Below are positions 1 to 57,360 of a stretch of 57,360 nucleotides of DNA, piece after piece. This DNA is from Burkholderiaceae bacterium (lineage in GTDB: Bacteria > Pseudomonadota > Gammaproteobacteria > Burkholderiales > Burkholderiaceae_D), in assembly GCA_022701635.1 (NCBI GenBank), contig JAKOOD010000282.1:1-57360 (forward strand). Direction: 5' to 3'. Made by a program: the position numbers and the translations under genes. Position 1 is the stretch's first letter. Every line of letters begins with the position of its first letter. The notes beneath the pieces are model-generated. The model saw only the letters and a program-made list of their open reading frames with translations. It had not been told where the DNA came from and made no database searches.

Positions 1-2
1 AC

Positions 3-89
3 ACGCAGGAAATCATGGGCGATATTCCGAACTACACCAACCAGAAGCCGGTAATCCAGATGAGCTCGGTGGCAGTCGGCGCGCCTTGA
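3..89 (+). CDS. C-terminal end of an unidentified protein (partial)
   Basis: The first bases read in one open frame and end at TGA 87-89, giving 28 residues of a C-terminus that finishes ...SSVAVGAP. The gene begins outside the window. The codon use is typical of the surrounding high-GC genome, so I take it as the tail of a real gene, but the fragment is too short to assign a family. It converges on the minus-strand gene that ends at 114. Confidence 0.5.
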   Translation, partial: TQEIMGDIPNYTNQKPVIQMSSVAVGAP

Positions 90-113
90 GCGGCGCCCCG
101 GCTTCGCACGGCT

Positions 114-464
114 TCAGCCCGACACCAGCGCCAGCAACTGGCGCCGGTCGTCCGGGCGCTGGACCTGAGCCGTGACCCGGTCCCACAGCAGGAACATGCC
201 GTAGGCCCACTGGGTCATCAGTTCGGCTTCGGTCGCCGGCTTGTCCGCCAGGCCGCCCAGCAGGCGCCCGATCTCCGCGCGCGCCTGGTCGGTCACGTGC
301 TCGTAATTCCATGCATCCATCGGCAGCATCCGCTGCCGCGCACGGTAGCGGCGCGCACGCTCGGCATCGCTCATCGCGTCGTCCTTGGGTGGACGGCCGC
401 GCTTTTTCGCACTGTTGGGGGCGAGCGGAAGTTCGATGGTGCGCTGGTCTTCGGGGTGCTTCAT
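114..464 (-). CDS. Small basic hypothetical protein with AT-hook-like motif
   Basis: This 116-residue protein (starting MKHPEDQR) has an AT-hook-like core KKRGRPPKDD near residues 20-29, followed by a basic stretch (SDAERARRYRARQR) and a helical C-terminal half. The RGRP core suggests minor-groove DNA binding; this is inference from the motif, and no enzyme domain is visible. In-frame ATG codons further upstream (488, 524) would lengthen it, but the added residues overlap a pair of TCGTG repeats that look like an operator, so I prefer the ATG at 464. A small DNA-binding regulator is the best guess; the function is unknown. Confidence 0.55.
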   Translation of the reverse strand: MKHPEDQRTIELPLAPNSAKKRGRPPKDDAMSDAERARRYRARQRMLPMDAWNYEHVTDQARAEIGRLLGGLADKPATEAELMTQWAYGMFLLWDRVTAQVQRPDDRRQLLALVSG

Positions 465-500
465 GGTTCGGCTTGCGTCGTTGAGCATGAGATCGATTAT

Positions 501-561
501 TCGTGATGCATCACACGATAGCAAGCACCGTCTTCAAGTTCATTTATCGTGGCGCATCACG
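501..561. promoter_or_regulatory. Pair of TCGTG-N6-CAC repeats upstream of the AT-hook gene
   Basis: TCGTGATGCATCAC (501-514) contains the perfect 12-bp palindrome GTGATGCATCAC (503-514). A second copy, TCGTGGCGCATCAC (547-560), matches it at 12 of 14 positions and is itself bounded by TCGTG and CACGA. Two near-identical dyads about 46 bp apart upstream of a small DNA-binding protein suggest operators, possibly autoregulatory. Confidence 0.4.
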
Positions 562-714
562 AAAAATACGGGAGCCAGGCGGCGTCACCCTGGAACGCCG
601 CGCCGCCTGCCTGCCTGCCGGCGGCGTGGCGGCGCTGGCCTGCGCACCACGGGAGTGTTCAAACCATGGGGATGGCGCTAAGCTGTCCGCTTTCCTTGAT
701 TGGAAGGTCTCCCC

Positions 715-1860
715 ATGTCCACCACCCAGCGTCACCCGAATGCCGCCCTGGCCGGCGTGCCCGGCGGCCGCCAGCGGCTCGACACGCCGGCCCTGCTGCT
801 CGATCTCGATGCGATGGCGCGCAACATCGCCCGCATGGCACAGTTTGCGGCAGGCCGGGGCGTGGGGCTGCGGCCCCACGTCAAGACCCATAAATCGGTC
901 GAGATCGCGCGCCGCCAGCTGGCGGCAGGGGCGATCGGCGTGTCCTGCGTCACGCTAGGTGAAGCGGAGACGATGGCGGCGGCCGGCCTGCCCGGCGTGC
1001 TGATCACCTCGCCGATCGTCACGGCCGGCAAGATTCGCCGCCTGGTCGAGCTGGCGTCACGGACGGCGCCGGGCGACGTCATGGTGGTCGTGGATCACCT
1101 CCGCAACGTCGACGACCTGGCCGCGGCCGCCGGCGCGCTGGCGCATCCGCTGCACGTGCTGATCGACTACGCGGCCGGCTACGGGCGCACCGGGGCGGCC
1201 GATGCCACCGCGGTGCTGGCGCTGGCACGGCGGATCGCGAGCCATCCCGCGCTGCGCCTGTGCGGACTGCAAGCCTATGCCGGCAACATCCAGCACATCG
1301 GCGCGCGCGCACAGCGCGCCGCCGCCGCCGCCGCGGTGCGGGCTTCGGTGCGCCAGGTCATCGACGCCGCATCGGCCGCCGGCATCCGCTTCGAGATCGT
1401 CACCGGCGGCGGCACCGGCAGCCACGACCTGGACGCGCAGGACGACCTGTTTACCGAACTGCAGGTCGGTTCGTACGTCTTCATGGATGCCGACTACAGC
1501 GCGGTACTGGCCGGCGGCGCCGCGTCCACGGCCTTCGACGTGGCCCTGCTGGTGCAGGCCGCTGTGGTCAGCGTGAACCAGCCCGGCTGGGTCACTGTCG
1601 ACGCCGGCACCAAGGCCTTCGCCACCGACAGCGGCGTGCCGCTGGTCGCGGGCGGATCGCTGGCGGGCGCCGCCTACGTCTTTGCCGGCGACGAGCACGG
1701 CAGGCTGACGGTGGATGGTGGCCGGCGTCCGCAACTGGGCGACCGGGTCGAATTCGTGACGCCGCACTGCGACCCGACCGTCAACCTGCACGGGGTCTAT
1801 CACGTGGTCAGCGGTGACACCCTGGTGGCCATCTGGCCGGTGGATGCCCGTGGCCGCTGA
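715..1860 (+). CDS. D-threonine aldolase / D-serine dehydratase-like PLP enzyme (DSD1 family)
   Basis: A 381-residue fold-type III (alanine-racemase-like) PLP protein. The PLP-lysine motif RPHVKTHK lies at residues 53-60 (Lys57 expected to carry PLP), the phosphate-binding stretch VTGGGTGSHD is in the middle, and the metal-binding HCDPT motif is close to the C-terminus. These are the hallmarks of D-threonine aldolases, 3-hydroxyaspartate aldolases and eukaryote-type D-serine dehydratases, which act on D-beta-hydroxy amino acids. The substrate cannot be settled from sequence. The start is the ATG at 715, eight bases after GGAAGG; a TTG at 700 would be the alternative. The LacI-family gene follows 25 bp downstream on the same strand, so the two are probably co-transcribed. 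Confidence 0.85.
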   Translation: MSTTQRHPNAALAGVPGGRQRLDTPALLLDLDAMARNIARMAQFAAGRGVGLRPHVKTHKSVEIARRQLAAGAIGVSCVTLGEAETMAAAGLPGVLITSPIVTAGKIRRLVELASRTAPGDVMVVVDHLRNVDDLAAAAGALAHPLHVLIDYAAGYGRTGAADATAVLALARRIASHPALRLCGLQAYAGNIQHIGARAQRAAAAAAVRASVRQVIDAASAAGIRFEIVTGGGTGSHDLDAQDDLFTELQVGSYVFMDADYSAVLAGGAASTAFDVALLVQAAVVSVNQPGWVTVDAGTKAFATDSGVPLVAGGSLAGAAYVFAGDEHGRLTVDGGRRPQLGDRVEFVTPHCDPTVNLHGVYHVVSGDTLVAIWPVDARGR

Positions 1861-1885
1861 GGGAGCGGCGGGTATAATCGCGCCC

Positions 1886-2908
1886 ATGAGTGACCCGATG
1901 AGCGACCCTACGCGCGACGCCTCCGTACCCACCCCGGTACCGACCCTGTCCGACGTCGCCGCCCTGGCGGGTGTGTCGCGCGCGATCGCCTCGCGTGCGC
2001 TGTCGGCGCAGCCGCGCCCGGTGTCGGCCGACAAGCGCGAACGCGTGCTGCGTGCGGCCGAGACCCTCGGCTTCCGCCCCAATTCACTGGCGCGCGGGCT
2101 GGCCAGCAAGACCGTCAACCTGGTCGCCATCCTGGTGAATCATATCCACGACCTGTCCGACCTCGACCTGTTCGACCTGCTGCTGGCCGACATCCAGGCG
2201 ATCGGCAAGCAGGTGATCTTCATCCGCGTGGGCGCCGGCGGCGACGCCGCATCCTTCCTGCGCGACGGCGTCGCCTACCACGTCGATGCGGCGCTGGTGT
2301 TTTCCGACTTCGCCGACGCCGCCAGCGTGCGCCGCATGTTCCGCAACAATGCGGTGCTGATGCTGAACGGCCAGCACGACCCGGGCGCGCCCTCGGTGAC
2401 GATGGACGAAGACCACGGCATCCGCGAAGCGGTGGCCGATGCGGCGGCCAAGGGCGTGCGCAGCGCGCTGCTGCTGACCGGCCGCACGATGTCGCTGGTG
2501 GAGCAGGCGCGCATCGCCTCGTACCGCGCGGCGCTGGCGCGGCACGGCATCGAGCTGCTCGGAGAGCTGGCGGGCGATTATTCGTATGCCAGCGGACGCA
2601 CGCTGGCGGCCAGGATCGACGTGGAGGCCACCGGCGCCGTGTTCTGCACCTCGGATGCGATGGCGATGGGGGTGCTGGATGCCCACCGGGCGCACTTTCC
2701 GCAGCACCGGCCGGCACGTTTCCGCCTGTACGGGTTCGACAACGTCTCGCTGACCCAGTTCGACGCCTATCCGATTTCCTCGATCGGCGCCGACAAGCGC
2801 GCGTATGTGGCGCAGATCGTGCGCATCCTGAACGGGCCGGCGCCGCTGGCGCAGAACACCGAGCAGGTGCTGGTGCCGACCCGCTTCGTGCCGCGCCTTA
2901 CGGGCTGA
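1886..2908 (+). CDS. LacI-family transcriptional regulator
   Basis: 340 residues. The N-terminal LacI helix-turn-helix is clear (TLSDVAALAGVSRAIASRAL, about residues 20-40), followed by the hinge region (LGFRPNSLARGLASK) and a periplasmic-binding-protein-like effector domain ending near ISSIGADKRAYV. Such proteins repress or activate sugar and amino-acid uptake genes by binding even palindromes with a central CG. A perfect palindrome of that type lies at 6812-6831 in front of the ABC importer of the converging operon, and I infer that this is its target. The ATG at 1886 or the in-frame ATG at 1898 could be the start; a TATAAT at 1873-1878 lies just upstream, so a short-leader promoter is possible. 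Confidence 0.9.
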   Translation: MSDPMSDPTRDASVPTPVPTLSDVAALAGVSRAIASRALSAQPRPVSADKRERVLRAAETLGFRPNSLARGLASKTVNLVAILVNHIHDLSDLDLFDLLLADIQAIGKQVIFIRVGAGGDAASFLRDGVAYHVDAALVFSDFADAASVRRMFRNNAVLMLNGQHDPGAPSVTMDEDHGIREAVADAAAKGVRSALLLTGRTMSLVEQARIASYRAALARHGIELLGELAGDYSYASGRTLAARIDVEATGAVFCTSDAMAMGVLDAHRAHFPQHRPARFRLYGFDNVSLTQFDAYPISSIGADKRAYVAQIVRILNGPAPLAQNTEQVLVPTRFVPRLTG

Positions 2909-2932
2909 CCACGGGCTGACAGCAGTTGCATC

Positions 2933-2951
2933 GTGGGCACGGGGTGCCCAC
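2933..2951. repeat. Perfect GC-rich hairpin between convergent genes
   Basis: GTGGGCAC (2933-2940), loop GGG, GTGCCCAC (2944-2951), flanked by CCTAC. It sits between the convergent ends of the LacI gene and the binding-protein gene. No T-tract follows on either strand, so it resembles a dispersed REP-type palindrome more than a canonical terminator. Confidence 0.5.
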
Positions 2952-2967
2952 CCTACAATTATTTCAC

Positions 2968-3771
2968 TTACGGTGCCAGCACCGGCGGCACCGCTTTCGC
3001 ACCCCACCATTTGCGGTAGTTGGCGGCGTAGGCGCCGGTCCGTACGTAATCGGCCACGAAGCCGTTCACGAACTGCAGCAGCGCCGGATCGCCCTTGGCC
3101 ATCGCGATGCCGATCGGCGTGTTGCCGTACATCGCGGGCAGGGTCTCCAGCTGCGGGTTCTTGCTGGCCAGGTAGTCGAGCAGCGATGCGTCCTCGATGC
3201 CGGCATCGGCGCGCTTCTGCTGCAGCAGCAGGACGCCGTCCGGCGCGAAGTTGTCGGTGTAGACCGGCAGCGCCCCCGGCGCCGAGTGGCGCAGGAAGGC
3301 ATCCGCCGTGGTGCCGCGGCCGACCACCACGCGCTTGCCGGCCAGGTCCGCCAGCGACTTGATGTGCGCGCTCTTCTGCGAGATCACGCGCAAGCCGGCG
3401 ACGTTGTAGGGCATCGAGAAATCCACCACGCGGGCGCGCTGCGGCGTGATCGAGACGTTGGCCACCACCAGGTCGAGCTGTTTAGAGCGCAGCATCGAGA
3501 TGCGGGCGTCGCTCGAGACGTCGGAAAAGCGCACCGGCACCCCCAGGCGCGCGGCCAGCTGTTTGGCGACGTCGACGTCGTAGCCGACCGGCTCGTTGGC
3601 GGCGTTGCGGAAGCCCACCGGCTCGCCGCCCAGCGAGACGCCGATGCGCACGTAGCCGCGCGCCTTGATCTCCTCGATGCGGCCGGCCAGCGCCGATGTC
3701 GCCATCAGCATCAACAGGGCGCCGGCGGCGCAGCGTCCCCAATGCATTTTCAGTGTCAGACCGTGCTCCAT
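2968..3771 (-). CDS. Amino-acid-type ABC transporter substrate-binding protein
   Basis: 267 residues with a signal peptide (MHWGRCAAGALLMLMATSALA) and the SBP_bac_3 pattern: GYVRIGVSLGGEPVGFRN, GYDVDVAKQLAARLGV, then DLVVANVSITPQRARVVDFS and DLAGKRVVVGRGTTAD. This is the periplasmic receptor of a polar amino-acid importer. It is the last gene of the unit running permease, permease, ATPase, glycosylasparaginase, receptor, and lies 11 bp behind the hydrolase. The start at 3771 is preceded by AAAGGACA. Given the hydrolase next door, the ligand may be a glycosylated asparagine such as GlcNAc-Asn; that is inference. Confidence 0.88.
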   Translation of the reverse strand: MEHGLTLKMHWGRCAAGALLMLMATSALAGRIEEIKARGYVRIGVSLGGEPVGFRNAANEPVGYDVDVAKQLAARLGVPVRFSDVSSDARISMLRSKQLDLVVANVSITPQRARVVDFSMPYNVAGLRVISQKSAHIKSLADLAGKRVVVGRGTTADAFLRHSAPGALPVYTDNFAPDGVLLLQQKRADAGIEDASLLDYLASKNPQLETLPAMYGNTPIGIAMAKGDPALLQFVNGFVADYVRTGAYAANYRKWWGAKAVPPVLAP

Positions 3772-3782
3772 TTGTTGTCCTT

Positions 3783-4715
3783 TCAGGGTTTGACGGTGGC
3801 GGCGACGCGCAGTTCGGGGGCGGCCATGCGCTCGTCCCAGTACCAATAGCGGATCTCGTCGTCGCAGCGGTAGTTGACCACCTGGTGCTTGCCTTTGGCA
3901 TCCATCGCATGGATCACGACGCCGGCCAGGAAGCCGGTCTTCAGCTCGGCCAGTTCTTCCACCGCCAGCTTGACCGCGTCTTCGAGCGTGTGCCCGAGCC
4001 GCAGCGCCAGCACGATGCTGCGCGAGGTCCCGCAGCGCATGGTCATTTCGCCGGTATGGGTACAGGCGGCCGCGCCATAGCGGCTGTCCGCATAGAAGCC
4101 GGCGCCGGGAATCGGCGAATCGCCCAGGCGCCCCGGATACTTCCAGGCCCAGCCCGAGGTCGATGTGACCACGCCGAGATTGTCGGCGCCATCGCGGCCC
4201 AGGAACACCGTGGTGTCGCGCACGCGCTCGGGGTCGGTGATGGTGTTGCTGAGCGGCGCCAGCGGAATGTCCGGGAAGGCGGCCAGCTGCTGCGGCGACA
4301 TCTCCTTTTGCAGGCGCTCCCACCAGACCCGCTTGCTGTCCGGGTGCAGCACCTCGTCGAGCGCGAAACCGCGTTCGGTGGCGAAGCGCCGTGCCCCGGC
4401 GCCGGTCAGCATCACGTGCGGCAGGTGCTGCATCACTTCGTAGGCCAGCGCGGAGACGGGCAGGGTGGCCGGCACCGCGCCGACCGCGCCGACGTCGCGC
4501 GTGGTGCCGTCCATGACGCCGGCGTCGAACTCCATCTCGCCCAGCATGTTCGGCCAGCCGCCGTAGCCGACGCTGCGCACTTTCGCCTCGCGTTCGACCT
4601 TGGCGATGCCGCCGACCATGGCCGGGATAGCGGCGCCGCCTCCTTTCAGCAGGTCTACCGTGGTGTCGAAGCCGGGCCAGGCTTCGGCGTTCGCCAACAG
4701 CATTTTCATGTTCAT
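3783..4715 (-). CDS. N4-(beta-N-acetylglucosaminyl)-L-asparaginase (glycosylasparaginase), Ntn hydrolase
   Basis: 310 residues. The block TSTSGWAWKYPGRLGDSPI with the following PGAG matches the glycosylasparaginase signature (human AGA: TSTNG...GRVGDSPIPGAG). Aligning on that block puts the autocatalytic nucleophile HDT of AGA at RDT, so Thr168 is the expected N-terminal nucleophile after self-cleavage. The family cleaves the GlcNAc-Asn bond of N-glycan remnants, giving aspartate, ammonia and GlcNAc. No signal peptide is visible, so it should act in the cytoplasm on an imported substrate. It overlaps the ATPase gene (4712) by 4 bp and precedes the binding protein. A plain isoaspartyl peptidase/asparaginase is the alternative, but the GDSPIPGAG block favours the glycosyl type. 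Confidence 0.85.
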   Translation of the reverse strand: MNMKMLLANAEAWPGFDTTVDLLKGGGAAIPAMVGGIAKVEREAKVRSVGYGGWPNMLGEMEFDAGVMDGTTRDVGAVGAVPATLPVSALAYEVMQHLPHVMLTGAGARRFATERGFALDEVLHPDSKRVWWERLQKEMSPQQLAAFPDIPLAPLSNTITDPERVRDTTVFLGRDGADNLGVVTSTSGWAWKYPGRLGDSPIPGAGFYADSRYGAAACTHTGEMTMRCGTSRSIVLALRLGHTLEDAVKLAVEELAELKTGFLAGVVIHAMDAKGKHQVVNYRCDDEIRYWYWDERMAAPELRVAATVKP

Positions 4716-5446
4716 GACTTGTTCATCTTTGATAAAAATTGGGCGATGCGGGGCTGCGCCAGGCCGCCATCGAGGGCGAAGAATTGCGCCGCGGGCAGGT
4801 CGGCCAGCAGCCGGCCGCCGTCGAGGAACACGATGCGGTCCGAGATCTCGCGCGCGAAGTCGACTTCGTGGGTCACGAACAGCATCGTGGTGCCGCTGCG
4901 CGCCAGTTTCGCGAGGATCGCCAGCACCTCGGCCGTCATCTCCGGATCGAGCGCGCTGGTGACTTCGTCCAGCAGCAGGTAGCGCGGTTGCATCGCCAGG
5001 GCGCGGCAGATGCCGACGCGCTGGCGCTGGCCGCCGGACAGCTGGGACGGATACAGGTCGGCGCGCTCGGCGAGGCCGACGGAGGCCAGCAGTTCGCGCG
5101 CTTCCTGTTCGGCGCGGACGCGCGGCACCTTGAGGACGTCGATCGGCGCCAGCGTCACGTTCTGCAGCGCCGTCATGTGCGGATACAGGTTGAACAGCTG
5201 GAACACGGTGCCCGAACAGCGGCGCGCCAGCTGCAGCCCCTTCGGATCGTCGACGCGGTGGCCGTCGACCGAGATCGTGCCGCCGTCCAGCTTTTCGAGG
5301 CCGTTGATGCAGCGGATCAGGGTCGACTTGCCGGACCCGCTGGGACCGAGGATGGACACCACTTCACCCGGCGCGATGCGCAGGTCGATGCCGTCCAGGA
5401 TGGTATTGCCGCCGAAGCGCTTGGATGCGCCTTCGATGTGGATCAT
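4712..5446 (-). CDS. Amino-acid-type ABC transporter ATP-binding protein
   Basis: 244 residues with a complete ABC ATPase core: Walker A GPSGSGKST near residue 35, Q-loop FQLFNLYPHM, signature LSGGQRQRVG, Walker B YLLLDEVTSALDP and H-loop VTHE. It resembles GlnQ/HisP-type ATPases. The start at 5446 follows GGAAGGGG with good spacing and lies immediately behind the TAG of the permease gene (5448-5450). Its 3' end overlaps the glycosylasparaginase start by 4 bp, so translation is coupled along the operon. One Walker B oddity: the usual DEPTSALDP reads DEVTSALDP. Confidence 0.93.
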   Translation of the reverse strand: MIHIEGASKRFGGNTILDGIDLRIAPGEVVSILGPSGSGKSTLIRCINGLEKLDGGTISVDGHRVDDPKGLQLARRCSGTVFQLFNLYPHMTALQNVTLAPIDVLKVPRVRAEQEARELLASVGLAERADLYPSQLSGGQRQRVGICRALAMQPRYLLLDEVTSALDPEMTAEVLAILAKLARSGTTMLFVTHEVDFAREISDRIVFLDGGRLLADLPAAQFFALDGGLAQPRIAQFLSKMNKS

Positions 5447-5447
5447 G

Positions 5448-6122
5448 CTACAACCCCTTCCATTCACGATGCGCGCGCAGGCGCGCTTCCACGCGCGCGC
5501 AGGCGCCGGCGATCAGCCGCGCCATCAGGTAATACAGCAGGCCGATCACGGTCCAGACGATGAAGGGCTTGAGCGTGCGCAGGTTCAGGATCGCGCCGAC
5601 CTTGGTGAGATCGATCACGCCGATCACCGAGATCAGCGAGGTCACTTGCAACTGGTTGATCAGGAGGCCGGCCAGCGGTCCGAAGCCGAAAGCGGCCGCC
5701 TGCGGCGCCACGACCCGGCGCAGCGTCTGCCAGCGGCTCAGGCCGAACACGCGCGCGGTCTCGATCTGCTCGCGCCCCACCGATTCGATGGCCGATACCG
5801 CGATCACGTAGATAAAGGCGGCCGTATTCCCGGACAGCGTGATCAGCGCCGCCTGGACCGGCGTCAGGTCGGTCTCCAGCAGCACCGGCAAGCCGAAGAA
5901 CACCAGGAACAACTGCACCAGCACCGGGGAGTTTTTCAACAGTTCGGCCAGCAGGGCGGCCAGGGGCGCCAGCAGCGGCACGCGGTAATAGCGCAGCAGC
6001 GCCCAGCCCAGGCCGATGACGCCGCCGATGAGGGTGGTCGCGGCGAACAGCGCGACCGAGACGCCGAGCCCCTGCAGCAGCAGGAGCAGGTCGTGGGCGC
6101 TGAAATCGGCGTAGCGCATCAT
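5448..6122 (-). CDS. Amino-acid-type ABC transporter permease (second)
   Basis: 224 residues, HisM/GlnP-type permease with about five membrane segments and the EAA-like loop RVFGLSRWQTLRRVVAPQA, which contacts the ATPase. ELLKNSPVLVQLFLVFFGLP is the family-typical periplasm-proximal segment. The start uses an ATGA overlap with the stop of the first permease (6119-6122). It works as a heterodimer with that permease in the inner membrane. Confidence 0.92.
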   Translation of the reverse strand: MMRYADFSAHDLLLLLQGLGVSVALFAATTLIGGVIGLGWALLRYYRVPLLAPLAALLAELLKNSPVLVQLFLVFFGLPVLLETDLTPVQAALITLSGNTAAFIYVIAVSAIESVGREQIETARVFGLSRWQTLRRVVAPQAAAFGFGPLAGLLINQLQVTSLISVIGVIDLTKVGAILNLRTLKPFIVWTVIGLLYYLMARLIAGACARVEARLRAHREWKGL

Positions 6123-6796
6123 CGGGCGTGCTCGCGGTTCAGGCGCCGGTGCAGGGCGCCGGCCGACAACGCCACCAGCCAGGTCAGCGCGGCATACAGG
6201 ACCAGCAGCAGCGCGTACACCTCGAACGGCTGGAAGGTGTCGGCGGCCACGATCTTGGCGCTGCCGGTGAGTTCGTTCAGGGTGATCGCCGACAGGATCG
6301 ACGAGGTCAGGATCAGGTTGACGAACACCGACCCGAGCGGCCGCACGGCACTGCGCAGCGCGATCGGCAGCACGATGCGACGGTAGATGGCGACCCGCGA
6401 CAGCCCGCTGACTTGCGCAGCCTCCAGCACGCCGGGATCGATCGCCAGGATGCCGGCGCGGATCGCATCGGACGTGAAGGCGCCGCCCGCCAGCGACAGC
6501 GCCAGTACACCGGTGGCGAAAGCGCTCAGCTCGAGGCCGATTTCGGGCAAGCCGTAGAACAGGAAGAACAGCTGGACGATGAAGGGCACGTTGCGGAACA
6601 CGTCGACGTACACGGCGGATGCGCGCCGCGCCGGCGCCGATGCCGCGGTGCGCATCAGGGCCGCCAGGATGCCCAGTAACAGGCTGCCGGCGAGGGCCAG
6701 CGCGCAGGCGAGGGCGGTGAGGCGTGCCCCGGCGGCGAGGTCGCCAAAATACGGTACGAGCGAGGTCGGATCGAACTGCAAACTGCATTCTCCCAT
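6119..6796 (-). CDS. Amino-acid-type ABC transporter permease (first)
   Basis: About 225 residues with the same architecture as its partner: YVDVFRNVPFIVQLFFLFYG, and the EAA loop AAQVSGLSRVAIYRRIVLPIA. It is the first gene behind the palindromic operator at 6812-6831. The start is uncertain: ATG 6796 is used here, but GGGAG just inside it could serve a TTG about 12 bases further in. The frame stays open upstream through the operator, which argues against the longer reading as the real start. Confidence 0.88.
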   Translation of the reverse strand: MGECSLQFDPTSLVPYFGDLAAGARLTALACALALAGSLLLGILAALMRTAASAPARRASAVYVDVFRNVPFIVQLFFLFYGLPEIGLELSAFATGVLALSLAGGAFTSDAIRAGILAIDPGVLEAAQVSGLSRVAIYRRIVLPIALRSAVRPLGSVFVNLILTSSILSAITLNELTGSAKIVAADTFQPFEVYALLLVLYAALTWLVALSAGALHRRLNREHAR

Positions 6797-6811
6797 CTGG
6801 CATGAAACCAA

Positions 6812-6831
6812 AAGTGAAACCGGTTTCACTT
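6812..6831. promoter_or_regulatory. LacI-type operator, perfect 20-bp palindrome
   Basis: AAGTGAAACC at 6812-6821 is followed without spacer by its exact complement GGTTTCACTT at 6822-6831. An even palindrome with a central CG step is the form recognised by LacI-family proteins. It lies 16 bp upstream of the first permease start, inside the 100-bp gap behind cutC. The only LacI-family gene in the window is at 1886-2908, at the other end of the same gene set. Confidence 0.8.
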
Positions 6832-6896
6832 CAAGCCCGACGAGTCTCACACAAACTGTCGGGAATTTCAAGAACAACGACGAACGGCGCGGCGGA

Positions 6897-7628
6897 TCAG
6901 GCCAGCAGGGCGGCCTTCAATGCGGCGACCTTGGCGGCGCTGGTCTGGCGGCGGCCGCCGGCGTCGAAGCCGAAGTCCGCGACCTGCGGCGACGGCGGCG
7001 CCAGCGGCACCGAGCAGGAGGCGTGGATGTCGGTCAGCGGCAATCGCGCGCACAGCACGCCGGCGTTGCCGGCGTCGATGCCGGCACCGGGCATCACAGT
7101 AATCCGGCCGGCGGCCGCGTCGAAGCAGCGCTGCAGGCCGTCCAGGCCATCCGGGGCTTTCCTGGCGCCGCCGGAAGTGAGGATGCGCTCGAAACCGAGG
7201 CCGATGGCGAGGAGGGTGGCTTGTGCCAGGTCCGGGCACAGGTCGATCGCCCGGTGCAGCGTGCAGCGCAGCTTGCGCGCCATGGCATGCCGCACCAGGT
7301 GTTCCAGTGTGCGGGCGTCCAGCTGGCCGTCGTCCAGCGACGCGCCGAGCACGACGCCTTGCAGGCCGGCGGCCGCCACCGCGTCGATCTCGTGCAGCAT
7401 CAGACCAATCTCCGCCTCGCTGAAACGGAAGTCGCCGCCGCGCGGGCGGATCATGGCCACCACCGGCACCGGGCTGCTGGATGCCGCGCGCAGCAGGCCG
7501 GCGCTCGGGGTCAGGCCGCCGATCTCGAGGGCGCTGCACAATTCGATGCGGCCGGCGCCGCCTTCGAGTGCGGCGGCCAGGCCGTCGGGGTGGTCCACGC
7601 AGACTTCGAGGGTGATCCCGTCAGCCAC
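6897..7628 (-). CDS. cutC: CutC family protein
   Basis: 243 residues, a TIM-barrel of the CutC family: LEVCVDHPDGLAAALEGGAGRIELCSAL, then GGLTPSAGLL, MIRPRGGDF and RILTSGGARKAPDGLDGL. CutC was named for copper homeostasis in E. coli, but the biochemical role is unsettled. It overlaps the ROK kinase stop by 8 bp, so it is translationally coupled to a sugar kinase and sits upstream of a GlcNAc-releasing hydrolase; I infer a role linked to amino-sugar metabolism rather than copper here. It lies in front of, not behind, the LacI-type operator. Confidence 0.88.
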   Translation of the reverse strand: MADGITLEVCVDHPDGLAAALEGGAGRIELCSALEIGGLTPSAGLLRAASSSPVPVVAMIRPRGGDFRFSEAEIGLMLHEIDAVAAAGLQGVVLGASLDDGQLDARTLEHLVRHAMARKLRCTLHRAIDLCPDLAQATLLAIGLGFERILTSGGARKAPDGLDGLQRCFDAAAGRITVMPGAGIDAGNAGVLCARLPLTDIHASCSVPLAPPSPQVADFGFDAGGRRQTSAAKVAALKAALLA

Positions 7629-8538
7629 GCTGGTTGCCCAGCTTTTCCAGGCCGAGCCAGGCGGCGCCGATCAATCCCGCTTCGGCGCCGGACTGGCCCG
7701 GCACGATGATCGGCGCGTCGGTCTTGCGCAGGATGGCGGCACGTACCGCCGCGTCGAGGCGCGCGATCAGCGGCGCGCTGTTCGACAGGCCGCCGCCGAC
7801 CGGCAGGATCGATGCGCCGAGCGTATTCACGAGCATCGCCAGCGGACCGGCCAGCAGGTCGATGAAGACGGCGACCGTGCGTTCGGCGGCGGCGTCGCCG
7901 GCTTGCCAGGCGTCGATGATCGCGCGGCTGTCCAGCGCCGGCTGGCCGAGCGCCCCGTGCAGCCGCTCCAGGCCGCGCGCGCCGCCGACCGTGTCCAGGC
8001 AGCCGGTCTGGCCGCAGCCGCATCGGAAGCGCGGAATCGCTTGCGGCGGGGTGCCGGCGAACTGCGCGGCCACCGGGCCGTGGCCCCATTCGCCGGCGAG
8101 GCCGCCGGGACCGCCGACCAGGTGACCATCGATGACCAAACCGCCACCGACGCCGGTCCCCAGGATCAGGCCGAACACGTTGCGGTGGCCGCGTCCGGCA
8201 CCGGACCGGGCTTCGGCCAGGGCGAAGCTGTCAGCGTCATTCAGGATCCAGACCGGCAGCCCGAACACCGCGGACAAATCGGCGGCAAGGGTGCGGCCAT
8301 CGATGCACGGGATGTTGGCGCACTTGATGCGGCCGCTGTCGGGATCGATGACGCCGGCGATCGAGATGGCGACGCCCCGGGTCGGGCCGCCGGCATCGAT
8401 CAGCGCCTGCATGGCCGCCGCGAAAGCCGCGAAGTCGTGGGTAGGTGTCGGCACGCGTTGGGCGGCGCCAATGCTGCCATCGGCAGTGGCGACGGCGGAT
8501 TTGATGGCGGTGCCGCCGATGTCGAAGGAAGTAATCAT
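7621..8538 (-). CDS. ROK-family sugar kinase (GlcNAc kinase-like)
   Basis: 305 residues. The phosphate-binding DIGGTAIKSA is at the N-terminus, the sugar-contact ExGH motif appears as EWGHGP, and the ROK zinc motif is CGCGQTGCLD. NagK/NanK-type ROK kinases phosphorylate GlcNAc or ManNAc using ATP. Next to a glycosylasparaginase the simplest product chain is GlcNAc-Asn to GlcNAc to GlcNAc-6-phosphate, which is inference; glucose or fructose kinase cannot be excluded. ATG 8538 starts directly at MITSFDIGGT; ATG 8550 is an in-frame alternative and neither has a strong ribosome site. Confidence 0.85.
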   Translation of the reverse strand: MITSFDIGGTAIKSAVATADGSIGAAQRVPTPTHDFAAFAAAMQALIDAGGPTRGVAISIAGVIDPDSGRIKCANIPCIDGRTLAADLSAVFGLPVWILNDADSFALAEARSGAGRGHRNVFGLILGTGVGGGLVIDGHLVGGPGGLAGEWGHGPVAAQFAGTPPQAIPRFRCGCGQTGCLDTVGGARGLERLHGALGQPALDSRAIIDAWQAGDAAAERTVAVFIDLLAGPLAMLVNTLGASILPVGGGLSNSAPLIARLDAAVRAAILRKTDAPIIVPGQSGAEAGLIGAAWLGLEKLGNQRG

Positions 8539-8550
8539 GTTCGTGATCAT

Positions 8551-9063
8551 AAAGGCAAAAGTTGCGGATTGCCAGAATACCCATCGGGAAATATTGATGG
8601 GAAAGCGTCGGCCGGCAGCGCTCGGAGGTGAAAGTGTATCCATGCAAAGTGGACGGTTCCCCTATGGTGGAGAGCAAATGCAGGGGCGCGTAATCACACG
8701 TTTACGTCGCTTTAAGTGACCTAAAAGCGTATCGGTAAAGTGGAAACGACGTAAAGATACGTTGTCGACAAAACTAGAACATCGAAGACCTAATGCTAGT
8801 TCCGAGACGCGTGGATGACTAGTGTAAAGGGAAATTCAACCACTACTGTTTGTAGCACCAGAAAACCCACGCACAGAATTATGGCGGGCGCGAGCACGGC
8901 CTGCGGTCAAGAGCAGTCGTTAGCAATGTTGTACTGGAAACGGGAGCTGTTGGCATCCGCCCTGTTTGCCCTCGTGATCAGAGGACGCGTCAAGCAATAG
9001 TCCTCAACGCCGAGCCTGCTCGCTTTGATAGCGAAGCGGCGCCTGTAGCCTGCACTCTAGGCC
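8551..9063. other. Gene-free stretch at the left edge of the accessory island
   Basis: No convincing reading frame. The stretch carries the promoter of the ROK gene and a 10-bp palindrome TTGTCGACAA (8762-8771). Base composition drops clearly to the right of about 8.7 kb, so the edge of acquired DNA probably lies here. Confidence 0.4.
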
Positions 9064-9330
9064 ATGTTAGCGACGCCGGATCGCCCTTGGAAAGGCGTCG
9101 GTCTGGCGGTGTCGTGCAATATGTCGCGTGCTACATTCACCCGCATTTTTCAACAGGTCACCAACACGACATCAGGTGAAGTCCTCACACAGATAAGGAT
9201 GGTAACTGCTGCAAAGCTGGTCAGTGAAAGCAGAATGTCAGTCGGACTCATTGCCGAGAAAATAGGCTATCAATATGAAGCGTTCAATCGGGTTTTCAAA
9301 CGGCATTATTCCACTTGGCCCAGGTGCATA
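9064..9330 (+). pseudogene. AraC-family regulator, C-terminal remnant
   Basis: The frame encodes the DNA-binding half of an AraC regulator: first helix-turn-helix CNMSRATFTRIFQQVT, linker LTQIRMVTAAKLVSES, second helix-turn-helix MSVGLIAEKIGYQYEAFNRV, then FKRHYSTWP. The N-terminal sensor half is missing (stop codons occur in this frame just upstream) and the tail after 9330 is unrelated. It is a decayed fragment at the island edge. Confidence 0.7.
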
Positions 9331-9396
9331 TCGGTGAGAGGCCAAGGCCCGATCTGCACGTACATAACCCTTCGAGGTTTGAAGTTCTGGATGTAG

Positions 9397-9762
9397 TCCT
9401 CATGCGGCCGAAAGCCGTTCGCCATGTTCCGAACACAAACACAGATCGTACTGGCGAAAATAATCGAGCGGCACACCTCGGGCTGGCTCGTCCGATCCCG
9501 ACCGCCGGGCGACACCAGTTTGGTGATCCAGCTAAGTGACTCGGTTGGTGAGAGCCGCTAACCGCTAACGATAGGGTTGTTTCGCACCACTTCACGGATT
9601 TTGCTCGCCTAGACCATTCTCAAGTTAGCAGCAAGAGTTGTTCTGTGCTATGCCAATAGGACGTAACTGATTGATTCTATTGGATGTTTCGCTTGATGAA
9701 GCCTTCAAAACGTTATATAACTGTCACTCTCCACACATCGGCGATCGAAGTTGGCCGCAATC
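9397..9762. other. Gene-free stretch with one inverted repeat
   Basis: Nothing coding is recognised. CCAATAG (9653-9659) and CTATTGG (9677-9683) form a 7-bp inverted repeat with a 17-bp spacer of unknown meaning. Confidence 0.3.
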
Positions 9763-10126
9763 ATGACAGCTGAGTATGGCAGTTTTGGCGCTGAGCTCTA
9801 CCAAGCGCGGACACGACGGGGATTTCACAGGCTGAAGTTGCCACCAAGGCTCAGCTTGCGCGAGGCTATTACTCCCAGCTTGAAAACCTAGGAAGGGGCC
9901 GCCTTCCAAAGAAGCGCTTACCCGAATCGTTCAGGCACTCGCGTTGGACGAATCAGAACGTAAACGACTAGTTTCGTCCGCGATCGCAGAATGTTGCACA
10001 GCTGTGCCGCACATGAAAGGATTATCGCCGGCAGTCCTTCAACTGCTTAGCTACATTGTCGAACGCGCTGACCGTATCACGCCGGCAACGGCTACTAGAA
10101 TTGAAACCATTCTAAGCGAGGAGTAA
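9763..10126 (+). pseudogene. XRE-family regulator broken by two frameshifts
   Basis: Three frames joined give one protein of about 120 residues. MTAEYGSFGAELYQARTRRG runs from ATG 9763; after a shift in the GACGGGG run (about 9812) the next frame reads SQAEVATKAQLARGYYSQLE, the XRE helix-turn-helix; after a second shift near 9905 the frame continues KEALTRIVQALALDESERKR to the TAA at 10124-10126. Only the last part is an intact open frame. I read this as a pseudogene; a sequencing error at one site is possible, at both less likely. Confidence 0.7.
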
Positions 10127-10227
10127 TCATGTAAGAAGAAAGCGACGTACCCCAAAATTTGAGATCCGCCGCTTTCCGGTCGGGAAGCTAATCGCTCCAG
10201 AACCTAGACAACTCTGACGATAGCGCT

Positions 10228-10283
10228 CCTCGACTGGAAGGTCAATCCCCTATTTTCCAAGCGGCTGCAGTTTACAGTCGAGG
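10228..10283. promoter_or_regulatory. 9-bp inverted repeat in front of the transposition operon
   Basis: CCTCGACTG (10228-10236) and CAGTCGAGG (10275-10283) are exact complements, 38 bp apart. The right arm overlaps the GAGGAAGG ribosome site of the gene starting at 10293. It could be an autoregulatory site or part of the transposon left end; no terminal repeats could be proven. Confidence 0.35.
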
Positions 10284-10292
10284 AAGGAACTT

Positions 10293-10985
10293 ATGCTGTC
10301 TGCAAACGACGGGCATGTGGGTGCGCAACCCTCGCCCATAACCGCTATTCGCCGTCGCGCGAGTAAGGTAGCCAATCTCTGGATCTTTGAATCACCGAAG
10401 AACGATCGCCGGCTAACTATAGTTGGTGACGTACCGTTCATGCACCTGATCCTGCTCGAAGGTACCCCTGAAGTTTTACGGTATCAGTTCGTCGGCGACC
10501 CGTTCAGTGTAATGGGGGCTGAACGAGAAGCATCGTTACCTGGTTATGTACGTGTGGAAAACTCCGATGGTCCTGATACATGGCTGCGGATAAAGCGTAG
10601 CGGCGCTCGACCAGGTCGAGCCAGCTCGCCAGACAGCGCAGGTGAAATCTTGTGTGCCGCGGCGTCGGCGGCCGGCGCAAGCTATGCTGAGTACACGGAA
10701 GATGATCTTCGAGGAAGGGAAACCGAATTTGAGAACTGGCTCATCTTGTGCGCTTGTACCAATCGCGCGAAAGGGCACCCGGACTACACAGAGCGGGCGG
10801 CTTTCGTTGAAGCCCTCGAAGCGAGCCGTACGGCCAGCGTAAGATCACTACTGACGGCTTCCAATGTTGATCCAGCCATCATGCTCGCTGTGATCGCTTC
10901 CTCACTGCAGCAGGGCGTAGCAAGTACTGACCTCCAAGGTCGCCTTTTCGGACTTGATAGCGAAATTCAGCGGAGGTTGGCATGA
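10293..10985 (+). CDS. Protein in the TnsA position of a Tn7-like element
   Basis: 230 residues, first gene of a four-gene coupled transposition operon. The stretch VPFMHLILLEGTPEVLRYQF resembles the region of TnsA endonucleases that precedes the QP motif, and PGYVRVENSDGPDTWLRIKR sits where TnsA has PDF...EVK. If that alignment is right, the catalytic acidic residues are replaced (PDF by PGY, EVK by RIK), leaving a TnsA-like protein without nuclease activity. The C-terminal part (YTERAAFVEALEASR onward) is helical. The homology is weak by eye and an unrelated accessory protein is possible. The start is ATG 10293, behind GAGGAAGG; the stop overlaps the TnsB start (ATGA). Confidence 0.5.
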   Translation: MLSANDGHVGAQPSPITAIRRRASKVANLWIFESPKNDRRLTIVGDVPFMHLILLEGTPEVLRYQFVGDPFSVMGAEREASLPGYVRVENSDGPDTWLRIKRSGARPGRASSPDSAGEILCAAASAAGASYAEYTEDDLRGRETEFENWLILCACTNRAKGHPDYTERAAFVEALEASRTASVRSLLTASNVDPAIMLAVIASSLQQGVASTDLQGRLFGLDSEIQRRLA

Positions 10986-12964
10986 ATATGGGCTCCCGTC
11001 GCTCTCTTATTCCGTCACAGTTATGCGACCTGACCTTATGGCCAATGCCCGACGAAGCCGCCTTGGATTCTGGCCAGCGCTCGATTTACCAACGCCGTAA
11101 GCAAGCAGTCGAAATGTATGCCGCTGCTAAGCCATATGGCGTAATACAGGAAAGGGTCTCTCTCTCGCCACAGGAGGTCAGGCGGCTTGTCAAGCGCTGT
11201 GTCACATCTGATGGTAACGGTACGATCGCTGGGTTTACAGGCTTAATTCCTGGATACCGGATCAAGGAGTACAAGCGTACCGCGCCCGTTGTGCATTTCA
11301 TCGGCGGCAGCTCGGGGGGATGTGCAGGGGCTCTGACATTATTGTTCGAGCAAAGGCCGGAAATACGCTCATTTGTCGATGACGAGTTCCTCAAACGGCC
11401 CGGACGAAAAGTACCCAGCGCTAAAACGACTTTCCGCGACCTGCATGGATCTTTCATTACAAAACTGAGAGAGTGCGGCCTGGGGGACGATGACTGGCCA
11501 TTCAATACGAAAGATTGTGGATATAGATCGCTTCGAAAGTACTGCCACGGTTTGCGGACGCAGGAATCGGGCAGATGGTTCGGAGCCCGCGCTGGAGTAG
11601 AAGCACAACGCCGGTCTAGTGTTGGGTCTGGCCATAGGCCAATCCTACCCGTTATGAGGGGGATGACCTCCTGTCAGCTCGACTTCCATAAGGTAGACGC
11701 TGCGTCGATCATTTTGCTTGAGACCTCAGAAGGCGAACGTATCCCAGTACCAGTAGCGCGCTGGCATATCGGCCTACTTGTTGAAGAGCGCTGGGGCCTC
11801 GTTCTTGGTGCATGGATCGCATTAGAACTCAATCCAAGCGCAGACAGTGTCCTCGAAGTGGTGGAAGCCTCTCTACGCCCGATCGACAGCTCAAAAGATG
11901 GTCTATTTTGTACTCTTACGGTTGACGGCAAAGTATTCCCGAATCAAGTCAAGCCTGAGTTGGCTTATCAGGGTTTCAGCGTCCTGAAAATGGATAATGC
12001 TTGGTCAAACGCGGCAACAGAGGTCGTGGACAATATCATTCAAACAGTTGGCTGTGCTGTCAATTTTGGTCCTGTACGCGCATGGTGGCGCCGGTCTGTT
12101 GTCGAGAGAATTTTTGGCCAGCTGACAAGACGAGGGTTACAGCGGTTACCGTCTACGTTGGGTAGCGGTCCAAAGGATCCAATCCGGAATGATCCGGTTG
12201 GTCAAGCAATTAAATTTAAGATCACGATCAAGGACCTTATCGACGTCGTTTATGGGTGCATTCGGGAGCATAACGAAACACGTAGTGAGGGTGTCAGCTT
12301 TGCTTCGCCAATGTCAGCGCTCCTGAATTCGTTGGATAGGCCGGCGTCCGGGGTATTTCTGCAGCCTCTTCCAAAGCGTGCGCAAAGCGAACTAAAGCTA
12401 ATGATGCATAAGCAGATCGCGACCGTTCGTGGCAGCTTGAAAAAGCACGAGCGGCCGTATGTCAATCTGGGGCGCTGGAGATATTCAAACCCCGAGCTTG
12501 CAGCCTCGTACCATTTGATAGGACGCGATCTCATATTGTATTGCGACAGACGCGATGTCCAAATTGTTCACGCTACGGTTCGTGATAGTGGCGAGCAACT
12601 TGGGGCGCTTAATGCTTCCCCAAAATGGGCCCATCTGCATATCTCTTGGCGTGAGCGAGCCGCCTTGAACAATGCCGGCCTTACGCTACGGCAGCGTGAA
12701 AATGGGCACTCTCCGGTCAAACGGTGGCGTGATGAAAAGACATCTGTAACCAAAGCGAAAAACGTAGGGGCGAAACAAAATATTCCTACGCCGAAAGAGG
12801 GGCTAGAAATCGCACGCGCAACCTTTGCTGCGCAGCACCGTGGTGAAACAGCTGCACCAGTTTCGGATAGGCGCCCTCATCAGGAACTGAGACGAAGTGC
12901 CACTTGGATGATCACCGGGTTCCCGGAGTCCGATCTTGAAGGTGAGGTGCTATATGGAGATTGA
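10982..12964 (+). CDS. TnsB/TniA-like DDE transposase
   Basis: 660 residues with the Mu/TnsB architecture: N-terminal helix-turn-helix region (VIQERVSLSPQEVRRLVKR, residues 54-72), a retroviral-integrase-type core from about residue 225, and a beta-barrel plus basic C-terminal tail that would contact TnsC. Catalytic residues fit Asp234 (CQLDFHKVD), Asp338 (KMDNAWSN) and Glu375 (SVVERIFGQL). It cuts and joins the transposon ends. It starts on the ATGA overlap with the preceding gene and its stop lies inside the TnsC start region, so the operon is tightly coupled. Confidence 0.9.
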   Translation: MNMGSRRSLIPSQLCDLTLWPMPDEAALDSGQRSIYQRRKQAVEMYAAAKPYGVIQERVSLSPQEVRRLVKRCVTSDGNGTIAGFTGLIPGYRIKEYKRTAPVVHFIGGSSGGCAGALTLLFEQRPEIRSFVDDEFLKRPGRKVPSAKTTFRDLHGSFITKLRECGLGDDDWPFNTKDCGYRSLRKYCHGLRTQESGRWFGARAGVEAQRRSSVGSGHRPILPVMRGMTSCQLDFHKVDAASIILLETSEGERIPVPVARWHIGLLVEERWGLVLGAWIALELNPSADSVLEVVEASLRPIDSSKDGLFCTLTVDGKVFPNQVKPELAYQGFSVLKMDNAWSNAATEVVDNIIQTVGCAVNFGPVRAWWRRSVVERIFGQLTRRGLQRLPSTLGSGPKDPIRNDPVGQAIKFKITIKDLIDVVYGCIREHNETRSEGVSFASPMSALLNSLDRPASGVFLQPLPKRAQSELKLMMHKQIATVRGSLKKHERPYVNLGRWRYSNPELAASYHLIGRDLILYCDRRDVQIVHATVRDSGEQLGALNASPKWAHLHISWRERAALNNAGLTLRQRENGHSPVKRWRDEKTSVTKAKNVGAKQNIPTPKEGLEIARATFAAQHRGETAAPVSDRRPHQELRRSATWMITGFPESDLEGEVLYGD

Positions 12965-13955
12965 TGAACGTCCCCCGAAAACTGCAAATTCCGACGGCGG
13001 ACTGATTGACCATCCGGTGTTTCGTTCGGGCACTGTGATTCCTACCGAGCCCATCAATGAACTCTACCAGATAGTGAGACAACTGGTGTTTGTTCGAGAG
13101 ACTGGTTGCTGCTTTACGGCGCATAGCGGGGTGGGAAAAACGCGAGCGTTGATGATGCTTGAGCATCTGGTTCGGCGGCGTATGCCGGAGGTGCTTGTCA
13201 TCCCACATAACACTTGGAATCATCAGGTAGCCTCAATTCGTGCGTTTTACAAGCACTTCCTTGCGGCGATTGGTCATCCAGATTTGCGCGGAGAGACTTT
13301 CGATCTTCGTCATCGTTTGATTCGTCGGTTAGTAGACATGGCTCGCGCAAACAAATCGCCAGTCGTTCTGCTACTGATCGACGAAGCAAACGCAATGCGT
13401 ATCGATGACTTTCTCTTTCTTAAAGATGTGTACAACGAACTCGACAAAGATGGAATTCAGCTCATTACGGTAATGATGGGCCAAGAGCCCGATTTTGGAG
13501 ACGTTCTCGCACTGCTGAGAGAACGCGGCCGGCTTGATCTCATATCGCGTTTCGCCCGCCGTAAGATGATTTTCAGAGCCTTCTCAAAGGAAGAGGATTT
13601 TAGAGGCTTGTTCAGGCATTTCGACACCTCGATTTATCCTATGGAGGGTGGCCTAACTTGGGTACAACATTTTATGCCGGTCGCATGGGAGAAAGGGTTT
13701 CGTCTTGCTGACCAAGTAGGAACGTTTTTGGATGCAGTCGATCGATGTGCCACTCCGGCAAGTCGATCCGTAGGCATTCCTGGCCGACAGCTTTTCATTG
13801 CCATACGCAGATATCTGCTTGAACAAATGTTTCGCGAGCAATCGAAAAAGGCGTTCGCTGAACTGGGATGGGATGACTCGCTTACCTATGCAATGCTGGA
13901 CGATGCGATCGATACCATAAATCAGGAAGAGAAGCGAGAGAGAAGGAAGCGATGA
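12954..13955 (+). CDS. TnsC/TniB-like AAA+ ATPase
   Basis: 333 residues. Walker A AHSGVGKT is at residues 56-63, Walker B LLLIDEAN near 139-146, and sensor-like arginines RFARRK follow. In Tn7-like elements this ATPase links the target selector (TniQ) to the transposase and confers target immunity. ATG 12954 is used, with GGTGAGG upstream and an 11-bp overlap with the TnsB end; the reading from 12936 is possible. Its stop overlaps the TniQ start by ATGA. Confidence 0.88.
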   Translation: MEIDERPPKTANSDGGLIDHPVFRSGTVIPTEPINELYQIVRQLVFVRETGCCFTAHSGVGKTRALMMLEHLVRRRMPEVLVIPHNTWNHQVASIRAFYKHFLAAIGHPDLRGETFDLRHRLIRRLVDMARANKSPVVLLLIDEANAMRIDDFLFLKDVYNELDKDGIQLITVMMGQEPDFGDVLALLRERGRLDLISRFARRKMIFRAFSKEEDFRGLFRHFDTSIYPMEGGLTWVQHFMPVAWEKGFRLADQVGTFLDAVDRCATPASRSVGIPGRQLFIAIRRYLLEQMFREQSKKAFAELGWDDSLTYAMLDDAIDTINQEEKRERRKR

Positions 13956-15319
13956 GAGAAATTACCGATTTTCTTGGACATACTTCAAGTCGATTGAACG
14001 AAGATCTCTGCCCGCTTCCACATGAATCTATTCTATCGTCGCTATGGAGGTTCGCTTGGCGAAATGCCCTTAGCGGATCACGCTTGTTGCAATACTGCAA
14101 ACAACGGCCGACCTTTTCCACCTCGTCGTTCCCATCGTTTGACCAGATCTCGTTGGTCCAGTTCGAGTCTGCAACTAACTGGAAGCTGGAGATAGCCGAG
14201 CGCACGTGCAGACTCGCCGATGCAACATGGTGGGAAGGGAATTTCAGATACTGTCCACTTTGTTTAGAGCACGGGTACCACAGCTACTGGCATCAATCTC
14301 TCTACATCGAAACCTGTCCAATAGATGGGGCGCGTCTTTTGACCACGTGCGAACATTGCGGAATGAGGTTGCCTCAATATGGAATTTGCCGGTCGCTTCT
14401 CGATCGTCCATATGTATGCGCGCATTGCTATAACCCAATTTCCGGCGTGTGGCCAACCGTCGAGTCGCGGTTGAGCATTCAATGTTGCGCGGATAAGTTC
14501 AGTCAAGCCCTTTCGGGGCTTTACGACTGGTGGATTGAAAGCGGATCGGTTCGGAGAGCGTTGCTGAACCATTTGCCTTCGTCTGATAGGAAGGATGTAT
14601 CCCATTATACCTTTCCGTATCGATCATTTATGCGACAGTGGGTACTGGACCATAATGAGGCTGCAAACCCCTTTCCCGTAACAGCACGGCGTACACCAAG
14701 ACTAATCATATTGCGTTGGGCTGTCCGCTTGAACGTGGAACCAGGCTGGCAGGTAAAGCTCGCCCAACGTGTGTCATGGGACGGGCGTTACAGAACCCGT
14801 ATGTTGGGAATTTACCGTGCTACATTAAGGCGGCTTGAACGCTTAATTTACGCTAGGCGAGCCTTTACCGATGAAGATTATCGTCGATACCTGGTGGCGA
14901 CGGGATCTGAATCTCAGTCATTCCCGAACGCGGCCGACCTGCCTCTGCTAGCGCTCTGCGCAATGCGCAGGAATTTGGAGCGGTATCTATCGTTAAACCC
15001 ATCTCGGCCCCCGAACAGCTTGCGTGATCCGTCGAGTACGGAAATCAGTGCTTTCTGGCATAGGGCACGGGTCTGCTGGAGAATTGCTTTTATCGGTATG
15101 TATGTTGATATGTACTGGTCGCTAGTCTCAACGCGCGCTGAAGTTTTCAGATTCTTGAATCCGCCAAGTTTTAATCCTTGTGCGATGCGCCAGTTCGAAG
15201 AGGAAAGCGAGGATCCGAAGTTCGCGTATTTCAAAGGTTCTATAGCTTTTCCTGAAATTGATGGCATGGCGTTCAACGCTATGATTCGTAGAAGTCAATG
15301 TAACTTAGTGACTTTATGA
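13952..15319 (+). CDS. TniQ/TnsD-like target-selection protein
   Basis: 455 residues. The N-terminal TniQ domain (PLPHESILSSLWRFAWRN) is followed by zinc-binding cysteines CPLC, CEHC and CAHC between about residues 108 and 160. TniQ family proteins recognise the attachment site and recruit TnsC. The long C-terminal part (over 250 residues) after the zinc region is closer in size to TnsD than to the short TniQ of Tn5053 or CRISPR-associated elements, which suggests a specific DNA site as target. I could not identify that site in the window. Confidence 0.85.
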   Translation: MREITDFLGHTSSRLNEDLCPLPHESILSSLWRFAWRNALSGSRLLQYCKQRPTFSTSSFPSFDQISLVQFESATNWKLEIAERTCRLADATWWEGNFRYCPLCLEHGYHSYWHQSLYIETCPIDGARLLTTCEHCGMRLPQYGICRSLLDRPYVCAHCYNPISGVWPTVESRLSIQCCADKFSQALSGLYDWWIESGSVRRALLNHLPSSDRKDVSHYTFPYRSFMRQWVLDHNEAANPFPVTARRTPRLIILRWAVRLNVEPGWQVKLAQRVSWDGRYRTRMLGIYRATLRRLERLIYARRAFTDEDYRRYLVATGSESQSFPNAADLPLLALCAMRRNLERYLSLNPSRPPNSLRDPSSTEISAFWHRARVCWRIAFIGMYVDMYWSLVSTRAEVFRFLNPPSFNPCAMRQFEEESEDPKFAYFKGSIAFPEIDGMAFNAMIRRSQCNLVTL

Positions 15320-15348
15320 ACTAGCAATAAAGCATGGAGCTATGAGTT

Positions 15349-15374
15349 AGCACTGTGCTGTTTGCTTTTTTTTT
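15349..15374 (+). terminator. Possible terminator behind tniQ
   Basis: A short dyad AGCAC-T-GTGCT (15349-15359) is followed by GTTTG and a run of T ending near 15374. The stem is short, so this is a weak call. Confidence 0.35.
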
Positions 15375-15487
15375 GTTATGTGGCTCTACCTAAGCGTGAA
15401 CACATGCGCATGTCGACGGCACTGTTTGAACAAGGAAATTGAAGTTGATTCGATAACGGGGCGGTCTGTAGGACGTCGCTGCTGTTT

Positions 15488-15808
15488 TCAACCGTCATCT
15501 TGTTTATTCGAGCTGTTCTCTGGATCTCCTGCGCCGCGAATCGACCGCAGCTCGGCCGAGACGAGTTCGCATAGTTTCCGTTGCTCCGATTCCGTGTTGG
15601 GCAGGTATGCCAGTGCAAGGAGCGACATAGGGTGGATCCCGATCACTGAAGCGATCTCTTCAATCTTGGAAATAGTAGGGGACTTCTGGCCCCGTTCTAA
15701 GCTGCTGAGATACGTGCGGCTCGACACAATTGAAAAATCCTCTTGAGTTAGGCCGCGGCTCTTCCTCGCCAACTGCAGTCCCGCCCCGAAGCGTCCAAGT
15801 AAGCTCAT
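15488..15808 (-). CDS. XRE-family transcriptional regulator
   Basis: 106 residues. A canonical XRE helix-turn-helix covers residues 9-65 (LQLARKSRGLTQEDFSIVSS, then TYLSSLERGQKSPTISKIEE). The remaining tail is short and polar. Its start codon overlaps the left arm of an 8-bp inverted repeat (15808-15837) in the divergent promoter it shares with the gene at 15841, so autoregulation is very likely. It may act as the antitoxin or repressor for that partner, which is inference. Confidence 0.88.
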   Translation of the reverse strand: MSLLGRFGAGLQLARKSRGLTQEDFSIVSSRTYLSSLERGQKSPTISKIEEIASVIGIHPMSLLALAYLPNTESEQRKLCELVSAELRSIRGAGDPENSSNKQDDG

Positions 15809-15837
15809 ACATCGTCCTGTTGAAAAGGAACGATGTA
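15808..15837. promoter_or_regulatory. Operator between XRE regulator and divergent gene
   Basis: TACATCGT (15808-15815) and ACGATGTA (15830-15837) are exact complements with a 14-bp spacer; the symmetry continues partly inward (TCCT against AGGA). It covers the XRE start codon and ends three bases before the ATG of the divergent gene. Confidence 0.7.
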
Positions 15838-15840
15838 CTC

Positions 15841-16371
15841 ATGGCGCGCACTTTAGGGCTACAATCTATAGTGTTCACAACCGTTGCGGAGTTTGCTTTG
15901 TTGACAACACAAAAGGAGCACCAGCTTCCCGGGTACCCGTTTTCCTCGGGGGCAGGCGTGCAAACGTGGCGTGCAGTAACGCTCCATTTCGGCATGTCTT
16001 ATGTCTTTATCAACTATGCAATAAAGCAAGGCGGTGCATGGGTGTCACAGACGACAATCTTCTGGCGCCATGAGGATGTGCTGGCGTTCTGCCAGCAGAT
16101 CAATAAGGACAAAAAACGGAAGCTACTAGATGTCCTTATGCTTCTACCTGCCGAGCAGGACCTCGCGCATCAATGGTCTGTCGTGCCGATCAAGGAGATT
16201 TATGTAAGCAAGATCGAGGACGGCGAGACGGATTTTCCTCTGTACGTCACTGTTGAAGATGAGATCGTGGGAGGGCACACCTTCGGAGCTGCTAACGATG
16301 CTGCTGCATCCATCGACTATCGTATGTTGCCGAGAGTATTTCCTGCCAACATCGTGAAACAGGCACGGTGA
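15841..16371 (+). CDS. Unrecognised protein controlled by the divergent XRE regulator
   Basis: 176 residues, starting MARTLGLQSIVF at ATG 15841 with AAAAGGAA upstream. I do not recognise the family. It is soluble, with aromatic-rich middle segments (HFGMSYVFINYAIKQGG, VSQTTIFWRHEDVLAFC) and an acidic C-terminal part. It shares a compact promoter and a palindromic operator with the XRE gene, a layout seen in toxin-antitoxin and mobile-element control pairs. No catalytic motif was found. Confidence 0.65.
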   Translation: MARTLGLQSIVFTTVAEFALLTTQKEHQLPGYPFSSGAGVQTWRAVTLHFGMSYVFINYAIKQGGAWVSQTTIFWRHEDVLAFCQQINKDKKRKLLDVLMLLPAEQDLAHQWSVVPIKEIYVSKIEDGETDFPLYVTVEDEIVGGHTFGAANDAAASIDYRMLPRVFPANIVKQAR

Positions 16372-16536
16372 GCTGGGTCGACACGCCTTGACCGCACCGG
16401 CTTCGTATTTGCGAACGTCGCGCCAAGTGAGGCGCGTGACTCTCACGCGCCCCAATAGGCATGGCCTGAATGTGTGTGCTGGAAGTCTCCTTATCACGTC
16501 GATCGGCAGGTGTGCAAATGGTGAGTTACGTTATTG

Positions 16537-17133
16537 ATGGTCGCTAACCGTTGTCGCGTTGCGCTTGAAAGTTTACCCTGGGTATTCCATATGGCCGACC
16601 TGACGCTCAGACTGGGTTGGAAGCCGCGGTTCGCACTACAAGAACTCTACCGTTGGAACCGCCAGGGGCTCGTCCGCGGCTTAGGTGGACAAAGCGGTGT
16701 TTTCGCGAACCTGGTCGTTTCCGAGTACCCGGATTGGGAAATGGGACTTCGCATGGTGATGCCGAGCGCAGTGATTTCTGGCCTCGAGGTTCTTCGCCGT
16801 GCAGGTTGGATCACCCAAATTCCTTATTTGATCACCGTTACTGTCAGCGCAACGCGGCGGGTATACCAAGTCGATAGGTTTGAAGTCAACGTACAAGGGC
16901 CTGAGTGGTTCGATGAAATGGCTGCAGGCATGCGGGCCGGCGAGGGTGTGGCTCTACCATCCCTCGCGCCTGCATGGGCGCTTGCAGACTTGGTACGGCG
17001 AGAGGGATGGTGCGACTGTGGCGTCGGGCCGGACGACATTTATTGGGATTGGGTGACCATGAGTGACCAGAACGACTGGGCTGACGCATGTGCGGCTTTG
17101 GGCTTGGGCAAACTGCCGATGAATCCGGGTTAG
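16537..17133 (+). CDS. AbiEi-like winged-helix protein (possible antitoxin without partner)
   Basis: 198 residues. The N-terminal region (RFALQELYRWNRQGLVRGLG) and the following SAVISGLEVLRRAGWITQIP with YLITVTVSATRRVYQVDRFE resemble AbiEi-type antitoxin/regulator proteins, which pair a winged helix with a C-terminal domain and normally precede an AbiEii nucleotidyltransferase. No nucleotidyltransferase follows; the next gene is a phosphoesterase. The family call is tentative. ATG 16537 is used; ATG 16591 is an alternative start. Confidence 0.5.
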   Translation: MVANRCRVALESLPWVFHMADLTLRLGWKPRFALQELYRWNRQGLVRGLGGQSGVFANLVVSEYPDWEMGLRMVMPSAVISGLEVLRRAGWITQIPYLITVTVSATRRVYQVDRFEVNVQGPEWFDEMAAGMRAGEGVALPSLAPAWALADLVRREGWCDCGVGPDDIYWDWVTMSDQNDWADACAALGLGKLPMNPG

Positions 17134-17255
17134 TGCAGTCCCAGTTTGCGCGGGTGCGGCCTGGCCTCGAAGCGAGCATCTGAGAAAGTGAAATTCGATT
17201 CGAAATGTTCGGTGTCTACTCGCTGTCTACATCTCGCAATTTTTAAGGAAGCAAA

Positions 17256-18053
17256 ATGCGTTTACTGGTTTTGTCTGATCTTCATCTTGAAGTGTGGCGG
17301 GACTTCGCGCCGAGGTTCGATATTGGGACTAGCCGGCCGGATGCTGTGGTGTTAGCTGGAGACATTCACACAAAAGCGCGCGCCCCTGCTTGGGCAGCAC
17401 AGACCTTCCCAGACACCCCAGTACTGTATGTTTCCGGCAATCATGAGTTTTACGGCGAAGCCGTTGATCAGATGGGAGATGCCATACGAGTCGAGTGCGA
17501 GAAGCATTCGAATGTGCACTACCTCGACTGTGACGAGTATATTTTGCAAGGCATACGTTTCTTGGGCGTGACTCTGTGGACTGACTTCTTGCTGTTCGGA
17601 CCTGACGTCAAACGCGATGTGATGGTCGATGCCGGTAACGTGATGAACGACTACCAACGGATTCGTGTAGCGTCGGCTGGCTATCGAAAGTTACGGCCAC
17701 TGGACACTGCGCAACTCCACGCAGAGCAAAGATCATGGCTCAAGGATAAGCTCAGTGAGCCTTTCCCTGGTCCTACAGTGGTGATTACCCATATGGCACC
17801 ATCGAGACAGTCTGTTGCGCCGGAATATGCTTCAGATCCAGTTTCGGGTGCGTTTGCATCAGACCTGGATCAACTCGTGCGGCAGGCAGCTCTATGGATT
17901 CACGGACATACTCACACTAGTTTCGATTATCTTGTCGGCGAATGTAGAGTCGTCGCCAATCCTTTAGGCTATATGATGAGAGGCGGTCACGCTGAAAATG
18001 ACGATTTCGATCCGAACTTCATTGTCGAGCTAAGCCGCCAATCACCCAAGTGA
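17256..18053 (+). CDS. Calcineurin-like metallophosphoesterase
   Basis: 265 residues with all dinuclear-metal motifs in order: DLHLE (residues 8-12), GDIH, GNHE, THMAP and HGHTH. Such enzymes hydrolyse phosphomono- or diesters; the substrate is unknown. The ATG at 17256 has AAGGAAGC upstream. It lies between the AbiEi-like gene and HipA in the cargo of the Tn7-like element, so a role in defence or nucleotide turnover is possible but unproven. Confidence 0.88.
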   Translation: MRLLVLSDLHLEVWRDFAPRFDIGTSRPDAVVLAGDIHTKARAPAWAAQTFPDTPVLYVSGNHEFYGEAVDQMGDAIRVECEKHSNVHYLDCDEYILQGIRFLGVTLWTDFLLFGPDVKRDVMVDAGNVMNDYQRIRVASAGYRKLRPLDTAQLHAEQRSWLKDKLSEPFPGPTVVITHMAPSRQSVAPEYASDPVSGAFASDLDQLVRQAALWIHGHTHTSFDYLVGECRVVANPLGYMMRGGHAENDDFDPNFIVELSRQSPK

Positions 18054-18172
18054 CGCTGCTGAGTGCTTGGATGGGGCGGACGAAATTCGATCCGTTTGCT
18101 AGTTTGTGCTGTCACAGCGTTTTTGAAAGTAGGGATATCAGGGCAAAATTGCCCATCGAACCTGCATAGCCC

Positions 18173-19456
18173 ATGACCGAACAAAGCGTTTCCATATTTG
18201 ATTGTGAAAATCCGGATGCAATTCGTTTGATTGGTTCCTTTGGTGTCTACCAGGATGGTCGAGCGCGACTGCGTCAGTTCACATCAAGGAGCTCCGCAGA
18301 TTTTGTCGATCCATTTCTCGCTCTCTTCACAAAGGACTCTAACGACACGCTCGTGTCGCCAAATTCGGATGGGACGTATTTCTTGTCCGACCTCGCGCCA
18401 AGTGGGTGGGGAGCGAGGTTTATTGCGCGGCAGTTGCTTGAAGCGCGACGACCCGCGCCAAGTTCTCCAATCGAGTGGCTGGCTCAATCATCGAGTTTCG
18501 GGTCTGGACGTGTAGTAACATGCCCGGAGAATATCTGCGCCCCTAAACTGATCAACATCGGCACAAGTCTTTCCGACTTTAGCCCGAGTTTGCTCGACAA
18601 ATTCTACAAATTCGTCCAATTACCTGGACAGCACCTTGAAGACGACAGCTTAAGCCTGCTGCGTCCGGGCTGCGATCTCGGAGGAGTGCGGCCGAAGGCG
18701 CTGATCACCTATGACGGCTGTGAGCACATAGTCAAGTTCGGGCTTCCGGACGACCCATTTGACGTTCCTATCGCTGAGTACGCAACTCTACGGTTGGCTT
18801 ACCTTGCCGGCATCACAGTGCCATCGTTTGAACTTGTTGAAATCGGGTCTCGCACGGCACTTGTGGTTGAGCGGTTTGATCGTACCGAGAGCGGGGCACG
18901 CATCCATTATATGAGTGCGTACAGTCTATTAAACCCTTTGGTAATCCAAGGGGACAATTCTCACTACAGGGAAAAGTATTCGTACGCAGGGTTCGCAGAG
19001 GCGCTTGGCTCAAGTAATACGGGTTGTCCCAGTGCCGGCCCGGAGCTTTTTCGAAGAATGGTTTTCAACATCATGGTGGGAAATATCGACGACCATCTTC
19101 GCAACCATGCCGTACTAATGAAGGAGCCTGGCGTACTGCAGCTTTCTCCTGCCTTTGATCTGTGTCCGCAAATTGAAGCCCAACACCGGTCACAAAGCAT
19201 CGGTGTTGGGGCACTGGGCCGAGCAAGTACTGTTGTCAACGCCCTGTCCCAGTGCAACCGATTTCAGCTCGCCAGAAATGAAGCGATATCCATTGTAGGG
19301 CAGGTGAAGGATACACTATCTAATTGGCGCCAGACCTTCCGTGAGGCTGGAGCGTCAGCACGGGACCTTCGTCTGCTTACTCCATGCTTTGCCGTAGCGG
19401 ACGAACTCGAAGCTACCGCAGTGAACCTCGAGTTTGGGAAATGCCAACTGACGTAA
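18173..19456 (+). CDS. HipA-family serine/threonine kinase
   Basis: 427 residues. Kinase landmarks of the HipA fold are present: GGVRPKALI followed by a beta strand ending VKFGLP (nucleotide lysine), VVERFDR, the catalytic NIMVGNIDDHLRNHAVL with the conserved Asp and Asn, and the metal motif LSPAFDLCP. HipA toxins phosphorylate glutamyl-tRNA synthetase; relatives have other targets. No HipB-type antitoxin is adjacent: the XRE gene at 15488 is three genes away on the other strand. A broken copy of its 3' end lies at 20101-20316. Confidence 0.85.
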   Translation: MTEQSVSIFDCENPDAIRLIGSFGVYQDGRARLRQFTSRSSADFVDPFLALFTKDSNDTLVSPNSDGTYFLSDLAPSGWGARFIARQLLEARRPAPSSPIEWLAQSSSFGSGRVVTCPENICAPKLINIGTSLSDFSPSLLDKFYKFVQLPGQHLEDDSLSLLRPGCDLGGVRPKALITYDGCEHIVKFGLPDDPFDVPIAEYATLRLAYLAGITVPSFELVEIGSRTALVVERFDRTESGARIHYMSAYSLLNPLVIQGDNSHYREKYSYAGFAEALGSSNTGCPSAGPELFRRMVFNIMVGNIDDHLRNHAVLMKEPGVLQLSPAFDLCPQIEAQHRSQSIGVGALGRASTVVNALSQCNRFQLARNEAISIVGQVKDTLSNWRQTFREAGASARDLRLLTPCFAVADELEATAVNLEFGKCQLT

Positions 19457-19565
19457 AGGTGCGCATCCTTGATCAGCCTGGGGGATGTTAATTACATTAT
19501 TAAACTAGTAAACCGAGCCTACACCGCGTTTGTGTGCAGCAATTTAATTTTATGGAGGTGATGAA

Positions 19566-20006
19566 ATGGACGGCGAGGCTCACTCAGCATCCGCATTTCT
19601 TTGCGAAGAGCAGTACGCGAAGGTCCCGGCGGACTTCCCGCGCCCAGTGCACCTTGGCGCAGTTTCAGGCGCACAGCCAAAGCTCTTGACGGCGGAGTAC
19701 AAAGGACGCTTTTACGGTCCAGGCTGTACGCCGCCCGAAATTTTCGCTAGGTGGGATATGTGCGAGGACCTCGCCAGACAGATGTCAGCGAAGTCCCTTG
19801 AGTCGAAAGCCGGGAAGCGTTCTCACATGTCCGAGCTTGAGATTCTCGACCAGTACCTTCCCCGACTGATTGCAACCCGATGGACCTCCGAGCCTGAGGC
19901 TCGGTGGGTAATCCGTCGTATAGCCGAAATGCTCGATTGGCCCGTACCGCCCGCGGCGGAAGAGCACGGCGGGCCAGATTCTTCGTTTAGCGCTAAGAGG
20001 GTTTAG
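19566..20006 (+). CDS. Unrecognised protein between HipA and its broken copy
   Basis: 146 residues, ATG behind TGGAGGTG. The motif HLGAVSGAQPKLLTAEYKGR is striking: SG-QPK-L also occurs in HipA nucleotide loops (SGVQPK), so this could be a stand-alone HipA-related module, but no catalytic Asp or Asn motif follows and the rest is helical. I do not assign a function. It lies between the intact hipA and the hipA 3' remnant, as if the intervening unit had once been a second complete hipA locus. Confidence 0.6.
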   Translation: MDGEAHSASAFLCEEQYAKVPADFPRPVHLGAVSGAQPKLLTAEYKGRFYGPGCTPPEIFARWDMCEDLARQMSAKSLESKAGKRSHMSELEILDQYLPRLIATRWTSEPEARWVIRRIAEMLDWPVPPAAEEHGGPDSSFSAKRV

Positions 20007-20100
20007 GCAAAATTAACGAAATAGTTGCAGGATTCTACTAGTACGTTGAAGGAGCATGCCATGGCAATGAAAAGTCCACGAGATGACTCTGAGTCACCGA

Positions 20101-20316
20101 GCAACAGTGCAACCGTTTTCAGTTCAGTAGCATGAAGCGATCACCACTGTAGGACACATTGAAAGGTGCGCTTTCTGCCTGGCGCCAGCCCTTTCGTGAG
20201 GCCGGAGCGTCAGCACGTGACCTTCGCCTGCTGACGCTCCGTTTCGCCGTGGCGGACGAGCCAATGCGAACACACTGAACATCCAGTTTTCTAAGTGCGA
20301 GCTGACGCAGGGATAG
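20101..20316 (+). pseudogene. HipA 3'-end remnant (degenerate duplicate)
   Basis: The sequence repeats the end of the hipA gene (19248-19456) with substitutions and indels. Shared blocks include AGTGCAACCG, GAGGC-GGAGCGTCAGCACG, GACCTTCG and CTGACG close to the stop. No open frame runs through it. The flanks after both copies also look related, so a longer segment was duplicated and then lost its 5' part. Confidence 0.7.
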
Positions 20317-20421
20317 ATCTTGGATCCGTTTGGCGGATGCTTTATGTGCAACTATTTAGTTTATTTACGCTTCAATAAAGAGCAATAAAGCCTCCGACTG
20401 GCACCAAGCGCTGCCGATCAG

Positions 20422-21618
20422 TCACCAACCAATCCTGTGTTTGGCTTCAGTTTCGGCGTGCCGAGCATCGTCTGACGAATGCAAGTAGGTGTTGGTTGTG
20501 CTGATCGACTCGTGCCCGAGGTTATCGCGCACATGGCGCAGGTCGACATCGTTGTTGGCCATGTGCGAGCCTGCGGTATGGCGCAGCCAGTGTGCCGACG
20601 CCTGCATTACATGCGTTGCTGCTGCTTCGCACTCTGGACCGCGCAGGCGTAGCCTTGCAGCCGTTTTGGCAAAAACGTCCTTGAAGATCTCGTGAATGGC
20701 CCCGCGTGTCATTGCTCGTGGCTTACCGCCAATCGGCAGCAGTAGTGGAGTCGCCTCGCCGGGCGAAGGGTACGGTGCATAGCCCAGTTCGCGTCGATAT
20801 CGGGCCAACTCGACCATCAACTCATCGGTAGCAGGAATGATACGTAACTTATCGCCTTTACCGAGCACCTCCAGCCACCAGCGCTCGTCGCCCTCGCGAT
20901 CTCGACGACGGAAAAATCCACCCATGGTGTTGCCGGCAATTTCGGAGATCCGCAAGCCGCAGACATAGCTTAGCGAGACGAGCCAGCGGAGACGCAAGTA
21001 GTGCTCTCGTTCGCGTTTCGTCTCCCGGGGTAAGGCATCCACCGTCATCTTCACTTCGCGCCACATATCGTCGTCCAGGTAGCGAGTTACCCGCGGCGCC
21101 GGGCGCCGTCGTCGTTCGCGTGACAGAGCTAGCGGATTGCCAGCAAGGTACCCTGCATGAACAAGCCAGGAGAACAATGCGTTCAAAATGACGGCGGACT
21201 GGCGCTGACTTGCAGGCGACAATGGTCCAGCAAAGGGGCGCCATTCTGGGGCTGTGCGAGGATACTTACGGCCGTCGGCGGTAAGCCAGCGACTGGCAGG
21301 CTTCGGGTCGCGAAGAAACTGTTGATATTGAAGCCAGTCCTCGTGAGTGATCGAAGACAGAGGCTTACCTAGTTGCAGCGTTGACCATAAAAGCAGACGT
21401 TCCGCTTCTTTGCGGTAATTGTCGAAGGTGGTCTTCTTGGCTAGAAAGCGTGCAAGCCATGCCTTGATTGCGTCGACATCGTTGTCAGCCCTGACTTGGC
21501 GAGCGGTAGAGGGCGCCCGGTTACTTCCGCTCGTGCCGTCAATTTCTGCAGGCAGTGCGAAGGCCTCAAGTGGAGCAACAGCATCAACTGTAGAGGCAGG
21601 GAGATTCTGGTCAAGCAT
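20422..21618 (-). CDS. Tyrosine recombinase (site-specific integrase)
   Basis: 398 residues. The N-terminal SAM-like core-binding domain spans roughly residues 45-160 (DAIKAWLARFLAKKTTFDNY), the catalytic domain follows with Arg in CGLRISEI, HWLRHT with its His and Arg, and Tyr in STTNTYLHSSDD. It is a distant paralogue of the integrase at 53243-54406, with the same RPFAGPLS-type segment before the catalytic domain. It sits in the middle of the island and may mark a second, independent insertion. A LexA box like that of the other integrase is absent. Confidence 0.9.
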   Translation of the reverse strand: MLDQNLPASTVDAVAPLEAFALPAEIDGTSGSNRAPSTARQVRADNDVDAIKAWLARFLAKKTTFDNYRKEAERLLLWSTLQLGKPLSSITHEDWLQYQQFLRDPKPASRWLTADGRKYPRTAPEWRPFAGPLSPASQRQSAVILNALFSWLVHAGYLAGNPLALSRERRRRPAPRVTRYLDDDMWREVKMTVDALPRETKREREHYLRLRWLVSLSYVCGLRISEIAGNTMGGFFRRRDREGDERWWLEVLGKGDKLRIIPATDELMVELARYRRELGYAPYPSPGEATPLLLPIGGKPRAMTRGAIHEIFKDVFAKTAARLRLRGPECEAAATHVMQASAHWLRHTAGSHMANNDVDLRHVRDNLGHESISTTNTYLHSSDDARHAETEAKHRIGW

Positions 21619-21716
21619 GGAGACAACTTGCTGATAAACGAAAGCCTATTATAGGAGTATCTCATCCTAGCTATGCAACGCTCGATTTTAGCGTCGCATA
21701 ACAGCGACCTGGGCGC

Positions 21717-23933
21717 TTACGGCCGGCCTGTAGCGGTTTTGATCCGCACTTCCTGACGAATCTCGACGGGCTGCAATGTTTGGTAGCGCTGTCGGATGTT
21801 GTTATACACGCCAGGGGTATCCTCCGCAGAAACCGTGACGATCATTGCGTATGGCAGAGGCGGCAATGACTTGTTGTCAACGCTCTGGCCGTCTTCACGT
21901 GCGCCGTACGTGATGTCGAAAATCGGGTCATCCAGCGTGTCCACATTGAAGCGGTGTTCGTGCTTGAGCGTCGTTTCCCATTTTTGGTCGTCGGTTCGCG
22001 CTTCAAGCTCGCTCGTGTACATTTTCGATGAAGAGAAAAATGTCATCGTGTCTTTTTTCGTTTTCTTCGGCCGCAACACGACGGTCAGCCCAGCACGTGT
22101 GTAGTTCACGGCATGCTCGGGGTCCGTATGGCTGGCGAAGCACAAGGTCGCTCGCAGTTTCACCTTGCCCTTTAGCGGAAGCGTGGGGAAGGGGATCAGC
22201 GCACGCAGGTTCTGACCGGCCTGGAGCGTACCTTGGTAAATCACTCGGACCTCGTTATCGTCACAAGTCAGCACCTCTTCAACACTTTGCGGAAACCGTC
22301 CATGTCCCACGTGACTCATCAGCATGTGTTTCGGTCGCGACGCGTGATGGGACATGAGAGCGCGAACAGCCAGGAGGCTTAATGGTGAATTGAGCGAGAC
22401 TTTGACGCCGATCGCCGTGCGAAGAGTCGCTGGCGAACTAAAGCTGGTACCGGTTGTGTACGCATACTGCCCGGCAAGAGCGTTATAGAAAACGAATGGC
22501 TCGGCATCGGATCCGCCAAAGCCGACACCGTCGGGCTTGACCATGCCTGGACTACGTCCAGGACCGTGCGAACTATACGTCGCACGGGACCACGCGGCAT
22601 CAGTAATATCGCAGGCCCCAACGGCAAGCGCGTTGACCATATCGGATGGTGGCTGTACCCGGCTGTCGGGCCAAACCTTATCGCCATCATTTCCGACTGC
22701 GACTGTAGCGAGCGTTTCACCTGACGCAAGATGGCTGTCGATCAGCGCGGTCCATGGGTGCACTTCATCGTCATCCATCGGCATATACGGGCCGATGCTA
22801 AGGTTGAGGAAGTCTGGCTTCTCATTCTTGAGTACGTTATCGATATGCTTGAGGACATCGTAGAGATCGGCGTCGGGCACACCCGATGGCGCCTGCAAGG
22901 CTGGGCTAATGCAGCGGTAGTGATGCACGTTGGCATAGGGACGCGCGAATTCATTTGCAGCTTCGTCAATTGGTCCGAACAGCACTGAGCTGGTAACGGC
23001 GTTGCCGTGGTTGAGGTAGGCGGCAGAAGTTACCTCTGCCCCAGGCAGAATCGTCTCCTTAACCCATGGACTCAAATCAGAGTGGCCAATCCCTCCGTCG
23101 AACACTGCAACCTTGAGTGAGGGGTCAATCGCGGGCATAGTCGGTAGGCTAGGTACCATGACACTCGACCCACGCATTTCCCTGCCACCTATCCGTAAGG
23201 AGGGCATGACGCGAACCGCGCGAACAAAGTGAAAGGCTGCGAGCTCAACCGCAGCTGCCGCCGGCACGCGCACCGGTATGAACGTCAATCCCGACACGAC
23301 CAGCGCGCGGCTGGTTTCGACGACTCCGCCAAGGGACTCCGCGTAGACCTCAAATGCCTTCACAATGTCGCTGTCTTCTGCTGAGGCGTGCAGCACAACT
23401 TCAAGTAAAGGCAAATTGGCCGCGACCGCGCCGGTCAGGTTCTTGTCGTGAGCGGTAAATCGCTGCATCAGCTCAAAGCGGCAGAACGCCTTCTGATGTG
23501 TTTGTGCGGTTCGCGACGATTGCAGCATCTCAGATAATCTTTCGAAGGAGCGGTCGGTGCCCGCAACATAGAGCGTCGCGGTGAAAAGCTCTTCACCAGC
23601 TTTCTGTCGAACACTCGTGACCTTCCTGGGCACGACAGTGGCCGAGCGGCTGCCGACACATCGCAGGCCAGTCGCGTTAAGCAGGTCGTTTGGGTGATGG
23701 GACTTGGCCAGGAACGCTGGATGGAGCGTGAACTTGGCAACGGATTCACCTCTGGGCTTGAGGACAGCTGGCTGTTCGGCCTGCGCCCGAATGATCCCGT
23801 AAAGCTGGCTACCGAGCCATTGGCGTTGCTCTGAGATGAAATACGGATACTTCTTGTCGCCTGAGCCTCGCTTGAGCTCGTAAGGATGCGTCAGGGTTTC
23901 ACCGTAGCCCAAGATGATATTCGTTGCTGCCAT
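21717..23933 (-). CDS. ietS: Subtilisin-like S8 serine protease, IetS-type
   Basis: 738 residues without a signal peptide. Catalytic triad: Asp279 (VAVFDGG), His309 (YLNHGNAV) and Ser497 (GTSFSSP), with the oxyanion Asn in VAVGNDG near 415. About 270 residues precede the protease domain and 200 follow it. It starts seven bases behind the AAA ATPase gene. An AAA ATPase next to a cytoplasmic S8 protease is the IetAS pair, known from an Agrobacterium plasmid stability locus and later reported as an anti-phage defence system; by that analogy the protease is the toxic effector. Confidence 0.82.
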   Translation of the reverse strand: MAATNIILGYGETLTHPYELKRGSGDKKYPYFISEQRQWLGSQLYGIIRAQAEQPAVLKPRGESVAKFTLHPAFLAKSHHPNDLLNATGLRCVGSRSATVVPRKVTSVRQKAGEELFTATLYVAGTDRSFERLSEMLQSSRTAQTHQKAFCRFELMQRFTAHDKNLTGAVAANLPLLEVVLHASAEDSDIVKAFEVYAESLGGVVETSRALVVSGLTFIPVRVPAAAAVELAAFHFVRAVRVMPSLRIGGREMRGSSVMVPSLPTMPAIDPSLKVAVFDGGIGHSDLSPWVKETILPGAEVTSAAYLNHGNAVTSSVLFGPIDEAANEFARPYANVHHYRCISPALQAPSGVPDADLYDVLKHIDNVLKNEKPDFLNLSIGPYMPMDDDEVHPWTALIDSHLASGETLATVAVGNDGDKVWPDSRVQPPSDMVNALAVGACDITDAAWSRATYSSHGPGRSPGMVKPDGVGFGGSDAEPFVFYNALAGQYAYTTGTSFSSPATLRTAIGVKVSLNSPLSLLAVRALMSHHASRPKHMLMSHVGHGRFPQSVEEVLTCDDNEVRVIYQGTLQAGQNLRALIPFPTLPLKGKVKLRATLCFASHTDPEHAVNYTRAGLTVVLRPKKTKKDTMTFFSSSKMYTSELEARTDDQKWETTLKHEHRFNVDTLDDPIFDITYGAREDGQSVDNKSLPPLPYAMIVTVSAEDTPGVYNNIRQRYQTLQPVEIRQEVRIKTATGRP

Positions 23934-23939
23934 ACGTTT

Positions 23940-25025
23940 TTACTCTCCGAGATAACGTTTGATGACGCGGCTGACCGTGGGATGCGTCTTGCCAAGGGTT
24001 GCGGCGATCTCCCTACGTGATTGACCCGCCAGGTACATGAGAAGCATTTCTCCCTCATGTGGCTTAGACATGGCCCCCTTGCTCATACGTAATCGCACCG
24101 CGCCTTTGACTAGCGTAGGCACAAGGTCGGACTTCTCAAGCAAAGCGATCTTTCGTGAAGCGTGCATAAGCTGGCCAATCGTGCTGAACGATTCACCCTG
24201 GAGGAGGGCCGCCATATTCTGCCGAACCTCGCTATCCATTGGTATATCGCTTAAATAGTCTTCAATCAGGTCGGCCGATGGAGGTTCGAACTGGATTACA
24301 TGGTCGAACCGTCTCCAAACCGCAGGATCGAGTAGTTCGCCATGATTGGTTGCGGCAATCAATAGCGAGTTAGCTGGCCAGTCGTCCAGGGCCTGCAGCA
24401 AGACATTTACCAATCGCTTAAGCTCGCCGACATCGCTATCGTCGTCCCGGCGCTTCGCGATGGCATCGAATTCGTCCAGTAGCAACACGCACGGTCGCGA
24501 CACAGCGTGATCGAACACAGCCCGCACATTGTTGCCTGTCTTACCGAGGTAGCTGCTCATTACAGTCGCCAGGTTCAATGTAAGTAGTGGCAGCTTGAGT
24601 TCCTGGGCAAGCCAGTAGGCCGCTAGCGTCTTGCCAACGCCCGGCTGGCCGCAGAACAGCAGCATTCGCGCGGGCGCCAAGCCTTCTTGAATCAAGAGGT
24701 CGAGGCTGCGCCACTCCCTTAGCACGTCTTCAAGAACACCCTGGACTGCCTCATTGAAAACAGGTTTCTTTGGAACGACCACCGGGAAGACGGTCTCGAC
24801 AAGTTCCATGCGCGAGTCTGCGTCGACTGGCGCCGGCACGAAGTCCCCAGCGCCACGCATGACGTTTTCAGTAGAGAGAAATTGTGCGATTTCCTGGGCC
24901 AACTGCAGGTCCAGGTCTTTGAGCTTTGTTGCAAACCGGCCGACGGCGAGCGCGAAGGCGCTACGCGAGCCCGTCATCCCCGACTGGACAACCTTGACTA
25001 GCTCTTTTCTCGGGAAATTTTCCAC
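23940..25025 (-). CDS. ietA: AAA ATPase, IetA-type partner of the S8 protease
   Basis: 361 residues. Walker A GQPGVGKT at 126-133, Walker B VLLLDEFD at 180-187, sensor region IAATNHGELLDPAVWRRFD, and a C-terminal helix-turn-helix tail (GQSRREIAATLGKTHPTVSR). The GTG start at 25025 follows AAGGAC. It is first in a two-gene operon with the protease. In IetAS systems the ATPase counteracts or controls the protease; the C-terminal helix-turn-helix suggests that it may also bind DNA, perhaps for autoregulation (inference). Confidence 0.85.
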   Translation of the reverse strand: MENFPRKELVKVVQSGMTGSRSAFALAVGRFATKLKDLDLQLAQEIAQFLSTENVMRGAGDFVPAPVDADSRMELVETVFPVVVPKKPVFNEAVQGVLEDVLREWRSLDLLIQEGLAPARMLLFCGQPGVGKTLAAYWLAQELKLPLLTLNLATVMSSYLGKTGNNVRAVFDHAVSRPCVLLLDEFDAIAKRRDDDSDVGELKRLVNVLLQALDDWPANSLLIAATNHGELLDPAVWRRFDHVIQFEPPSADLIEDYLSDIPMDSEVRQNMAALLQGESFSTIGQLMHASRKIALLEKSDLVPTLVKGAVRLRMSKGAMSKPHEGEMLLMYLAGQSRREIAATLGKTHPTVSRVIKRYLGE

Positions 25026-25302
25026 GTACGTCCTTAAAAATCAACAGGTTGGAGAAGCTGGTAAAAATTCATGAATGGATTCTACCTGATTCTTTCCAGA
25101 TGAGCTATACTTTGTTTGTGAGCGGAAAGATGACCGGCTTCTTGACGAAAGAAGCCCTTGTGCCGGCATCAACGTCGAGTTGCTTGGCTTAAACCCAAGT
25201 AAATTAACGAGGCTGACTTCCAGGCTGACGCTTAGTAATTGGATTTTGCCCAGTTGCCTAAGACTAGACCATCACACCTTTTGCAATCGACGCGGGAAAA
25301 AT

Positions 25303-25899
25303 ATGGTAAGCCAACAAGAACTACTGAAACAAATTGCGGAAACCGGCTATAACGTCGGGTATGGAGCTAAAAAACATTTCGCGACCGCCGAATTTGTTGA
25401 CAAATTGCCTGGTTGGATCGGATTCATATCTCTAGCGGTAGGTGTTATGGCGCTGGTGTTTCCGATGCTGAGCGAAAAAGTTCCGTCCGCCATGCTTATC
25501 ATTTTTTCGGTCGCGAGCCTGTACATGGGGTTTTATGACAAAAACGTGTACATGAAAGCTGGGGAAAAATTGACCCAATCTTTCCAAGATTTGCGGTCGT
25601 TATATTCACGTGTCAAATCGATGCCTCCTGGCTCTGACTTCAACGCGGTTGAGTTGGAATACGACCGCATCAGGTCGGAAGCAAATGGCGCTGGAATCTC
25701 CCGCCAGATTTTCTTAAGCGATACCGCAGCCCACTACAAGTTTTTTTGGCAGCAGCAGATCGGCTGGATTGAGGAGCAGATAACCTTTCGTTTTTGGCGC
25801 GACAAGATACCGTTGTCAACCCTTGTAGCCTGTGGAGCATTGCTGATCACTGTCCTCGCTGTCGGCATGTACTTTCTCATCAACACGACCCATCGCTGA
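25303..25899 (+). CDS. SLATT-type membrane effector of a CBASS-like system
   Basis: 198 residues. Two hydrophobic segments (WIGFISLAVGVMALVFPM and AMLIIFSVASLYMGFY) lie near residues 35-70, a soluble helical region follows, and a third segment (TLVACGALLITVLAVGMYFL) is at the C-terminus. This is the shape of SLATT family proteins, which are predicted pore-forming effectors activated by nucleotide signals. It ends 12 bp before a CD-NTase gene, the classic cyclase and effector pair. The ATG at 25303 is preceded by GGGAAAAAT; the upstream in-frame extension looks non-coding. Confidence 0.72.
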   Translation: MVSQQELLKQIAETGYNVGYGAKKHFATAEFVDKLPGWIGFISLAVGVMALVFPMLSEKVPSAMLIIFSVASLYMGFYDKNVYMKAGEKLTQSFQDLRSLYSRVKSMPPGSDFNAVELEYDRIRSEANGAGISRQIFLSDTAAHYKFFWQQQIGWIEEQITFRFWRDKIPLSTLVACGALLITVLAVGMYFLINTTHR

Positions 25900-25911
25900 T
25901 CGGAGCTTTTT

Positions 25912-27210
25912 GTGAGCGTTGCATTATTTGAACAGTTTAGGAAAAACTTAGCAGTAAAGAATGCAGAAGAGATTTCTGGTCGATACTTGTCAATCACAAA
26001 ACGTCTTAATAAGGACTATTGGGACACTGAATCAGACTATCAACATTGTTTGCAGGTGGGTTCCTACGGCCGACGTACGGCAATCCATGGCGTGAGCGAT
26101 CTCGACATGGCGTTTGAGTTGCCATGGAGCGTTCATGACCGGATATGCAAGCTGCAGGGAAACCGTCAAAAGAAGTTGTTGGAGGAGGTTCGCGACAAGC
26201 TAAAAGTACTCTATCCGAATACCCCAATCCGCGCGGATGGTCAGGTGGTTACCGTGGACTTCAAGAACTACCGGGTAGAAGTGCTGCCGGCCTTTGTTGA
26301 GGAGGACGGGCGTTACAAGTACCCAGATGCCAACGACGACGGCTGCTGGAAGTGGTGCCACCCGCGGGACGAGATCGATGCGGTTCAAAAAGTGCACGAT
26401 CGGTCGAACCGGAATCTGAAGCGGGTCTGTAAAATGGTACGCGCGTGGAAAAATAAGCACGGTGCCGCCATGAGCGGTATGCTCATAGATACACTTTGTT
26501 ATAACTTTTTCTACGATAACGAAGGATATGACAACAAGAGTTACGCAAGTTATCCACTTTTGATCAAGGATGTCTTCACGTACTTAAGCGAACAGCCTGA
26601 CCAGGTGTATTGGAAAGCCCCTGGGAGCGACGATCGAGTTTATTCCACCGGACGCTTCCAAGCCAAGGCTAAAAAGGCGGAAAAAAAGGCGCAGGAAGCC
26701 CTTGACGCAGAAGAGGAAAAGGACAAGCAGAAGATCTGGAAGAAGATCTTTGGACGACACTTCCCGGCAAGTGCCGCAGCCAGTGCATCGGCTTCAGTTG
26801 TGAAAGCAGCAGCCGTCAGGTCGACCGAGGAATTTATTGAGGACAAGTACCCTGTCGATATTCGTTATGAGGTCAGTATTGAATGCGACGTTCTTTACCG
26901 AGGCGCACGCGAGCATGTGTACAGGTTTATGGAGGCAACTTTCCCTTGGCTGCAGCTCGATAGGAAATTGACGTTCAGGGTCGTCGAATGTAACGTTCCC
27001 CGTCCTTACGACATCCTTTGGAAGGTCCGAAATCGTGGGCCGTTTGCGGAAGCAAGGGGTATTCGAGGCCAACTGCTGAACGATAACGGTTCAGAGCGGC
27101 GAACGGAAACAACATCCTTCCCTGGTCGTCACTACGTCGAATGCTATGTGATCAAGAGCGGGGTCTGCGTAGCTCGCGATCGTTTATTGGTTCCGATTTC
27201 GGAAACGTGA
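25912..27210 (+). CDS. CD-NTase (SMODS-type nucleotidyltransferase) with C-terminal AGS-C-like sensor
   Basis: 432 residues from GTG 25912. The nucleotidyltransferase signature GSYGRRTAI at 50-58 is followed by SDLDM (Asp63, Asp65), and a third acidic residue is likely Glu123 in VEVLPAF. The C-terminal 120 residues (IRYEVSIECDV, then NVPRPYDILWKVRNRGPFAE and RGIRGQ) match the AGS-C sensor fold that accompanies some SMODS cyclases. These enzymes make cyclic or linear nucleotide second messengers on phage infection. A coiled, Lys/Ala-rich insert (AKAKKAEKKAQEALDAEEE) near 245-265 separates the two parts. No Cap2 or Cap3 gene is nearby, as in type I CBASS. Confidence 0.82.
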   Translation: MSVALFEQFRKNLAVKNAEEISGRYLSITKRLNKDYWDTESDYQHCLQVGSYGRRTAIHGVSDLDMAFELPWSVHDRICKLQGNRQKKLLEEVRDKLKVLYPNTPIRADGQVVTVDFKNYRVEVLPAFVEEDGRYKYPDANDDGCWKWCHPRDEIDAVQKVHDRSNRNLKRVCKMVRAWKNKHGAAMSGMLIDTLCYNFFYDNEGYDNKSYASYPLLIKDVFTYLSEQPDQVYWKAPGSDDRVYSTGRFQAKAKKAEKKAQEALDAEEEKDKQKIWKKIFGRHFPASAAASASASVVKAAAVRSTEEFIEDKYPVDIRYEVSIECDVLYRGAREHVYRFMEATFPWLQLDRKLTFRVVECNVPRPYDILWKVRNRGPFAEARGIRGQLLNDNGSERRTETTSFPGRHYVECYVIKSGVCVARDRLLVPISET

Positions 27211-27467
27211 TTGAGGAGTCATCGCAATAGAACAGGCTGGCGCGACTGTGGGTGGCTATCCCATATTGTCGCGTCAGTCGCTTAAGTCCATAGTCTTACA
27301 GAGGGCGAAGACCCTTGCAGGGAAATGGCTCTTGGTTTCTGTTATGAAACCTCGCGCCGATTCACGCTGGCGCCGTTTTCCTATTTTCGCGTCTTGGTCT
27401 ATAGTTGAGTCTTCGCCAACACGATTCCGTTAGGCACGGATTGTGGGATGGCTACAATGGAGACGTA

Positions 27468-29183
27468 ATGACCTTGATCGAACTTATCCGGCACCTCATG
27501 CCGGACGGGACCGATGCATATGCCTCGAGCGGAGAACCGTCGGCAACGGCGGAGACAGCTCCAATAACTTACCAGAGATGTCCGACTTGGCCAGTCGACC
27601 TATTTGCCGTCATCGGCACGATCATTGAGCGGTCAGGATGCTATACGCTGGCGGGACCTGTTCGTGATGAGCTTCCAAACCATGCAACGTATCTCGCCAC
27701 GGTGGCCGAATGTGCGCGTACTTGGAACTCTGACATCAGTCAGGTACCAGCTCTTGTAGAAGACCTCTGGCAAGTGGTTACAGATGGCTGTGCGAAGATG
27801 CAGATCAGCGAGGTCCGCGCGAATCCTGCTTTAGTCAAAATTCTTGTTGCTCTGTTTGCGATCGCAGATGAGGCTTGCGCTGGTATGGGCTGGGATGTTG
27901 ACCCAAACGAGGCCTCGGCGCGGAAGTTTTCGTCTGTCGCATTTGCTGCGTTGACCAAGTCTGGAAGTGCAATAAATCTGCCGCACGAGCCGGTTTCTCT
28001 GTGTGTTATGGTGCCCCCAGATCGGGCAGTAGTACTGCCAAAATCGATCACGTCGTCGGTGGGCTGCACCATTCGTTCCCTCAGCCATTATCTTGCGCTA
28101 CTGCCACCCAGTACGGTACTCGAGCCGCAATGGTTTTTGTCGAGCAAGGGCAAGACGCAAGACGATCAGGACGCGTCGACATCGAATACCCTGCGCTTGC
28201 TGCTCGTACCTTTCCCGTTTGAGGTTCACGCGAACAGTTTCAAACTCAGCTTTCCTCGTACTGCGCTTGGAAGCAATCACGTTCCCGCATATTTTGAACT
28301 TGAGCAACGATGGCTGGACACGAAGGACGGCCCTCTGACTGGTCAACGCCTGGCAGATGAGTTGATCATTCCATTGATCAAAACTGCTGCAGAGGCTACA
28401 GGACAAGTGCCGAACGGGATTATCTTGCCTGAATGCGCACTCACGTCGGAGCTCGCCGGCGGCCTTGTAAATGCGCTGGTTGGCTCAGGAATCGAATTTT
28501 TGATTACCGGGGTGCTTGACACGAAGGATGGCAAGCATCTGAACCGGGCATTGACCTTTGCTATCCAGAGAGATGGCGTGGTTGCGATGGCCGAACAAAA
28601 CAAGCACCATCGGTGGCGGCTCGACCGTGGGCAAACCGAACGCTACTCCCTTCACTTCGACGACAGCCTTAATAACAAATGGTGGGAAGACATTGACGTC
28701 AGCCAACGAAAGCTTCCGTTTTTTGGTCTGCGTAAGGACATGTCGTTAGCGACTCTCATTTGCGAGGACTTGGCACGTACCGATCCGGCCATGACGGCGA
28801 TCCGGGCAGTAGGTCCAAACCTAGTAGTAGCATTGCTCATGGACGGCCCGCAGCTAGCTGTCCGCTGGCCAGGACGGTACGCTACGGTACTCGCTGAGGA
28901 TCCGGGTTCGGCGGTGCTGTCCTTCACCTGCGCGGCCATGGTAGACCGGTCCAACCTGCTAGAGGCACGCCCTACGAGAGCTGTCGGTCTCTGGCGGGAT
29001 GGTACGAACAAAATGCAGGAAATTTTGTTGCCGGAAGACGCGCTGGGCATGGTGTTGACCTTGCAATCGAAGGCAAAGCACCAAAATACACTGGACAACC
29101 GCTCCGACAATTCTTTGTCTCGGCAGTTGACGTTGCGCGCAGTTGAGCCACTCTTCCTTGCAGGCCAACCCGATTGGATATAG
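27468..29183 (+). CDS. Nitrilase-fold protein with long unknown N-terminal half, defence-associated
   Basis: 571 residues from ATG 27468 (TGGAGA upstream). Residues from about 240 match the carbon-nitrogen hydrolase superfamily: catalytic Glu322 (IILPECAL), Lys379 (AEQNKHHRWRLDRGQTERY) and Cys432 (LATLICEDLAR). The first 240 residues show no domain I recognise; in particular there is no reverse-transcriptase YxDD box, although nitrilase domains of this kind are known fused to the UG1/DRT1 defence reverse transcriptases. It lies 257 bp behind the CD-NTase gene and 12 bp before a small gene, so it may be an extra effector or an independent system. The amide or nitrile substrate is unknown. Confidence 0.7.
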   Translation: MTLIELIRHLMPDGTDAYASSGEPSATAETAPITYQRCPTWPVDLFAVIGTIIERSGCYTLAGPVRDELPNHATYLATVAECARTWNSDISQVPALVEDLWQVVTDGCAKMQISEVRANPALVKILVALFAIADEACAGMGWDVDPNEASARKFSSVAFAALTKSGSAINLPHEPVSLCVMVPPDRAVVLPKSITSSVGCTIRSLSHYLALLPPSTVLEPQWFLSSKGKTQDDQDASTSNTLRLLLVPFPFEVHANSFKLSFPRTALGSNHVPAYFELEQRWLDTKDGPLTGQRLADELIIPLIKTAAEATGQVPNGIILPECALTSELAGGLVNALVGSGIEFLITGVLDTKDGKHLNRALTFAIQRDGVVAMAEQNKHHRWRLDRGQTERYSLHFDDSLNNKWWEDIDVSQRKLPFFGLRKDMSLATLICEDLARTDPAMTAIRAVGPNLVVALLMDGPQLAVRWPGRYATVLAEDPGSAVLSFTCAAMVDRSNLLEARPTRAVGLWRDGTNKMQEILLPEDALGMVLTLQSKAKHQNTLDNRSDNSLSRQLTLRAVEPLFLAGQPDWI

Positions 29184-29195
29184 ACTGGACTTACT

Positions 29196-29570
29196 ATGTC
29201 AAGCCAACACGTTCATTTCAAGGTAGGTAGCCGCAAAGCGTTCGCCGAGGAGTCTCCGGTTGTCGATGCTGCCGAGCGTGCTGCCGTGGAAGTTGCTGAA
29301 AAGCGTGGCAATAGCGCTGATGGAGCTCTGTTTAAGGTAATCATTCGTGGCTCTGGGTCTGTGACAGTTCCGGCTCAAGCGGTAGACATTATTCGTGACG
29401 CGTTCGATAAATTCAATGCTGCCAATGTTGGCGGCGGCACAGGGCATGTACAGAGTGTTGCTGCAGAAGCCGCGGGCCATGGTCATACCCAAGCTCTGCG
29501 ACGGTCAGGAACGGACGAGGCGAACAGGAAACTTGTCGAGTCTTTGCGCCGATTGGGATTTCAAACGTGA
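29196..29570 (+). CDS. Small unrecognised protein behind the nitrilase gene
   Basis: 124 residues, 12 bp downstream of the nitrilase-fold gene and followed by a strong terminator, so it is the last gene of that unit. No motif is recognised. The N-terminal part alternates charged residues (VVDAAERAAVEVAEKRG); the middle has a beta-like VTVPAQAVDIIRDAFDKFN; the C-terminus is a basic helix. A partner or immunity protein of the nitrilase is a reasonable guess from position only. Confidence 0.6.
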   Translation: MSSQHVHFKVGSRKAFAEESPVVDAAERAAVEVAEKRGNSADGALFKVIIRGSGSVTVPAQAVDIIRDAFDKFNAANVGGGTGHVQSVAAEAAGHGHTQALRRSGTDEANRKLVESLRRLGFQT

Positions 29571-29581
29571 GTTAGAAAATG

Positions 29582-29606
29582 AAAACGGCCTGAGTGGCCG
29601 TTTTTT
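29582..29606 (+). terminator. Rho-independent terminator
   Basis: AAAACGGCC (29582-29590), loop TGAGT, GGCCGTTTT (29596-29604), continuing as a T run to 29606. It closes the defence transcription unit. Confidence 0.88.
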
Positions 29607-29785
29607 GTACTTCTCAGCGCTGTTTTAAGCCCAGCTTCAATGCGTACTTCGAAGCCAAGAATTTGGAGGCATAGCATGCGAAGTCGTATCTCGTACCCTT
29701 GCCAAGGCTGAGATGCAGGACACCTTGCGGACTGGAGATCGTACAAAGCTAAGCCCACTCGCACCCCAGATGATAGCAATCTAGG

Positions 29786-30481
29786 CTACAAAGTAGACAG
29801 AGCCGCTACAATGGCCATACAACTTTTCACTAGCATTACTACCACTGAACTATACATTAAGCAAACAAGCATCAATGTTAACTCAAAGTAGGCAAATGTT
29901 GCGAACGAATTTGCTTTATATGGCCTTTTGATGAAGATGTTCTTGAGTCCCTCTTTTGGCAGATAAAAAATCATCTGTTCAATACCGAGTTGCCGAATTA
30001 CCCTGATCACGGCAATCGGAGCGCAGGCAATGGAGGTGCCAAGAAATAGACATGCAGACAGCAAGTTTCGGTTTCGGCTAACCGCAGGTAATACGTCATC
30101 GGCGAAAACTTTCAAGCATGCGATCAACGCCGTTTGAGCGAAATAGGCAATACCGATGAATGCTACACCCCAGCTACCGAGAGAGATCAGGACCCGGACA
30201 TTAGCTTTACGTAGGCGCGGGCTGAGTTTGCTGTAGGAGCGTTGTGTTTCAGTTGCAATCGCCACAACGATTGCAGTCGCCACTGAGAGCACCCAGTCCA
30301 CATAAATGTTCCCAGTTTTTACGACCAGAACCGTCATTAGAAGAGCCATCACCAGACCGATCGCACGGCTCAAGTACTTCCACCCGAGCTTATTGTCTTC
30401 AGGAAAATTTTGCCAGAATGACTCGGTAATTCCGTGACATTTTTTAATGATAATCACCTTTAGATAGCATGGTTGCCGCAT
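29786..30481 (-). CDS. Hypothetical multi-pass membrane protein
   Basis: About 231 residues with five to six hydrophobic segments (AIGLVMALLMTVLVV, WVLSVATAIVVAIA, WGVAFIGIAYFAQTALIA, LLSACLFLGTSIACAPIAVI, LTLMLVCLMYSSVVVML). No family recognised. It is AT-richer than the flanking core genes and faces away from the nitrilase unit, behind its terminator. ATG 30481 is chosen; the reading from 30535 adds 18 residues. Confidence 0.55.
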   Translation of the reverse strand: MRQPCYLKVIIIKKCHGITESFWQNFPEDNKLGWKYLSRAIGLVMALLMTVLVVKTGNIYVDWVLSVATAIVVAIATETQRSYSKLSPRLRKANVRVLISLGSWGVAFIGIAYFAQTALIACLKVFADDVLPAVSRNRNLLSACLFLGTSIACAPIAVIRVIRQLGIEQMIFYLPKEGLKNIFIKRPYKANSFATFAYFELTLMLVCLMYSSVVVMLVKSCMAIVAALSTL

Positions 30482-30535
30482 GGTAACTATGTTTAGTATA
30501 ACTGCTTTTGACCAGGTAAGTTCGATTTCGCCCAC

Positions 30536-31117
30536 TGGACAGTGGGGTGCAGATTGTAGGAATGAGTAGCCAGCGCTGCGGCAAACGGGATTTTCTTCCC
30601 ATCAGGAATAGCCACGCGAGTGTTCAGTCTTGGGCTATCGACGTGACCGGCGCCTACCGCCACTTAGGTAGGGTGAGTAGTGTGATGAAGCCCCTTATGG
30701 TCGCGGCATGACCTTGCTAATAAAGGAGGGGACCACGCCTAACAACTCGAACTTAGTAGAACGCCCACAACGCAAATATTTCTACCAGACTATCTTTGAT
30801 GGCGCTAAGGTGAGCAATGAGCGGGCGGCACGCTGAGGCCACAACGTTGAGCGGTCACGGATGCGGTCGTCTAGGCGCTACTGGTTCACTTTTGACATTA
30901 TGGGAATAATGTCTGATCTTCATTAATGCCTCTTCCGTTCCGTCCTTAGACACTGGATTCGCCTTAGACGACTATACCTCGAGCCGGCCTGGACATTCCA
31001 GCATCAATGGAGCAGGACTAATTGATGCCATGCTTGCTCATGCAATCCTGATCAACCGCCCGTCCGGGGCCGTGCTGGATAAGTCATCCTCTTTTCGGTC
31101 TGGCTCGTGGCGCAGCA
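30536..31117. other. Gene-free stretch at the right edge of the accessory island
   Basis: No convincing gene. It contains a CCTACC/GGTAGG hairpin (30653-30672) and the perfect palindrome described at 30890-30917. Base composition returns to high GC at about 31.1 kb, so the island ends here or close by. Confidence 0.4.
30890..30917. repeat. Recombination-site-like palindrome (11-6-11 layout)
   Basis: GACATTAT (30894-30901), GGGA, ATAATGTC (30906-30913). Read as a tyrosine-recombinase core it is TTTTGACATTA, spacer TGGGAA, TAATGTCTGAT. A near twin with the same arm and spacer lengths lies at 51708-51735. Confidence 0.5.
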
Positions 31118-32068
31118 TCAACCAAATTCATGCGCGTGGTCCTCAAGCTTGCGCCGCACCCGCCTGCTTGCCGTCGTGCGGCACAAAGCCAGGAAGCCCA
31201 GGAGTCTGGTCGACAGCACCTTGTTCCTGTGGTGAATGATGAAGAAGTTGCGCTTGAGGGCGGGCAGCGAGGTCCGTACCACTACCAGCCGACCGCTCGC
31301 GACGAAATCCTCGACCACGAGCCGGGACAGGCAGGCCAGCCCCAGTCCATGCGCGGCCGCATGCTTGATCGCCTCCGCGTTGCTGAATTCGCCTGCCGAG
31401 CGCAAGCTGTGCAGGTGAGGGACGAGCGCCTGCTCGACCGCCTCACGGGTTCCCGAACCGGGTTCGCGTAGTAGCCAGCCGGCGTTGCGTAAGGCCTGCA
31501 AGGACACGGTCCCGTCGCTGGCGGCACCGTCGGTAAGCAGCGGGTGGCCGGGGGCGGCAACCACCACAAGGTCGTCTGCTATCCACGGTTCGACCTGTAG
31601 CTGCAGGTCATGACATGGCCCCTCCACCAAGCCTAGATCCAGCTCGAAATTCGCGACCGCCGTTGCGATGTCGGACGTATTTGCAATGGTGACGCGAGGC
31701 GGGCCCTGGGGCGACGCGGCGAATGCCTCCGCCAGTATCGCCGGCAACAGGTAGATGCCGATCGTCGTGCTGGCTCCGAGATGCAGGCCGAGGCCTGTCA
31801 AGCTGTTCTGCTCGGCGAACTGGCGTTCGATCGTCGTCGCTGCGTCCAGCATCTGGCGCGCCTGGGGCAGCAACAGGCGGCCGTTGTCGTTGATGAGCAG
31901 GCGCTTGCCGACCCGGTCGAACAGCTGGACGTCGAGCATCGCCTCGAGCTCGTTGAGGGCTGCACTGGTCGCGGATTGCGACAAGGCCACCTGGTGAGAC
32001 GCTGCCGTGGTGCTGCCCGATCCAGCGATGGCGAGGAAGATCTGAAGCTGGCGAAGGGAGAGGCGCAT
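31118..32068 (-). CDS. LysR-family regulator, probably of the sulfite dehydrogenase genes
   Basis: 316 residues. Winged helix-turn-helix LSLRQLQIFLAIAGSGSTT with AASHQVALSQSATSAALNEL at the N-terminus and a periplasmic-binding-like effector domain (LHLGASTTIGIYLLPAILAE, REPGSGTREAVEQAL). Its C-terminal sequence resembles CysB/YeiE-like regulators that sense sulfur oxyanions or cysteine precursors. It is downstream of sorA and sorB on the same strand, 76 bp behind the cytochrome gene. ATG 32068 gives the standard LysR N-terminus; the extension to 32101 is not needed. It is similar to the second LysR gene at 39185. Confidence 0.88.
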   Translation of the reverse strand: MRLSLRQLQIFLAIAGSGSTTAASHQVALSQSATSAALNELEAMLDVQLFDRVGKRLLINDNGRLLLPQARQMLDAATTIERQFAEQNSLTGLGLHLGASTTIGIYLLPAILAEAFAASPQGPPRVTIANTSDIATAVANFELDLGLVEGPCHDLQLQVEPWIADDLVVVAAPGHPLLTDGAASDGTVSLQALRNAGWLLREPGSGTREAVEQALVPHLHSLRSAGEFSNAEAIKHAAAHGLGLACLSRLVVEDFVASGRLVVVRTSLPALKRNFFIIHHRNKVLSTRLLGFLALCRTTASRRVRRKLEDHAHEFG

Positions 32069-32144
32069 CGTTGGCGGGCGTCGAGTTGTGCTGACGCCCA
32101 ATTATATTGAAACCACGCCGCTTGCCAAAACGCTGCGCATTTCC

Positions 32145-32789
32145 CTATTGCTTCAGAACGAAATCGGCCAGCGCACGCAATTCCTCGGGCTTGAGCTGGG
32201 GGAAGGGCGGCATCGCAGCCTGTCCCCATTTGTCCGAACTGCCGCCATGGATGCTTTTTTCAAGGAGGGCTTGCGCCCCGGGATTGCCGCGGTATTTTGC
32301 GGCCACCTCATGGTAAGCCGGTCCGACGATCTTCTTGTCGATTGCATGGCAGGCCAGACAGTTGTTGGAAGCGAGCAGCGCTTGTACGTCGAGCCCCTTT
32401 CCCGCCGCCGGCTTCGTAGCGCCCGATGCCCACGCGAGCCTGAGTTCTGCCGGCAAATCGGCTTCCTTCGCGCTGCCATAGGTCACCGCGAGATAGGCGC
32501 CGATGACCTTGACGTCGTCATCGGTGAGCGGGGCGCCATACATGTGCTGCATCTTGCCGACTTCGCCGGTCCATTGGACTAGGGTCATGCCTGGCGGCTG
32601 GTACTTGATGTAATCGGCGGAATGACAGGTAGCGCATTTCTGCGTGGCGATGACATAGCCGGGCAGGCGCGACGACTTGAGCTGCGCTGTCTCGGCAGGA
32701 AGCTTGAGTGTATGAACTTCGGCGTACGCCGGCGCGGCCATGCCTGCAACGAGCAGGAAAACAGGCAAGAAGGATTCGATTCGTTTCAT
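32145..32789 (-). CDS. Diheme cytochrome c, SorB-like electron acceptor of sulfite dehydrogenase
   Basis: 214 residues with a Sec signal peptide (FLPVFLLVAGMAAPAYA) and two CXXCH sites: CATCH near residue 52 and CLACH near 145. The second half is a normal class I cytochrome c domain (GPAYHEVAAKYRG, then AAMPPFPQLKPEELRALADF) with Met ligand. It starts 10 bp behind the molybdoenzyme gene and would carry electrons from it to the terminal oxidases in the periplasm. SorB of Starkeya is monoheme; two sites here make this a diheme variant. Confidence 0.85.
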   Translation of the reverse strand: MKRIESFLPVFLLVAGMAAPAYAEVHTLKLPAETAQLKSSRLPGYVIATQKCATCHSADYIKYQPPGMTLVQWTGEVGKMQHMYGAPLTDDDVKVIGAYLAVTYGSAKEADLPAELRLAWASGATKPAAGKGLDVQALLASNNCLACHAIDKKIVGPAYHEVAAKYRGNPGAQALLEKSIHGGSSDKWGQAAMPPFPQLKPEELRALADFVLKQ

Positions 32790-32799
32790 GGGCGCCTCC

Positions 32800-34086
32800 T
32801 CAGGCGATGGTCACGGGGTAGGATTCGATCACATGGCGGCGATAGCCCCCCGGGTTCCAGGTCGGGTCCGCCGGCTGCACTTCGCCGGCACGGTTGGTGG
32901 CCCTTACCATCAGGACAGTCTGGCCGCGTGCGGCGAAGCTTACCGGCAGGCGCCACTCGCGGAACGAATAACGCCCGAGGTCGGCGCCGAGTTCCGCCGC
33001 CCGCCAGGTCTTGCCGCCATCGATCGAAACATCCACGGCCTTGATGCCCGCGCCGCCGTCGAAAGCGATACCCTTGAGCTGGACCGTACGGCCGGCGGGC
33101 AGCACGCCGCCGCTGGTGACGCTGGTGATAAAACTGCGCACCGGCAGGGTCGAGATCGGCCTGGTCCTGGACGGCGTGGTGCCGGGTGCCACGCACAGGC
33201 AGTCATTGTCTGGCACGCGATAGGCCGTCGTCATGAACAAGGCATCGTGGCCTTCGAAAGGCTTGTCGAGCACCTCGATTTCGGACAAGTGCTTGACCCA
33301 GTAAGTGCCGAAATAGCCGGGAACGATCAGCTTCAGAGGATAGCCGTTCAGGTAAGGGATGTCCTGGCCGTTCATGCTCCAGGCCAGGAGTACGTCGTGG
33401 CCAAGCGCGTGTTCGATGTCCAGCGTTTTCCTGAAATCGGAGGTCGACGGCAGCACAGGCTGGTCCAGGCCGTTGAACATCACCTGTCGTGCATTGGCGC
33501 CGACGCCGGCCTTTTCCAGCACTGTCTTGAGCGGCACCCCGACCCAGCGCGCATTGCCCATGGCGCCGTTTGCCAACTGGGCACCGAAGACGCGCGGCGA
33601 CGAGAACCCGCGGCTGTTGCCGGAGCACTGGTTGACAGCCACGACTTCGACAGGCTCTCCCAGCGCCTTGAGTTCGGAAAGCGACAAGCTCAGGCTGCGC
33701 TTTACCGCACCCTTGACCTCGAGCCGGTAGGTCTCAGGATCGATCGACATCGGCAGGTTCGCCAGATGGTAGCGCACGAAGAACGCGTCATTGGGCGTGA
33801 TCGCCCCGTTGTTGAAGACCTCGAACGGTGTTTCGAGGTGCGGCGGACGGGTCGTGACGCGGATCAAGGGACGCTTTTGCGGATAACTGACCAGTTCGCG
33901 CGGGCCATCGGCAAACGAGACCCCGTCGTCCTTGGCGATGGCGGCAAGGCTGGCGCCCGGGGCGGCGGCCAACCCAGCGGCAATGAAACCAGTGTGCCGA
34001 ATGAAACGGCGGCGTCCCTCGAAAGGGCGCGCGCTATCGTGGGGACCTGCAGGTTTGGCGGTGTCGTCGCCTGATCTTCTTGTCAT
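32800..34086 (-). CDS. SorA-like periplasmic sulfite dehydrogenase (molybdopterin)
   Basis: 428 residues. A twin-arginine leader (GRRRFIRHTGFIAAGLAAAP) exports the folded protein. The molybdopterin domain contains the molybdenum-ligand Cys in NQCSGNSRGF, and the C-terminal dimerisation domain follows (GVLPAGRTVQLKGIAFDGGA). The family oxidises sulfite to sulfate and passes electrons to the cytochrome encoded next. Residues around the active site (GNSRG, YLNGYPLKLIVPGYFG) are conserved. It heads the sorA, sorB, LysR unit. It has its own upstream region (34087-34249) with an ATATACGTCG motif shared with yeiH. Confidence 0.88.
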   Translation of the reverse strand: MTRRSGDDTAKPAGPHDSARPFEGRRRFIRHTGFIAAGLAAAPGASLAAIAKDDGVSFADGPRELVSYPQKRPLIRVTTRPPHLETPFEVFNNGAITPNDAFFVRYHLANLPMSIDPETYRLEVKGAVKRSLSLSLSELKALGEPVEVVAVNQCSGNSRGFSSPRVFGAQLANGAMGNARWVGVPLKTVLEKAGVGANARQVMFNGLDQPVLPSTSDFRKTLDIEHALGHDVLLAWSMNGQDIPYLNGYPLKLIVPGYFGTYWVKHLSEIEVLDKPFEGHDALFMTTAYRVPDNDCLCVAPGTTPSRTRPISTLPVRSFITSVTSGGVLPAGRTVQLKGIAFDGGAGIKAVDVSIDGGKTWRAAELGADLGRYSFREWRLPVSFAARGQTVLMVRATNRAGEVQPADPTWNPGGYRRHVIESYPVTIA

Positions 34087-34143
34087 GGCTGTTGTCTCCT
34101 GTGATTGACCGGGCGCCGGGTTCCCGGCGTGACGGTCAGCCTA

Positions 34144-34153
34144 ATATACGTCG
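34144..34153. promoter_or_regulatory. ATATACGTCG motif upstream of sorA
   Basis: The ten bases ATATACGTCG occur here, upstream of sorA, and again at 39099-39108, upstream of yeiH, in both cases followed by an AT-rich A/T-A-A-T-A stretch. A common LysR binding element is possible. Confidence 0.4.
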
Positions 34154-34249
34154 CATTATTATTTCTACAAAATTGCTGGATAAATTAAAAGTCGGAATTC
34201 AACCTGATATTTTGGTAAATTCCGTACCGAGGATGACAATTTACGGAGG

Positions 34250-35230
34250 TCAGTCCAGCAGATGCCGAATGGCGTCGCGCTCCTGCACCAATTCATCGAC
34301 TGCCGCCTGCAGTTTTTCGCGCGCGAAGGTATTGATGTCCAGGCCACGGATCCGATTTGCCTGGCGCCCGTCGCAGACGACCGGCACGCCGAAGAAGATG
34401 CCTTCCGGGATGCCATACCCGCCGTCCGACGGCAGCGCCATCGAGACCCAGCGCCCGCCGCTGCCCCTCACCCAATCGCGTACGTGGTCGATCGCGGCAT
34501 TGGCCGCCGATGCAGCGGACGACTGGCCGCGTGCTTCGATGATGGCTGTGCCGCGCTGGGCCACCGTCGGGATGAACACTTCTCGGTTCCAGCGCTCGTC
34601 GCGCAGCGCGAACGAGGCAGATTGGCCATCGACGAGGGCGAAGCGGTAATCGGCATACATGGTGGGCGAGTGGTTGCCCCAGACTATCAATTGCGAAATA
34701 CTGTCGACACTCTTGTCCAGATGTAGCGCCAGCATGGCCTGGGCGCGGTTGTGGTCAAGCCGGATCATCGCGCTGAAGCAGGATGGATCGAGGTCCGGCG
34801 CCGCGTGCATGGCGATCAGTGCATTCGTGTTGGCAGGATTGCCGACGACAAGTACCTTGACTTCACGCTTGGCGACCGCGTTCAGGGCGCGTCCCTGCTT
34901 GGCGAAGATCCCTGCATTGGCGGCAAGCAAATCCTTGCGTTCCATACCTTTGCTGCGCGGCTGTGCGCCGACAAGAATGGCGATGTCGGCGTCGCGGAAG
35001 GCGACTTCCGGATTGTCGGTCACCAGGACTTCCTGCAGCAGTGGAAACGCGCAGTCTTGCAACTCCATGTCGATACCACGCATGGCGCCCAGGGCATGTG
35101 GCAGGTCGAGCAACTGGAGAATGACAGGCTGATCGGGGCCGAGCAGGTCACCGTTGGCGATACGGAAAAGCAAGGCATAGCCGATCTGGCCTGCGGCGCC
35201 GGTAACTGCAATGCGAGTCGGGGTTTTCAT
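34250..35230 (-). CDS. mdh: Malate dehydrogenase paralogue
   Basis: 326 residues, beta-proteobacterial NAD malate dehydrogenase: NAD-binding [20 protein letters not shown], substrate Arg in [26 protein letters not shown], and the catalytic His in [14 protein letters not shown]. The fold is complete, so it should interconvert malate and oxaloacetate. It is more divergent than a housekeeping betaproteobacterial Mdh (for example [20 protein letters not shown] near the C-terminus) and sits inside a sulfite gene set, divergent from the TDT exporter. It is probably a second copy; the housekeeping mdh would be elsewhere. Confidence 0.85.
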
Positions 35231-35314
35231 GTGCGCTCCAATAGTGTTGAGTGAAAGTTACAACTTCAGTGTATTGAGCCGGGAACTAGCTGTAAAACGA
35301 ATAAAATGAGTATT

Positions 35315-35337
35315 ATCAAGCTAAATATCAGCTTGAT
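35315..35337. promoter_or_regulatory. Inverted repeat between divergent mdh and tdt exporter genes
   Basis: ATCAAGCT (35315-35322), spacer AAATATC, AGCTTGAT (35330-35337), followed by TTTCTTG. It lies in the shared promoter region; an operator is more likely than a terminator because no gene ends here. Confidence 0.5.
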
Positions 35338-35432
35338 TTTCTTGCTGTCCGTCGTGTTTCATGAATTAGGCATTTCGATTTAAGCTACGGTTGCCAGCGC
35401 ATGCTGCGCGCTATATTCAAAATTGGAGAGCC

Positions 35433-36593
35433 ATGTCTTTCAGCGAAATCATCGCCACCTCGTCGGGTCTCAAGCCTTTAAGGCAATTGAGCAGTCCGAT
35501 TGAAGCAATCAGGCAATTCACACCGAATTGGTTCGCCGTGACGATGGGTACCGGTATTCTCGCGCTCGCGCTCGCACAATTCCCTTATGCCGTTTTCGGG
35601 CTGCATCAGCTTGCCGAAGGCCTTTGGCTGCTCAACATCCTGCTGTTCGTCGTGTTCGCCGCGATGTACGGCGCGCGCTGGCTGTTGTTCTTCGACGAGG
35701 CAAAGCAAGTCTTCGGGCACGCGACGGTATCGATGTTCTTCGGCACCATCCCGATGGGTCTGGCGACGATCATCAACGGTTTCCTGGGGTTCGGCGTGGC
35801 GCGCTGGGGGCAGGCCGCGGTCGCGGTAGCGCAATGCCTGTGGTGGATCGACGTCGCCATGGCGCTGGCCTGCGGCGTACTGATTCCGTACCTGATGTTC
35901 ACCCGCCAGCAACACAGCATCGACCAGATGACTGCGGTGTGGCTGCTGCCCGTGGTCGCAGCCGAAGTGGCGGCCGCCAGCGCAGGCCTGCTCGTGCCGC
36001 ACCTGCAGGACAGCGCGGCGCGCTTCACGGTGCTCCTTACGGGTTATGTGCTCTGGGCTTATTCGGTGCCCGTTGCACTCAGCATCCTCGCGATCCTGCT
36101 GCTGCGCATGGCGCTGCACAAGCTGCCGCACGAAAGCATGGCGGCATCGAGCTGGCTGGCCCTGGGCCCGGTGGGTACAGGCTCCCTAGGCATGCTGGTG
36201 CTCGGTGCGGATGCGCCTGCGACGTTCGCCCTGTTCGGCATGGAAGAGGTCGGCCGGGTCGCATACGGCCTGGGGGTCGTGAGCGCACTGCTCCTGTGGG
36301 GGCTGGGCCTGTGGTGGATGCTGCTCGCGACACTGATCACCTGCCGCTATTTCCGGAGCGCGGTACCCTTCAACCTTGGCTGGTGGGGGTATACATTTCC
36401 GCTCGGCGTATTTGCCGTGACCACGCTGCGGCTTGCCAATGTATTCGATTCGCTGTTCTTCGACATCGCCGGCGCGCTGCTCGTAGCGGTGCTGGCCATG
36501 CTGTGGCTGGTGGTCGCGTGGCGCACGGCGAATGGCGCCTACCAGGGCAAGCTGTTCGTCTCGCCTTGTATTGCTTCGCTGCAGCGCCCGTGA
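35433..36593 (+). CDS. TDT/SLAC1-family transporter, probable sulfite exporter
   Basis: 386 residues, ten predicted membrane segments, with the family start IRQFTPNWFAVTMGTGILAL and later VPVALSILAILLLRM and NLGWWGYTFPLGVFAVTTLR. The tellurite-resistance/dicarboxylate (TDT) family includes the yeast sulfite pump Ssu1, malate carriers and plant SLAC1 anion channels. Within sorAB, yeiH and LysR genes, sulfite efflux is the best fit; with a malate dehydrogenase divergent from it, malate transport is the alternative. ATG 35433 follows GGAGAG. Confidence 0.82.
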   Translation: MSFSEIIATSSGLKPLRQLSSPIEAIRQFTPNWFAVTMGTGILALALAQFPYAVFGLHQLAEGLWLLNILLFVVFAAMYGARWLLFFDEAKQVFGHATVSMFFGTIPMGLATIINGFLGFGVARWGQAAVAVAQCLWWIDVAMALACGVLIPYLMFTRQQHSIDQMTAVWLLPVVAAEVAAASAGLLVPHLQDSAARFTVLLTGYVLWAYSVPVALSILAILLLRMALHKLPHESMAASSWLALGPVGTGSLGMLVLGADAPATFALFGMEEVGRVAYGLGVVSALLLWGLGLWWMLLATLITCRYFRSAVPFNLGWWGYTFPLGVFAVTTLRLANVFDSLFFDIAGALLVAVLAMLWLVVAWRTANGAYQGKLFVSPCIASLQRP

Positions 36594-36595
36594 GC

Positions 36596-37222
36596 TTAGG
36601 TGGTACGGCGCCAGGCGCCGGCAACCCCGCGCGCCTGCGCCAGCGTGTCCACGATCTGCCGCGCTACGTGAGGGCCGGCGCAGACAGCGAGCGGACTCGG
36701 ATGTGGCATCGACAGCACCTGGATATCGGGCCGGCTGGCGCGGATGGACGCTTCGGCGCGCCTGGCCGTGCGTCCCGCGCACACCACGACGCGCAGCTCC
36801 GGCAAGAATCCGAGGACGTCGTCGAGCAGCGCGATGCCGGCGCGGATGTCGCCGGCGCGCAGCTGCATCGGTGGGCCATCGACCGGCGGCAGCCAGGGAA
36901 CCGTGTTCCAGATCACCGTCTCTTCGCGCGCCACGCAGGCCTGCGCCAGGAAGAGCTTGAGGTTGCGCTGCGCCGGACCGGGATTGTCGCGCGACACGAA
37001 ACGCGGCCGCATCGCCTGGCGCGCCGGCGCTTCCAGCAGGACCAGGATGCGGGCGAAGGTGCCGCCATCGCGCGGATCGAACCACGGCATCTCGCGCATG
37101 CCGCCGGCGTGGCTTTCGACCCAGCGGTTGAGCGCAGCCACTGGCGCGGTATGGCGTTCGCGGTAGCGGCGCGTAACTTCCTCCGGGTCGTCGAGATTGC
37201 GTTCCTGCGCTTGCCCGGTCAT
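36596..37222 (-). CDS. Uracil-DNA glycosylase superfamily protein
   Basis: 208 residues. LVLLEAPARQAMRPRFVSRD with NPGPAQRN and the C-terminal MPHPSPLAVC fit the uracil-DNA glycosylase-like fold (motif 1 region and the HPSP loop). Proteins of this type are often annotated as family 5 or unassigned UDGs. It lies 16 bp behind acfC on the same strand, so it belongs to the yeiH, acfC transcript by position. Bisulfite deaminates cytosine to uracil, so a uracil-repair enzyme in a sulfite gene set is plausible (inference). Confidence 0.7.
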   Translation of the reverse strand: MTGQAQERNLDDPEEVTRRYRERHTAPVAALNRWVESHAGGMREMPWFDPRDGGTFARILVLLEAPARQAMRPRFVSRDNPGPAQRNLKLFLAQACVAREETVIWNTVPWLPPVDGPPMQLRAGDIRAGIALLDDVLGFLPELRVVVCAGRTARRAEASIRASRPDIQVLSMPHPSPLAVCAGPHVARQIVDTLAQARGVAGAWRRTT

Positions 37223-37238
37223 GGCAGGACGCGCGCCG

Positions 37239-38015
37239 TCATTTTTGCCATCCCCATTTGGTGAAAATCGCGCTGCCCTGCGGCGACTGCAGGAAATCGA
37301 CGAACTGCTTCGCAGCCGGGTTGCCGCTGCCGTGCTCGGTCAGGGCGACGCCGGCATCGCGGTAGATCGCGTAATCCGGTTCGATCGACACGACGTCGGC
37401 GAGTTTGGGGTTGGAGACCTGCCAGATGTTCCAGATCAGCCATGCATCGATGTCGCTGCGGCTGGTCCAGGTGTCGCGCGCGATCGCGCTGTTGGCAGCA
37501 TAGCTGGCGATGTTCGTGCGGATCTTGCGCACTGTATCGAGATTGCCTTTCCTACCCGCCATGTCCTCCCAAACGCCATTCTGGCCAGCCCCGTTGACGA
37601 CCAGGATGCGCACGCCGGGTTTGACGAGGTCGGCGACGCCATGGATATGCTTCGGGTTGCCCGGACGAACCAGGATCGACAGCGGACGCAGGTAGAGCGG
37701 CGTGATGCTGGCTTCCTGGATGCGGCCGCCCATCGCAACGGTGAAGTCCGTCATCATGGTTTCCGAGCCGCTGTAGATCACGTCGGCATCCTGCTTCGCG
37801 CGTTCGATCCAGCCCGGTGTCGGGCCCGCCGTCACTGTCACCTTGATGCCGTGCTCCTGCTCGAAGGCGGCAGCCGCTTCCTTCATCGCCGGCGCGGGAC
37901 CGCCGGGGCCGTACACCAGTACCGGCTGTGCGGCACAGGCGATGCCTGTCATGAGCGCGAACATCGCGCCTGCAGCGAGTCGGCGAGCGGTGTTATGACA
38001 GAGATATGATTTCAT
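37239..38015 (-). CDS. acfC: AcfC-like periplasmic substrate-binding protein
   Basis: 258 residues with a signal peptide (GAMFALMTGIACA). Strong family landmarks: PVLVYGPGGPAPAMKEAAAA, TAGPTPGWIERAKQDADVIY, SGSETMMTDF and NGAGQNGVWEDMAGR. The protein is related to sulfate/molybdate receptors; the Vibrio homologue AcfC is an accessory colonisation factor. An oxyanion ligand such as sulfate or sulfite is likely. No permease accompanies it, so it may sense or buffer rather than import. ATG 38015 follows AAAGGAAAAA. It is 56 bp behind yeiH. Confidence 0.85.
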   Translation of the reverse strand: MKSYLCHNTARRLAAGAMFALMTGIACAAQPVLVYGPGGPAPAMKEAAAAFEQEHGIKVTVTAGPTPGWIERAKQDADVIYSGSETMMTDFTVAMGGRIQEASITPLYLRPLSILVRPGNPKHIHGVADLVKPGVRILVVNGAGQNGVWEDMAGRKGNLDTVRKIRTNIASYAANSAIARDTWTSRSDIDAWLIWNIWQVSNPKLADVVSIEPDYAIYRDAGVALTEHGSGNPAAKQFVDFLQSPQGSAIFTKWGWQK

Positions 38016-38071
38016 TGGATTTTTCCTTTTTTTAGTTGGCATAAATATAAGTCGGGAAGAGGGCGCTGTGC

Positions 38072-39082
38072 CTATACACCCAGCAACTTGATCAGAGCAA
38101 AGCTGACCACGCCCAATCCTGCGAGTGAGCCGATTACCACCGAGGCCACCTTGGCGCCGGCACGCAGTACGGCGCGGGCATCGACGCCCAGTCCGAGGGC
38201 CGCCATCGACATGATGGTCAGGAAGTTCGCCGCGTCGTGGGCAGGCGCCAGTGCAGCCTGCGGAATCCAGCCCATCGAACGCAGCACCAGAAGCAGCAGG
38301 AAACCGACGATGAACCACGGCACGAGGTGCGACAGCGCAGGGCGTGCCCGGCCGCTACCGCGTCCGAACATCGACAAGACCAGCACGACCGGACCCAGCA
38401 TCAACACGCGCACCAGTTTCACCAGGGTGCCGATGTGGACGCTCGCGGCCGATACCGATGCGGTCGCCGCCAGCACTTGCGGCACCGCATAGACGGTCAA
38501 GCCGGCGAACACGCCATACTGCACCGGGGTGAACGACAGCAGTCCTACCAGCAGCGGCAGGCCCAATACGACGCCCACGCCAAGCACGGCGGTGAAGGCG
38601 ATCGAGGCGGCGACGTCCTTGCCGTCGGCATCGATCACCGGCGCCACTGCAGCGATCGCGGAATTGCCGCAAATCGAATTGCCGCATGCGATGAGGATCG
38701 CCATCTTCTGCGGCAGGCCCGCGCTGCGCCCAATGAAATAGCTGAACACGATCGCAACCACGACCACCGCCGCGATACCGCCGATGAGGCCGAGGCCGTT
38801 GGCCAGCAGCGCACCGGCACTGACCGAAGCGCCCAGCAGCACGACCGCGATCTCGAGCAGCAGTTTGGCGCCGACATGGATGCCTGGATCGAAGCGCGGG
38901 TCGAGGCGGTGCAGGGTGCGGATACCGGTGCCGATGAGAATGGCCAGCACCAGGCTTTCGAGCCAAGCGCGGCCGAACACGTGGGTTTCGGCCACTTCGA
39001 GCAGATAGGCAGCTGCCGTCACCGCAGCACAAAGCAACAGGCCGGGAACGGCGGCGGACAAATTGTTCACTTGATTCTTCAT
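38072..39082 (-). CDS. yeiH: YeiH-family exporter (UPF0324), probable sulfite/sulfate efflux
   Basis: About 336 residues with nine or ten membrane segments: ESLVLAILIGTGIRTLHRLD, KLLLEIAVVLLGASVSAGAL, the signature ACGNSICGNSAIAAVAPVID, FTAVLGVGVVLGLPLLVGLL and AALGLGVDARAVLRAGAK. This is the putative sulfate exporter family. In enterobacteria yeiH lies beside the LysR gene yeiE, as here, and YeiE has been linked to sulfite. ATG 39082 is used; in-frame ATGs at 39094 and 39100 are possible and none has a strong ribosome site. Confidence 0.85.
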   Translation of the reverse strand: MKNQVNNLSAAVPGLLLCAAVTAAAYLLEVAETHVFGRAWLESLVLAILIGTGIRTLHRLDPRFDPGIHVGAKLLLEIAVVLLGASVSAGALLANGLGLIGGIAAVVVVAIVFSYFIGRSAGLPQKMAILIACGNSICGNSAIAAVAPVIDADGKDVAASIAFTAVLGVGVVLGLPLLVGLLSFTPVQYGVFAGLTVYAVPQVLAATASVSAASVHIGTLVKLVRVLMLGPVVLVLSMFGRGSGRARPALSHLVPWFIVGFLLLLVLRSMGWIPQAALAPAHDAANFLTIMSMAALGLGVDARAVLRAGAKVASVVIGSLAGLGVVSFALIKLLGV

Positions 39083-39184
39083 TATTTTTCTCATATTCAT
39101 ATACGTCGATGTAATAAGTATCGCTGTACTGAATTGTTTGGTCTATTTTAAAATTACGAACATATCTTTCTAAAATATTGAACG

Positions 39185-40081
39185 ATGACATTGGATCAGT
39201 TGCGTATATTCGTCGAGGTCGCCGAACGCCAGCACCTTACCCAGGCCGCCGCCGTTCTCTTCCTGACCCCTTCGGCGGTCAGCACTTCCATCAAGTCGCT
39301 GGAAGAGCGATACGGAACGGCGCTGTTTCACCGTGTCGGCCGGCGCATCGAAATCAGCGACGCGGGACGAATTTTTCTCGTCGAAGCACGCCGCGCGCTC
39401 GCGAGCGCCCAGGCAGCCGAGGCGGCGCTGGCCGATTTGGGCGAGCTCAGACGCGGGTCGCTAACGATCCACGCCAGCCAGACCATCGCCAGCTATTGGC
39501 TGCCGGCCTTGCTGGTACGCTTCCGCCAAGCATGGCCGGGAATCGATTTGCACATGGAAGCGGGCAATACCGAGAGCGTCGCCGAGGCCGTGCTGCAAGG
39601 CGGCGCCGATCTCGGTTTTGTGGAGGGAAACATAGAACCGACCGGCCTGGAGGAGGAGACTGTCGGCGAAGACAATATGGTGGTTGTGGTTGCGTCCGAT
39701 CATCCCTGGGCCGACGGCAGGACGCTGACGGCCAGAGAACTGGAAGCTGGACAATGGATTTTGCGTGAAGCCGGTTCGGGCACGCGGTCCGCTTTGGAGA
39801 CCGGACTCGCCGCGCTCGACGTGGCGGTCGTCAATCTGCAGATCGCACTCGAACTTCCCTCAAATGAGGCGGTGCGCAGTGCGGTCATGGCGGGACCGTT
39901 TGCCACCGCGATGTCGGAACTGGTCGTGGCGCCGCATGTGCAGGCCGGCTTGCTGGCACGGGCGCACTGCGCGCTCCCGGCGCGCAGCTTCTCGATGCTG
40001 CGCCACGCCCAGCGGCATCGCAGCCGCGCCGTCGCCGCCTTCGAAGACATGGTGCGGACCAGGAAGCGGCCGGATAACTAA
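39185..40081 (+). CDS. LysR-family regulator, YeiE-like
   Basis: 298 residues. LysR helix-turn-helix MTLDQLRIFVEVAERQHLTQ with AAAVLFLTPSAVSTSIKSLE, then an effector domain with TIHASQTIASYWLPALLVRF and EAGSGTRSALETGL. It is divergent from yeiH with about 100 bp between, the usual LysR layout, and resembles YeiE. The intergenic region holds the ATATACGTCG motif (39099-39108) also found upstream of sorA. It ends overlapping fetB by 4 bp on the opposite strand. Confidence 0.9.
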   Translation: MTLDQLRIFVEVAERQHLTQAAAVLFLTPSAVSTSIKSLEERYGTALFHRVGRRIEISDAGRIFLVEARRALASAQAAEAALADLGELRRGSLTIHASQTIASYWLPALLVRFRQAWPGIDLHMEAGNTESVAEAVLQGGADLGFVEGNIEPTGLEEETVGEDNMVVVVASDHPWADGRTLTARELEAGQWILREAGSGTRSALETGLAALDVAVVNLQIALELPSNEAVRSAVMAGPFATAMSELVVAPHVQAGLLARAHCALPARSFSMLRHAQRHRSRAVAAFEDMVRTRKRPDN

Positions 40082-40869
40082 GCCAAGAGGTCCAGCCGCA
40101 GCCTGTCGCGGTCGTCGCCAAGTGCGCGGCTGGCCAGCCAGACCACGCCGCCGGCGGCCAGTCCGCTGCTCCCGGCCAGCAGGAACAGCAACAGGATCTG
40201 GTATTCGACGGCGCCGAGCGGATCCATGCCGGCGAGGAGCTGGCCGGTCATGATGCCCGGCAGCGTGATGATACCCGCCGCGGACATCTGGTTGATGACC
40301 GGGATGAGGCCTTTACGCACCGCATCGCGCATCAGCGGCGCAAGCGCTGTGCGCAAGGATGCACCCAGGGCCAAACGGGCTTCGATCTGATTGCGCGACA
40401 CAACCACGCCGCCGAGGAAAGCGTCGAGGGCCAGACTTGCCGAATTTAGCACGCTGCCCAGCACGATGCCCATCAACGGGATGGCATAGCGCGGGTCGTG
40501 CCAGGGCGTGGGGCGGATGGCCGTCATCAGGGCCAGCACCACCGTGGCCAGGCTCGACAGCGCTACCACTGCGCCCGCGATACGGTAGTTGCCCCAGCCG
40601 GCCAGGCGCTGCGTCGGCCTCGTTGCGACTTCGCGCGCGGCAGCGGCGATCATGAGGCAGGCGATGGCCAGCGTCAGCGCCGGCGCGTCGGAACGGAATA
40701 CGATGCGCAGCACGAGGCCGACGAGCAGCAACTGCAGCACCATCCTCAGACTGGCGACAAGCAAGGGCCGATGCAGGCGCAGGCCGAAGGCGATCGAAAC
40801 CGCCGCATCGAATACGACCAGACTGGCCGCGAGCGCCATGTCCGACGCCGACAGTGCAATCTGGCTCAT
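40078..40869 (-). CDS. fetB: FetB-like iron exporter permease
   Basis: 263 residues, about seven membrane segments. Family motifs: DMALAASLVVFDAAVSIAFG, LGSVLNSASLALDAFLGGVV, RDAVRKGLIPVINQMSAAGI and LPGIMTGQLLAGMDPLGAVE. FetAB (YbbLM) is an ABC pump exporting iron and protecting against oxidative stress. It starts on an ATGA overlap with fetA (40866-40869). Next to fluoride and sulfite export genes it adds to a stress-efflux cluster. Confidence 0.88.
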   Translation of the reverse strand: MSQIALSASDMALAASLVVFDAAVSIAFGLRLHRPLLVASLRMVLQLLLVGLVLRIVFRSDAPALTLAIACLMIAAAAREVATRPTQRLAGWGNYRIAGAVVALSSLATVVLALMTAIRPTPWHDPRYAIPLMGIVLGSVLNSASLALDAFLGGVVVSRNQIEARLALGASLRTALAPLMRDAVRKGLIPVINQMSAAGIITLPGIMTGQLLAGMDPLGAVEYQILLLFLLAGSSGLAAGGVVWLASRALGDDRDRLRLDLLA

Positions 40870-41507
40870 GCCACCTCGAGCCGGCCGCTCGCCATACGCA
40901 GGCACCGCTGCCCGAGGCGCTCGGCCTGTTCTTCTGAATGCGTCACGACCAACACCGACGTGCCTCGTTCGAGTTCCGAACGCAGTAGGGCTTCGAGAGC
41001 TGCGGTCGAGGCGGCGTCGAGCGCCGAAGCGGGCTCGTCTAGCAGGAGGACACGGGGCCGGCAAGCCAGGGAACGGATGAGCGCGAGGCGCTGGCGTTCG
41101 CCGGTCGACAGCAGCTCCAGGTCGGTATCAAGCGCAGCGGCCCGCAGTTTCAGCGCATCGGCCAGTGCCTGCGCCCGCTTCTGCTCCGATGCCGGAAGGT
41201 GCGCGCGCGCGGTCGCGTCCCACCAGGCCGGCTCGGCTGCTTGATAGACTACCATCGAACGCCATGCCGGCGCCGTCCAGCTTGCGCGCTGTGCGCCGTC
41301 CAGCAGCACCGTGCCCTCGTTGGGAATCAGGTCCGCGATCATGCGCAGCAACACGCTCTTGCCGGAACCGGATTCACCGACGATGGCGATGCATTCGCCT
41401 CGCCCCAGGTCCAGGTCGACCGGGCCGGCATGTGCCGAGCATAGCGCACGCAGTGCAAGACGAACGGATGGATCGAAACGAGCAAGGGAATGGAAAGACA
41501 TGGGCAT
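40866..41507 (-). CDS. fetA: FetA-like iron exporter ATPase
   Basis: 213 residues, short ABC ATPase: Walker A GESGSGKS, Q-loop MVVYQAAEP, signature LSTGERQR, Walker B VLLLDEPASALD, H-loop VTHS. It pairs with the FetB permease through an ATGA overlap. The start is uncertain (41501, 41507 or 41534); 41507 is used. crcB begins 71 bp away on the other strand. Confidence 0.85.
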   Translation of the reverse strand: MPMSFHSLARFDPSVRLALRALCSAHAGPVDLDLGRGECIAIVGESGSGKSVLLRMIADLIPNEGTVLLDGAQRASWTAPAWRSMVVYQAAEPAWWDATARAHLPASEQKRAQALADALKLRAAALDTDLELLSTGERQRLALIRSLACRPRVLLLDEPASALDAASTAALEALLRSELERGTSVLVVTHSEEQAERLGQRCLRMASGRLEVA

Positions 41508-41578
41508 GGAGTATAGCCGGGTGCGGCTGCCCATAGTGCCGTGTTAAGGTGGCAAGGTACATTACAAATGGGACATCG

Positions 41579-41965
41579 ATGGAGTTTTCTTCCGTATTCG
41601 CAGTCGCCACCGGCGCTGCGCTGGGAGCGCTCGTGCGCTGGTGGACGAGCGTGGCTTTGAATTCGCTGTTTCCGGAGATTCCACCCGGTACTCTGCTTGT
41701 CAATCTGGTGGGCGCATACATCATCGGGGTGGCGATACCTTGGCTAACCGAAACGCCGTCGCTCGCGCCCGAGATCCGGTTGTTCGTCGTCACCGGCTTC
41801 CTTGGCGGCTTGACGACCATGTCGAGTTTCGCCGGCGAGGCGGTGATCCTGCTGCGCGCCGGCCGCTTGGCCATGGCAGCCGGTGCAGTGCTGCTGCACG
41901 TTGCCGGTTCGCTTGTCATGTGCACGCTCGGCATGGGGACGGCCGCATTACTGATGCGCCGCTAA
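41579..41965 (+). CDS. crcB: CrcB/Fluc fluoride channel
   Basis: 128 residues, four membrane segments. Fluc signatures: GAALGALVRWW, GTLLVNLVGAYIIGV with the channel-lining Asn, and TGFLGGLTTMSSFAGEAV with the phenylalanine/threonine track. It forms a dual-topology dimeric F- channel that lets fluoride leave the cell. ATG 41579 is the best start. I see no riboswitch directly upstream; the fluoride riboswitch is on the opposite strand at 43726-43782, in front of the CLC gene. Confidence 0.92.
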   Translation: MEFSSVFAVATGAALGALVRWWTSVALNSLFPEIPPGTLLVNLVGAYIIGVAIPWLTETPSLAPEIRLFVVTGFLGGLTTMSSFAGEAVILLRAGRLAMAAGAVLLHVAGSLVMCTLGMGTAALLMRR

Positions 41966-42336
41966 CCGGCGCTTGCGTGCGTCGCCTTGCCCTCGGTTGC
42001 GAGCGGCAGCTCGCATCGCAACAGCACGGCCTGCACCGCGTGCAGTTGCGCATGGTGTTCGAAAAGGAACGCGCGAAGCGCTTCTTCCGTATCGACCAGT
42101 TCGACGCATTGCGGGTGGCGCCCTGCCGTTCCTTCCACGTGGGCGTGGGATGGCTTCTCACCCGGCAGGTAGCCGCTGCCGACATGGAACAGCAACGCCT
42201 GGCGGATGCCGGCGCGGCGTGCCTGCGTCAGCAGTTGGTGGGCGAGCTGCGGGGGACTGAGATGGTGCCACAGACGGGTGGCGCGGGCACGGGCCGACAT
42301 CGGGATGTACAGGCGCAGGACGGCAAAATCGTTCAT
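41962..42336 (-). CDS. DUF190 protein of the fluoride operon
   Basis: 124 residues: VLRLYIPMSARARATRLWHH, QARRAGIRQALLFHVGSGYL, HAHVEG and VELVDTEEALRAFLFEH. DUF190 has a PII-like fold and commonly accompanies crcB or other fluoride genes; its precise job is unknown, with regulation of the transporter a fair guess. It follows clcF directly: a GTG at 42348 would overlap the clcF stop as GTGA, while ATG 42336 is used here. It converges on crcB, overlapping its stop by 4 bp. Confidence 0.82.
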   Translation of the reverse strand: MNDFAVLRLYIPMSARARATRLWHHLSPPQLAHQLLTQARRAGIRQALLFHVGSGYLPGEKPSHAHVEGTAGRHPQCVELVDTEEALRAFLFEHHAQLHAVQAVLLRCELPLATEGKATHASAG

Positions 42337-42344
42337 CGTGTGGC

Positions 42345-43661
42345 TCACTGTTCAGGACGCTGCGCTGCCGGCCTCGCGCGTTCGCGCGCACGGTAGGCAT
42401 GGAGTTCGGACAGACGCAGGTCCTCGGGAAGCGCGCGCCGGTGCTTGGCCCGGCCGATGCGCTGGGCGCGGTAGATGCCGGTGTGCCCCGAGAACAGGTA
42501 GCTGACGACGCAGGCGAGCGCTGCGTACGGCGCGATCTCGCCGCCGAACAGTTCGATGGCCATGACGGTAGACGCCAGCGGCACGTTGACGGCGCCGGCG
42601 AACACGGCGACGAAGCCGAGCGCGGCCAGTAGCGGGAAAGGCAGGTGCAGCAACGGCGCCAGGGCGTTGCCGAGCGTGGCGCCGATATAGAACAGCGGCG
42701 TCACTTCGCCGCCTTTGAAGCCACTGCCGAGTGAGACGACGGTAAACGCCAGTTTGCCGATCGAGTCTTCGAATCCCAGCGGCTGCTGGAACGCCTGGAC
42801 GATGACCGGAATGCCGAGACCGATATAGCGCTGTGTCCCGCTCAGCCAGACCGCCAGGGCGACGATTGCGCCGCCCAGCAGGGGGCGTGCCGGACCGTAC
42901 GGCACATGGCGCTTGGCCGTGTCGCTCAACGTGTGCGTCAGCGTCGCGAAGAGCATGCCTGCCATGCCGAACGCGATGCCGGCGACGACGACCGCAACCA
43001 GGCCGGTCGTACCGACAGCCGGTACCGCGCCGAGCACATAATGCGTGTGGTGGATACCCCACCATAGTCCCACGCGGTCGGCGACGATGGCGGCGACGAT
43101 GCAGGGCAGGATCGCGTCGTAGCGCATGCGGCCGATCGCCAGTACTTCCAGGCCGAAGATCGCGCCCGCCACGGGCGTGCCGAACACGGATGAGAAGCCG
43201 GCGCTCATGCCGGCCATGACGAGTACCCGGCGTGTATCGCGGTCCAGACGCAACATGTGGGCGATTTGGTCGGCCAGCGTGGCGCCCATCTGCACCGCCG
43301 TGCCTTCGCGACCTACCGATGCGCCGAACAGGTGCGACAGCACGGTACCGCCAAGGACCAGCGGCGCCATCCGCAGCGGGATCGTTTTCTTCGGGTCGTG
43401 GATCTCGTCGATGATCAGGTTGTTGCCGGCCTCGACATCCTTTCCGAGGCGATGATAGATCCACCCCACGGCGAACCCGGCCAGGGGGAGCAGCCAGATG
43501 ATCTGCGGTGACGCGACACGGATTTGGGTGACGCGCTCGAGTGCAAACAGGAAGAATGCGGACGCGGAGCCGGCGAGTGCGGCCGCGATGACGGAAAGCA
43601 GCAGCCACTTCGCCATGTAATGCAAAAGCTCGACTTGTTCGGGTGTGTGATCAGGTTTCAT
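42345..43661 (-). CDS. CLC-F type fluoride/proton antiporter
   Basis: 438 residues, CLC fold: GNNLIIDEIHDP in place of the chloride-type GSGIP motif, GREGTAVQMG in place of GREGP, and GSGFKGGEVTPLFYIGATLG near the third selectivity region. These replacements are the marks of the CLC-F clade, which exchanges F- for H+. The gene is directly behind a fluoride riboswitch and followed by DUF190, with crcB next, so a fluoride role is nearly certain. The ATG is at 43661. Confidence 0.92.
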   Translation of the reverse strand: MKPDHTPEQVELLHYMAKWLLLSVIAAALAGSASAFFLFALERVTQIRVASPQIIWLLPLAGFAVGWIYHRLGKDVEAGNNLIIDEIHDPKKTIPLRMAPLVLGGTVLSHLFGASVGREGTAVQMGATLADQIAHMLRLDRDTRRVLVMAGMSAGFSSVFGTPVAGAIFGLEVLAIGRMRYDAILPCIVAAIVADRVGLWWGIHHTHYVLGAVPAVGTTGLVAVVVAGIAFGMAGMLFATLTHTLSDTAKRHVPYGPARPLLGGAIVALAVWLSGTQRYIGLGIPVIVQAFQQPLGFEDSIGKLAFTVVSLGSGFKGGEVTPLFYIGATLGNALAPLLHLPFPLLAALGFVAVFAGAVNVPLASTVMAIELFGGEIAPYAALACVVSYLFSGHTGIYRAQRIGRAKHRRALPEDLRLSELHAYRARERARPAAQRPEQ

Positions 43662-43704
43662 CGGTCCAGTGAGTGAGCCCAGCTGGTCCGGATCGAGGCA
43701 TGCG

Positions 43705-43782
43705 CCTACCTTCCCGGCCGGGAAAGGTAGGCATCATCAGCTCGGGATTGAGCGGTTACGGGAGGAATGCCATCTCCAATTA
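43705..43782 (-). promoter_or_regulatory. Fluoride riboswitch (crcB motif) with expression-platform hairpin
   Basis: Read on the minus strand, GGAGATGGCATTCCTCC (43777-43761), AACCGCT (43757-43751) and CTGATGATGCCTACC (43740-43726) reproduce the crcB aptamer as known from Pseudomonas. The final CCTACC also opens a strong hairpin, CCTACC...GGTAGG (43731-43705), with CCCGGCCGGG inside; aptamer folding and this hairpin compete. No T-run follows, so control may act on translation or through a non-canonical stop. The clcF start codon lies 44 bases further on. Confidence 0.93.
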
Positions 43783-43788
43783 AAGTCA

Positions 43789-43817
43789 ATCATAGCAAGG
43801 TTTGCTTGTTCCGCCAA
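43789..43817 (-). promoter_or_regulatory. Sigma-70 promoter of the riboswitch transcript
   Basis: On the minus strand TTGGCG (43817-43812), 17-bp spacer, TATGAT (43794-43789). Transcription would begin within about ten bases of the riboswitch aptamer. Confidence 0.75.
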
Positions 43818-43914
43818 ATCATCGCGCGGCGTCCTGAGCGCAGGCGACGCCGAATTCGACCTTTTAACCTGCTGTAAAAACTTCGATCCACTCGTCTTCC
43901 CGCCATTTCCTTGT

Positions 43915-44541
43915 TTAAACGCCAATCAGGTGACCGGTTTCGTTAATGCGTTGGATGACGAACGAATCGTCCTCGAACGTGCATTCATTCACGCAGCAAG
44001 GCGTCTGCCGGAGTTGCCAATAATGACTGAGAGAAAGCCCAAGGCAATGCAACAACAGCACACGGTTGACGCTGTCGTGCCCGACCAGGACGACGGTCTG
44101 GCCGGCGTGTTTCAAAAGCACGAAATGGAGGACACTCATGACGCGTACCAACACCTGTGCGAGCGTCTCGCCGCCGGGTATCAAGGCCATGTCGGGTTTC
44201 GAAAACCACATCCGTGCCGGCCCGGGCCACAAGGACTCGACACGATCGTGCGTCAAACCTTGCCACTGGCCGTAGTCGATGTCGGCGAGCTCGCCGAGAA
44301 CGCTTGCAGGCGCGCCGGTTGCGCGCTCGATCGCCGTGCCCGTATCGATGCAACGGGATAAATTGCTGGTGTAAATGGCATCCGGCTGCCAGCCACGCGC
44401 CACGCGCCGTCCCAGCGCCTCCGCTTGGCGCCGTCCGAGTTCGGAGAGCGGGAATTCGGCGCATCCACGAAATCGCGGCGGATCGATGCCATCGACGTGG
44501 CCATGACGAACGACGACGATGCGTGTAACCAGGCGCGTCAT
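43915..44541 (-). CDS. Histidine phosphatase family protein
   Basis: 208 residues, phosphoglycerate-mutase-like fold: the catalytic VVVRHGHVDG at the N-terminus, SRCIDTGTAIE, DYGQWQGLTHD with the acid residue, and VVLVGHDSVNRVLLLHCLGL with the second His. It could be a CobC-type phosphatase, a cofactor-independent-of-BPG GpmB-like mutase or a broad phosphatase. It follows enolase by 20 bp and precedes the fluoride riboswitch, so it belongs to the fluoride gene group. Confidence 0.85.
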   Translation of the reverse strand: MTRLVTRIVVVRHGHVDGIDPPRFRGCAEFPLSELGRRQAEALGRRVARGWQPDAIYTSNLSRCIDTGTAIERATGAPASVLGELADIDYGQWQGLTHDRVESLWPGPARMWFSKPDMALIPGGETLAQVLVRVMSVLHFVLLKHAGQTVVLVGHDSVNRVLLLHCLGLSLSHYWQLRQTPCCVNECTFEDDSFVIQRINETGHLIGV

Positions 44542-44561
44542 CGGGCTAAGCTGTTTTCAAC

Positions 44562-45902
<1,341 letters not shown>

Positions 45903-45976
45903 TTACTCTATCCCAGTTCGTCCGGGGGTTGCGCGCGACCCGGCCGGGACGCAGCCGATCCGAGGAGTGAGGCGCC

Positions 45977-46699
45977 ATGCACCGACTGATTTTGATCCGC
46001 CACGGCGAGTCCGCCTATAACGCCGATAACCGCTTCACGGGGTGGACCGATGTCGACCTCACGCCGCTCGGCATGGCGCAGGCGCGGGCGGTGGGCGCGA
46101 CGCTGCGCGCGGCGGGCGTGGCGATCGACGTCGCGTTCACATCGATGCTCAAGCGCACCATCCGCTCGCAATGGATCATCTGCGAAGCAATGGACCGCAT
46201 GTGGCTGCCGATTGTGCCGGACCCGCGCTTGAACGAACGCCATTACGGTGCCCTGACGGGGCTGAACAAGGCGACGGCCGAACGGGAATACGGCGCGGCG
46301 CAGGTCGCCGCCTGGCGCCGCTCGTTTGCCGTGGCGCCTCCGCCGATGGCGCTGCAAGATGCGCGCGCGTATGCGGATGATCCGCGTAACCGCGGTGCCC
46401 GGGCAGGCGAGATCGTGCTGAGCGAAAGTCTGGAAGATGTGGTTCGGCGCGTGCGGCCGTTTTGGGAAGAGCTGGCGGCGCCGGCGCTGCGCAAGCGACG
46501 GGGCGTCGTCATCCAGGCGCACGGCAACACCATCCGCGCGCTGATCAAGCATCTGGAAGGAATGAGCGACGACGACATCGCCACGCTCGACGTGCCGAAC
46601 GCCACGCCGGTCGTCTACGAGTTCGACGCGGATATGCACGTGCGCCGTCGGTACGACATGCCGGCCGTGAGCGACGAAGGCCGGCACTCGCTGTTCTGA
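45977..46699 (+). CDS. gpmA: 2,3-bisphosphoglycerate-dependent phosphoglycerate mutase
   Basis: 240 residues close to E. coli GpmA: LIRHGESAYNADNRFTGWTD, LKRTIRSQWI, LNERHYGALTGLNKATAERE, WRRSFAVAPP, and the catalytic AHGNTIRALIKHLEGMSDD. It interconverts 3- and 2-phosphoglycerate, the step before enolase. It diverges from eno with 128 bp between. Compared with the usual GpmA the C-terminus is slightly shorter. Its place beside eno and the fluoride genes suggests supply of more glycolytic flux under fluoride. Confidence 0.9.
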   Translation: MHRLILIRHGESAYNADNRFTGWTDVDLTPLGMAQARAVGATLRAAGVAIDVAFTSMLKRTIRSQWIICEAMDRMWLPIVPDPRLNERHYGALTGLNKATAEREYGAAQVAAWRRSFAVAPPPMALQDARAYADDPRNRGARAGEIVLSESLEDVVRRVRPFWEELAAPALRKRRGVVIQAHGNTIRALIKHLEGMSDDDIATLDVPNATPVVYEFDADMHVRRRYDMPAVSDEGRHSLF

Positions 46700-46724
46700 T
46701 CGGGCCGGCGGCCGAGCCGTGTTT

Positions 46725-48140
46725 CTAGCGCACGCTTGCCAGGACGGCTTTGGCCGGGTCGGCCGGCGCATCGCCTTCCATCACCAGGATGCGGCTGGCG
46801 CCGGGATCCTTGGCCGACAGGGCGCTCGCAACCTCGCGCATCGGGCCGATGGCGGTGCCGTTTGCCATGCCCTTCGGATTGGTCTTGAAGCGCGCCACCG
46901 GCATCGCCTGACCGCTCGCGTATACCGAATACACGGTGTCCGGCTTCAGGGAAAACAACGACACCTCCAGCGCATCGGTCAGCCCCAGGTTGCGCGCCAC
47001 CACGAAGCCGGTGGCGCCGCCGCCGGCCGGGCGCAGTGCAATGTTGACGGGCTCGGCGTTGGCGCGCGGCACCAGGTTGGTCGTGCCGGCGCCGGCCGGC
47101 ACCGCGTGCGAGACGTAGACCAGCGCCTGCGGCGCCTGGCCCACCGGCGCGTGCGCCACCACCTTGTTGGCGGCGGTGTCGATGACGTCCACGCCGTCGC
47201 CGTTTTCCAGGCCGACGTAGACGCGGCTGTCGTCGTCGGAACGCCAGACGCCGTGCGGCAGGGCGCCGGTGGGAATGGTCGCCACCAGCGCCGGCGCGTC
47301 GCCGGTGCTGTACACCTTGACCACGTTCTCGCCGCCGACCGTCACATAGGCGCGCACGCCGGCCGGGGTGCGCGCGAACGCCAGGTGGTTCGTGATCAGG
47401 CCGGTGTCGATCACGCCCTTCACCGATTGCGTCGCGACGTCGATTCGGGTGACCTTGCCCACGTCCTTGTGCGTCATCCACACTTCCTTGAAGTCCGGCG
47501 AGAATTGCAGGAAGGGCGAGAACGGGCTGGTCACGGGGATGTGCTTGACGACCTGGTGCGATTTGACGTCGACGACATCGACCACCGGGTTGAAGCTCGA
47601 GACGACGAAGGCCAGCCTGCCGTCCGGGTGGAACATCACCATGCCAGGCCCGCCGGTGGTCTGGATGCGACGCGTTTCCTTGAAGGTGGCCGGGTCGATG
47701 ACGGAAATATAGTCTTCGCCTCGCACCACCACCCAGACCTCGCGTCCGTCCGCCGTGAAGAAGCCTTCGTGCGGCGAGCGGCCGATGTAGGTGACGCCCT
47801 TGACCTTGTTCGTGGCGGTGTCGATGAAGGTGACGGAATTGGAACCGTTGGCGATCGCGATCAGCGTCTTGTGGTCCGGCGAGAAGCCCAGGCCGTGCAC
47901 GTTGACCTCGCCCTTGTACAGCGGCGAGAGCACGTCCGGGCGCAGGTTGCCCAGACGGATCTGGCCCAGCAGGGTGTTGGTGGACGGGTCGATCACCGAG
48001 ACCGTGTTGCTGTTCTGGTCGGCGGTGTAGACGCGGTCCTGGGCGCTTGGGAGGGCGTGGGCGGGGGTGAGGGCGCCGGCCAGTACGATGGCGAGTGCGG
48101 CGGCACGGATGGTGGTGCCGGCAAATTTAGTGCGTTGCAT
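46725..48140 (-). CDS. Secreted YVTN-type beta-propeller protein
   Basis: 471 residues with a signal peptide (AAALAIVLAGALTPAHA) and repeated blades such as VYTADQNSNTVSVIDPSTNT, FIDTATNKVKGVTYIGRSPH, VVDVKSHQVVKHIPV and GDGVDVIDTAANKVVAH. Such YncE-like propellers bind ligands or metals in the periplasm. The last 100 residues form a separate domain. ATG 48140 lies inside the end of the DUF305 gene (14-bp overlap), so it is the last gene of the ECF sigma operon. Confidence 0.85.
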   Translation of the reverse strand: MQRTKFAGTTIRAAALAIVLAGALTPAHALPSAQDRVYTADQNSNTVSVIDPSTNTLLGQIRLGNLRPDVLSPLYKGEVNVHGLGFSPDHKTLIAIANGSNSVTFIDTATNKVKGVTYIGRSPHEGFFTADGREVWVVVRGEDYISVIDPATFKETRRIQTTGGPGMVMFHPDGRLAFVVSSFNPVVDVVDVKSHQVVKHIPVTSPFSPFLQFSPDFKEVWMTHKDVGKVTRIDVATQSVKGVIDTGLITNHLAFARTPAGVRAYVTVGGENVVKVYSTGDAPALVATIPTGALPHGVWRSDDDSRVYVGLENGDGVDVIDTAANKVVAHAPVGQAPQALVYVSHAVPAGAGTTNLVPRANAEPVNIALRPAGGGATGFVVARNLGLTDALEVSLFSLKPDTVYSVYASGQAMPVARFKTNPKGMANGTAIGPMREVASALSAKDPGASRILVMEGDAPADPAKAVLASVR

Positions 48141-48570
48141 GGACTTCCTTATCGGTATGGGTGGTCGTGCCGGCGTCGTGGCGTTGCAGCCAGGCCCGCA
48201 TGACATTGATTTCATTTTGTTGCTCAGCGATGATGCCTTGCGCCAGGTTGCGCAATTCCGGATCGGTGCCGTGCACCAGGATGGCCTTGGCCATGTCGAT
48301 CGCGCCCTGGTGATGCGGGATCATCATCGTGACGAAGTCGTGGCCAGGGTCCCCGTTCATCGGCGCACGGCGCATGTCGTCGTCCATCACGGCCATGGCG
48401 TCGTCGGCCAGGGCCGCGTACGGCTTGGCGCTGCTGGCGACGAAGGCGGGCGGGGCGGCGCTTGCGATCGTGCTCGCATGCGCGTGCATGTGTGCGGGCA
48501 TGAACGGCATGTCCTGGGCGGCGCAGGCGCCGGCCCACAGGCAGGCGGCAAGCAAATACATTGGTTTCAA
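48127..48570 (-). CDS. DUF305 secreted protein
   Basis: 147 residues, signal peptide MKPMYLLAACLWAGACA, then a histidine-rich segment and the DUF305 core: FVTMMIPHHQGAIDMAKAIL and AQGIIAEQQNEINVMRAWL. DUF305 proteins are periplasmic, ferritin-like helical bundles often linked with copper. A TTG start at 48570 is chosen because GGAGG lies seven bases upstream and it overlaps the anti-sigma stop as TTGA; ATG 48561 is the alternative. Confidence 0.82.
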   Translation of the reverse strand: MKPMYLLAACLWAGACAAQDMPFMPAHMHAHASTIASAAPPAFVASSAKPYAALADDAMAVMDDDMRRAPMNGDPGHDFVTMMIPHHQGAIDMAKAILVHGTDPELRNLAQGIIAEQQNEINVMRAWLQRHDAGTTTHTDKEVHATH

Positions 48571-49388
48571 ACGGGTCCCTCCAGTTGTTCGTAGACGGCG
48601 GTCGCGACGCGCGCGAGTTCGCCCTTGTCGATGCCGGCCGACAGCGCATAGCCGAATTTGCCGTCGATCCAGTAAAACACGTTGACCGGGCCTTCCTTGG
48701 CGAACCGGAAGCCCGTGTCCTTGTTCTGCGCCTGCTCGGTCGAGACGTACAACGTCAGGCGCTGGCCGGCGCCGTCGTGGTACATGAATTGCGCCACCGG
48801 CCCGCTGGCGCCGGGCAGCAGGCGCCCCCCGATCAGTTCGTAGCCGAGCTTGCCGAGGTGCGGTGGATGGATTTTGCTGCCCAGGCGCTTGGACAGCCAT
48901 GCCACCAGCTGGTCTTCCTGGTCGGCGCCGACTTCCACCGGGCGCCGCACGTCCGGGCTGTAGACCACGTGGGCGATGGCAGCCTGGTGTGCCAGGCCCG
49001 AGAATGCCGGCTGGGGGAAGGGCGCGCCCGCCTCGATCGACGCCAGACGATGATCGCGTTCGGCGGCGCCGCGCAGGCTCCAGCCGCCGCCGCCGCCGAG
49101 CAGCGCCAGCGCCAGGCCGGCGGCCAGCGCCTGCCAGGGCCAATGCCGTACGTCGCGCAGGCCGGGGCGGGCGCGCAGCGGCGCGGCCAGGCGCGCCGGC
49201 AGCGGTTCGTCGAGCACGGGGTCGAACAGCGCGTGCAGCGCGTCGTTCTGACCGATCCACGCCCGCACGCGCGCGGCGTCGTCCGGGCGCGCGGCCAAGT
49301 AGGCGTCGACCTCGGCACGCCGGGCCGGCGCCAGGCGACCGTCGGCGTAGGCGTGCAGATCGGCTTCGGTGATCGGTAGGATGCTCAT
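48567..49388 (-). CDS. Anti-sigma factor (zinc-free, membrane anchored)
   Basis: 273 residues. ITEADLHAYADGRLAPARRA at the N-terminus is the usual anti-sigma opening; one membrane helix (WQALAAGLALALLGGGGGWS) follows at about residue 90, then a periplasmic domain with PQPAFSGLAHQAAIAHVVYS and VEVGADQEDQLVAWLSKRLG. This RskA/ChrR-unrelated group pairs with ECF sigma factors and binds them until a periplasmic signal arrives. It overlaps the sigma gene stop by ATGA. Confidence 0.85.
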   Translation of the reverse strand: MSILPITEADLHAYADGRLAPARRAEVDAYLAARPDDAARVRAWIGQNDALHALFDPVLDEPLPARLAAPLRARPGLRDVRHWPWQALAAGLALALLGGGGGWSLRGAAERDHRLASIEAGAPFPQPAFSGLAHQAAIAHVVYSPDVRRPVEVGADQEDQLVAWLSKRLGSKIHPPHLGKLGYELIGGRLLPGASGPVAQFMYHDGAGQRLTLYVSTEQAQNKDTGFRFAKEGPVNVFYWIDGKFGYALSAGIDKGELARVATAVYEQLEGPV

Positions 49389-49903
49389 TTCACGACTCTC
49401 AATGGAACGACGGGCGCGCGGCCGTCCATCAACGCGCGCAATTTCTCGCGCGCGCGAGACAGGCGCGACATCACGGTGCCGACCGGGACGCCGAGCAGGC
49501 GCGCCACGTCTTCGTAGCGCATGTCCTCGAGCCCGACCAGCAGCAGGATTTCGCGCTGCTCTTCGGGCAGCAGGCGCAGCGCGGCGTCCAGGTCGCGCAG
49601 TTCGAGGCCGGCGCTCACGTGTTCCTGCGCGGCCGGCAACGGCGTGTCGTCGTCCAGCGGTTCGGTGTCCAGGGCGCCGCGCCGGGCCTGGTCGACGCGC
49701 AGGTTGTGCATGATCGAGAACAGCCAGGCGCGCATATCGCTGCCGCGCCGCCAGCCGGACAGGGCGGTCCAGCCGCGTTCGACCGTATCCTGCACCAGGT
49801 CGTCGGCGGCGGCGCGATCGCCGACCAACGCGCGGGCATAGCGCCGCAGGCGCGGCAGGCAGGCCAGCAGGTGGTCGGCGGGATCGTCCGGCACGAAGGA
49901 CAT
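49385..49903 (-). CDS. ECF sigma factor (sigma-70 family)
   Basis: 172 residues with region 2 (ALVGDRAAADDLVQDTVERG, then MRAWLFSIMHNLRVDQAR) and region 4 (LPEEQREILLLVGLEDMRYE, then VGTVMSRLSRAREKLRAL). It directs transcription of stress or metal-response genes, probably including its own operon: SnoaL-like gene, sigma, anti-sigma, DUF305, propeller. It starts 12 bp behind the SnoaL-like gene. Confidence 0.93.
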   Translation of the reverse strand: MSFVPDDPADHLLACLPRLRRYARALVGDRAAADDLVQDTVERGWTALSGWRRGSDMRAWLFSIMHNLRVDQARRGALDTEPLDDDTPLPAAQEHVSAGLELRDLDAALRLLPEEQREILLLVGLEDMRYEDVARLLGVPVGTVMSRLSRAREKLRALMDGRAPVVPLRVVK

Positions 49904-49915
49904 CGGCGCGCCGGC

Positions 49916-50347
49916 TCAGTAGCCGCCGGCCGCCAGTTTAGGGTCGACCTGCCAGGTTTCGTTCACCAGCTTGCCGTCGCGGTAGGTCAGTACGTATCGC
50001 ACCTTGACTTGGACCTTGGCGTCGAATTGCACGGCAGCCGTCACGGTAGCGCCTTTCGGATTAGCCGACTCGCTCGCGTTCAGGACGGTAACGCGCGCAG
50101 GGCCGGCGGCGGCATTGAATTTGTCCCATACCGCGCCGATGGATGCAGTCCCGTCGTAGCTGCCGTCGAGCGGCCCGCCCACCCAGATCAGCCGCGCGTT
50201 GTCGGCATAATCGCGCAGGATGGCAGCGCGGTCCGCGGCGCCGATTGCGGTGAAATGCGCTTGCGCGGCGTCCAGCGCCGGGCCGGCCATGGCATGTGCG
50301 GCGGTGCCTGTACAGGCGATTGCGAAGATGATGTGCTTGATGGTCAT
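49916..50347 (-). CDS. SnoaL-like (NTF2-fold) secreted protein
   Basis: 143 residues with a signal peptide (IIFAIACTGTAAHAMA). The body has the SnoaL pattern: AAQAHFTAIGAADRAAILRD, YADNARLIWVGGPLDGSYDG and KVRYVLTYRDGKLVNETWQV. It is likely a periplasmic ligand-binding or enzymatic small barrel. It is the first gene of the ECF operon. Confidence 0.75.
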   Translation of the reverse strand: MTIKHIIFAIACTGTAAHAMAGPALDAAQAHFTAIGAADRAAILRDYADNARLIWVGGPLDGSYDGTASIGAVWDKFNAAAGPARVTVLNASESANPKGATVTAAVQFDAKVQVKVRYVLTYRDGKLVNETWQVDPKLAAGGY

Positions 50348-50579
50348 ATGGGCTTCCAGTCAGAATATCGCTAAAAAAGGCCGCGAGAAACATGTTCTCG
50401 TATGGATAAACGAGTCCGGTCGTGTTTTTATTCCGTTCTCGCGCAACTTTTTTTCGTATATTGCCGATGCAGGCGTGGAACGAAGCAGCTTAGCTCACGC
50501 TCTGCGCTGGCGTGCGCCGATGCAGCGTCCGGCTGACGCGATAGCCGATAATTTCATCTTGATCCTCGTGCCGATCTGT

Positions 50580-50790
50580 TTACGATGCCGCTGCGATTAG
50601 GGACCTGCTCATAATCGATACCTTCATCACGGACAAGACCGGCATGCTCACCGTGGGCAGCCCAACGTCTCATTCGGGTATGGCTGCCCCCGATGGCAGC
50701 GCGCAGGACGTACCGCGCATCGCGGCCAGCGTTACCGGAATAGCGAGCATCCGCTGGCCCACGCGATCGTCGTCGCGACATGAAAACGTG
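50580..50790 (+). pseudogene. P-type (P1B) metal ATPase fragment with frameshift
   Basis: One frame reads DAAAIRDLLIIDTFITDKTG and continues MLTVGSPT: the phosphorylation loop DKTGTLT of P-type ATPases with Thr to Met. About 75 bases later a different frame reads RIAASV and then SEHPLAHAIV (50742-50771), the HP-motif region of heavy-metal ATPases. The rest of the gene is missing on both sides. It is the remnant of a copper or other metal exporter. Confidence 0.72.
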
Positions 50791-51007
50791 GCTCGACGCT
50801 GTAAAAGCCGGCTCGCTTTGAATCATCCAGCGGCGATGGCGCGCGGATTTGTGGAAGACAGCTGTAAGGGCCGGCTATCCAGCGTGAATCAGCGACGACT
50901 ACTCGGACGCTTCACATCTGTTCGCCGGGAGGCGACGTTGACGCTAGCCAAGCGGCGAGTACGACAAACGCCAGCAGTACGACAGCTTCTACCCAAAGAA
51001 TACGCTT

Positions 51008-51242
51008 GGAACGCGCTGGGAACCAGGAGCGCTGCACGGTAGCGCACCACCCCGGCGCGCAACCCGAGGATGGCGCCCAGCGCCGCCGCCATCCCTACGG
51101 CCATCAGCCTGATCGGGCCGGATTGTGCGACGCTTATGTAGCTTCCGAACACGAGCAATGGAACTGCAAATATGCCTCCGCCGGCGCCTATGAGCGACAG
51201 GATCATGCCGACTGCCAGGCCGAGCGACAACGGAATCAACAT
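51008..51242 (-). pseudogene. TSUP (TauE/SafE) permease N-terminal fragment
   Basis: MLIPLSLGLAVGMILSLIGA and GGGIFAVPLLVFG match the N-terminal repeat of TSUP sulfite/organosulfonate permeases, continuing to GLRAGVVRYRAALLV. After about residue 77 the frame turns into unrelated basic sequence and the second half of the permease is absent. It is a truncated relic. Confidence 0.7.
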
Positions 51243-51710
51243 AATGACGCCTCAGGCCGCGCGCAGCCTGGAATATTTATATAAATAAATAGATTGTTTG
51301 TGCTTGAAGAGGATGAGAACGACAGGAAGGCCATCGGACGGCGCCGTCAACCACCGCGCCGCTCGTGATCCCTAAGCCCGGCGCAATCAAGTGCTGATGC
51401 TCTGCATTCATTTCGTCCAAGTGCCTTGACACGAGCCGCGCTCCGTCGCCGGCAATGGAGATGTAGATGCCACGTCGAAAACGCGCCAGTTCCATGTCCT
51501 TACTAAGGCCGATCAGCGAAAGGCTGGGTGGATGAACGGGGAGGGGGCACTTCGGGCGTCATTCGGGACGAAGAATGACAGGTTATGCCGTAAAGCCTCT
51601 TTCGATCGGCTTTCAAGGGGGGGCCGGCTTGTCGAGTGAAAGTTGTCGCAGCTTTAGCCGGCATTACGGAAGAGTGACGAGACCGCGTAAGACAGGCGCC
51701 CCAAATATCT
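51243..51710. other. Stretch without recognised genes, upstream of the KfrA-like gene
   Basis: Short frames are present on the minus strand (51277-51495, 51503-51715) but no family, ribosome site or codon bias supports them. The stretch separates gene fragments from the regulated KfrA-like gene. Confidence 0.35.
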
Positions 51711-51732
51711 GACATTATAGAAGTAATGTCAT
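51711..51732. promoter_or_regulatory. TGACATTA-N6-TAATGTCA palindrome in the kfrA-like promoter
   Basis: TGACATTA (51711-51718), TAGAAG, TAATGTCA (51725-51732), exact 8-bp arms. It lies 75 bp upstream of the KfrA-like start. It may be an autoregulatory operator; it also has the 11-6-11 layout of a tyrosine-recombinase core site. Confidence 0.65.
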
Positions 51733-51764
51733 ATTTTCTAGGTGGGTGTCAGGTTTTTTGACGT

Positions 51765-51776
51765 ATTACGTAATAA
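51765..51776. promoter_or_regulatory. Second palindrome in the kfrA-like promoter
   Basis: TATTACGTAATA (51765-51776) is a perfect 12-bp palindrome 31 bp upstream of the start codon, close to where a -10 box would be. Confidence 0.5.
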
Positions 51777-51807
51777 TATAGGAAGAAACGATGCCGGAGG
51801 CTATCCG

Positions 51808-52884
51808 ATGAATACCGAAGAGAATGCGAGTGAAAACGCTATCGCAGCAAGTGTCGCCGAGCTGCGCGAGCAATTTCCGCGCACGCAGGACCTTTACCGC
51901 GAAGTCTGCGTATTACTATTTTTCCGACATGGCATTACGCCAACGGCAAACAAGTTGTATCAGCTGGTCCGCAAGGGTAGTATGTCGGCGCCGACGGAAG
52001 CGCTGAGCCAGTTCTGGAAAACACTGCGCGAACACTCCCGTGTCACGATCGAGCATTCGGACCTCCCAGACGAGTTACGGACGGCAGCTGGAGACCTGGT
52101 GGCGACCCTGTGGAAGTCAGCTCAGTCGAAGTCCCTTGAGTCGGTGGCGACACTTCAGACGGACGCCGCTATCGCAGTCGACAACGCCAAGGCGGACTTG
52201 GCGAGTGAACAGCTTGCCCATGCGGAAGCCCTGCGGTTAGTTGAGAGCCTTCGCTCACAGCTGCACACCAGCGAGAACGACGCGGGTCAACTTCGGGAAG
52301 CGCAAGCGACCGCAGCCGCGATCAGGGAAGGCTTAGAGGTGCGACTGAAAGATGCCCGCGGCGATTTGGAGGCCACGCAAGCGCGCTTGAGGGAGCTGAG
52401 CGCCCAGCATGTCGAGGAGCGAGAACGATTGGCGGACCGTACCCGCTTGGCCGAGGAGAGGTTCGCCGATATGGGAAGGCGCGCGCTACAAGACATCGAC
52501 AGAGAACGCACCGCCGCAGCGAAACTGCAGAAGGCACTTGAAGCGGAGCGAGCCGAGCACATTGCTGCGATCGCGCGAGCACGCGTCGACCATGATGCGG
52601 CCCAGACGAAAATTGCGGAACTCAGGGAACAGATCGGTGCATTGCAGAATGCCGTTGACATCTTGAAGAACGAGCGGGACCGTGACAGACAAGAGCTACA
52701 GTCAGTACGCACAAAGCTAGAGGCAGCGATACGGCAATCGGCCGCGGACAGTGTACGGGCAGACCACTTGCATGACGAGTTGGAGCGGCGTCGCATCGAA
52801 CCTCGGGATGTACAAAACCGTGCCGCAGGTCCCGACGCGAAGGGCAAACGGCGCAGCAAGCCAGGCAGCGCGGGCTCCACATAA
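51808..52884 (+). CDS. KfrA-like DNA-binding coiled-coil protein
   Basis: 358 residues. The first 100 (SVAELREQFPRTQDLYREVC, then GITPTANKLYQLVRKGSMSA) match the KfrA N-terminal DNA-binding domain; residues about 110-330 are one long heptad-rich coiled coil (ASEQLAHAEALRLVESL, then EVRLKDARGDLEATQARLRE); the tail is basic (KGKRRSKPGS). KfrA is an alpha-helical autoregulator of IncP plasmids with a role in stable inheritance. Chromosomal copies occur on mobile elements. ATG 51808 is behind GGAGG. Two palindromes upstream suggest autoregulation, and a dif-like site and an integrase lie just downstream. Confidence 0.85.
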   Translation: MNTEENASENAIAASVAELREQFPRTQDLYREVCVLLFFRHGITPTANKLYQLVRKGSMSAPTEALSQFWKTLREHSRVTIEHSDLPDELRTAAGDLVATLWKSAQSKSLESVATLQTDAAIAVDNAKADLASEQLAHAEALRLVESLRSQLHTSENDAGQLREAQATAAAIREGLEVRLKDARGDLEATQARLRELSAQHVEERERLADRTRLAEERFADMGRRALQDIDRERTAAAKLQKALEAERAEHIAAIARARVDHDAAQTKIAELREQIGALQNAVDILKNERDRDRQELQSVRTKLEAAIRQSAADSVRADHLHDELERRRIEPRDVQNRAAGPDAKGKRRSKPGSAGST

Positions 52885-52996
52885 GCGATTATCGTTCCGC
52901 TCACTATGGGCGGCTGGACCGATGGACGGACGGATGGACAGGGCCAGATGTGCCGATCTATTGCCATAGTTTTCGGGGCGGCCGGAAAATCCACAG

Positions 52997-53123
52997 AACC
53001 TAAAGATAGGTTGGAAACGCCCAGTCCATTTTCCGGACCTAAATGCGTAGCGGAGACGTCAGAAAGCCCGAAATTCATCTCGCACTGAGTCTTAGGTCGT
53101 GAATGGACATATGTTTAGGTCCG
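52997..53123. repeat. Cluster of ACCTAA/TTAGGT motifs beside the dif-like site
   Basis: AACCTAAAGATAGGTT (52997-53012), CGGACCTAAA (53034-53043), TTAGGTC (53092-53098) and TTTAGGTCCG (53114-53123). The second and fourth are exact inverted copies over 10 bp. The cluster occupies the gene-free space between the KfrA-like gene and the integrase end, an iteron- or centromere-like look. Nothing coding is seen between 52885 and 53242. Confidence 0.5.
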
Positions 53124-53174
53124 AGCGCTATCGGCCGGCGCTGGACTTGCCGGCGTTTCGCTCATCCACTTCAA

Positions 53175-53202
53175 ACTTCGCATAATCTATATTATGTCAA
53201 AT
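53175..53202. other. dif-like XerC/XerD recombination site
   Basis: XerC-side arm ACTTCGCATAA (53175-53185), 6-bp centre TCTATA, XerD-side arm TTATGTCAAAT (53192-53202). It matches the 28-bp E. coli dif at 23 positions, and the differences fall where other beta-proteobacterial dif sites also vary. It is either the chromosomal dif near the replication terminus or a copy used by an element that integrates there. Confidence 0.8.
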
Positions 53203-53242
53203 ACGCGTTATGGAAAGGCGCGGCGGCGCCCTCGGAGCAGTC

Positions 53243-54406
53243 TTACATGATCCCTTTTCCATTCACCGACCCGATGATCTCGTCATAACGCTCGTTATCG
53301 GTCTTGTGCAGATACGCCGCCGTGGTGGCGATGTTCGCGTGCCCGGCCGTGTCCTGCAGCGTCTTCAGCTGCACCCCGTTATTCGCATGGTTGGTCAGCA
53401 TGCTGTGGCGCAGCCAGTGTGCCGAGGCCTGGCGCAGCGTCGCCGCCGTGTCGCCGTCGCCCTGGGCATCGGCGGCGCGCGCGGCGTCGGCGAACAGCGC
53501 CTTGATCGCTTCCGATGCCGCCTCGTCCGTGATGCGCGCCAGTTCGCGCGAACGGCTCGACAGGACCAGTGGCGTGCGGTCGGTGCGGCTGCTTTGCGGC
53601 AGCAATTCGAAGGCCTGGCGGTAGTCGCGGAAGGCGTCCAGCATGTCGGGCGGCACCGGCAGGCGGCGCGGTTTATTTCCCTTGCCGGTGACGTCGAGCC
53701 ACCAGCGGCCGTTGCCTTCGGTGTAGATCGCGCCCATCGAGGCGCTGACGATCTCGTTCAGGCGGGCGCCGGTATGGGCAAACGCCACCAGCAGGAAACG
53801 GTCGCGCGCGCGGCGCCGGAACGCCGCCGGCGTGTCGGCCGGCCGGCTGGACACGGTTTGCAGGGCCAGTGCGATCGCGCCCTGGGTCAGGTAGCGCGTG
53901 ATCCGGCTGGCCGATGGCGCCCGCACGTTGCGCACCAGTGCGCCCGGATTGCGCCGCAAATAGCCGGTCTGTTCGGCAAAGCTCATCAGGCCCTTCACCG
54001 CGATCATGGCCTGGCGCCGGCTCGGATCGGACAGCGGCCCGGTGAACGGCCGGTACTGCGGATGGCTGCGCGGCCATTTGGTGGTCGACACCCATGCCGG
54101 CGGCGGATTCTTGAGGAATTCTTTATAGCTGTTCAGGTCGGCGACGTTCAGCTGGACCAGGGTTTTCTGCGCTTCTTCGCGGCACCAGGTCAGGAAGCGG
54201 AATAGTTCCTTCTGCGTGTTCTGGATCGACTTCGCACTCAGCTCGCCGTGGGCGATGAACTCGCGCGCCAGTTCGATGTCGGTGGTGGCTTCGGTGATGG
54301 CATCGTCGGCCAGGCGGTACATCTTGACGTGCATGCGCCCACTCTCTCCGGTGCTGATCTCTTCCGGCCGGGACGGGCCCAGGTCGATTGGCGTAAAGTC
54401 TGGCAT
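53243..54406 (-). CDS. Tyrosine recombinase next to dif, under SOS control
   Basis: 387 residues from MPDFTPIDLG. Core-binding domain (IELAREFIAHGELSAKSIQN with QKELFRFLTW), catalytic domain with Arg in TGARLNEI, HWLRHSML and Tyr in TTAAYLHKTDNERYDE. Its end is 40 bp from the dif-like site. A LexA box covers its promoter (54444-54459). It is a paralogue of the integrase at 20422-21618 with the same layout but only partial identity. It may mobilise DNA at dif or belong to an element left there; XerC and XerD themselves are shorter (about 300 residues) and not the same protein. Confidence 0.9.
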   Translation of the reverse strand: MPDFTPIDLGPSRPEEISTGESGRMHVKMYRLADDAITEATTDIELAREFIAHGELSAKSIQNTQKELFRFLTWCREEAQKTLVQLNVADLNSYKEFLKNPPPAWVSTTKWPRSHPQYRPFTGPLSDPSRRQAMIAVKGLMSFAEQTGYLRRNPGALVRNVRAPSASRITRYLTQGAIALALQTVSSRPADTPAAFRRRARDRFLLVAFAHTGARLNEIVSASMGAIYTEGNGRWWLDVTGKGNKPRRLPVPPDMLDAFRDYRQAFELLPQSSRTDRTPLVLSSRSRELARITDEAASEAIKALFADAARAADAQGDGDTAATLRQASAHWLRHSMLTNHANNGVQLKTLQDTAGHANIATTAAYLHKTDNERYDEIIGSVNGKGIM

Positions 54407-54443
54407 ACGGTACTTGCGAATACGGTGTAATGGGCTGGCAGGG

Positions 54444-54459
54444 CTGTATCTATGTACAG
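54444..54459. promoter_or_regulatory. LexA (SOS) box in the integrase promoter
   Basis: CTGTATCTATGTACAG: CTGT, 8-bp AT-rich spacer, ACAG, the consensus of beta/gamma-proteobacterial LexA. It overlaps a TATACT -10 box on the minus strand, 38 bp upstream of the integrase start. Confidence 0.75.
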
Positions 54460-54486
54460 TATAGCATTCCAGCCGCTCCAATCTGG

Positions 54487-54517
54487 AACTCGACAATATA
54501 TTTGGTAATGTCGAGTT
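54487..54517. repeat. Long inverted repeat upstream of the integrase
   Basis: AACTCGACA (54487-54495) and TGTCGAGTT (54509-54517) are exact complements, with ATATATTTGGTAA between; pairing extends inward except for one position. It could be the integrase core site or another operator. Confidence 0.5.
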
Positions 54518-54598
54518 GAGGATTGTGTGAAAACCGGAGATTTTGATTACTTAGCCTGCGCTGCATTGCACTGCTGGATTACAAAAGGATCGCAAAAC

Positions 54599-54623
54599 CT
54601 CCCGTGGACGAATTCCACGGGAG
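54599..54623 (-). terminator. Terminator of the TonB-dependent receptor gene
   Basis: CTCCCGTGG (54599-54607), 7-base loop, CCACGGGAG (54615-54623). On the minus strand the stem is followed by GTTTTG, 32 bp behind the receptor stop. Confidence 0.7.
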
Positions 54624-54654
54624 TACGGCGAGACTATGAAACGACGTCAAGCTT

Positions 54655-56961
54655 TCAGAAGTTCACCTTGAACTGCGCACCGAGCGTACGCGGTTCGTTC
54701 AAGATGCCGGTCAGGTTGTCGAAGTCGATCGCGCCGACGACTTGCACGCGGTCGGTGATGTTGCGTGCGAACGCCGCCACTTCGTATTTCCCGTCGCTCC
54801 ATTTATAGGCGATGCGTGCCCCGCCCTCCACCAGGGAGCGGGCCTTGTATTCCTTGGCCTCGTACAGGAACATGTTGTAGGTGCTGCGGTAAGCCCAGTC
54901 GGTGGACGCGGAAAAGACCCCGTTTCCGATCGGCGTGCTGTAGAACAGGGAAAAGTTCCCCTGCCACTTCGGCGCGCGCGGCAGCGGATTGCCATCGATG
55001 CGCACGGTGCCGGGGAACGGCCCGGCCGCATTCGTGACCGTACAGCCCGCGCGTCCACCGGTATTCGCAAAGTTGCCGCATTGCTGGACGAACAGCGAGG
55101 CATCCTTGATCTCGGTATCGTTATAGCTCGCGCCGACCGTCATGCGCAGGGCATCGCTCAGCACTGCCTGGAGGTCGAGTTCGACGCCCTGCCCTGTCAC
55201 CTTGTCGGCATTGATCAGCTGGTTCATGTTGACCACGCCGCTGCCCGCGGTCAGCTGCTTGTCCTTGACCCGGTATTGGAACACGCTCGCCGACACGCGT
55301 GCGCGGCGGTCGAACAGTTCTTCCTTGATGCCGGCTTCGAACGACAGGGCTTTCTCGGCGCCGGCGAAGGACGGCCGGTCGGCCAGGCCGTTCAGGCGAC
55401 CCTGCATCGACGGTGCGCGGTAGCCGGTGGCGATGCGGCCGAACAGGTTGGTGTCCCTGTCGAGCGCATAGGTGCCGCTCAGGTCCCAGCTGACGTTGCT
55501 CGAATCGTTATTGATGACGAACGGACCGGCCGTGGTCGCTTCGACGCGCTTGGCCGAAAAGTCCTTCGAATCGTTGGTGTAGCGCAGGCCGGCACGCAGC
55601 TTGAGCTTCTCGCTGACGGTGTAGTTCAGCGAGCCGAACGCTGCCCACGATTTGGTCGACTGGTCTTGCGTCGCGTAGAACGGATTTTGCGGATTGCCGG
55701 GTGCGAGCGAGTCGAAGCTGATGCTGTCGATGCGGATGTCTTCATTGAAGAAGAACAAGCCGCCGATCCACTGCAGCGGCCCTGGCGTGTTGGACTCGGC
55801 GCGGAATTCCTGGGTCAGCTGCCTGTGGTTGGGCAGCACGTCGGCGGTCTCGACGACGAAGGGAATATAGCCCGGCCCCGTCGGCTGGGCGTACACCGCG
55901 CCGTATCCGCCGTCGACGTCGGCGCGGCTATAGAATTTCGCCGTTTCGTAGCCGGTGATGGAGTGCAGCGTGACCTGGTCGAGATTCCAGCGCAGGCGCA
56001 GGTTCGCGCCGTGGGTGCGCAGGGTCTGCTTGTTGATGCCGTCCGTCGGGTAGGAACCGTAATCGAATCCATCCACCAGGTCGCTGGTGCCTTGCTTGAT
56101 GATATTCGCACGGAACAGCGTCGCGTTGTTGTCGAGGTCGCGGGCGTGCACGTTCAGCAGCGCGCTGAAGGCCTTGTTCGGCTGGAACAGCAGCTGCAGG
56201 CGGCCGGCGTTGTCGTGATAGCCTTCCAGGTCACGCGTCCCCGTCGGACGCGGATTGTGCACCCGGTCGTCGCGGTTCTGCGACTGCAGCGAGACGCGCG
56301 CGGCGACGGTCTCGCCCAGCGGGAGATTGAAGACGCCCTCGGCATTCTTGGCGCCGTAGTTGCCGGCGCCGAGGGTCAGGTAGCCTTCAGTCTTGAACAC
56401 CGGGCGCGCCGAATCGAACTTGATGACGCCGGCGGGCGAATTACGGCCGAACAGCGTACCCTGGGGACCGCGCAGGACTTCGATCCGTTCCGTGTCGAAG
56501 ACCGGGAAGCCTTTCAGCATCGGGCTCTCCTGCACGATATCGTCGACGACCAGACCGACCGGTTGCGATGCGTTCAGGTCGAAATCGGTGTTGCCCTGGC
56601 CGCGGATATAGAAACGCGGGAACGAGCGTCCATAGTCGGATTCGACACTGAGGCTGGGCGCACGCCCTGACAGGAAGCGGATGTCCTGGCCGCCGGCAGT
56701 CAAGGTGTCCAGCCGGTCGCCACTGACGGCCGTGATCGACATCGGCACCTCACGAATGTTTTCAGCCCGGCGCTGGGCAGTGACGATCACCACGTCCAGG
56801 CGCTGCGTGCCTTGCGCGCCATTTGCCTGCGCGGCAGGCGTGCTTTCTGCTGGAACGTTTTCCTGAGCCCACACGGTTTGTAGCGGGAAGGCGCCGATGA
56901 TGGCAAGACACATGAGACTACGGCGGCCTGCGCGCGGCAGGGCCATCTGGATTCGCTTCAT
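54655..56961 (-). CDS. TonB-dependent outer-membrane receptor
   Basis: 768 residues. Signal peptide (SLMCLAIIGAFPLQTVWA), TonB-box-like VVIVTAQRRAENIREVPMSI, plug domain with RFYIRGQGNTDFDLNASQP and DTERIEVLRGPQGTLFGRNS, and a 22-strand-type barrel ending in ...LGAQFKVNF with the terminal Phe. It takes up siderophores, glycans or similar compounds by TonB energy. The style (IREVPMSITAVSG) is that of receptors of unknown ligand common in Massilia-like and sphingomonad genomes. ATG 56961 is behind AAGGAAAAG. No ligand-specific genes are adjacent in the window. Confidence 0.92.
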   Translation of the reverse strand: MKRIQMALPRAGRRSLMCLAIIGAFPLQTVWAQENVPAESTPAAQANGAQGTQRLDVVIVTAQRRAENIREVPMSITAVSGDRLDTLTAGGQDIRFLSGRAPSLSVESDYGRSFPRFYIRGQGNTDFDLNASQPVGLVVDDIVQESPMLKGFPVFDTERIEVLRGPQGTLFGRNSPAGVIKFDSARPVFKTEGYLTLGAGNYGAKNAEGVFNLPLGETVAARVSLQSQNRDDRVHNPRPTGTRDLEGYHDNAGRLQLLFQPNKAFSALLNVHARDLDNNATLFRANIIKQGTSDLVDGFDYGSYPTDGINKQTLRTHGANLRLRWNLDQVTLHSITGYETAKFYSRADVDGGYGAVYAQPTGPGYIPFVVETADVLPNHRQLTQEFRAESNTPGPLQWIGGLFFFNEDIRIDSISFDSLAPGNPQNPFYATQDQSTKSWAAFGSLNYTVSEKLKLRAGLRYTNDSKDFSAKRVEATTAGPFVINNDSSNVSWDLSGTYALDRDTNLFGRIATGYRAPSMQGRLNGLADRPSFAGAEKALSFEAGIKEELFDRRARVSASVFQYRVKDKQLTAGSGVVNMNQLINADKVTGQGVELDLQAVLSDALRMTVGASYNDTEIKDASLFVQQCGNFANTGGRAGCTVTNAAGPFPGTVRIDGNPLPRAPKWQGNFSLFYSTPIGNGVFSASTDWAYRSTYNMFLYEAKEYKARSLVEGGARIAYKWSDGKYEVAAFARNITDRVQVVGAIDFDNLTGILNEPRTLGAQFKVNF

Positions 56962-57236
56962 TCTTTTCCTTGCGTGATGACCGCGGCGGGCATTTGCAGA
57001 CAATCTCATGCGAGCGTCGTCAAAGACCCGCCTGCTTGTAAAGACGTAAGTTTAATATTTTGATATGCGCTCTCCAAGGAAAAGTTCGCGCGGTGATGCT
57101 TTTTTGCGAATTTGAACAGGCTGTTCCGCCGGCGCGTATCTCTTTCTCCGCTGGTGCGCATTTCAACCGTGTTTGCACCGATCGCCGACGTACGGGACAA
57201 TGAATGAAACGACAACGTCTTCCGAAAGGAGCATCG

Positions 57237-57360
57237 ATGAGCATCACGGTCAAGAACACGACGCCGGACACCACCAGGGTCACCCTGTTCGGCGAACTGC
57301 AGGACGGCACCTTCGACGCCAAGGTCATGGGCGAAACCGACGTGCCCTACTCCCGTTACT
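57237..57360 (+). CDS. Start of an unidentified gene (partial)
   Basis: ATG 57237 is preceded by AAAGGAG and the frame is open to the end of the window (41 codons). The product starts MSITVKNTTPDTTRVTLFGE and is hydrophilic; no family can be assigned from the part visible. Confidence 0.6.
   Translation, partial: MSITVKNTTPDTTRVTLFGELQDGTFDAKVMGETDVPYSRY

Follow-up and report, generated by a model that had tools for sequence, protein, structure and literature searches.

In a 57,360-nucleotide stretch of DNA from a Burkholderiaceae bacterium, the whole of which is referred to here as the window, we identified what is with near certainty a Tn7-like transposon. The element is 44.5 kb long and its right end lies 45 bp from the chromosomal dif site. 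It is highly probable that dif is what the transposon recognises. Comparison of sequences shows the same arrangement, with a transposon end beside dif, in many related transposons of the Burkholderiaceae. Some of the parts are ordinary (a true dif site and a resident recombinase); less ordinary is a Tn7-like family parked beside dif, often with a KfrA-like gene. The dif site is strongly conserved and non-coding, and a family that homes there without damage has an address in very many hosts. Dif-homing transposons would account for large gene islands at the terminus of replication, and they would be a natural system, open to testing, for placing tens of kilobases at a specific sequence.

The dif site and the transposon beside it

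The dif site (53175..53202, plus strand) comprises a XerC arm (ACTTCGCATAA), the centre TCTATA and a XerD arm (TTATGTCAAAT). A first-pass annotation of the window had described a 28-bp dif-like site with a 6-bp centre, equal to E. coli dif at 23 of 28 positions, and it is present exactly in that form. With up to 3 mismatches allowed, the dif pattern has its sole match in the window here, and 0 of 100 dinucleotide shuffles of the window yield one. A genome-wide search at the same stringency, of the kind that the annotation had proposed, was run on the assembly containing the window (G000; 5.48 Mb, 724 contigs, 87.8% complete); the single match is 53175-53202. The pattern was also matched in 31 of 32, 4 of 7, 30 of 31 and 15 of 17 entries of four sets of relatives, counts in which certain genomes were entered twice. 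Most relatives have one match per genome, and four (G129, G175, G053 and G076) have two. The second matches (G129:C66:20953, G175:C2:108776, G053:C87:1806 and G076:C2:992570) are weaker.

Genes for two full-length Xer proteins occur on other contigs of the source genome. They score 325 and 294 bits against the XerC model, neither reaching the cut-off of 335, and were assigned to XerC and XerD by eye only. In one complete genome of the same genus (G304), sampled in 20-kb pieces, 11 of the 12 samples as far as 2.78 Mb have positive GC skew, dif lies at 2.843 Mb, and skew is -0.002 to -0.047 in all four samples from 2.99 to 3.55 Mb. The 5 kb directly past dif still have positive skew, and four samples beyond 3.8 Mb are mixed. 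Given one match in the source genome and the same pattern across relatives, the site is almost certainly the chromosomal dif, as had been supposed. Its neighbours are also as named earlier, a protein with a KfrA_N domain (51742-52884) and a tyrosine recombinase (53243-54406).

The transposon occupies 8617..53129 (plus strand) and faces the XerC arm of dif, from which its right end is 45 bp away. These limits were set using a copy in Pseudoduganella lurida, the ends and target-site duplication of that copy, and an empty site in Herbaspirillum sp. SJZ107 (L002). The left terminal inverted repeat, AGCGCTCGGA, is at 8617..8626 (plus strand), and the right repeat, at 53120..53129 on the minus strand, reads TCCGAGCGCT on the plus strand. 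Additional ACCTAAA / TTTAGGTCC motifs inside the right end look like candidate TnsB-binding repeats. There is no exact 5-bp target-site duplication in the window; the flanks show only an imperfect 10-bp direct repeat, placed by the empty-site alignment, with its left copy (GTCGGCCGGC) at 8607..8616 and its right copy (ATCGGCCGGC) at 53130..53139, both on the plus strand.

Four genes for transposition, all on the plus strand, lie near the left end. The first (10293..10985; 230 aa) was named tnsA-like from its size, its place and its 47% identity to its counterpart in the G051 element; the protein has no Pfam or NCBIfam match, and tnsA-like genes are related among some of these elements. The tnsB gene (10982..12964) encodes a DDE transposase of 660 aa, in which D234, D338 and E375 are invariant among 17 aligned sequences. 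The TnsB family profile matches TnsAB/TnsB structures in the PDB (best E 4e-10), and Mu-transpos_C is matched by 5 of 17 TnsB members, the protein of the window having no such match. An AAA ATPase of 339 aa (12936..13955; AAA_22, E 4.5e-11) was named TnsC from its place and kinship. The fourth gene, tniQ/tnsD (13952..15319), encodes a probable target selector of 455 aa with a conserved cysteine pattern. Pfam TniQ is matched by 9 of 15 relatives of this protein, its own match (E 0.009) being below the cut-off, and the family profile finds TniQ (E 5e-6) and TnsD (E 5e-5) in the PDB. The order tnsA-tnsB-tnsC-tniQ is kept in most of 22 tns loci read. The exceptions are a split tniQ in G210, the lack of a full-length tniQ in G335 and G196, and the lack of a tnsA of usual length in G404.

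Alignments of near-identical copies show independent insertions beside dif. Positions 8617-53204 of the window are 99.9% identical to P. lurida over 44.6 kb, and the flanks differ. Near dif, the common block ends at 53129 and the following 45 bp differ; dif is again common to both, since both hosts possess it. The P. lurida copy has an exact 5-bp target duplication, ACGAA, on both sides. Three copies that share the terminal 16-mer stop short of dif, by 45 bp in the window, 43 bp in P. lurida and 49 bp in an uncultured Massilia assembly (L003, identical to the window across the 1500 bases preceding the end), and the sequence of the gap is unrelated in the three. A related element (L009) has this 16-mer at a distance of 42 bp from dif. 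Outside the transposon, what the hosts of the near-identical copies have in common is dif and then, beyond it, the recombinase gene int1, which in P. lurida is 79% identical to that of the window as a gene and 75% as a protein. Insertion leaves dif intact, and dif can thus serve as a conserved, non-coding attachment site.

The Herbaspirillum locus, in which Int1 is 98% identical, is without the approximately 44.6 kb present in the window from 8577 to the vicinity of dif. When the flanks of the window are joined with 5 bp of the 10-bp repeat omitted, they align to this locus across the insertion point; the other 5 bp of the repeat form a gap, and the left flank scores 60 compared with 29 for the best of 500 shuffles. 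Just left of the insertion site the Herbaspirillum locus carries about 1.4 kb that are unmatched in the window, and the left flank has therefore changed.

Elements such as CTX phage are known at dif. Entry of the insert through XerCD strand exchange at dif, as a Xer-exploiting integrative element, would account for one insert end lying beside dif, and PMC9765430 describes such elements at this site in Legionellales. This origin is very unlikely here. The first-pass annotation had proposed a search for a second dif copy bounding an insert, and such a search revealed no further dif-like site at the far end, either in the window or in P. lurida. Moreover, 43-49 bp separate the insert from dif, and the insert has inverted ends, carries tnsABC-tniQ and, in P. 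lurida, is flanked by a 5-bp duplication. We reject Xer-mediated integration because a second dif is lacking and a target-site duplication is present. A plasmid integrated at dif was also considered and rejected, as only the inner 20.8 kb are common with plasmid contigs.

Transposon ends beside dif in related genomes

Searches for TnsB relatives (E <= 1e-40) gave 63 matches in 51 of 392 genomes of the family. For 32 of the 63, tnsB and dif are on one contig, 30 of them within 125 kb, one at 139 kb and one, a fragment, at 998 kb, and 31 of these 32 point towards dif. On dif-bearing contigs larger than 3 Mb, all 15 tnsB matches lie within 140 kb of dif (two are pieces of one broken gene in G320). 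A further 26 of the 63 are on a contig other than that of dif and 5 are in genomes in which no dif was found. Most of the assemblies with tnsB off the dif contig are fragmented, but three (G086, G280 and G297) consist of two contigs with tnsB on the second. Genomes with tnsB off the dif contig have a transposon end at only 7 of 21 dif loci.

Of 26 element-dif pairs, 22 have a right-end 16-mer (up to 4 mismatches) on the element side no more than 110 bp from dif, compared with 14 of 2080 control windows from the same loci; the consensus strings were derived from these same loci, so the contrast concerns position and not discovery. Dif appears to be the attachment site. One of the 26 pairs (G080) was included via its int2-kfrA side, with no tns genes seen on its contig. 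The gaps between end and dif are 32-81 bp in the 22 pairs, and 32-53 bp in 19 of them. The 16-mer search recognised no right end beside dif in G400, G185a, G328 and G387. One of these, G328, has inverted ends of another type and a target-site duplication 58 bp from dif, with its left end 7.3 kb from tnsB.

We also searched blindly, in 23 elements and 1380 control windows, for inverted ends with an exact 5-bp duplication, scored out of 18. Scores of at least 14 were obtained for 9 of 23 elements versus 7 of 1380 controls, and scores of at least 13 for 10 of 23 versus 45 of 1380; the proven case of P. lurida scores 13. Recovery of G328 required a longer search region and a different end sequence. 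For 12 of the 23 (the window, G051, G335, G403, G340, G400, G207b, G185a, G185b, G217, G163 and G387) this search gave no pair above chance. Where both ends could be assigned, the transposons are about 18-102 kb in size. At two loci, L259 (G207) and L252 (G335), there is a transposon end on each side of dif.

Such an end beside dif was found in 0 of five genomes listed without TnsB, and in 7 of 45 further dif loci whose TnsB status is unknown. TnsB relatives that are 29-36% identical occur on secondary replicons of Cupriavidus, Paraburkholderia and Caballeronia, and six 50-kb stretches (from 6 of the 8 records) contain no dif-like site. Outside the family, one of five TnsB relatives (G578) is beside dif in the stretches examined, and the 14-90 kb examined around the other four contain no dif. 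The G578 locus (L327, on G578:C24), from another family of the class, has tnsB-tnsC and then AACCGATAGGTTGTTGC-type repeats directly beside a dif-like site.

Among the 23 dif loci of transposon carriers, only 5 have Int1 (at least 50% identity); the 3' end of its gene is therefore not the common target, and dif likely is. Other DNA also parts Int1 from dif in some genomes, by up to 49 kb, as might be expected if the terminus were merely permissive and large insertions gathered around dif without recognising it. We consider this improbable given the clustering of gaps at 32-81 bp, the right ends that face dif and a side of approach that follows phylogeny; moreover, separate insertions of one element have unrelated sequences in the gap.

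Individual elements approach either the XerC arm or the XerD arm of dif, and the arm approached largely follows transposon phylogeny. On the TnsB tree, 4 changes each suffice for the 10 XerC rows and the 9 XerD rows, compared with 7.5 and 7.3 for shuffled labels, with 4 and 2 of 500 shuffles as low; near-identical rows contribute to this clustering on the trees. On the TniQ tree 3 (XerC) and 4 (XerD) changes are needed, with 0 and 13 of 500 shuffles as low. One row of the TniQ tree (G196) is the wrong gene (HipA-like) and two (G328 and G387) are much longer proteins, a problem of which the TnsB tree is free. G196 is also the clear exception to the agreement between arm and phylogeny. The clustering fits a target selector that would read the polarity of dif.

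In the mechanism that we propose, TniQ/TnsD, alone or with dif-bound XerC or XerD, would recognise dif in an oriented manner and would then recruit TnsC and TnsAB. TnsABC would insert the element so that the end opposite the tns genes is placed approximately 32-81 bp from dif. A serious possibility, to which we nonetheless give somewhat less than even weight, is that dif is a target via bound XerC or XerD, as proposed for the IS1202 family, and that TniQ does not read the DNA itself. Both arms are used, by different clades, and Xer proteins and dif are conserved across hosts; in addition, IS1202-family insertion sequences lie 5 bp from XerC sites, with contact to XerC proposed (passages of PMC10132070). 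On the other hand, TniQ here has 455 aa, and a protein of more than 400 aa in dual loci is said to suggest direct target selection (PMC10293859, in part). The variable gap lengths are compatible with either TniQ reading DNA or Xer-bound dif.

Relation to known transposons and dif-associated elements

Known Tn7-like sites are glmS, comM, tRNA or similar. The elements described here resemble Tn7 and Tn7-like transposons in the gene order (putative tnsA, tnsB, tnsC, tniQ), the DDE transposase TnsB, the AAA protein TnsC, the cysteine pattern of TniQ and the 5-bp target-site duplication. They also have in common motifs repeated within the ends, an insertion point close to a conserved site and defence genes in the cargo. 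They differ in that the conserved site is dif and that the tns genes are at the end far from the target. In addition, their termini are AGCGCT or CGTCCG-like (AG...CT or CG...CG), unlike the TGT...ACA of Tn7.

Insertion sequences of the IS1202 family (ISAjo2 and ISAba71) are already known as dif site hunters of Acinetobacter, inserting 5 bp from the XerC arm with a suggested contact to XerC (in the available passages of PMC10132070). As described there, they share with the present elements a TnsB-related DDE transposase, a 5-bp target-site duplication and insertion beside pdif and chromosomal dif, but they are single-gene insertion sequences of 1.5 kb, placed 5 bp from the XerC site (PMC10132070, in part). 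The present elements, in contrast, are multi-gene, about 18-102 kb long, 32-81 bp from dif and on either arm by clade. The survey of Tn7 target selectors in PMC10293859 includes, in the portion available, TnsF, which has a recombinase fold without a catalytic site. Tn6022 with TnsF is also a Tn7-like transposon whose targeting is tied to a Xer-type recombinase fold; TnsF, however, targets comM (same portion of PMC10293859), and int2 of the window, unlike TnsF, keeps its recombinase domain. The Xer-exploiting integrative elements of Legionellales (PMC9765430) likewise use dif as a chromosomal address, but they recombine within dif, which is untouched here.

Tn7-like dif hunters were not found in the literature searched; most subscription journals were outside reach of this search, and absence in print is not established. 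The term 'dif site' does not occur in the main text of PMC10293859 or in PMC8649781. Within the available portions of PMC8754128, PMC12893667, PMC12907356, PMC11472951, PMC8987985 and PMC6464166, Tn7-type elements and dif are mentioned apart, and dif never as a target.

The KfrA-like gene, Int1 and the cargo

The kfrA-like gene (51742..52884, plus strand) is the last gene before the right end, reads towards dif and recurs in related transposons. Its product matches the KfrA_N domain PF11740 (E 7e-14; 52.9 bits, cut-off 26.1), and a later in-frame ATG at 51808 is a possible true start. Transposon carriers were examined at 23 dif loci, and 11 of these have a kfrA-like gene no further than 5.2 kb from dif, with 34-100% identity to that of the window over the matched part. 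All 11 have such a gene on the element side, and every listed match reads towards dif. Another 33 dif loci have 3 kb or more of sequence on both sides; of these, a kfrA-like gene was found in 2 of 5 with a transposon end versus 1 of 28 without a recognised end; the lone locus without an end (G095) carries Int2 and the palindrome described below. At two loci, L263 (G217) and L271 (G320), kfrA-like genes flank dif on both sides, each reading towards dif.

Given its presence in 11 of 23 carrier loci versus 1 of 28 loci without an end, KfrA is indeed associated with dif, but as a companion of the transposons. Thus, the kfrA-like gene appears to be a recurrent transposon gene near the dif-proximal end that travels with these elements. 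The dif-associated element of the first-pass annotation stands in part: a mobile element is present and the kfrA-like gene is tied to it. That the integrase and KfrA form one element is not supported, as the integrase (Int1) is resident on the opposite side of dif and KfrA lies within the 44.5-kb transposon that is 99.9% identical in P. lurida.

Int1 (53243..54406, minus strand) is a tyrosine recombinase on the XerD side of dif, outside the transposon. Relatives that are 67-98% identical (one search) were found at 47 loci of Massilia, Duganella, Pseudoduganella, Rugamonas and Telluria type. Dif is within the available DNA at 30 of the 47, always 3' of the gene and within 100 bp in 18. Further genomes with an Int1 copy of at least 58% identity on the dif contig have that copy on the same side as well, either next to dif or as much as 49 kb off. 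Relative to the gene, dif is oriented one way in Massilia-type loci and the other way in most loci of Duganella type. The dN/dS of Int1 versus nine relatives is 0.05-0.15, and of 48 sequences one (L031) is interrupted by a stop following codon 69. A palindrome upstream of the gene (54489..54515; CTCGACAATATATTTGGTAATGTCGAG) was read by eye, and a palindrome with the half-site CGACATTA is upstream of Int1 at 26 of 47 loci (up to 2 mismatches). As the host has two other full-length Xer proteins, Int1 is a third, divergent relative. We think that it is an Int2-type recombinase that became domesticated. Prokaryotes are described, in passages of PMC8987985, as recruiting mobile-element resolvases for chromosome resolution.

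That KfrA and Int1 together form a dif-associated module for chromosome maintenance is hardly credible. Both do flank dif in the window, and kfrA-like genes recur near dif. However, KfrA occurs in only 3 of 47 Int1 loci (L003, L011 and L045; assigned by coordinates, several loci being short), and in each of these three a transposon end lies next to dif. The KfrA of P. lurida is 99.7-100% identical to that of the window versus 75% for Int1, and kfrA is on the element side at all 11 loci that have it near dif.

Cargo of the transposon includes a HipA_C protein (18173..19456, plus strand) and genes with predicted roles in defence. These encode an anti-phage pair of an IetS-like protease and an IetA-like ATPase (21717..25025, minus strand; below NCBIfam cut-offs) and a CBASS-like SLATT effector with a SMODS nucleotidyltransferase (25180..27210, plus strand). 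A 592-aa protein beside the latter (27405-29183) matches nothing in Pfam, NCBIfam or PADLOC at the thresholds applied. Also encoded is the transposon's own tyrosine recombinase, Int2 (20422..21618, minus strand), which is 36% identical to Int1.

Nested within the transposon is a 20.8-kb module (30891..51734) with genes for a molybdopterin oxidoreductase, malate dehydrogenase, enolase, a chloride channel and LysR proteins. The palindrome TGACATTA-N6-TAATGTCT (30893..30914) is at its left edge, and TGACATTA-N6-TAATGTCA (51710..51731) is at its right edge, immediately upstream of kfrA. The module is 99.9% identical on two other replicons, the 116.6-kb plasmid NZ_CP051686.1 of Massilia forsythiae (G016:C2; L151-L156) and G134:C6 (L161-L162). 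It is cut at both palindromes in the window and in the Massilia plasmid, and therefore seems to move between transposon and plasmid; the left cut differs in G134:C6. The TGACATTA-N6-TAATGTCA palindrome may be a recombination site or an operator.

A wider reading, possible but held tentatively as a whole, is that these elements form a Tn7-like branch for which dif is the attachment site and its polarity is read, with separate TniQ lineages taking the XerC or XerD arm, possibly by sensing the Xer-dif complex. In many of them the KfrA-like gene would be a working part and not mere cargo, and Int2 and the palindromic site would trade cargo modules, such as the 20.8-kb segment on the Massilia plasmid, between chromosomes and plasmids. 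Int1 would be a domesticated relative of Int2.

Int2 proteins that are 66-72% identical occur at L119, L120, L122, L123, L125, L127 and L130/L131, with the TGACATTA-N6-TAATGTCA palindrome and usually a kfrA-like gene. In most Int2 loci the palindrome is directly upstream of kfrA or int2. At three loci (L119, L267 and L122) kfrA is back to back with int2, and in L119 and L122 the palindrome lies between them.
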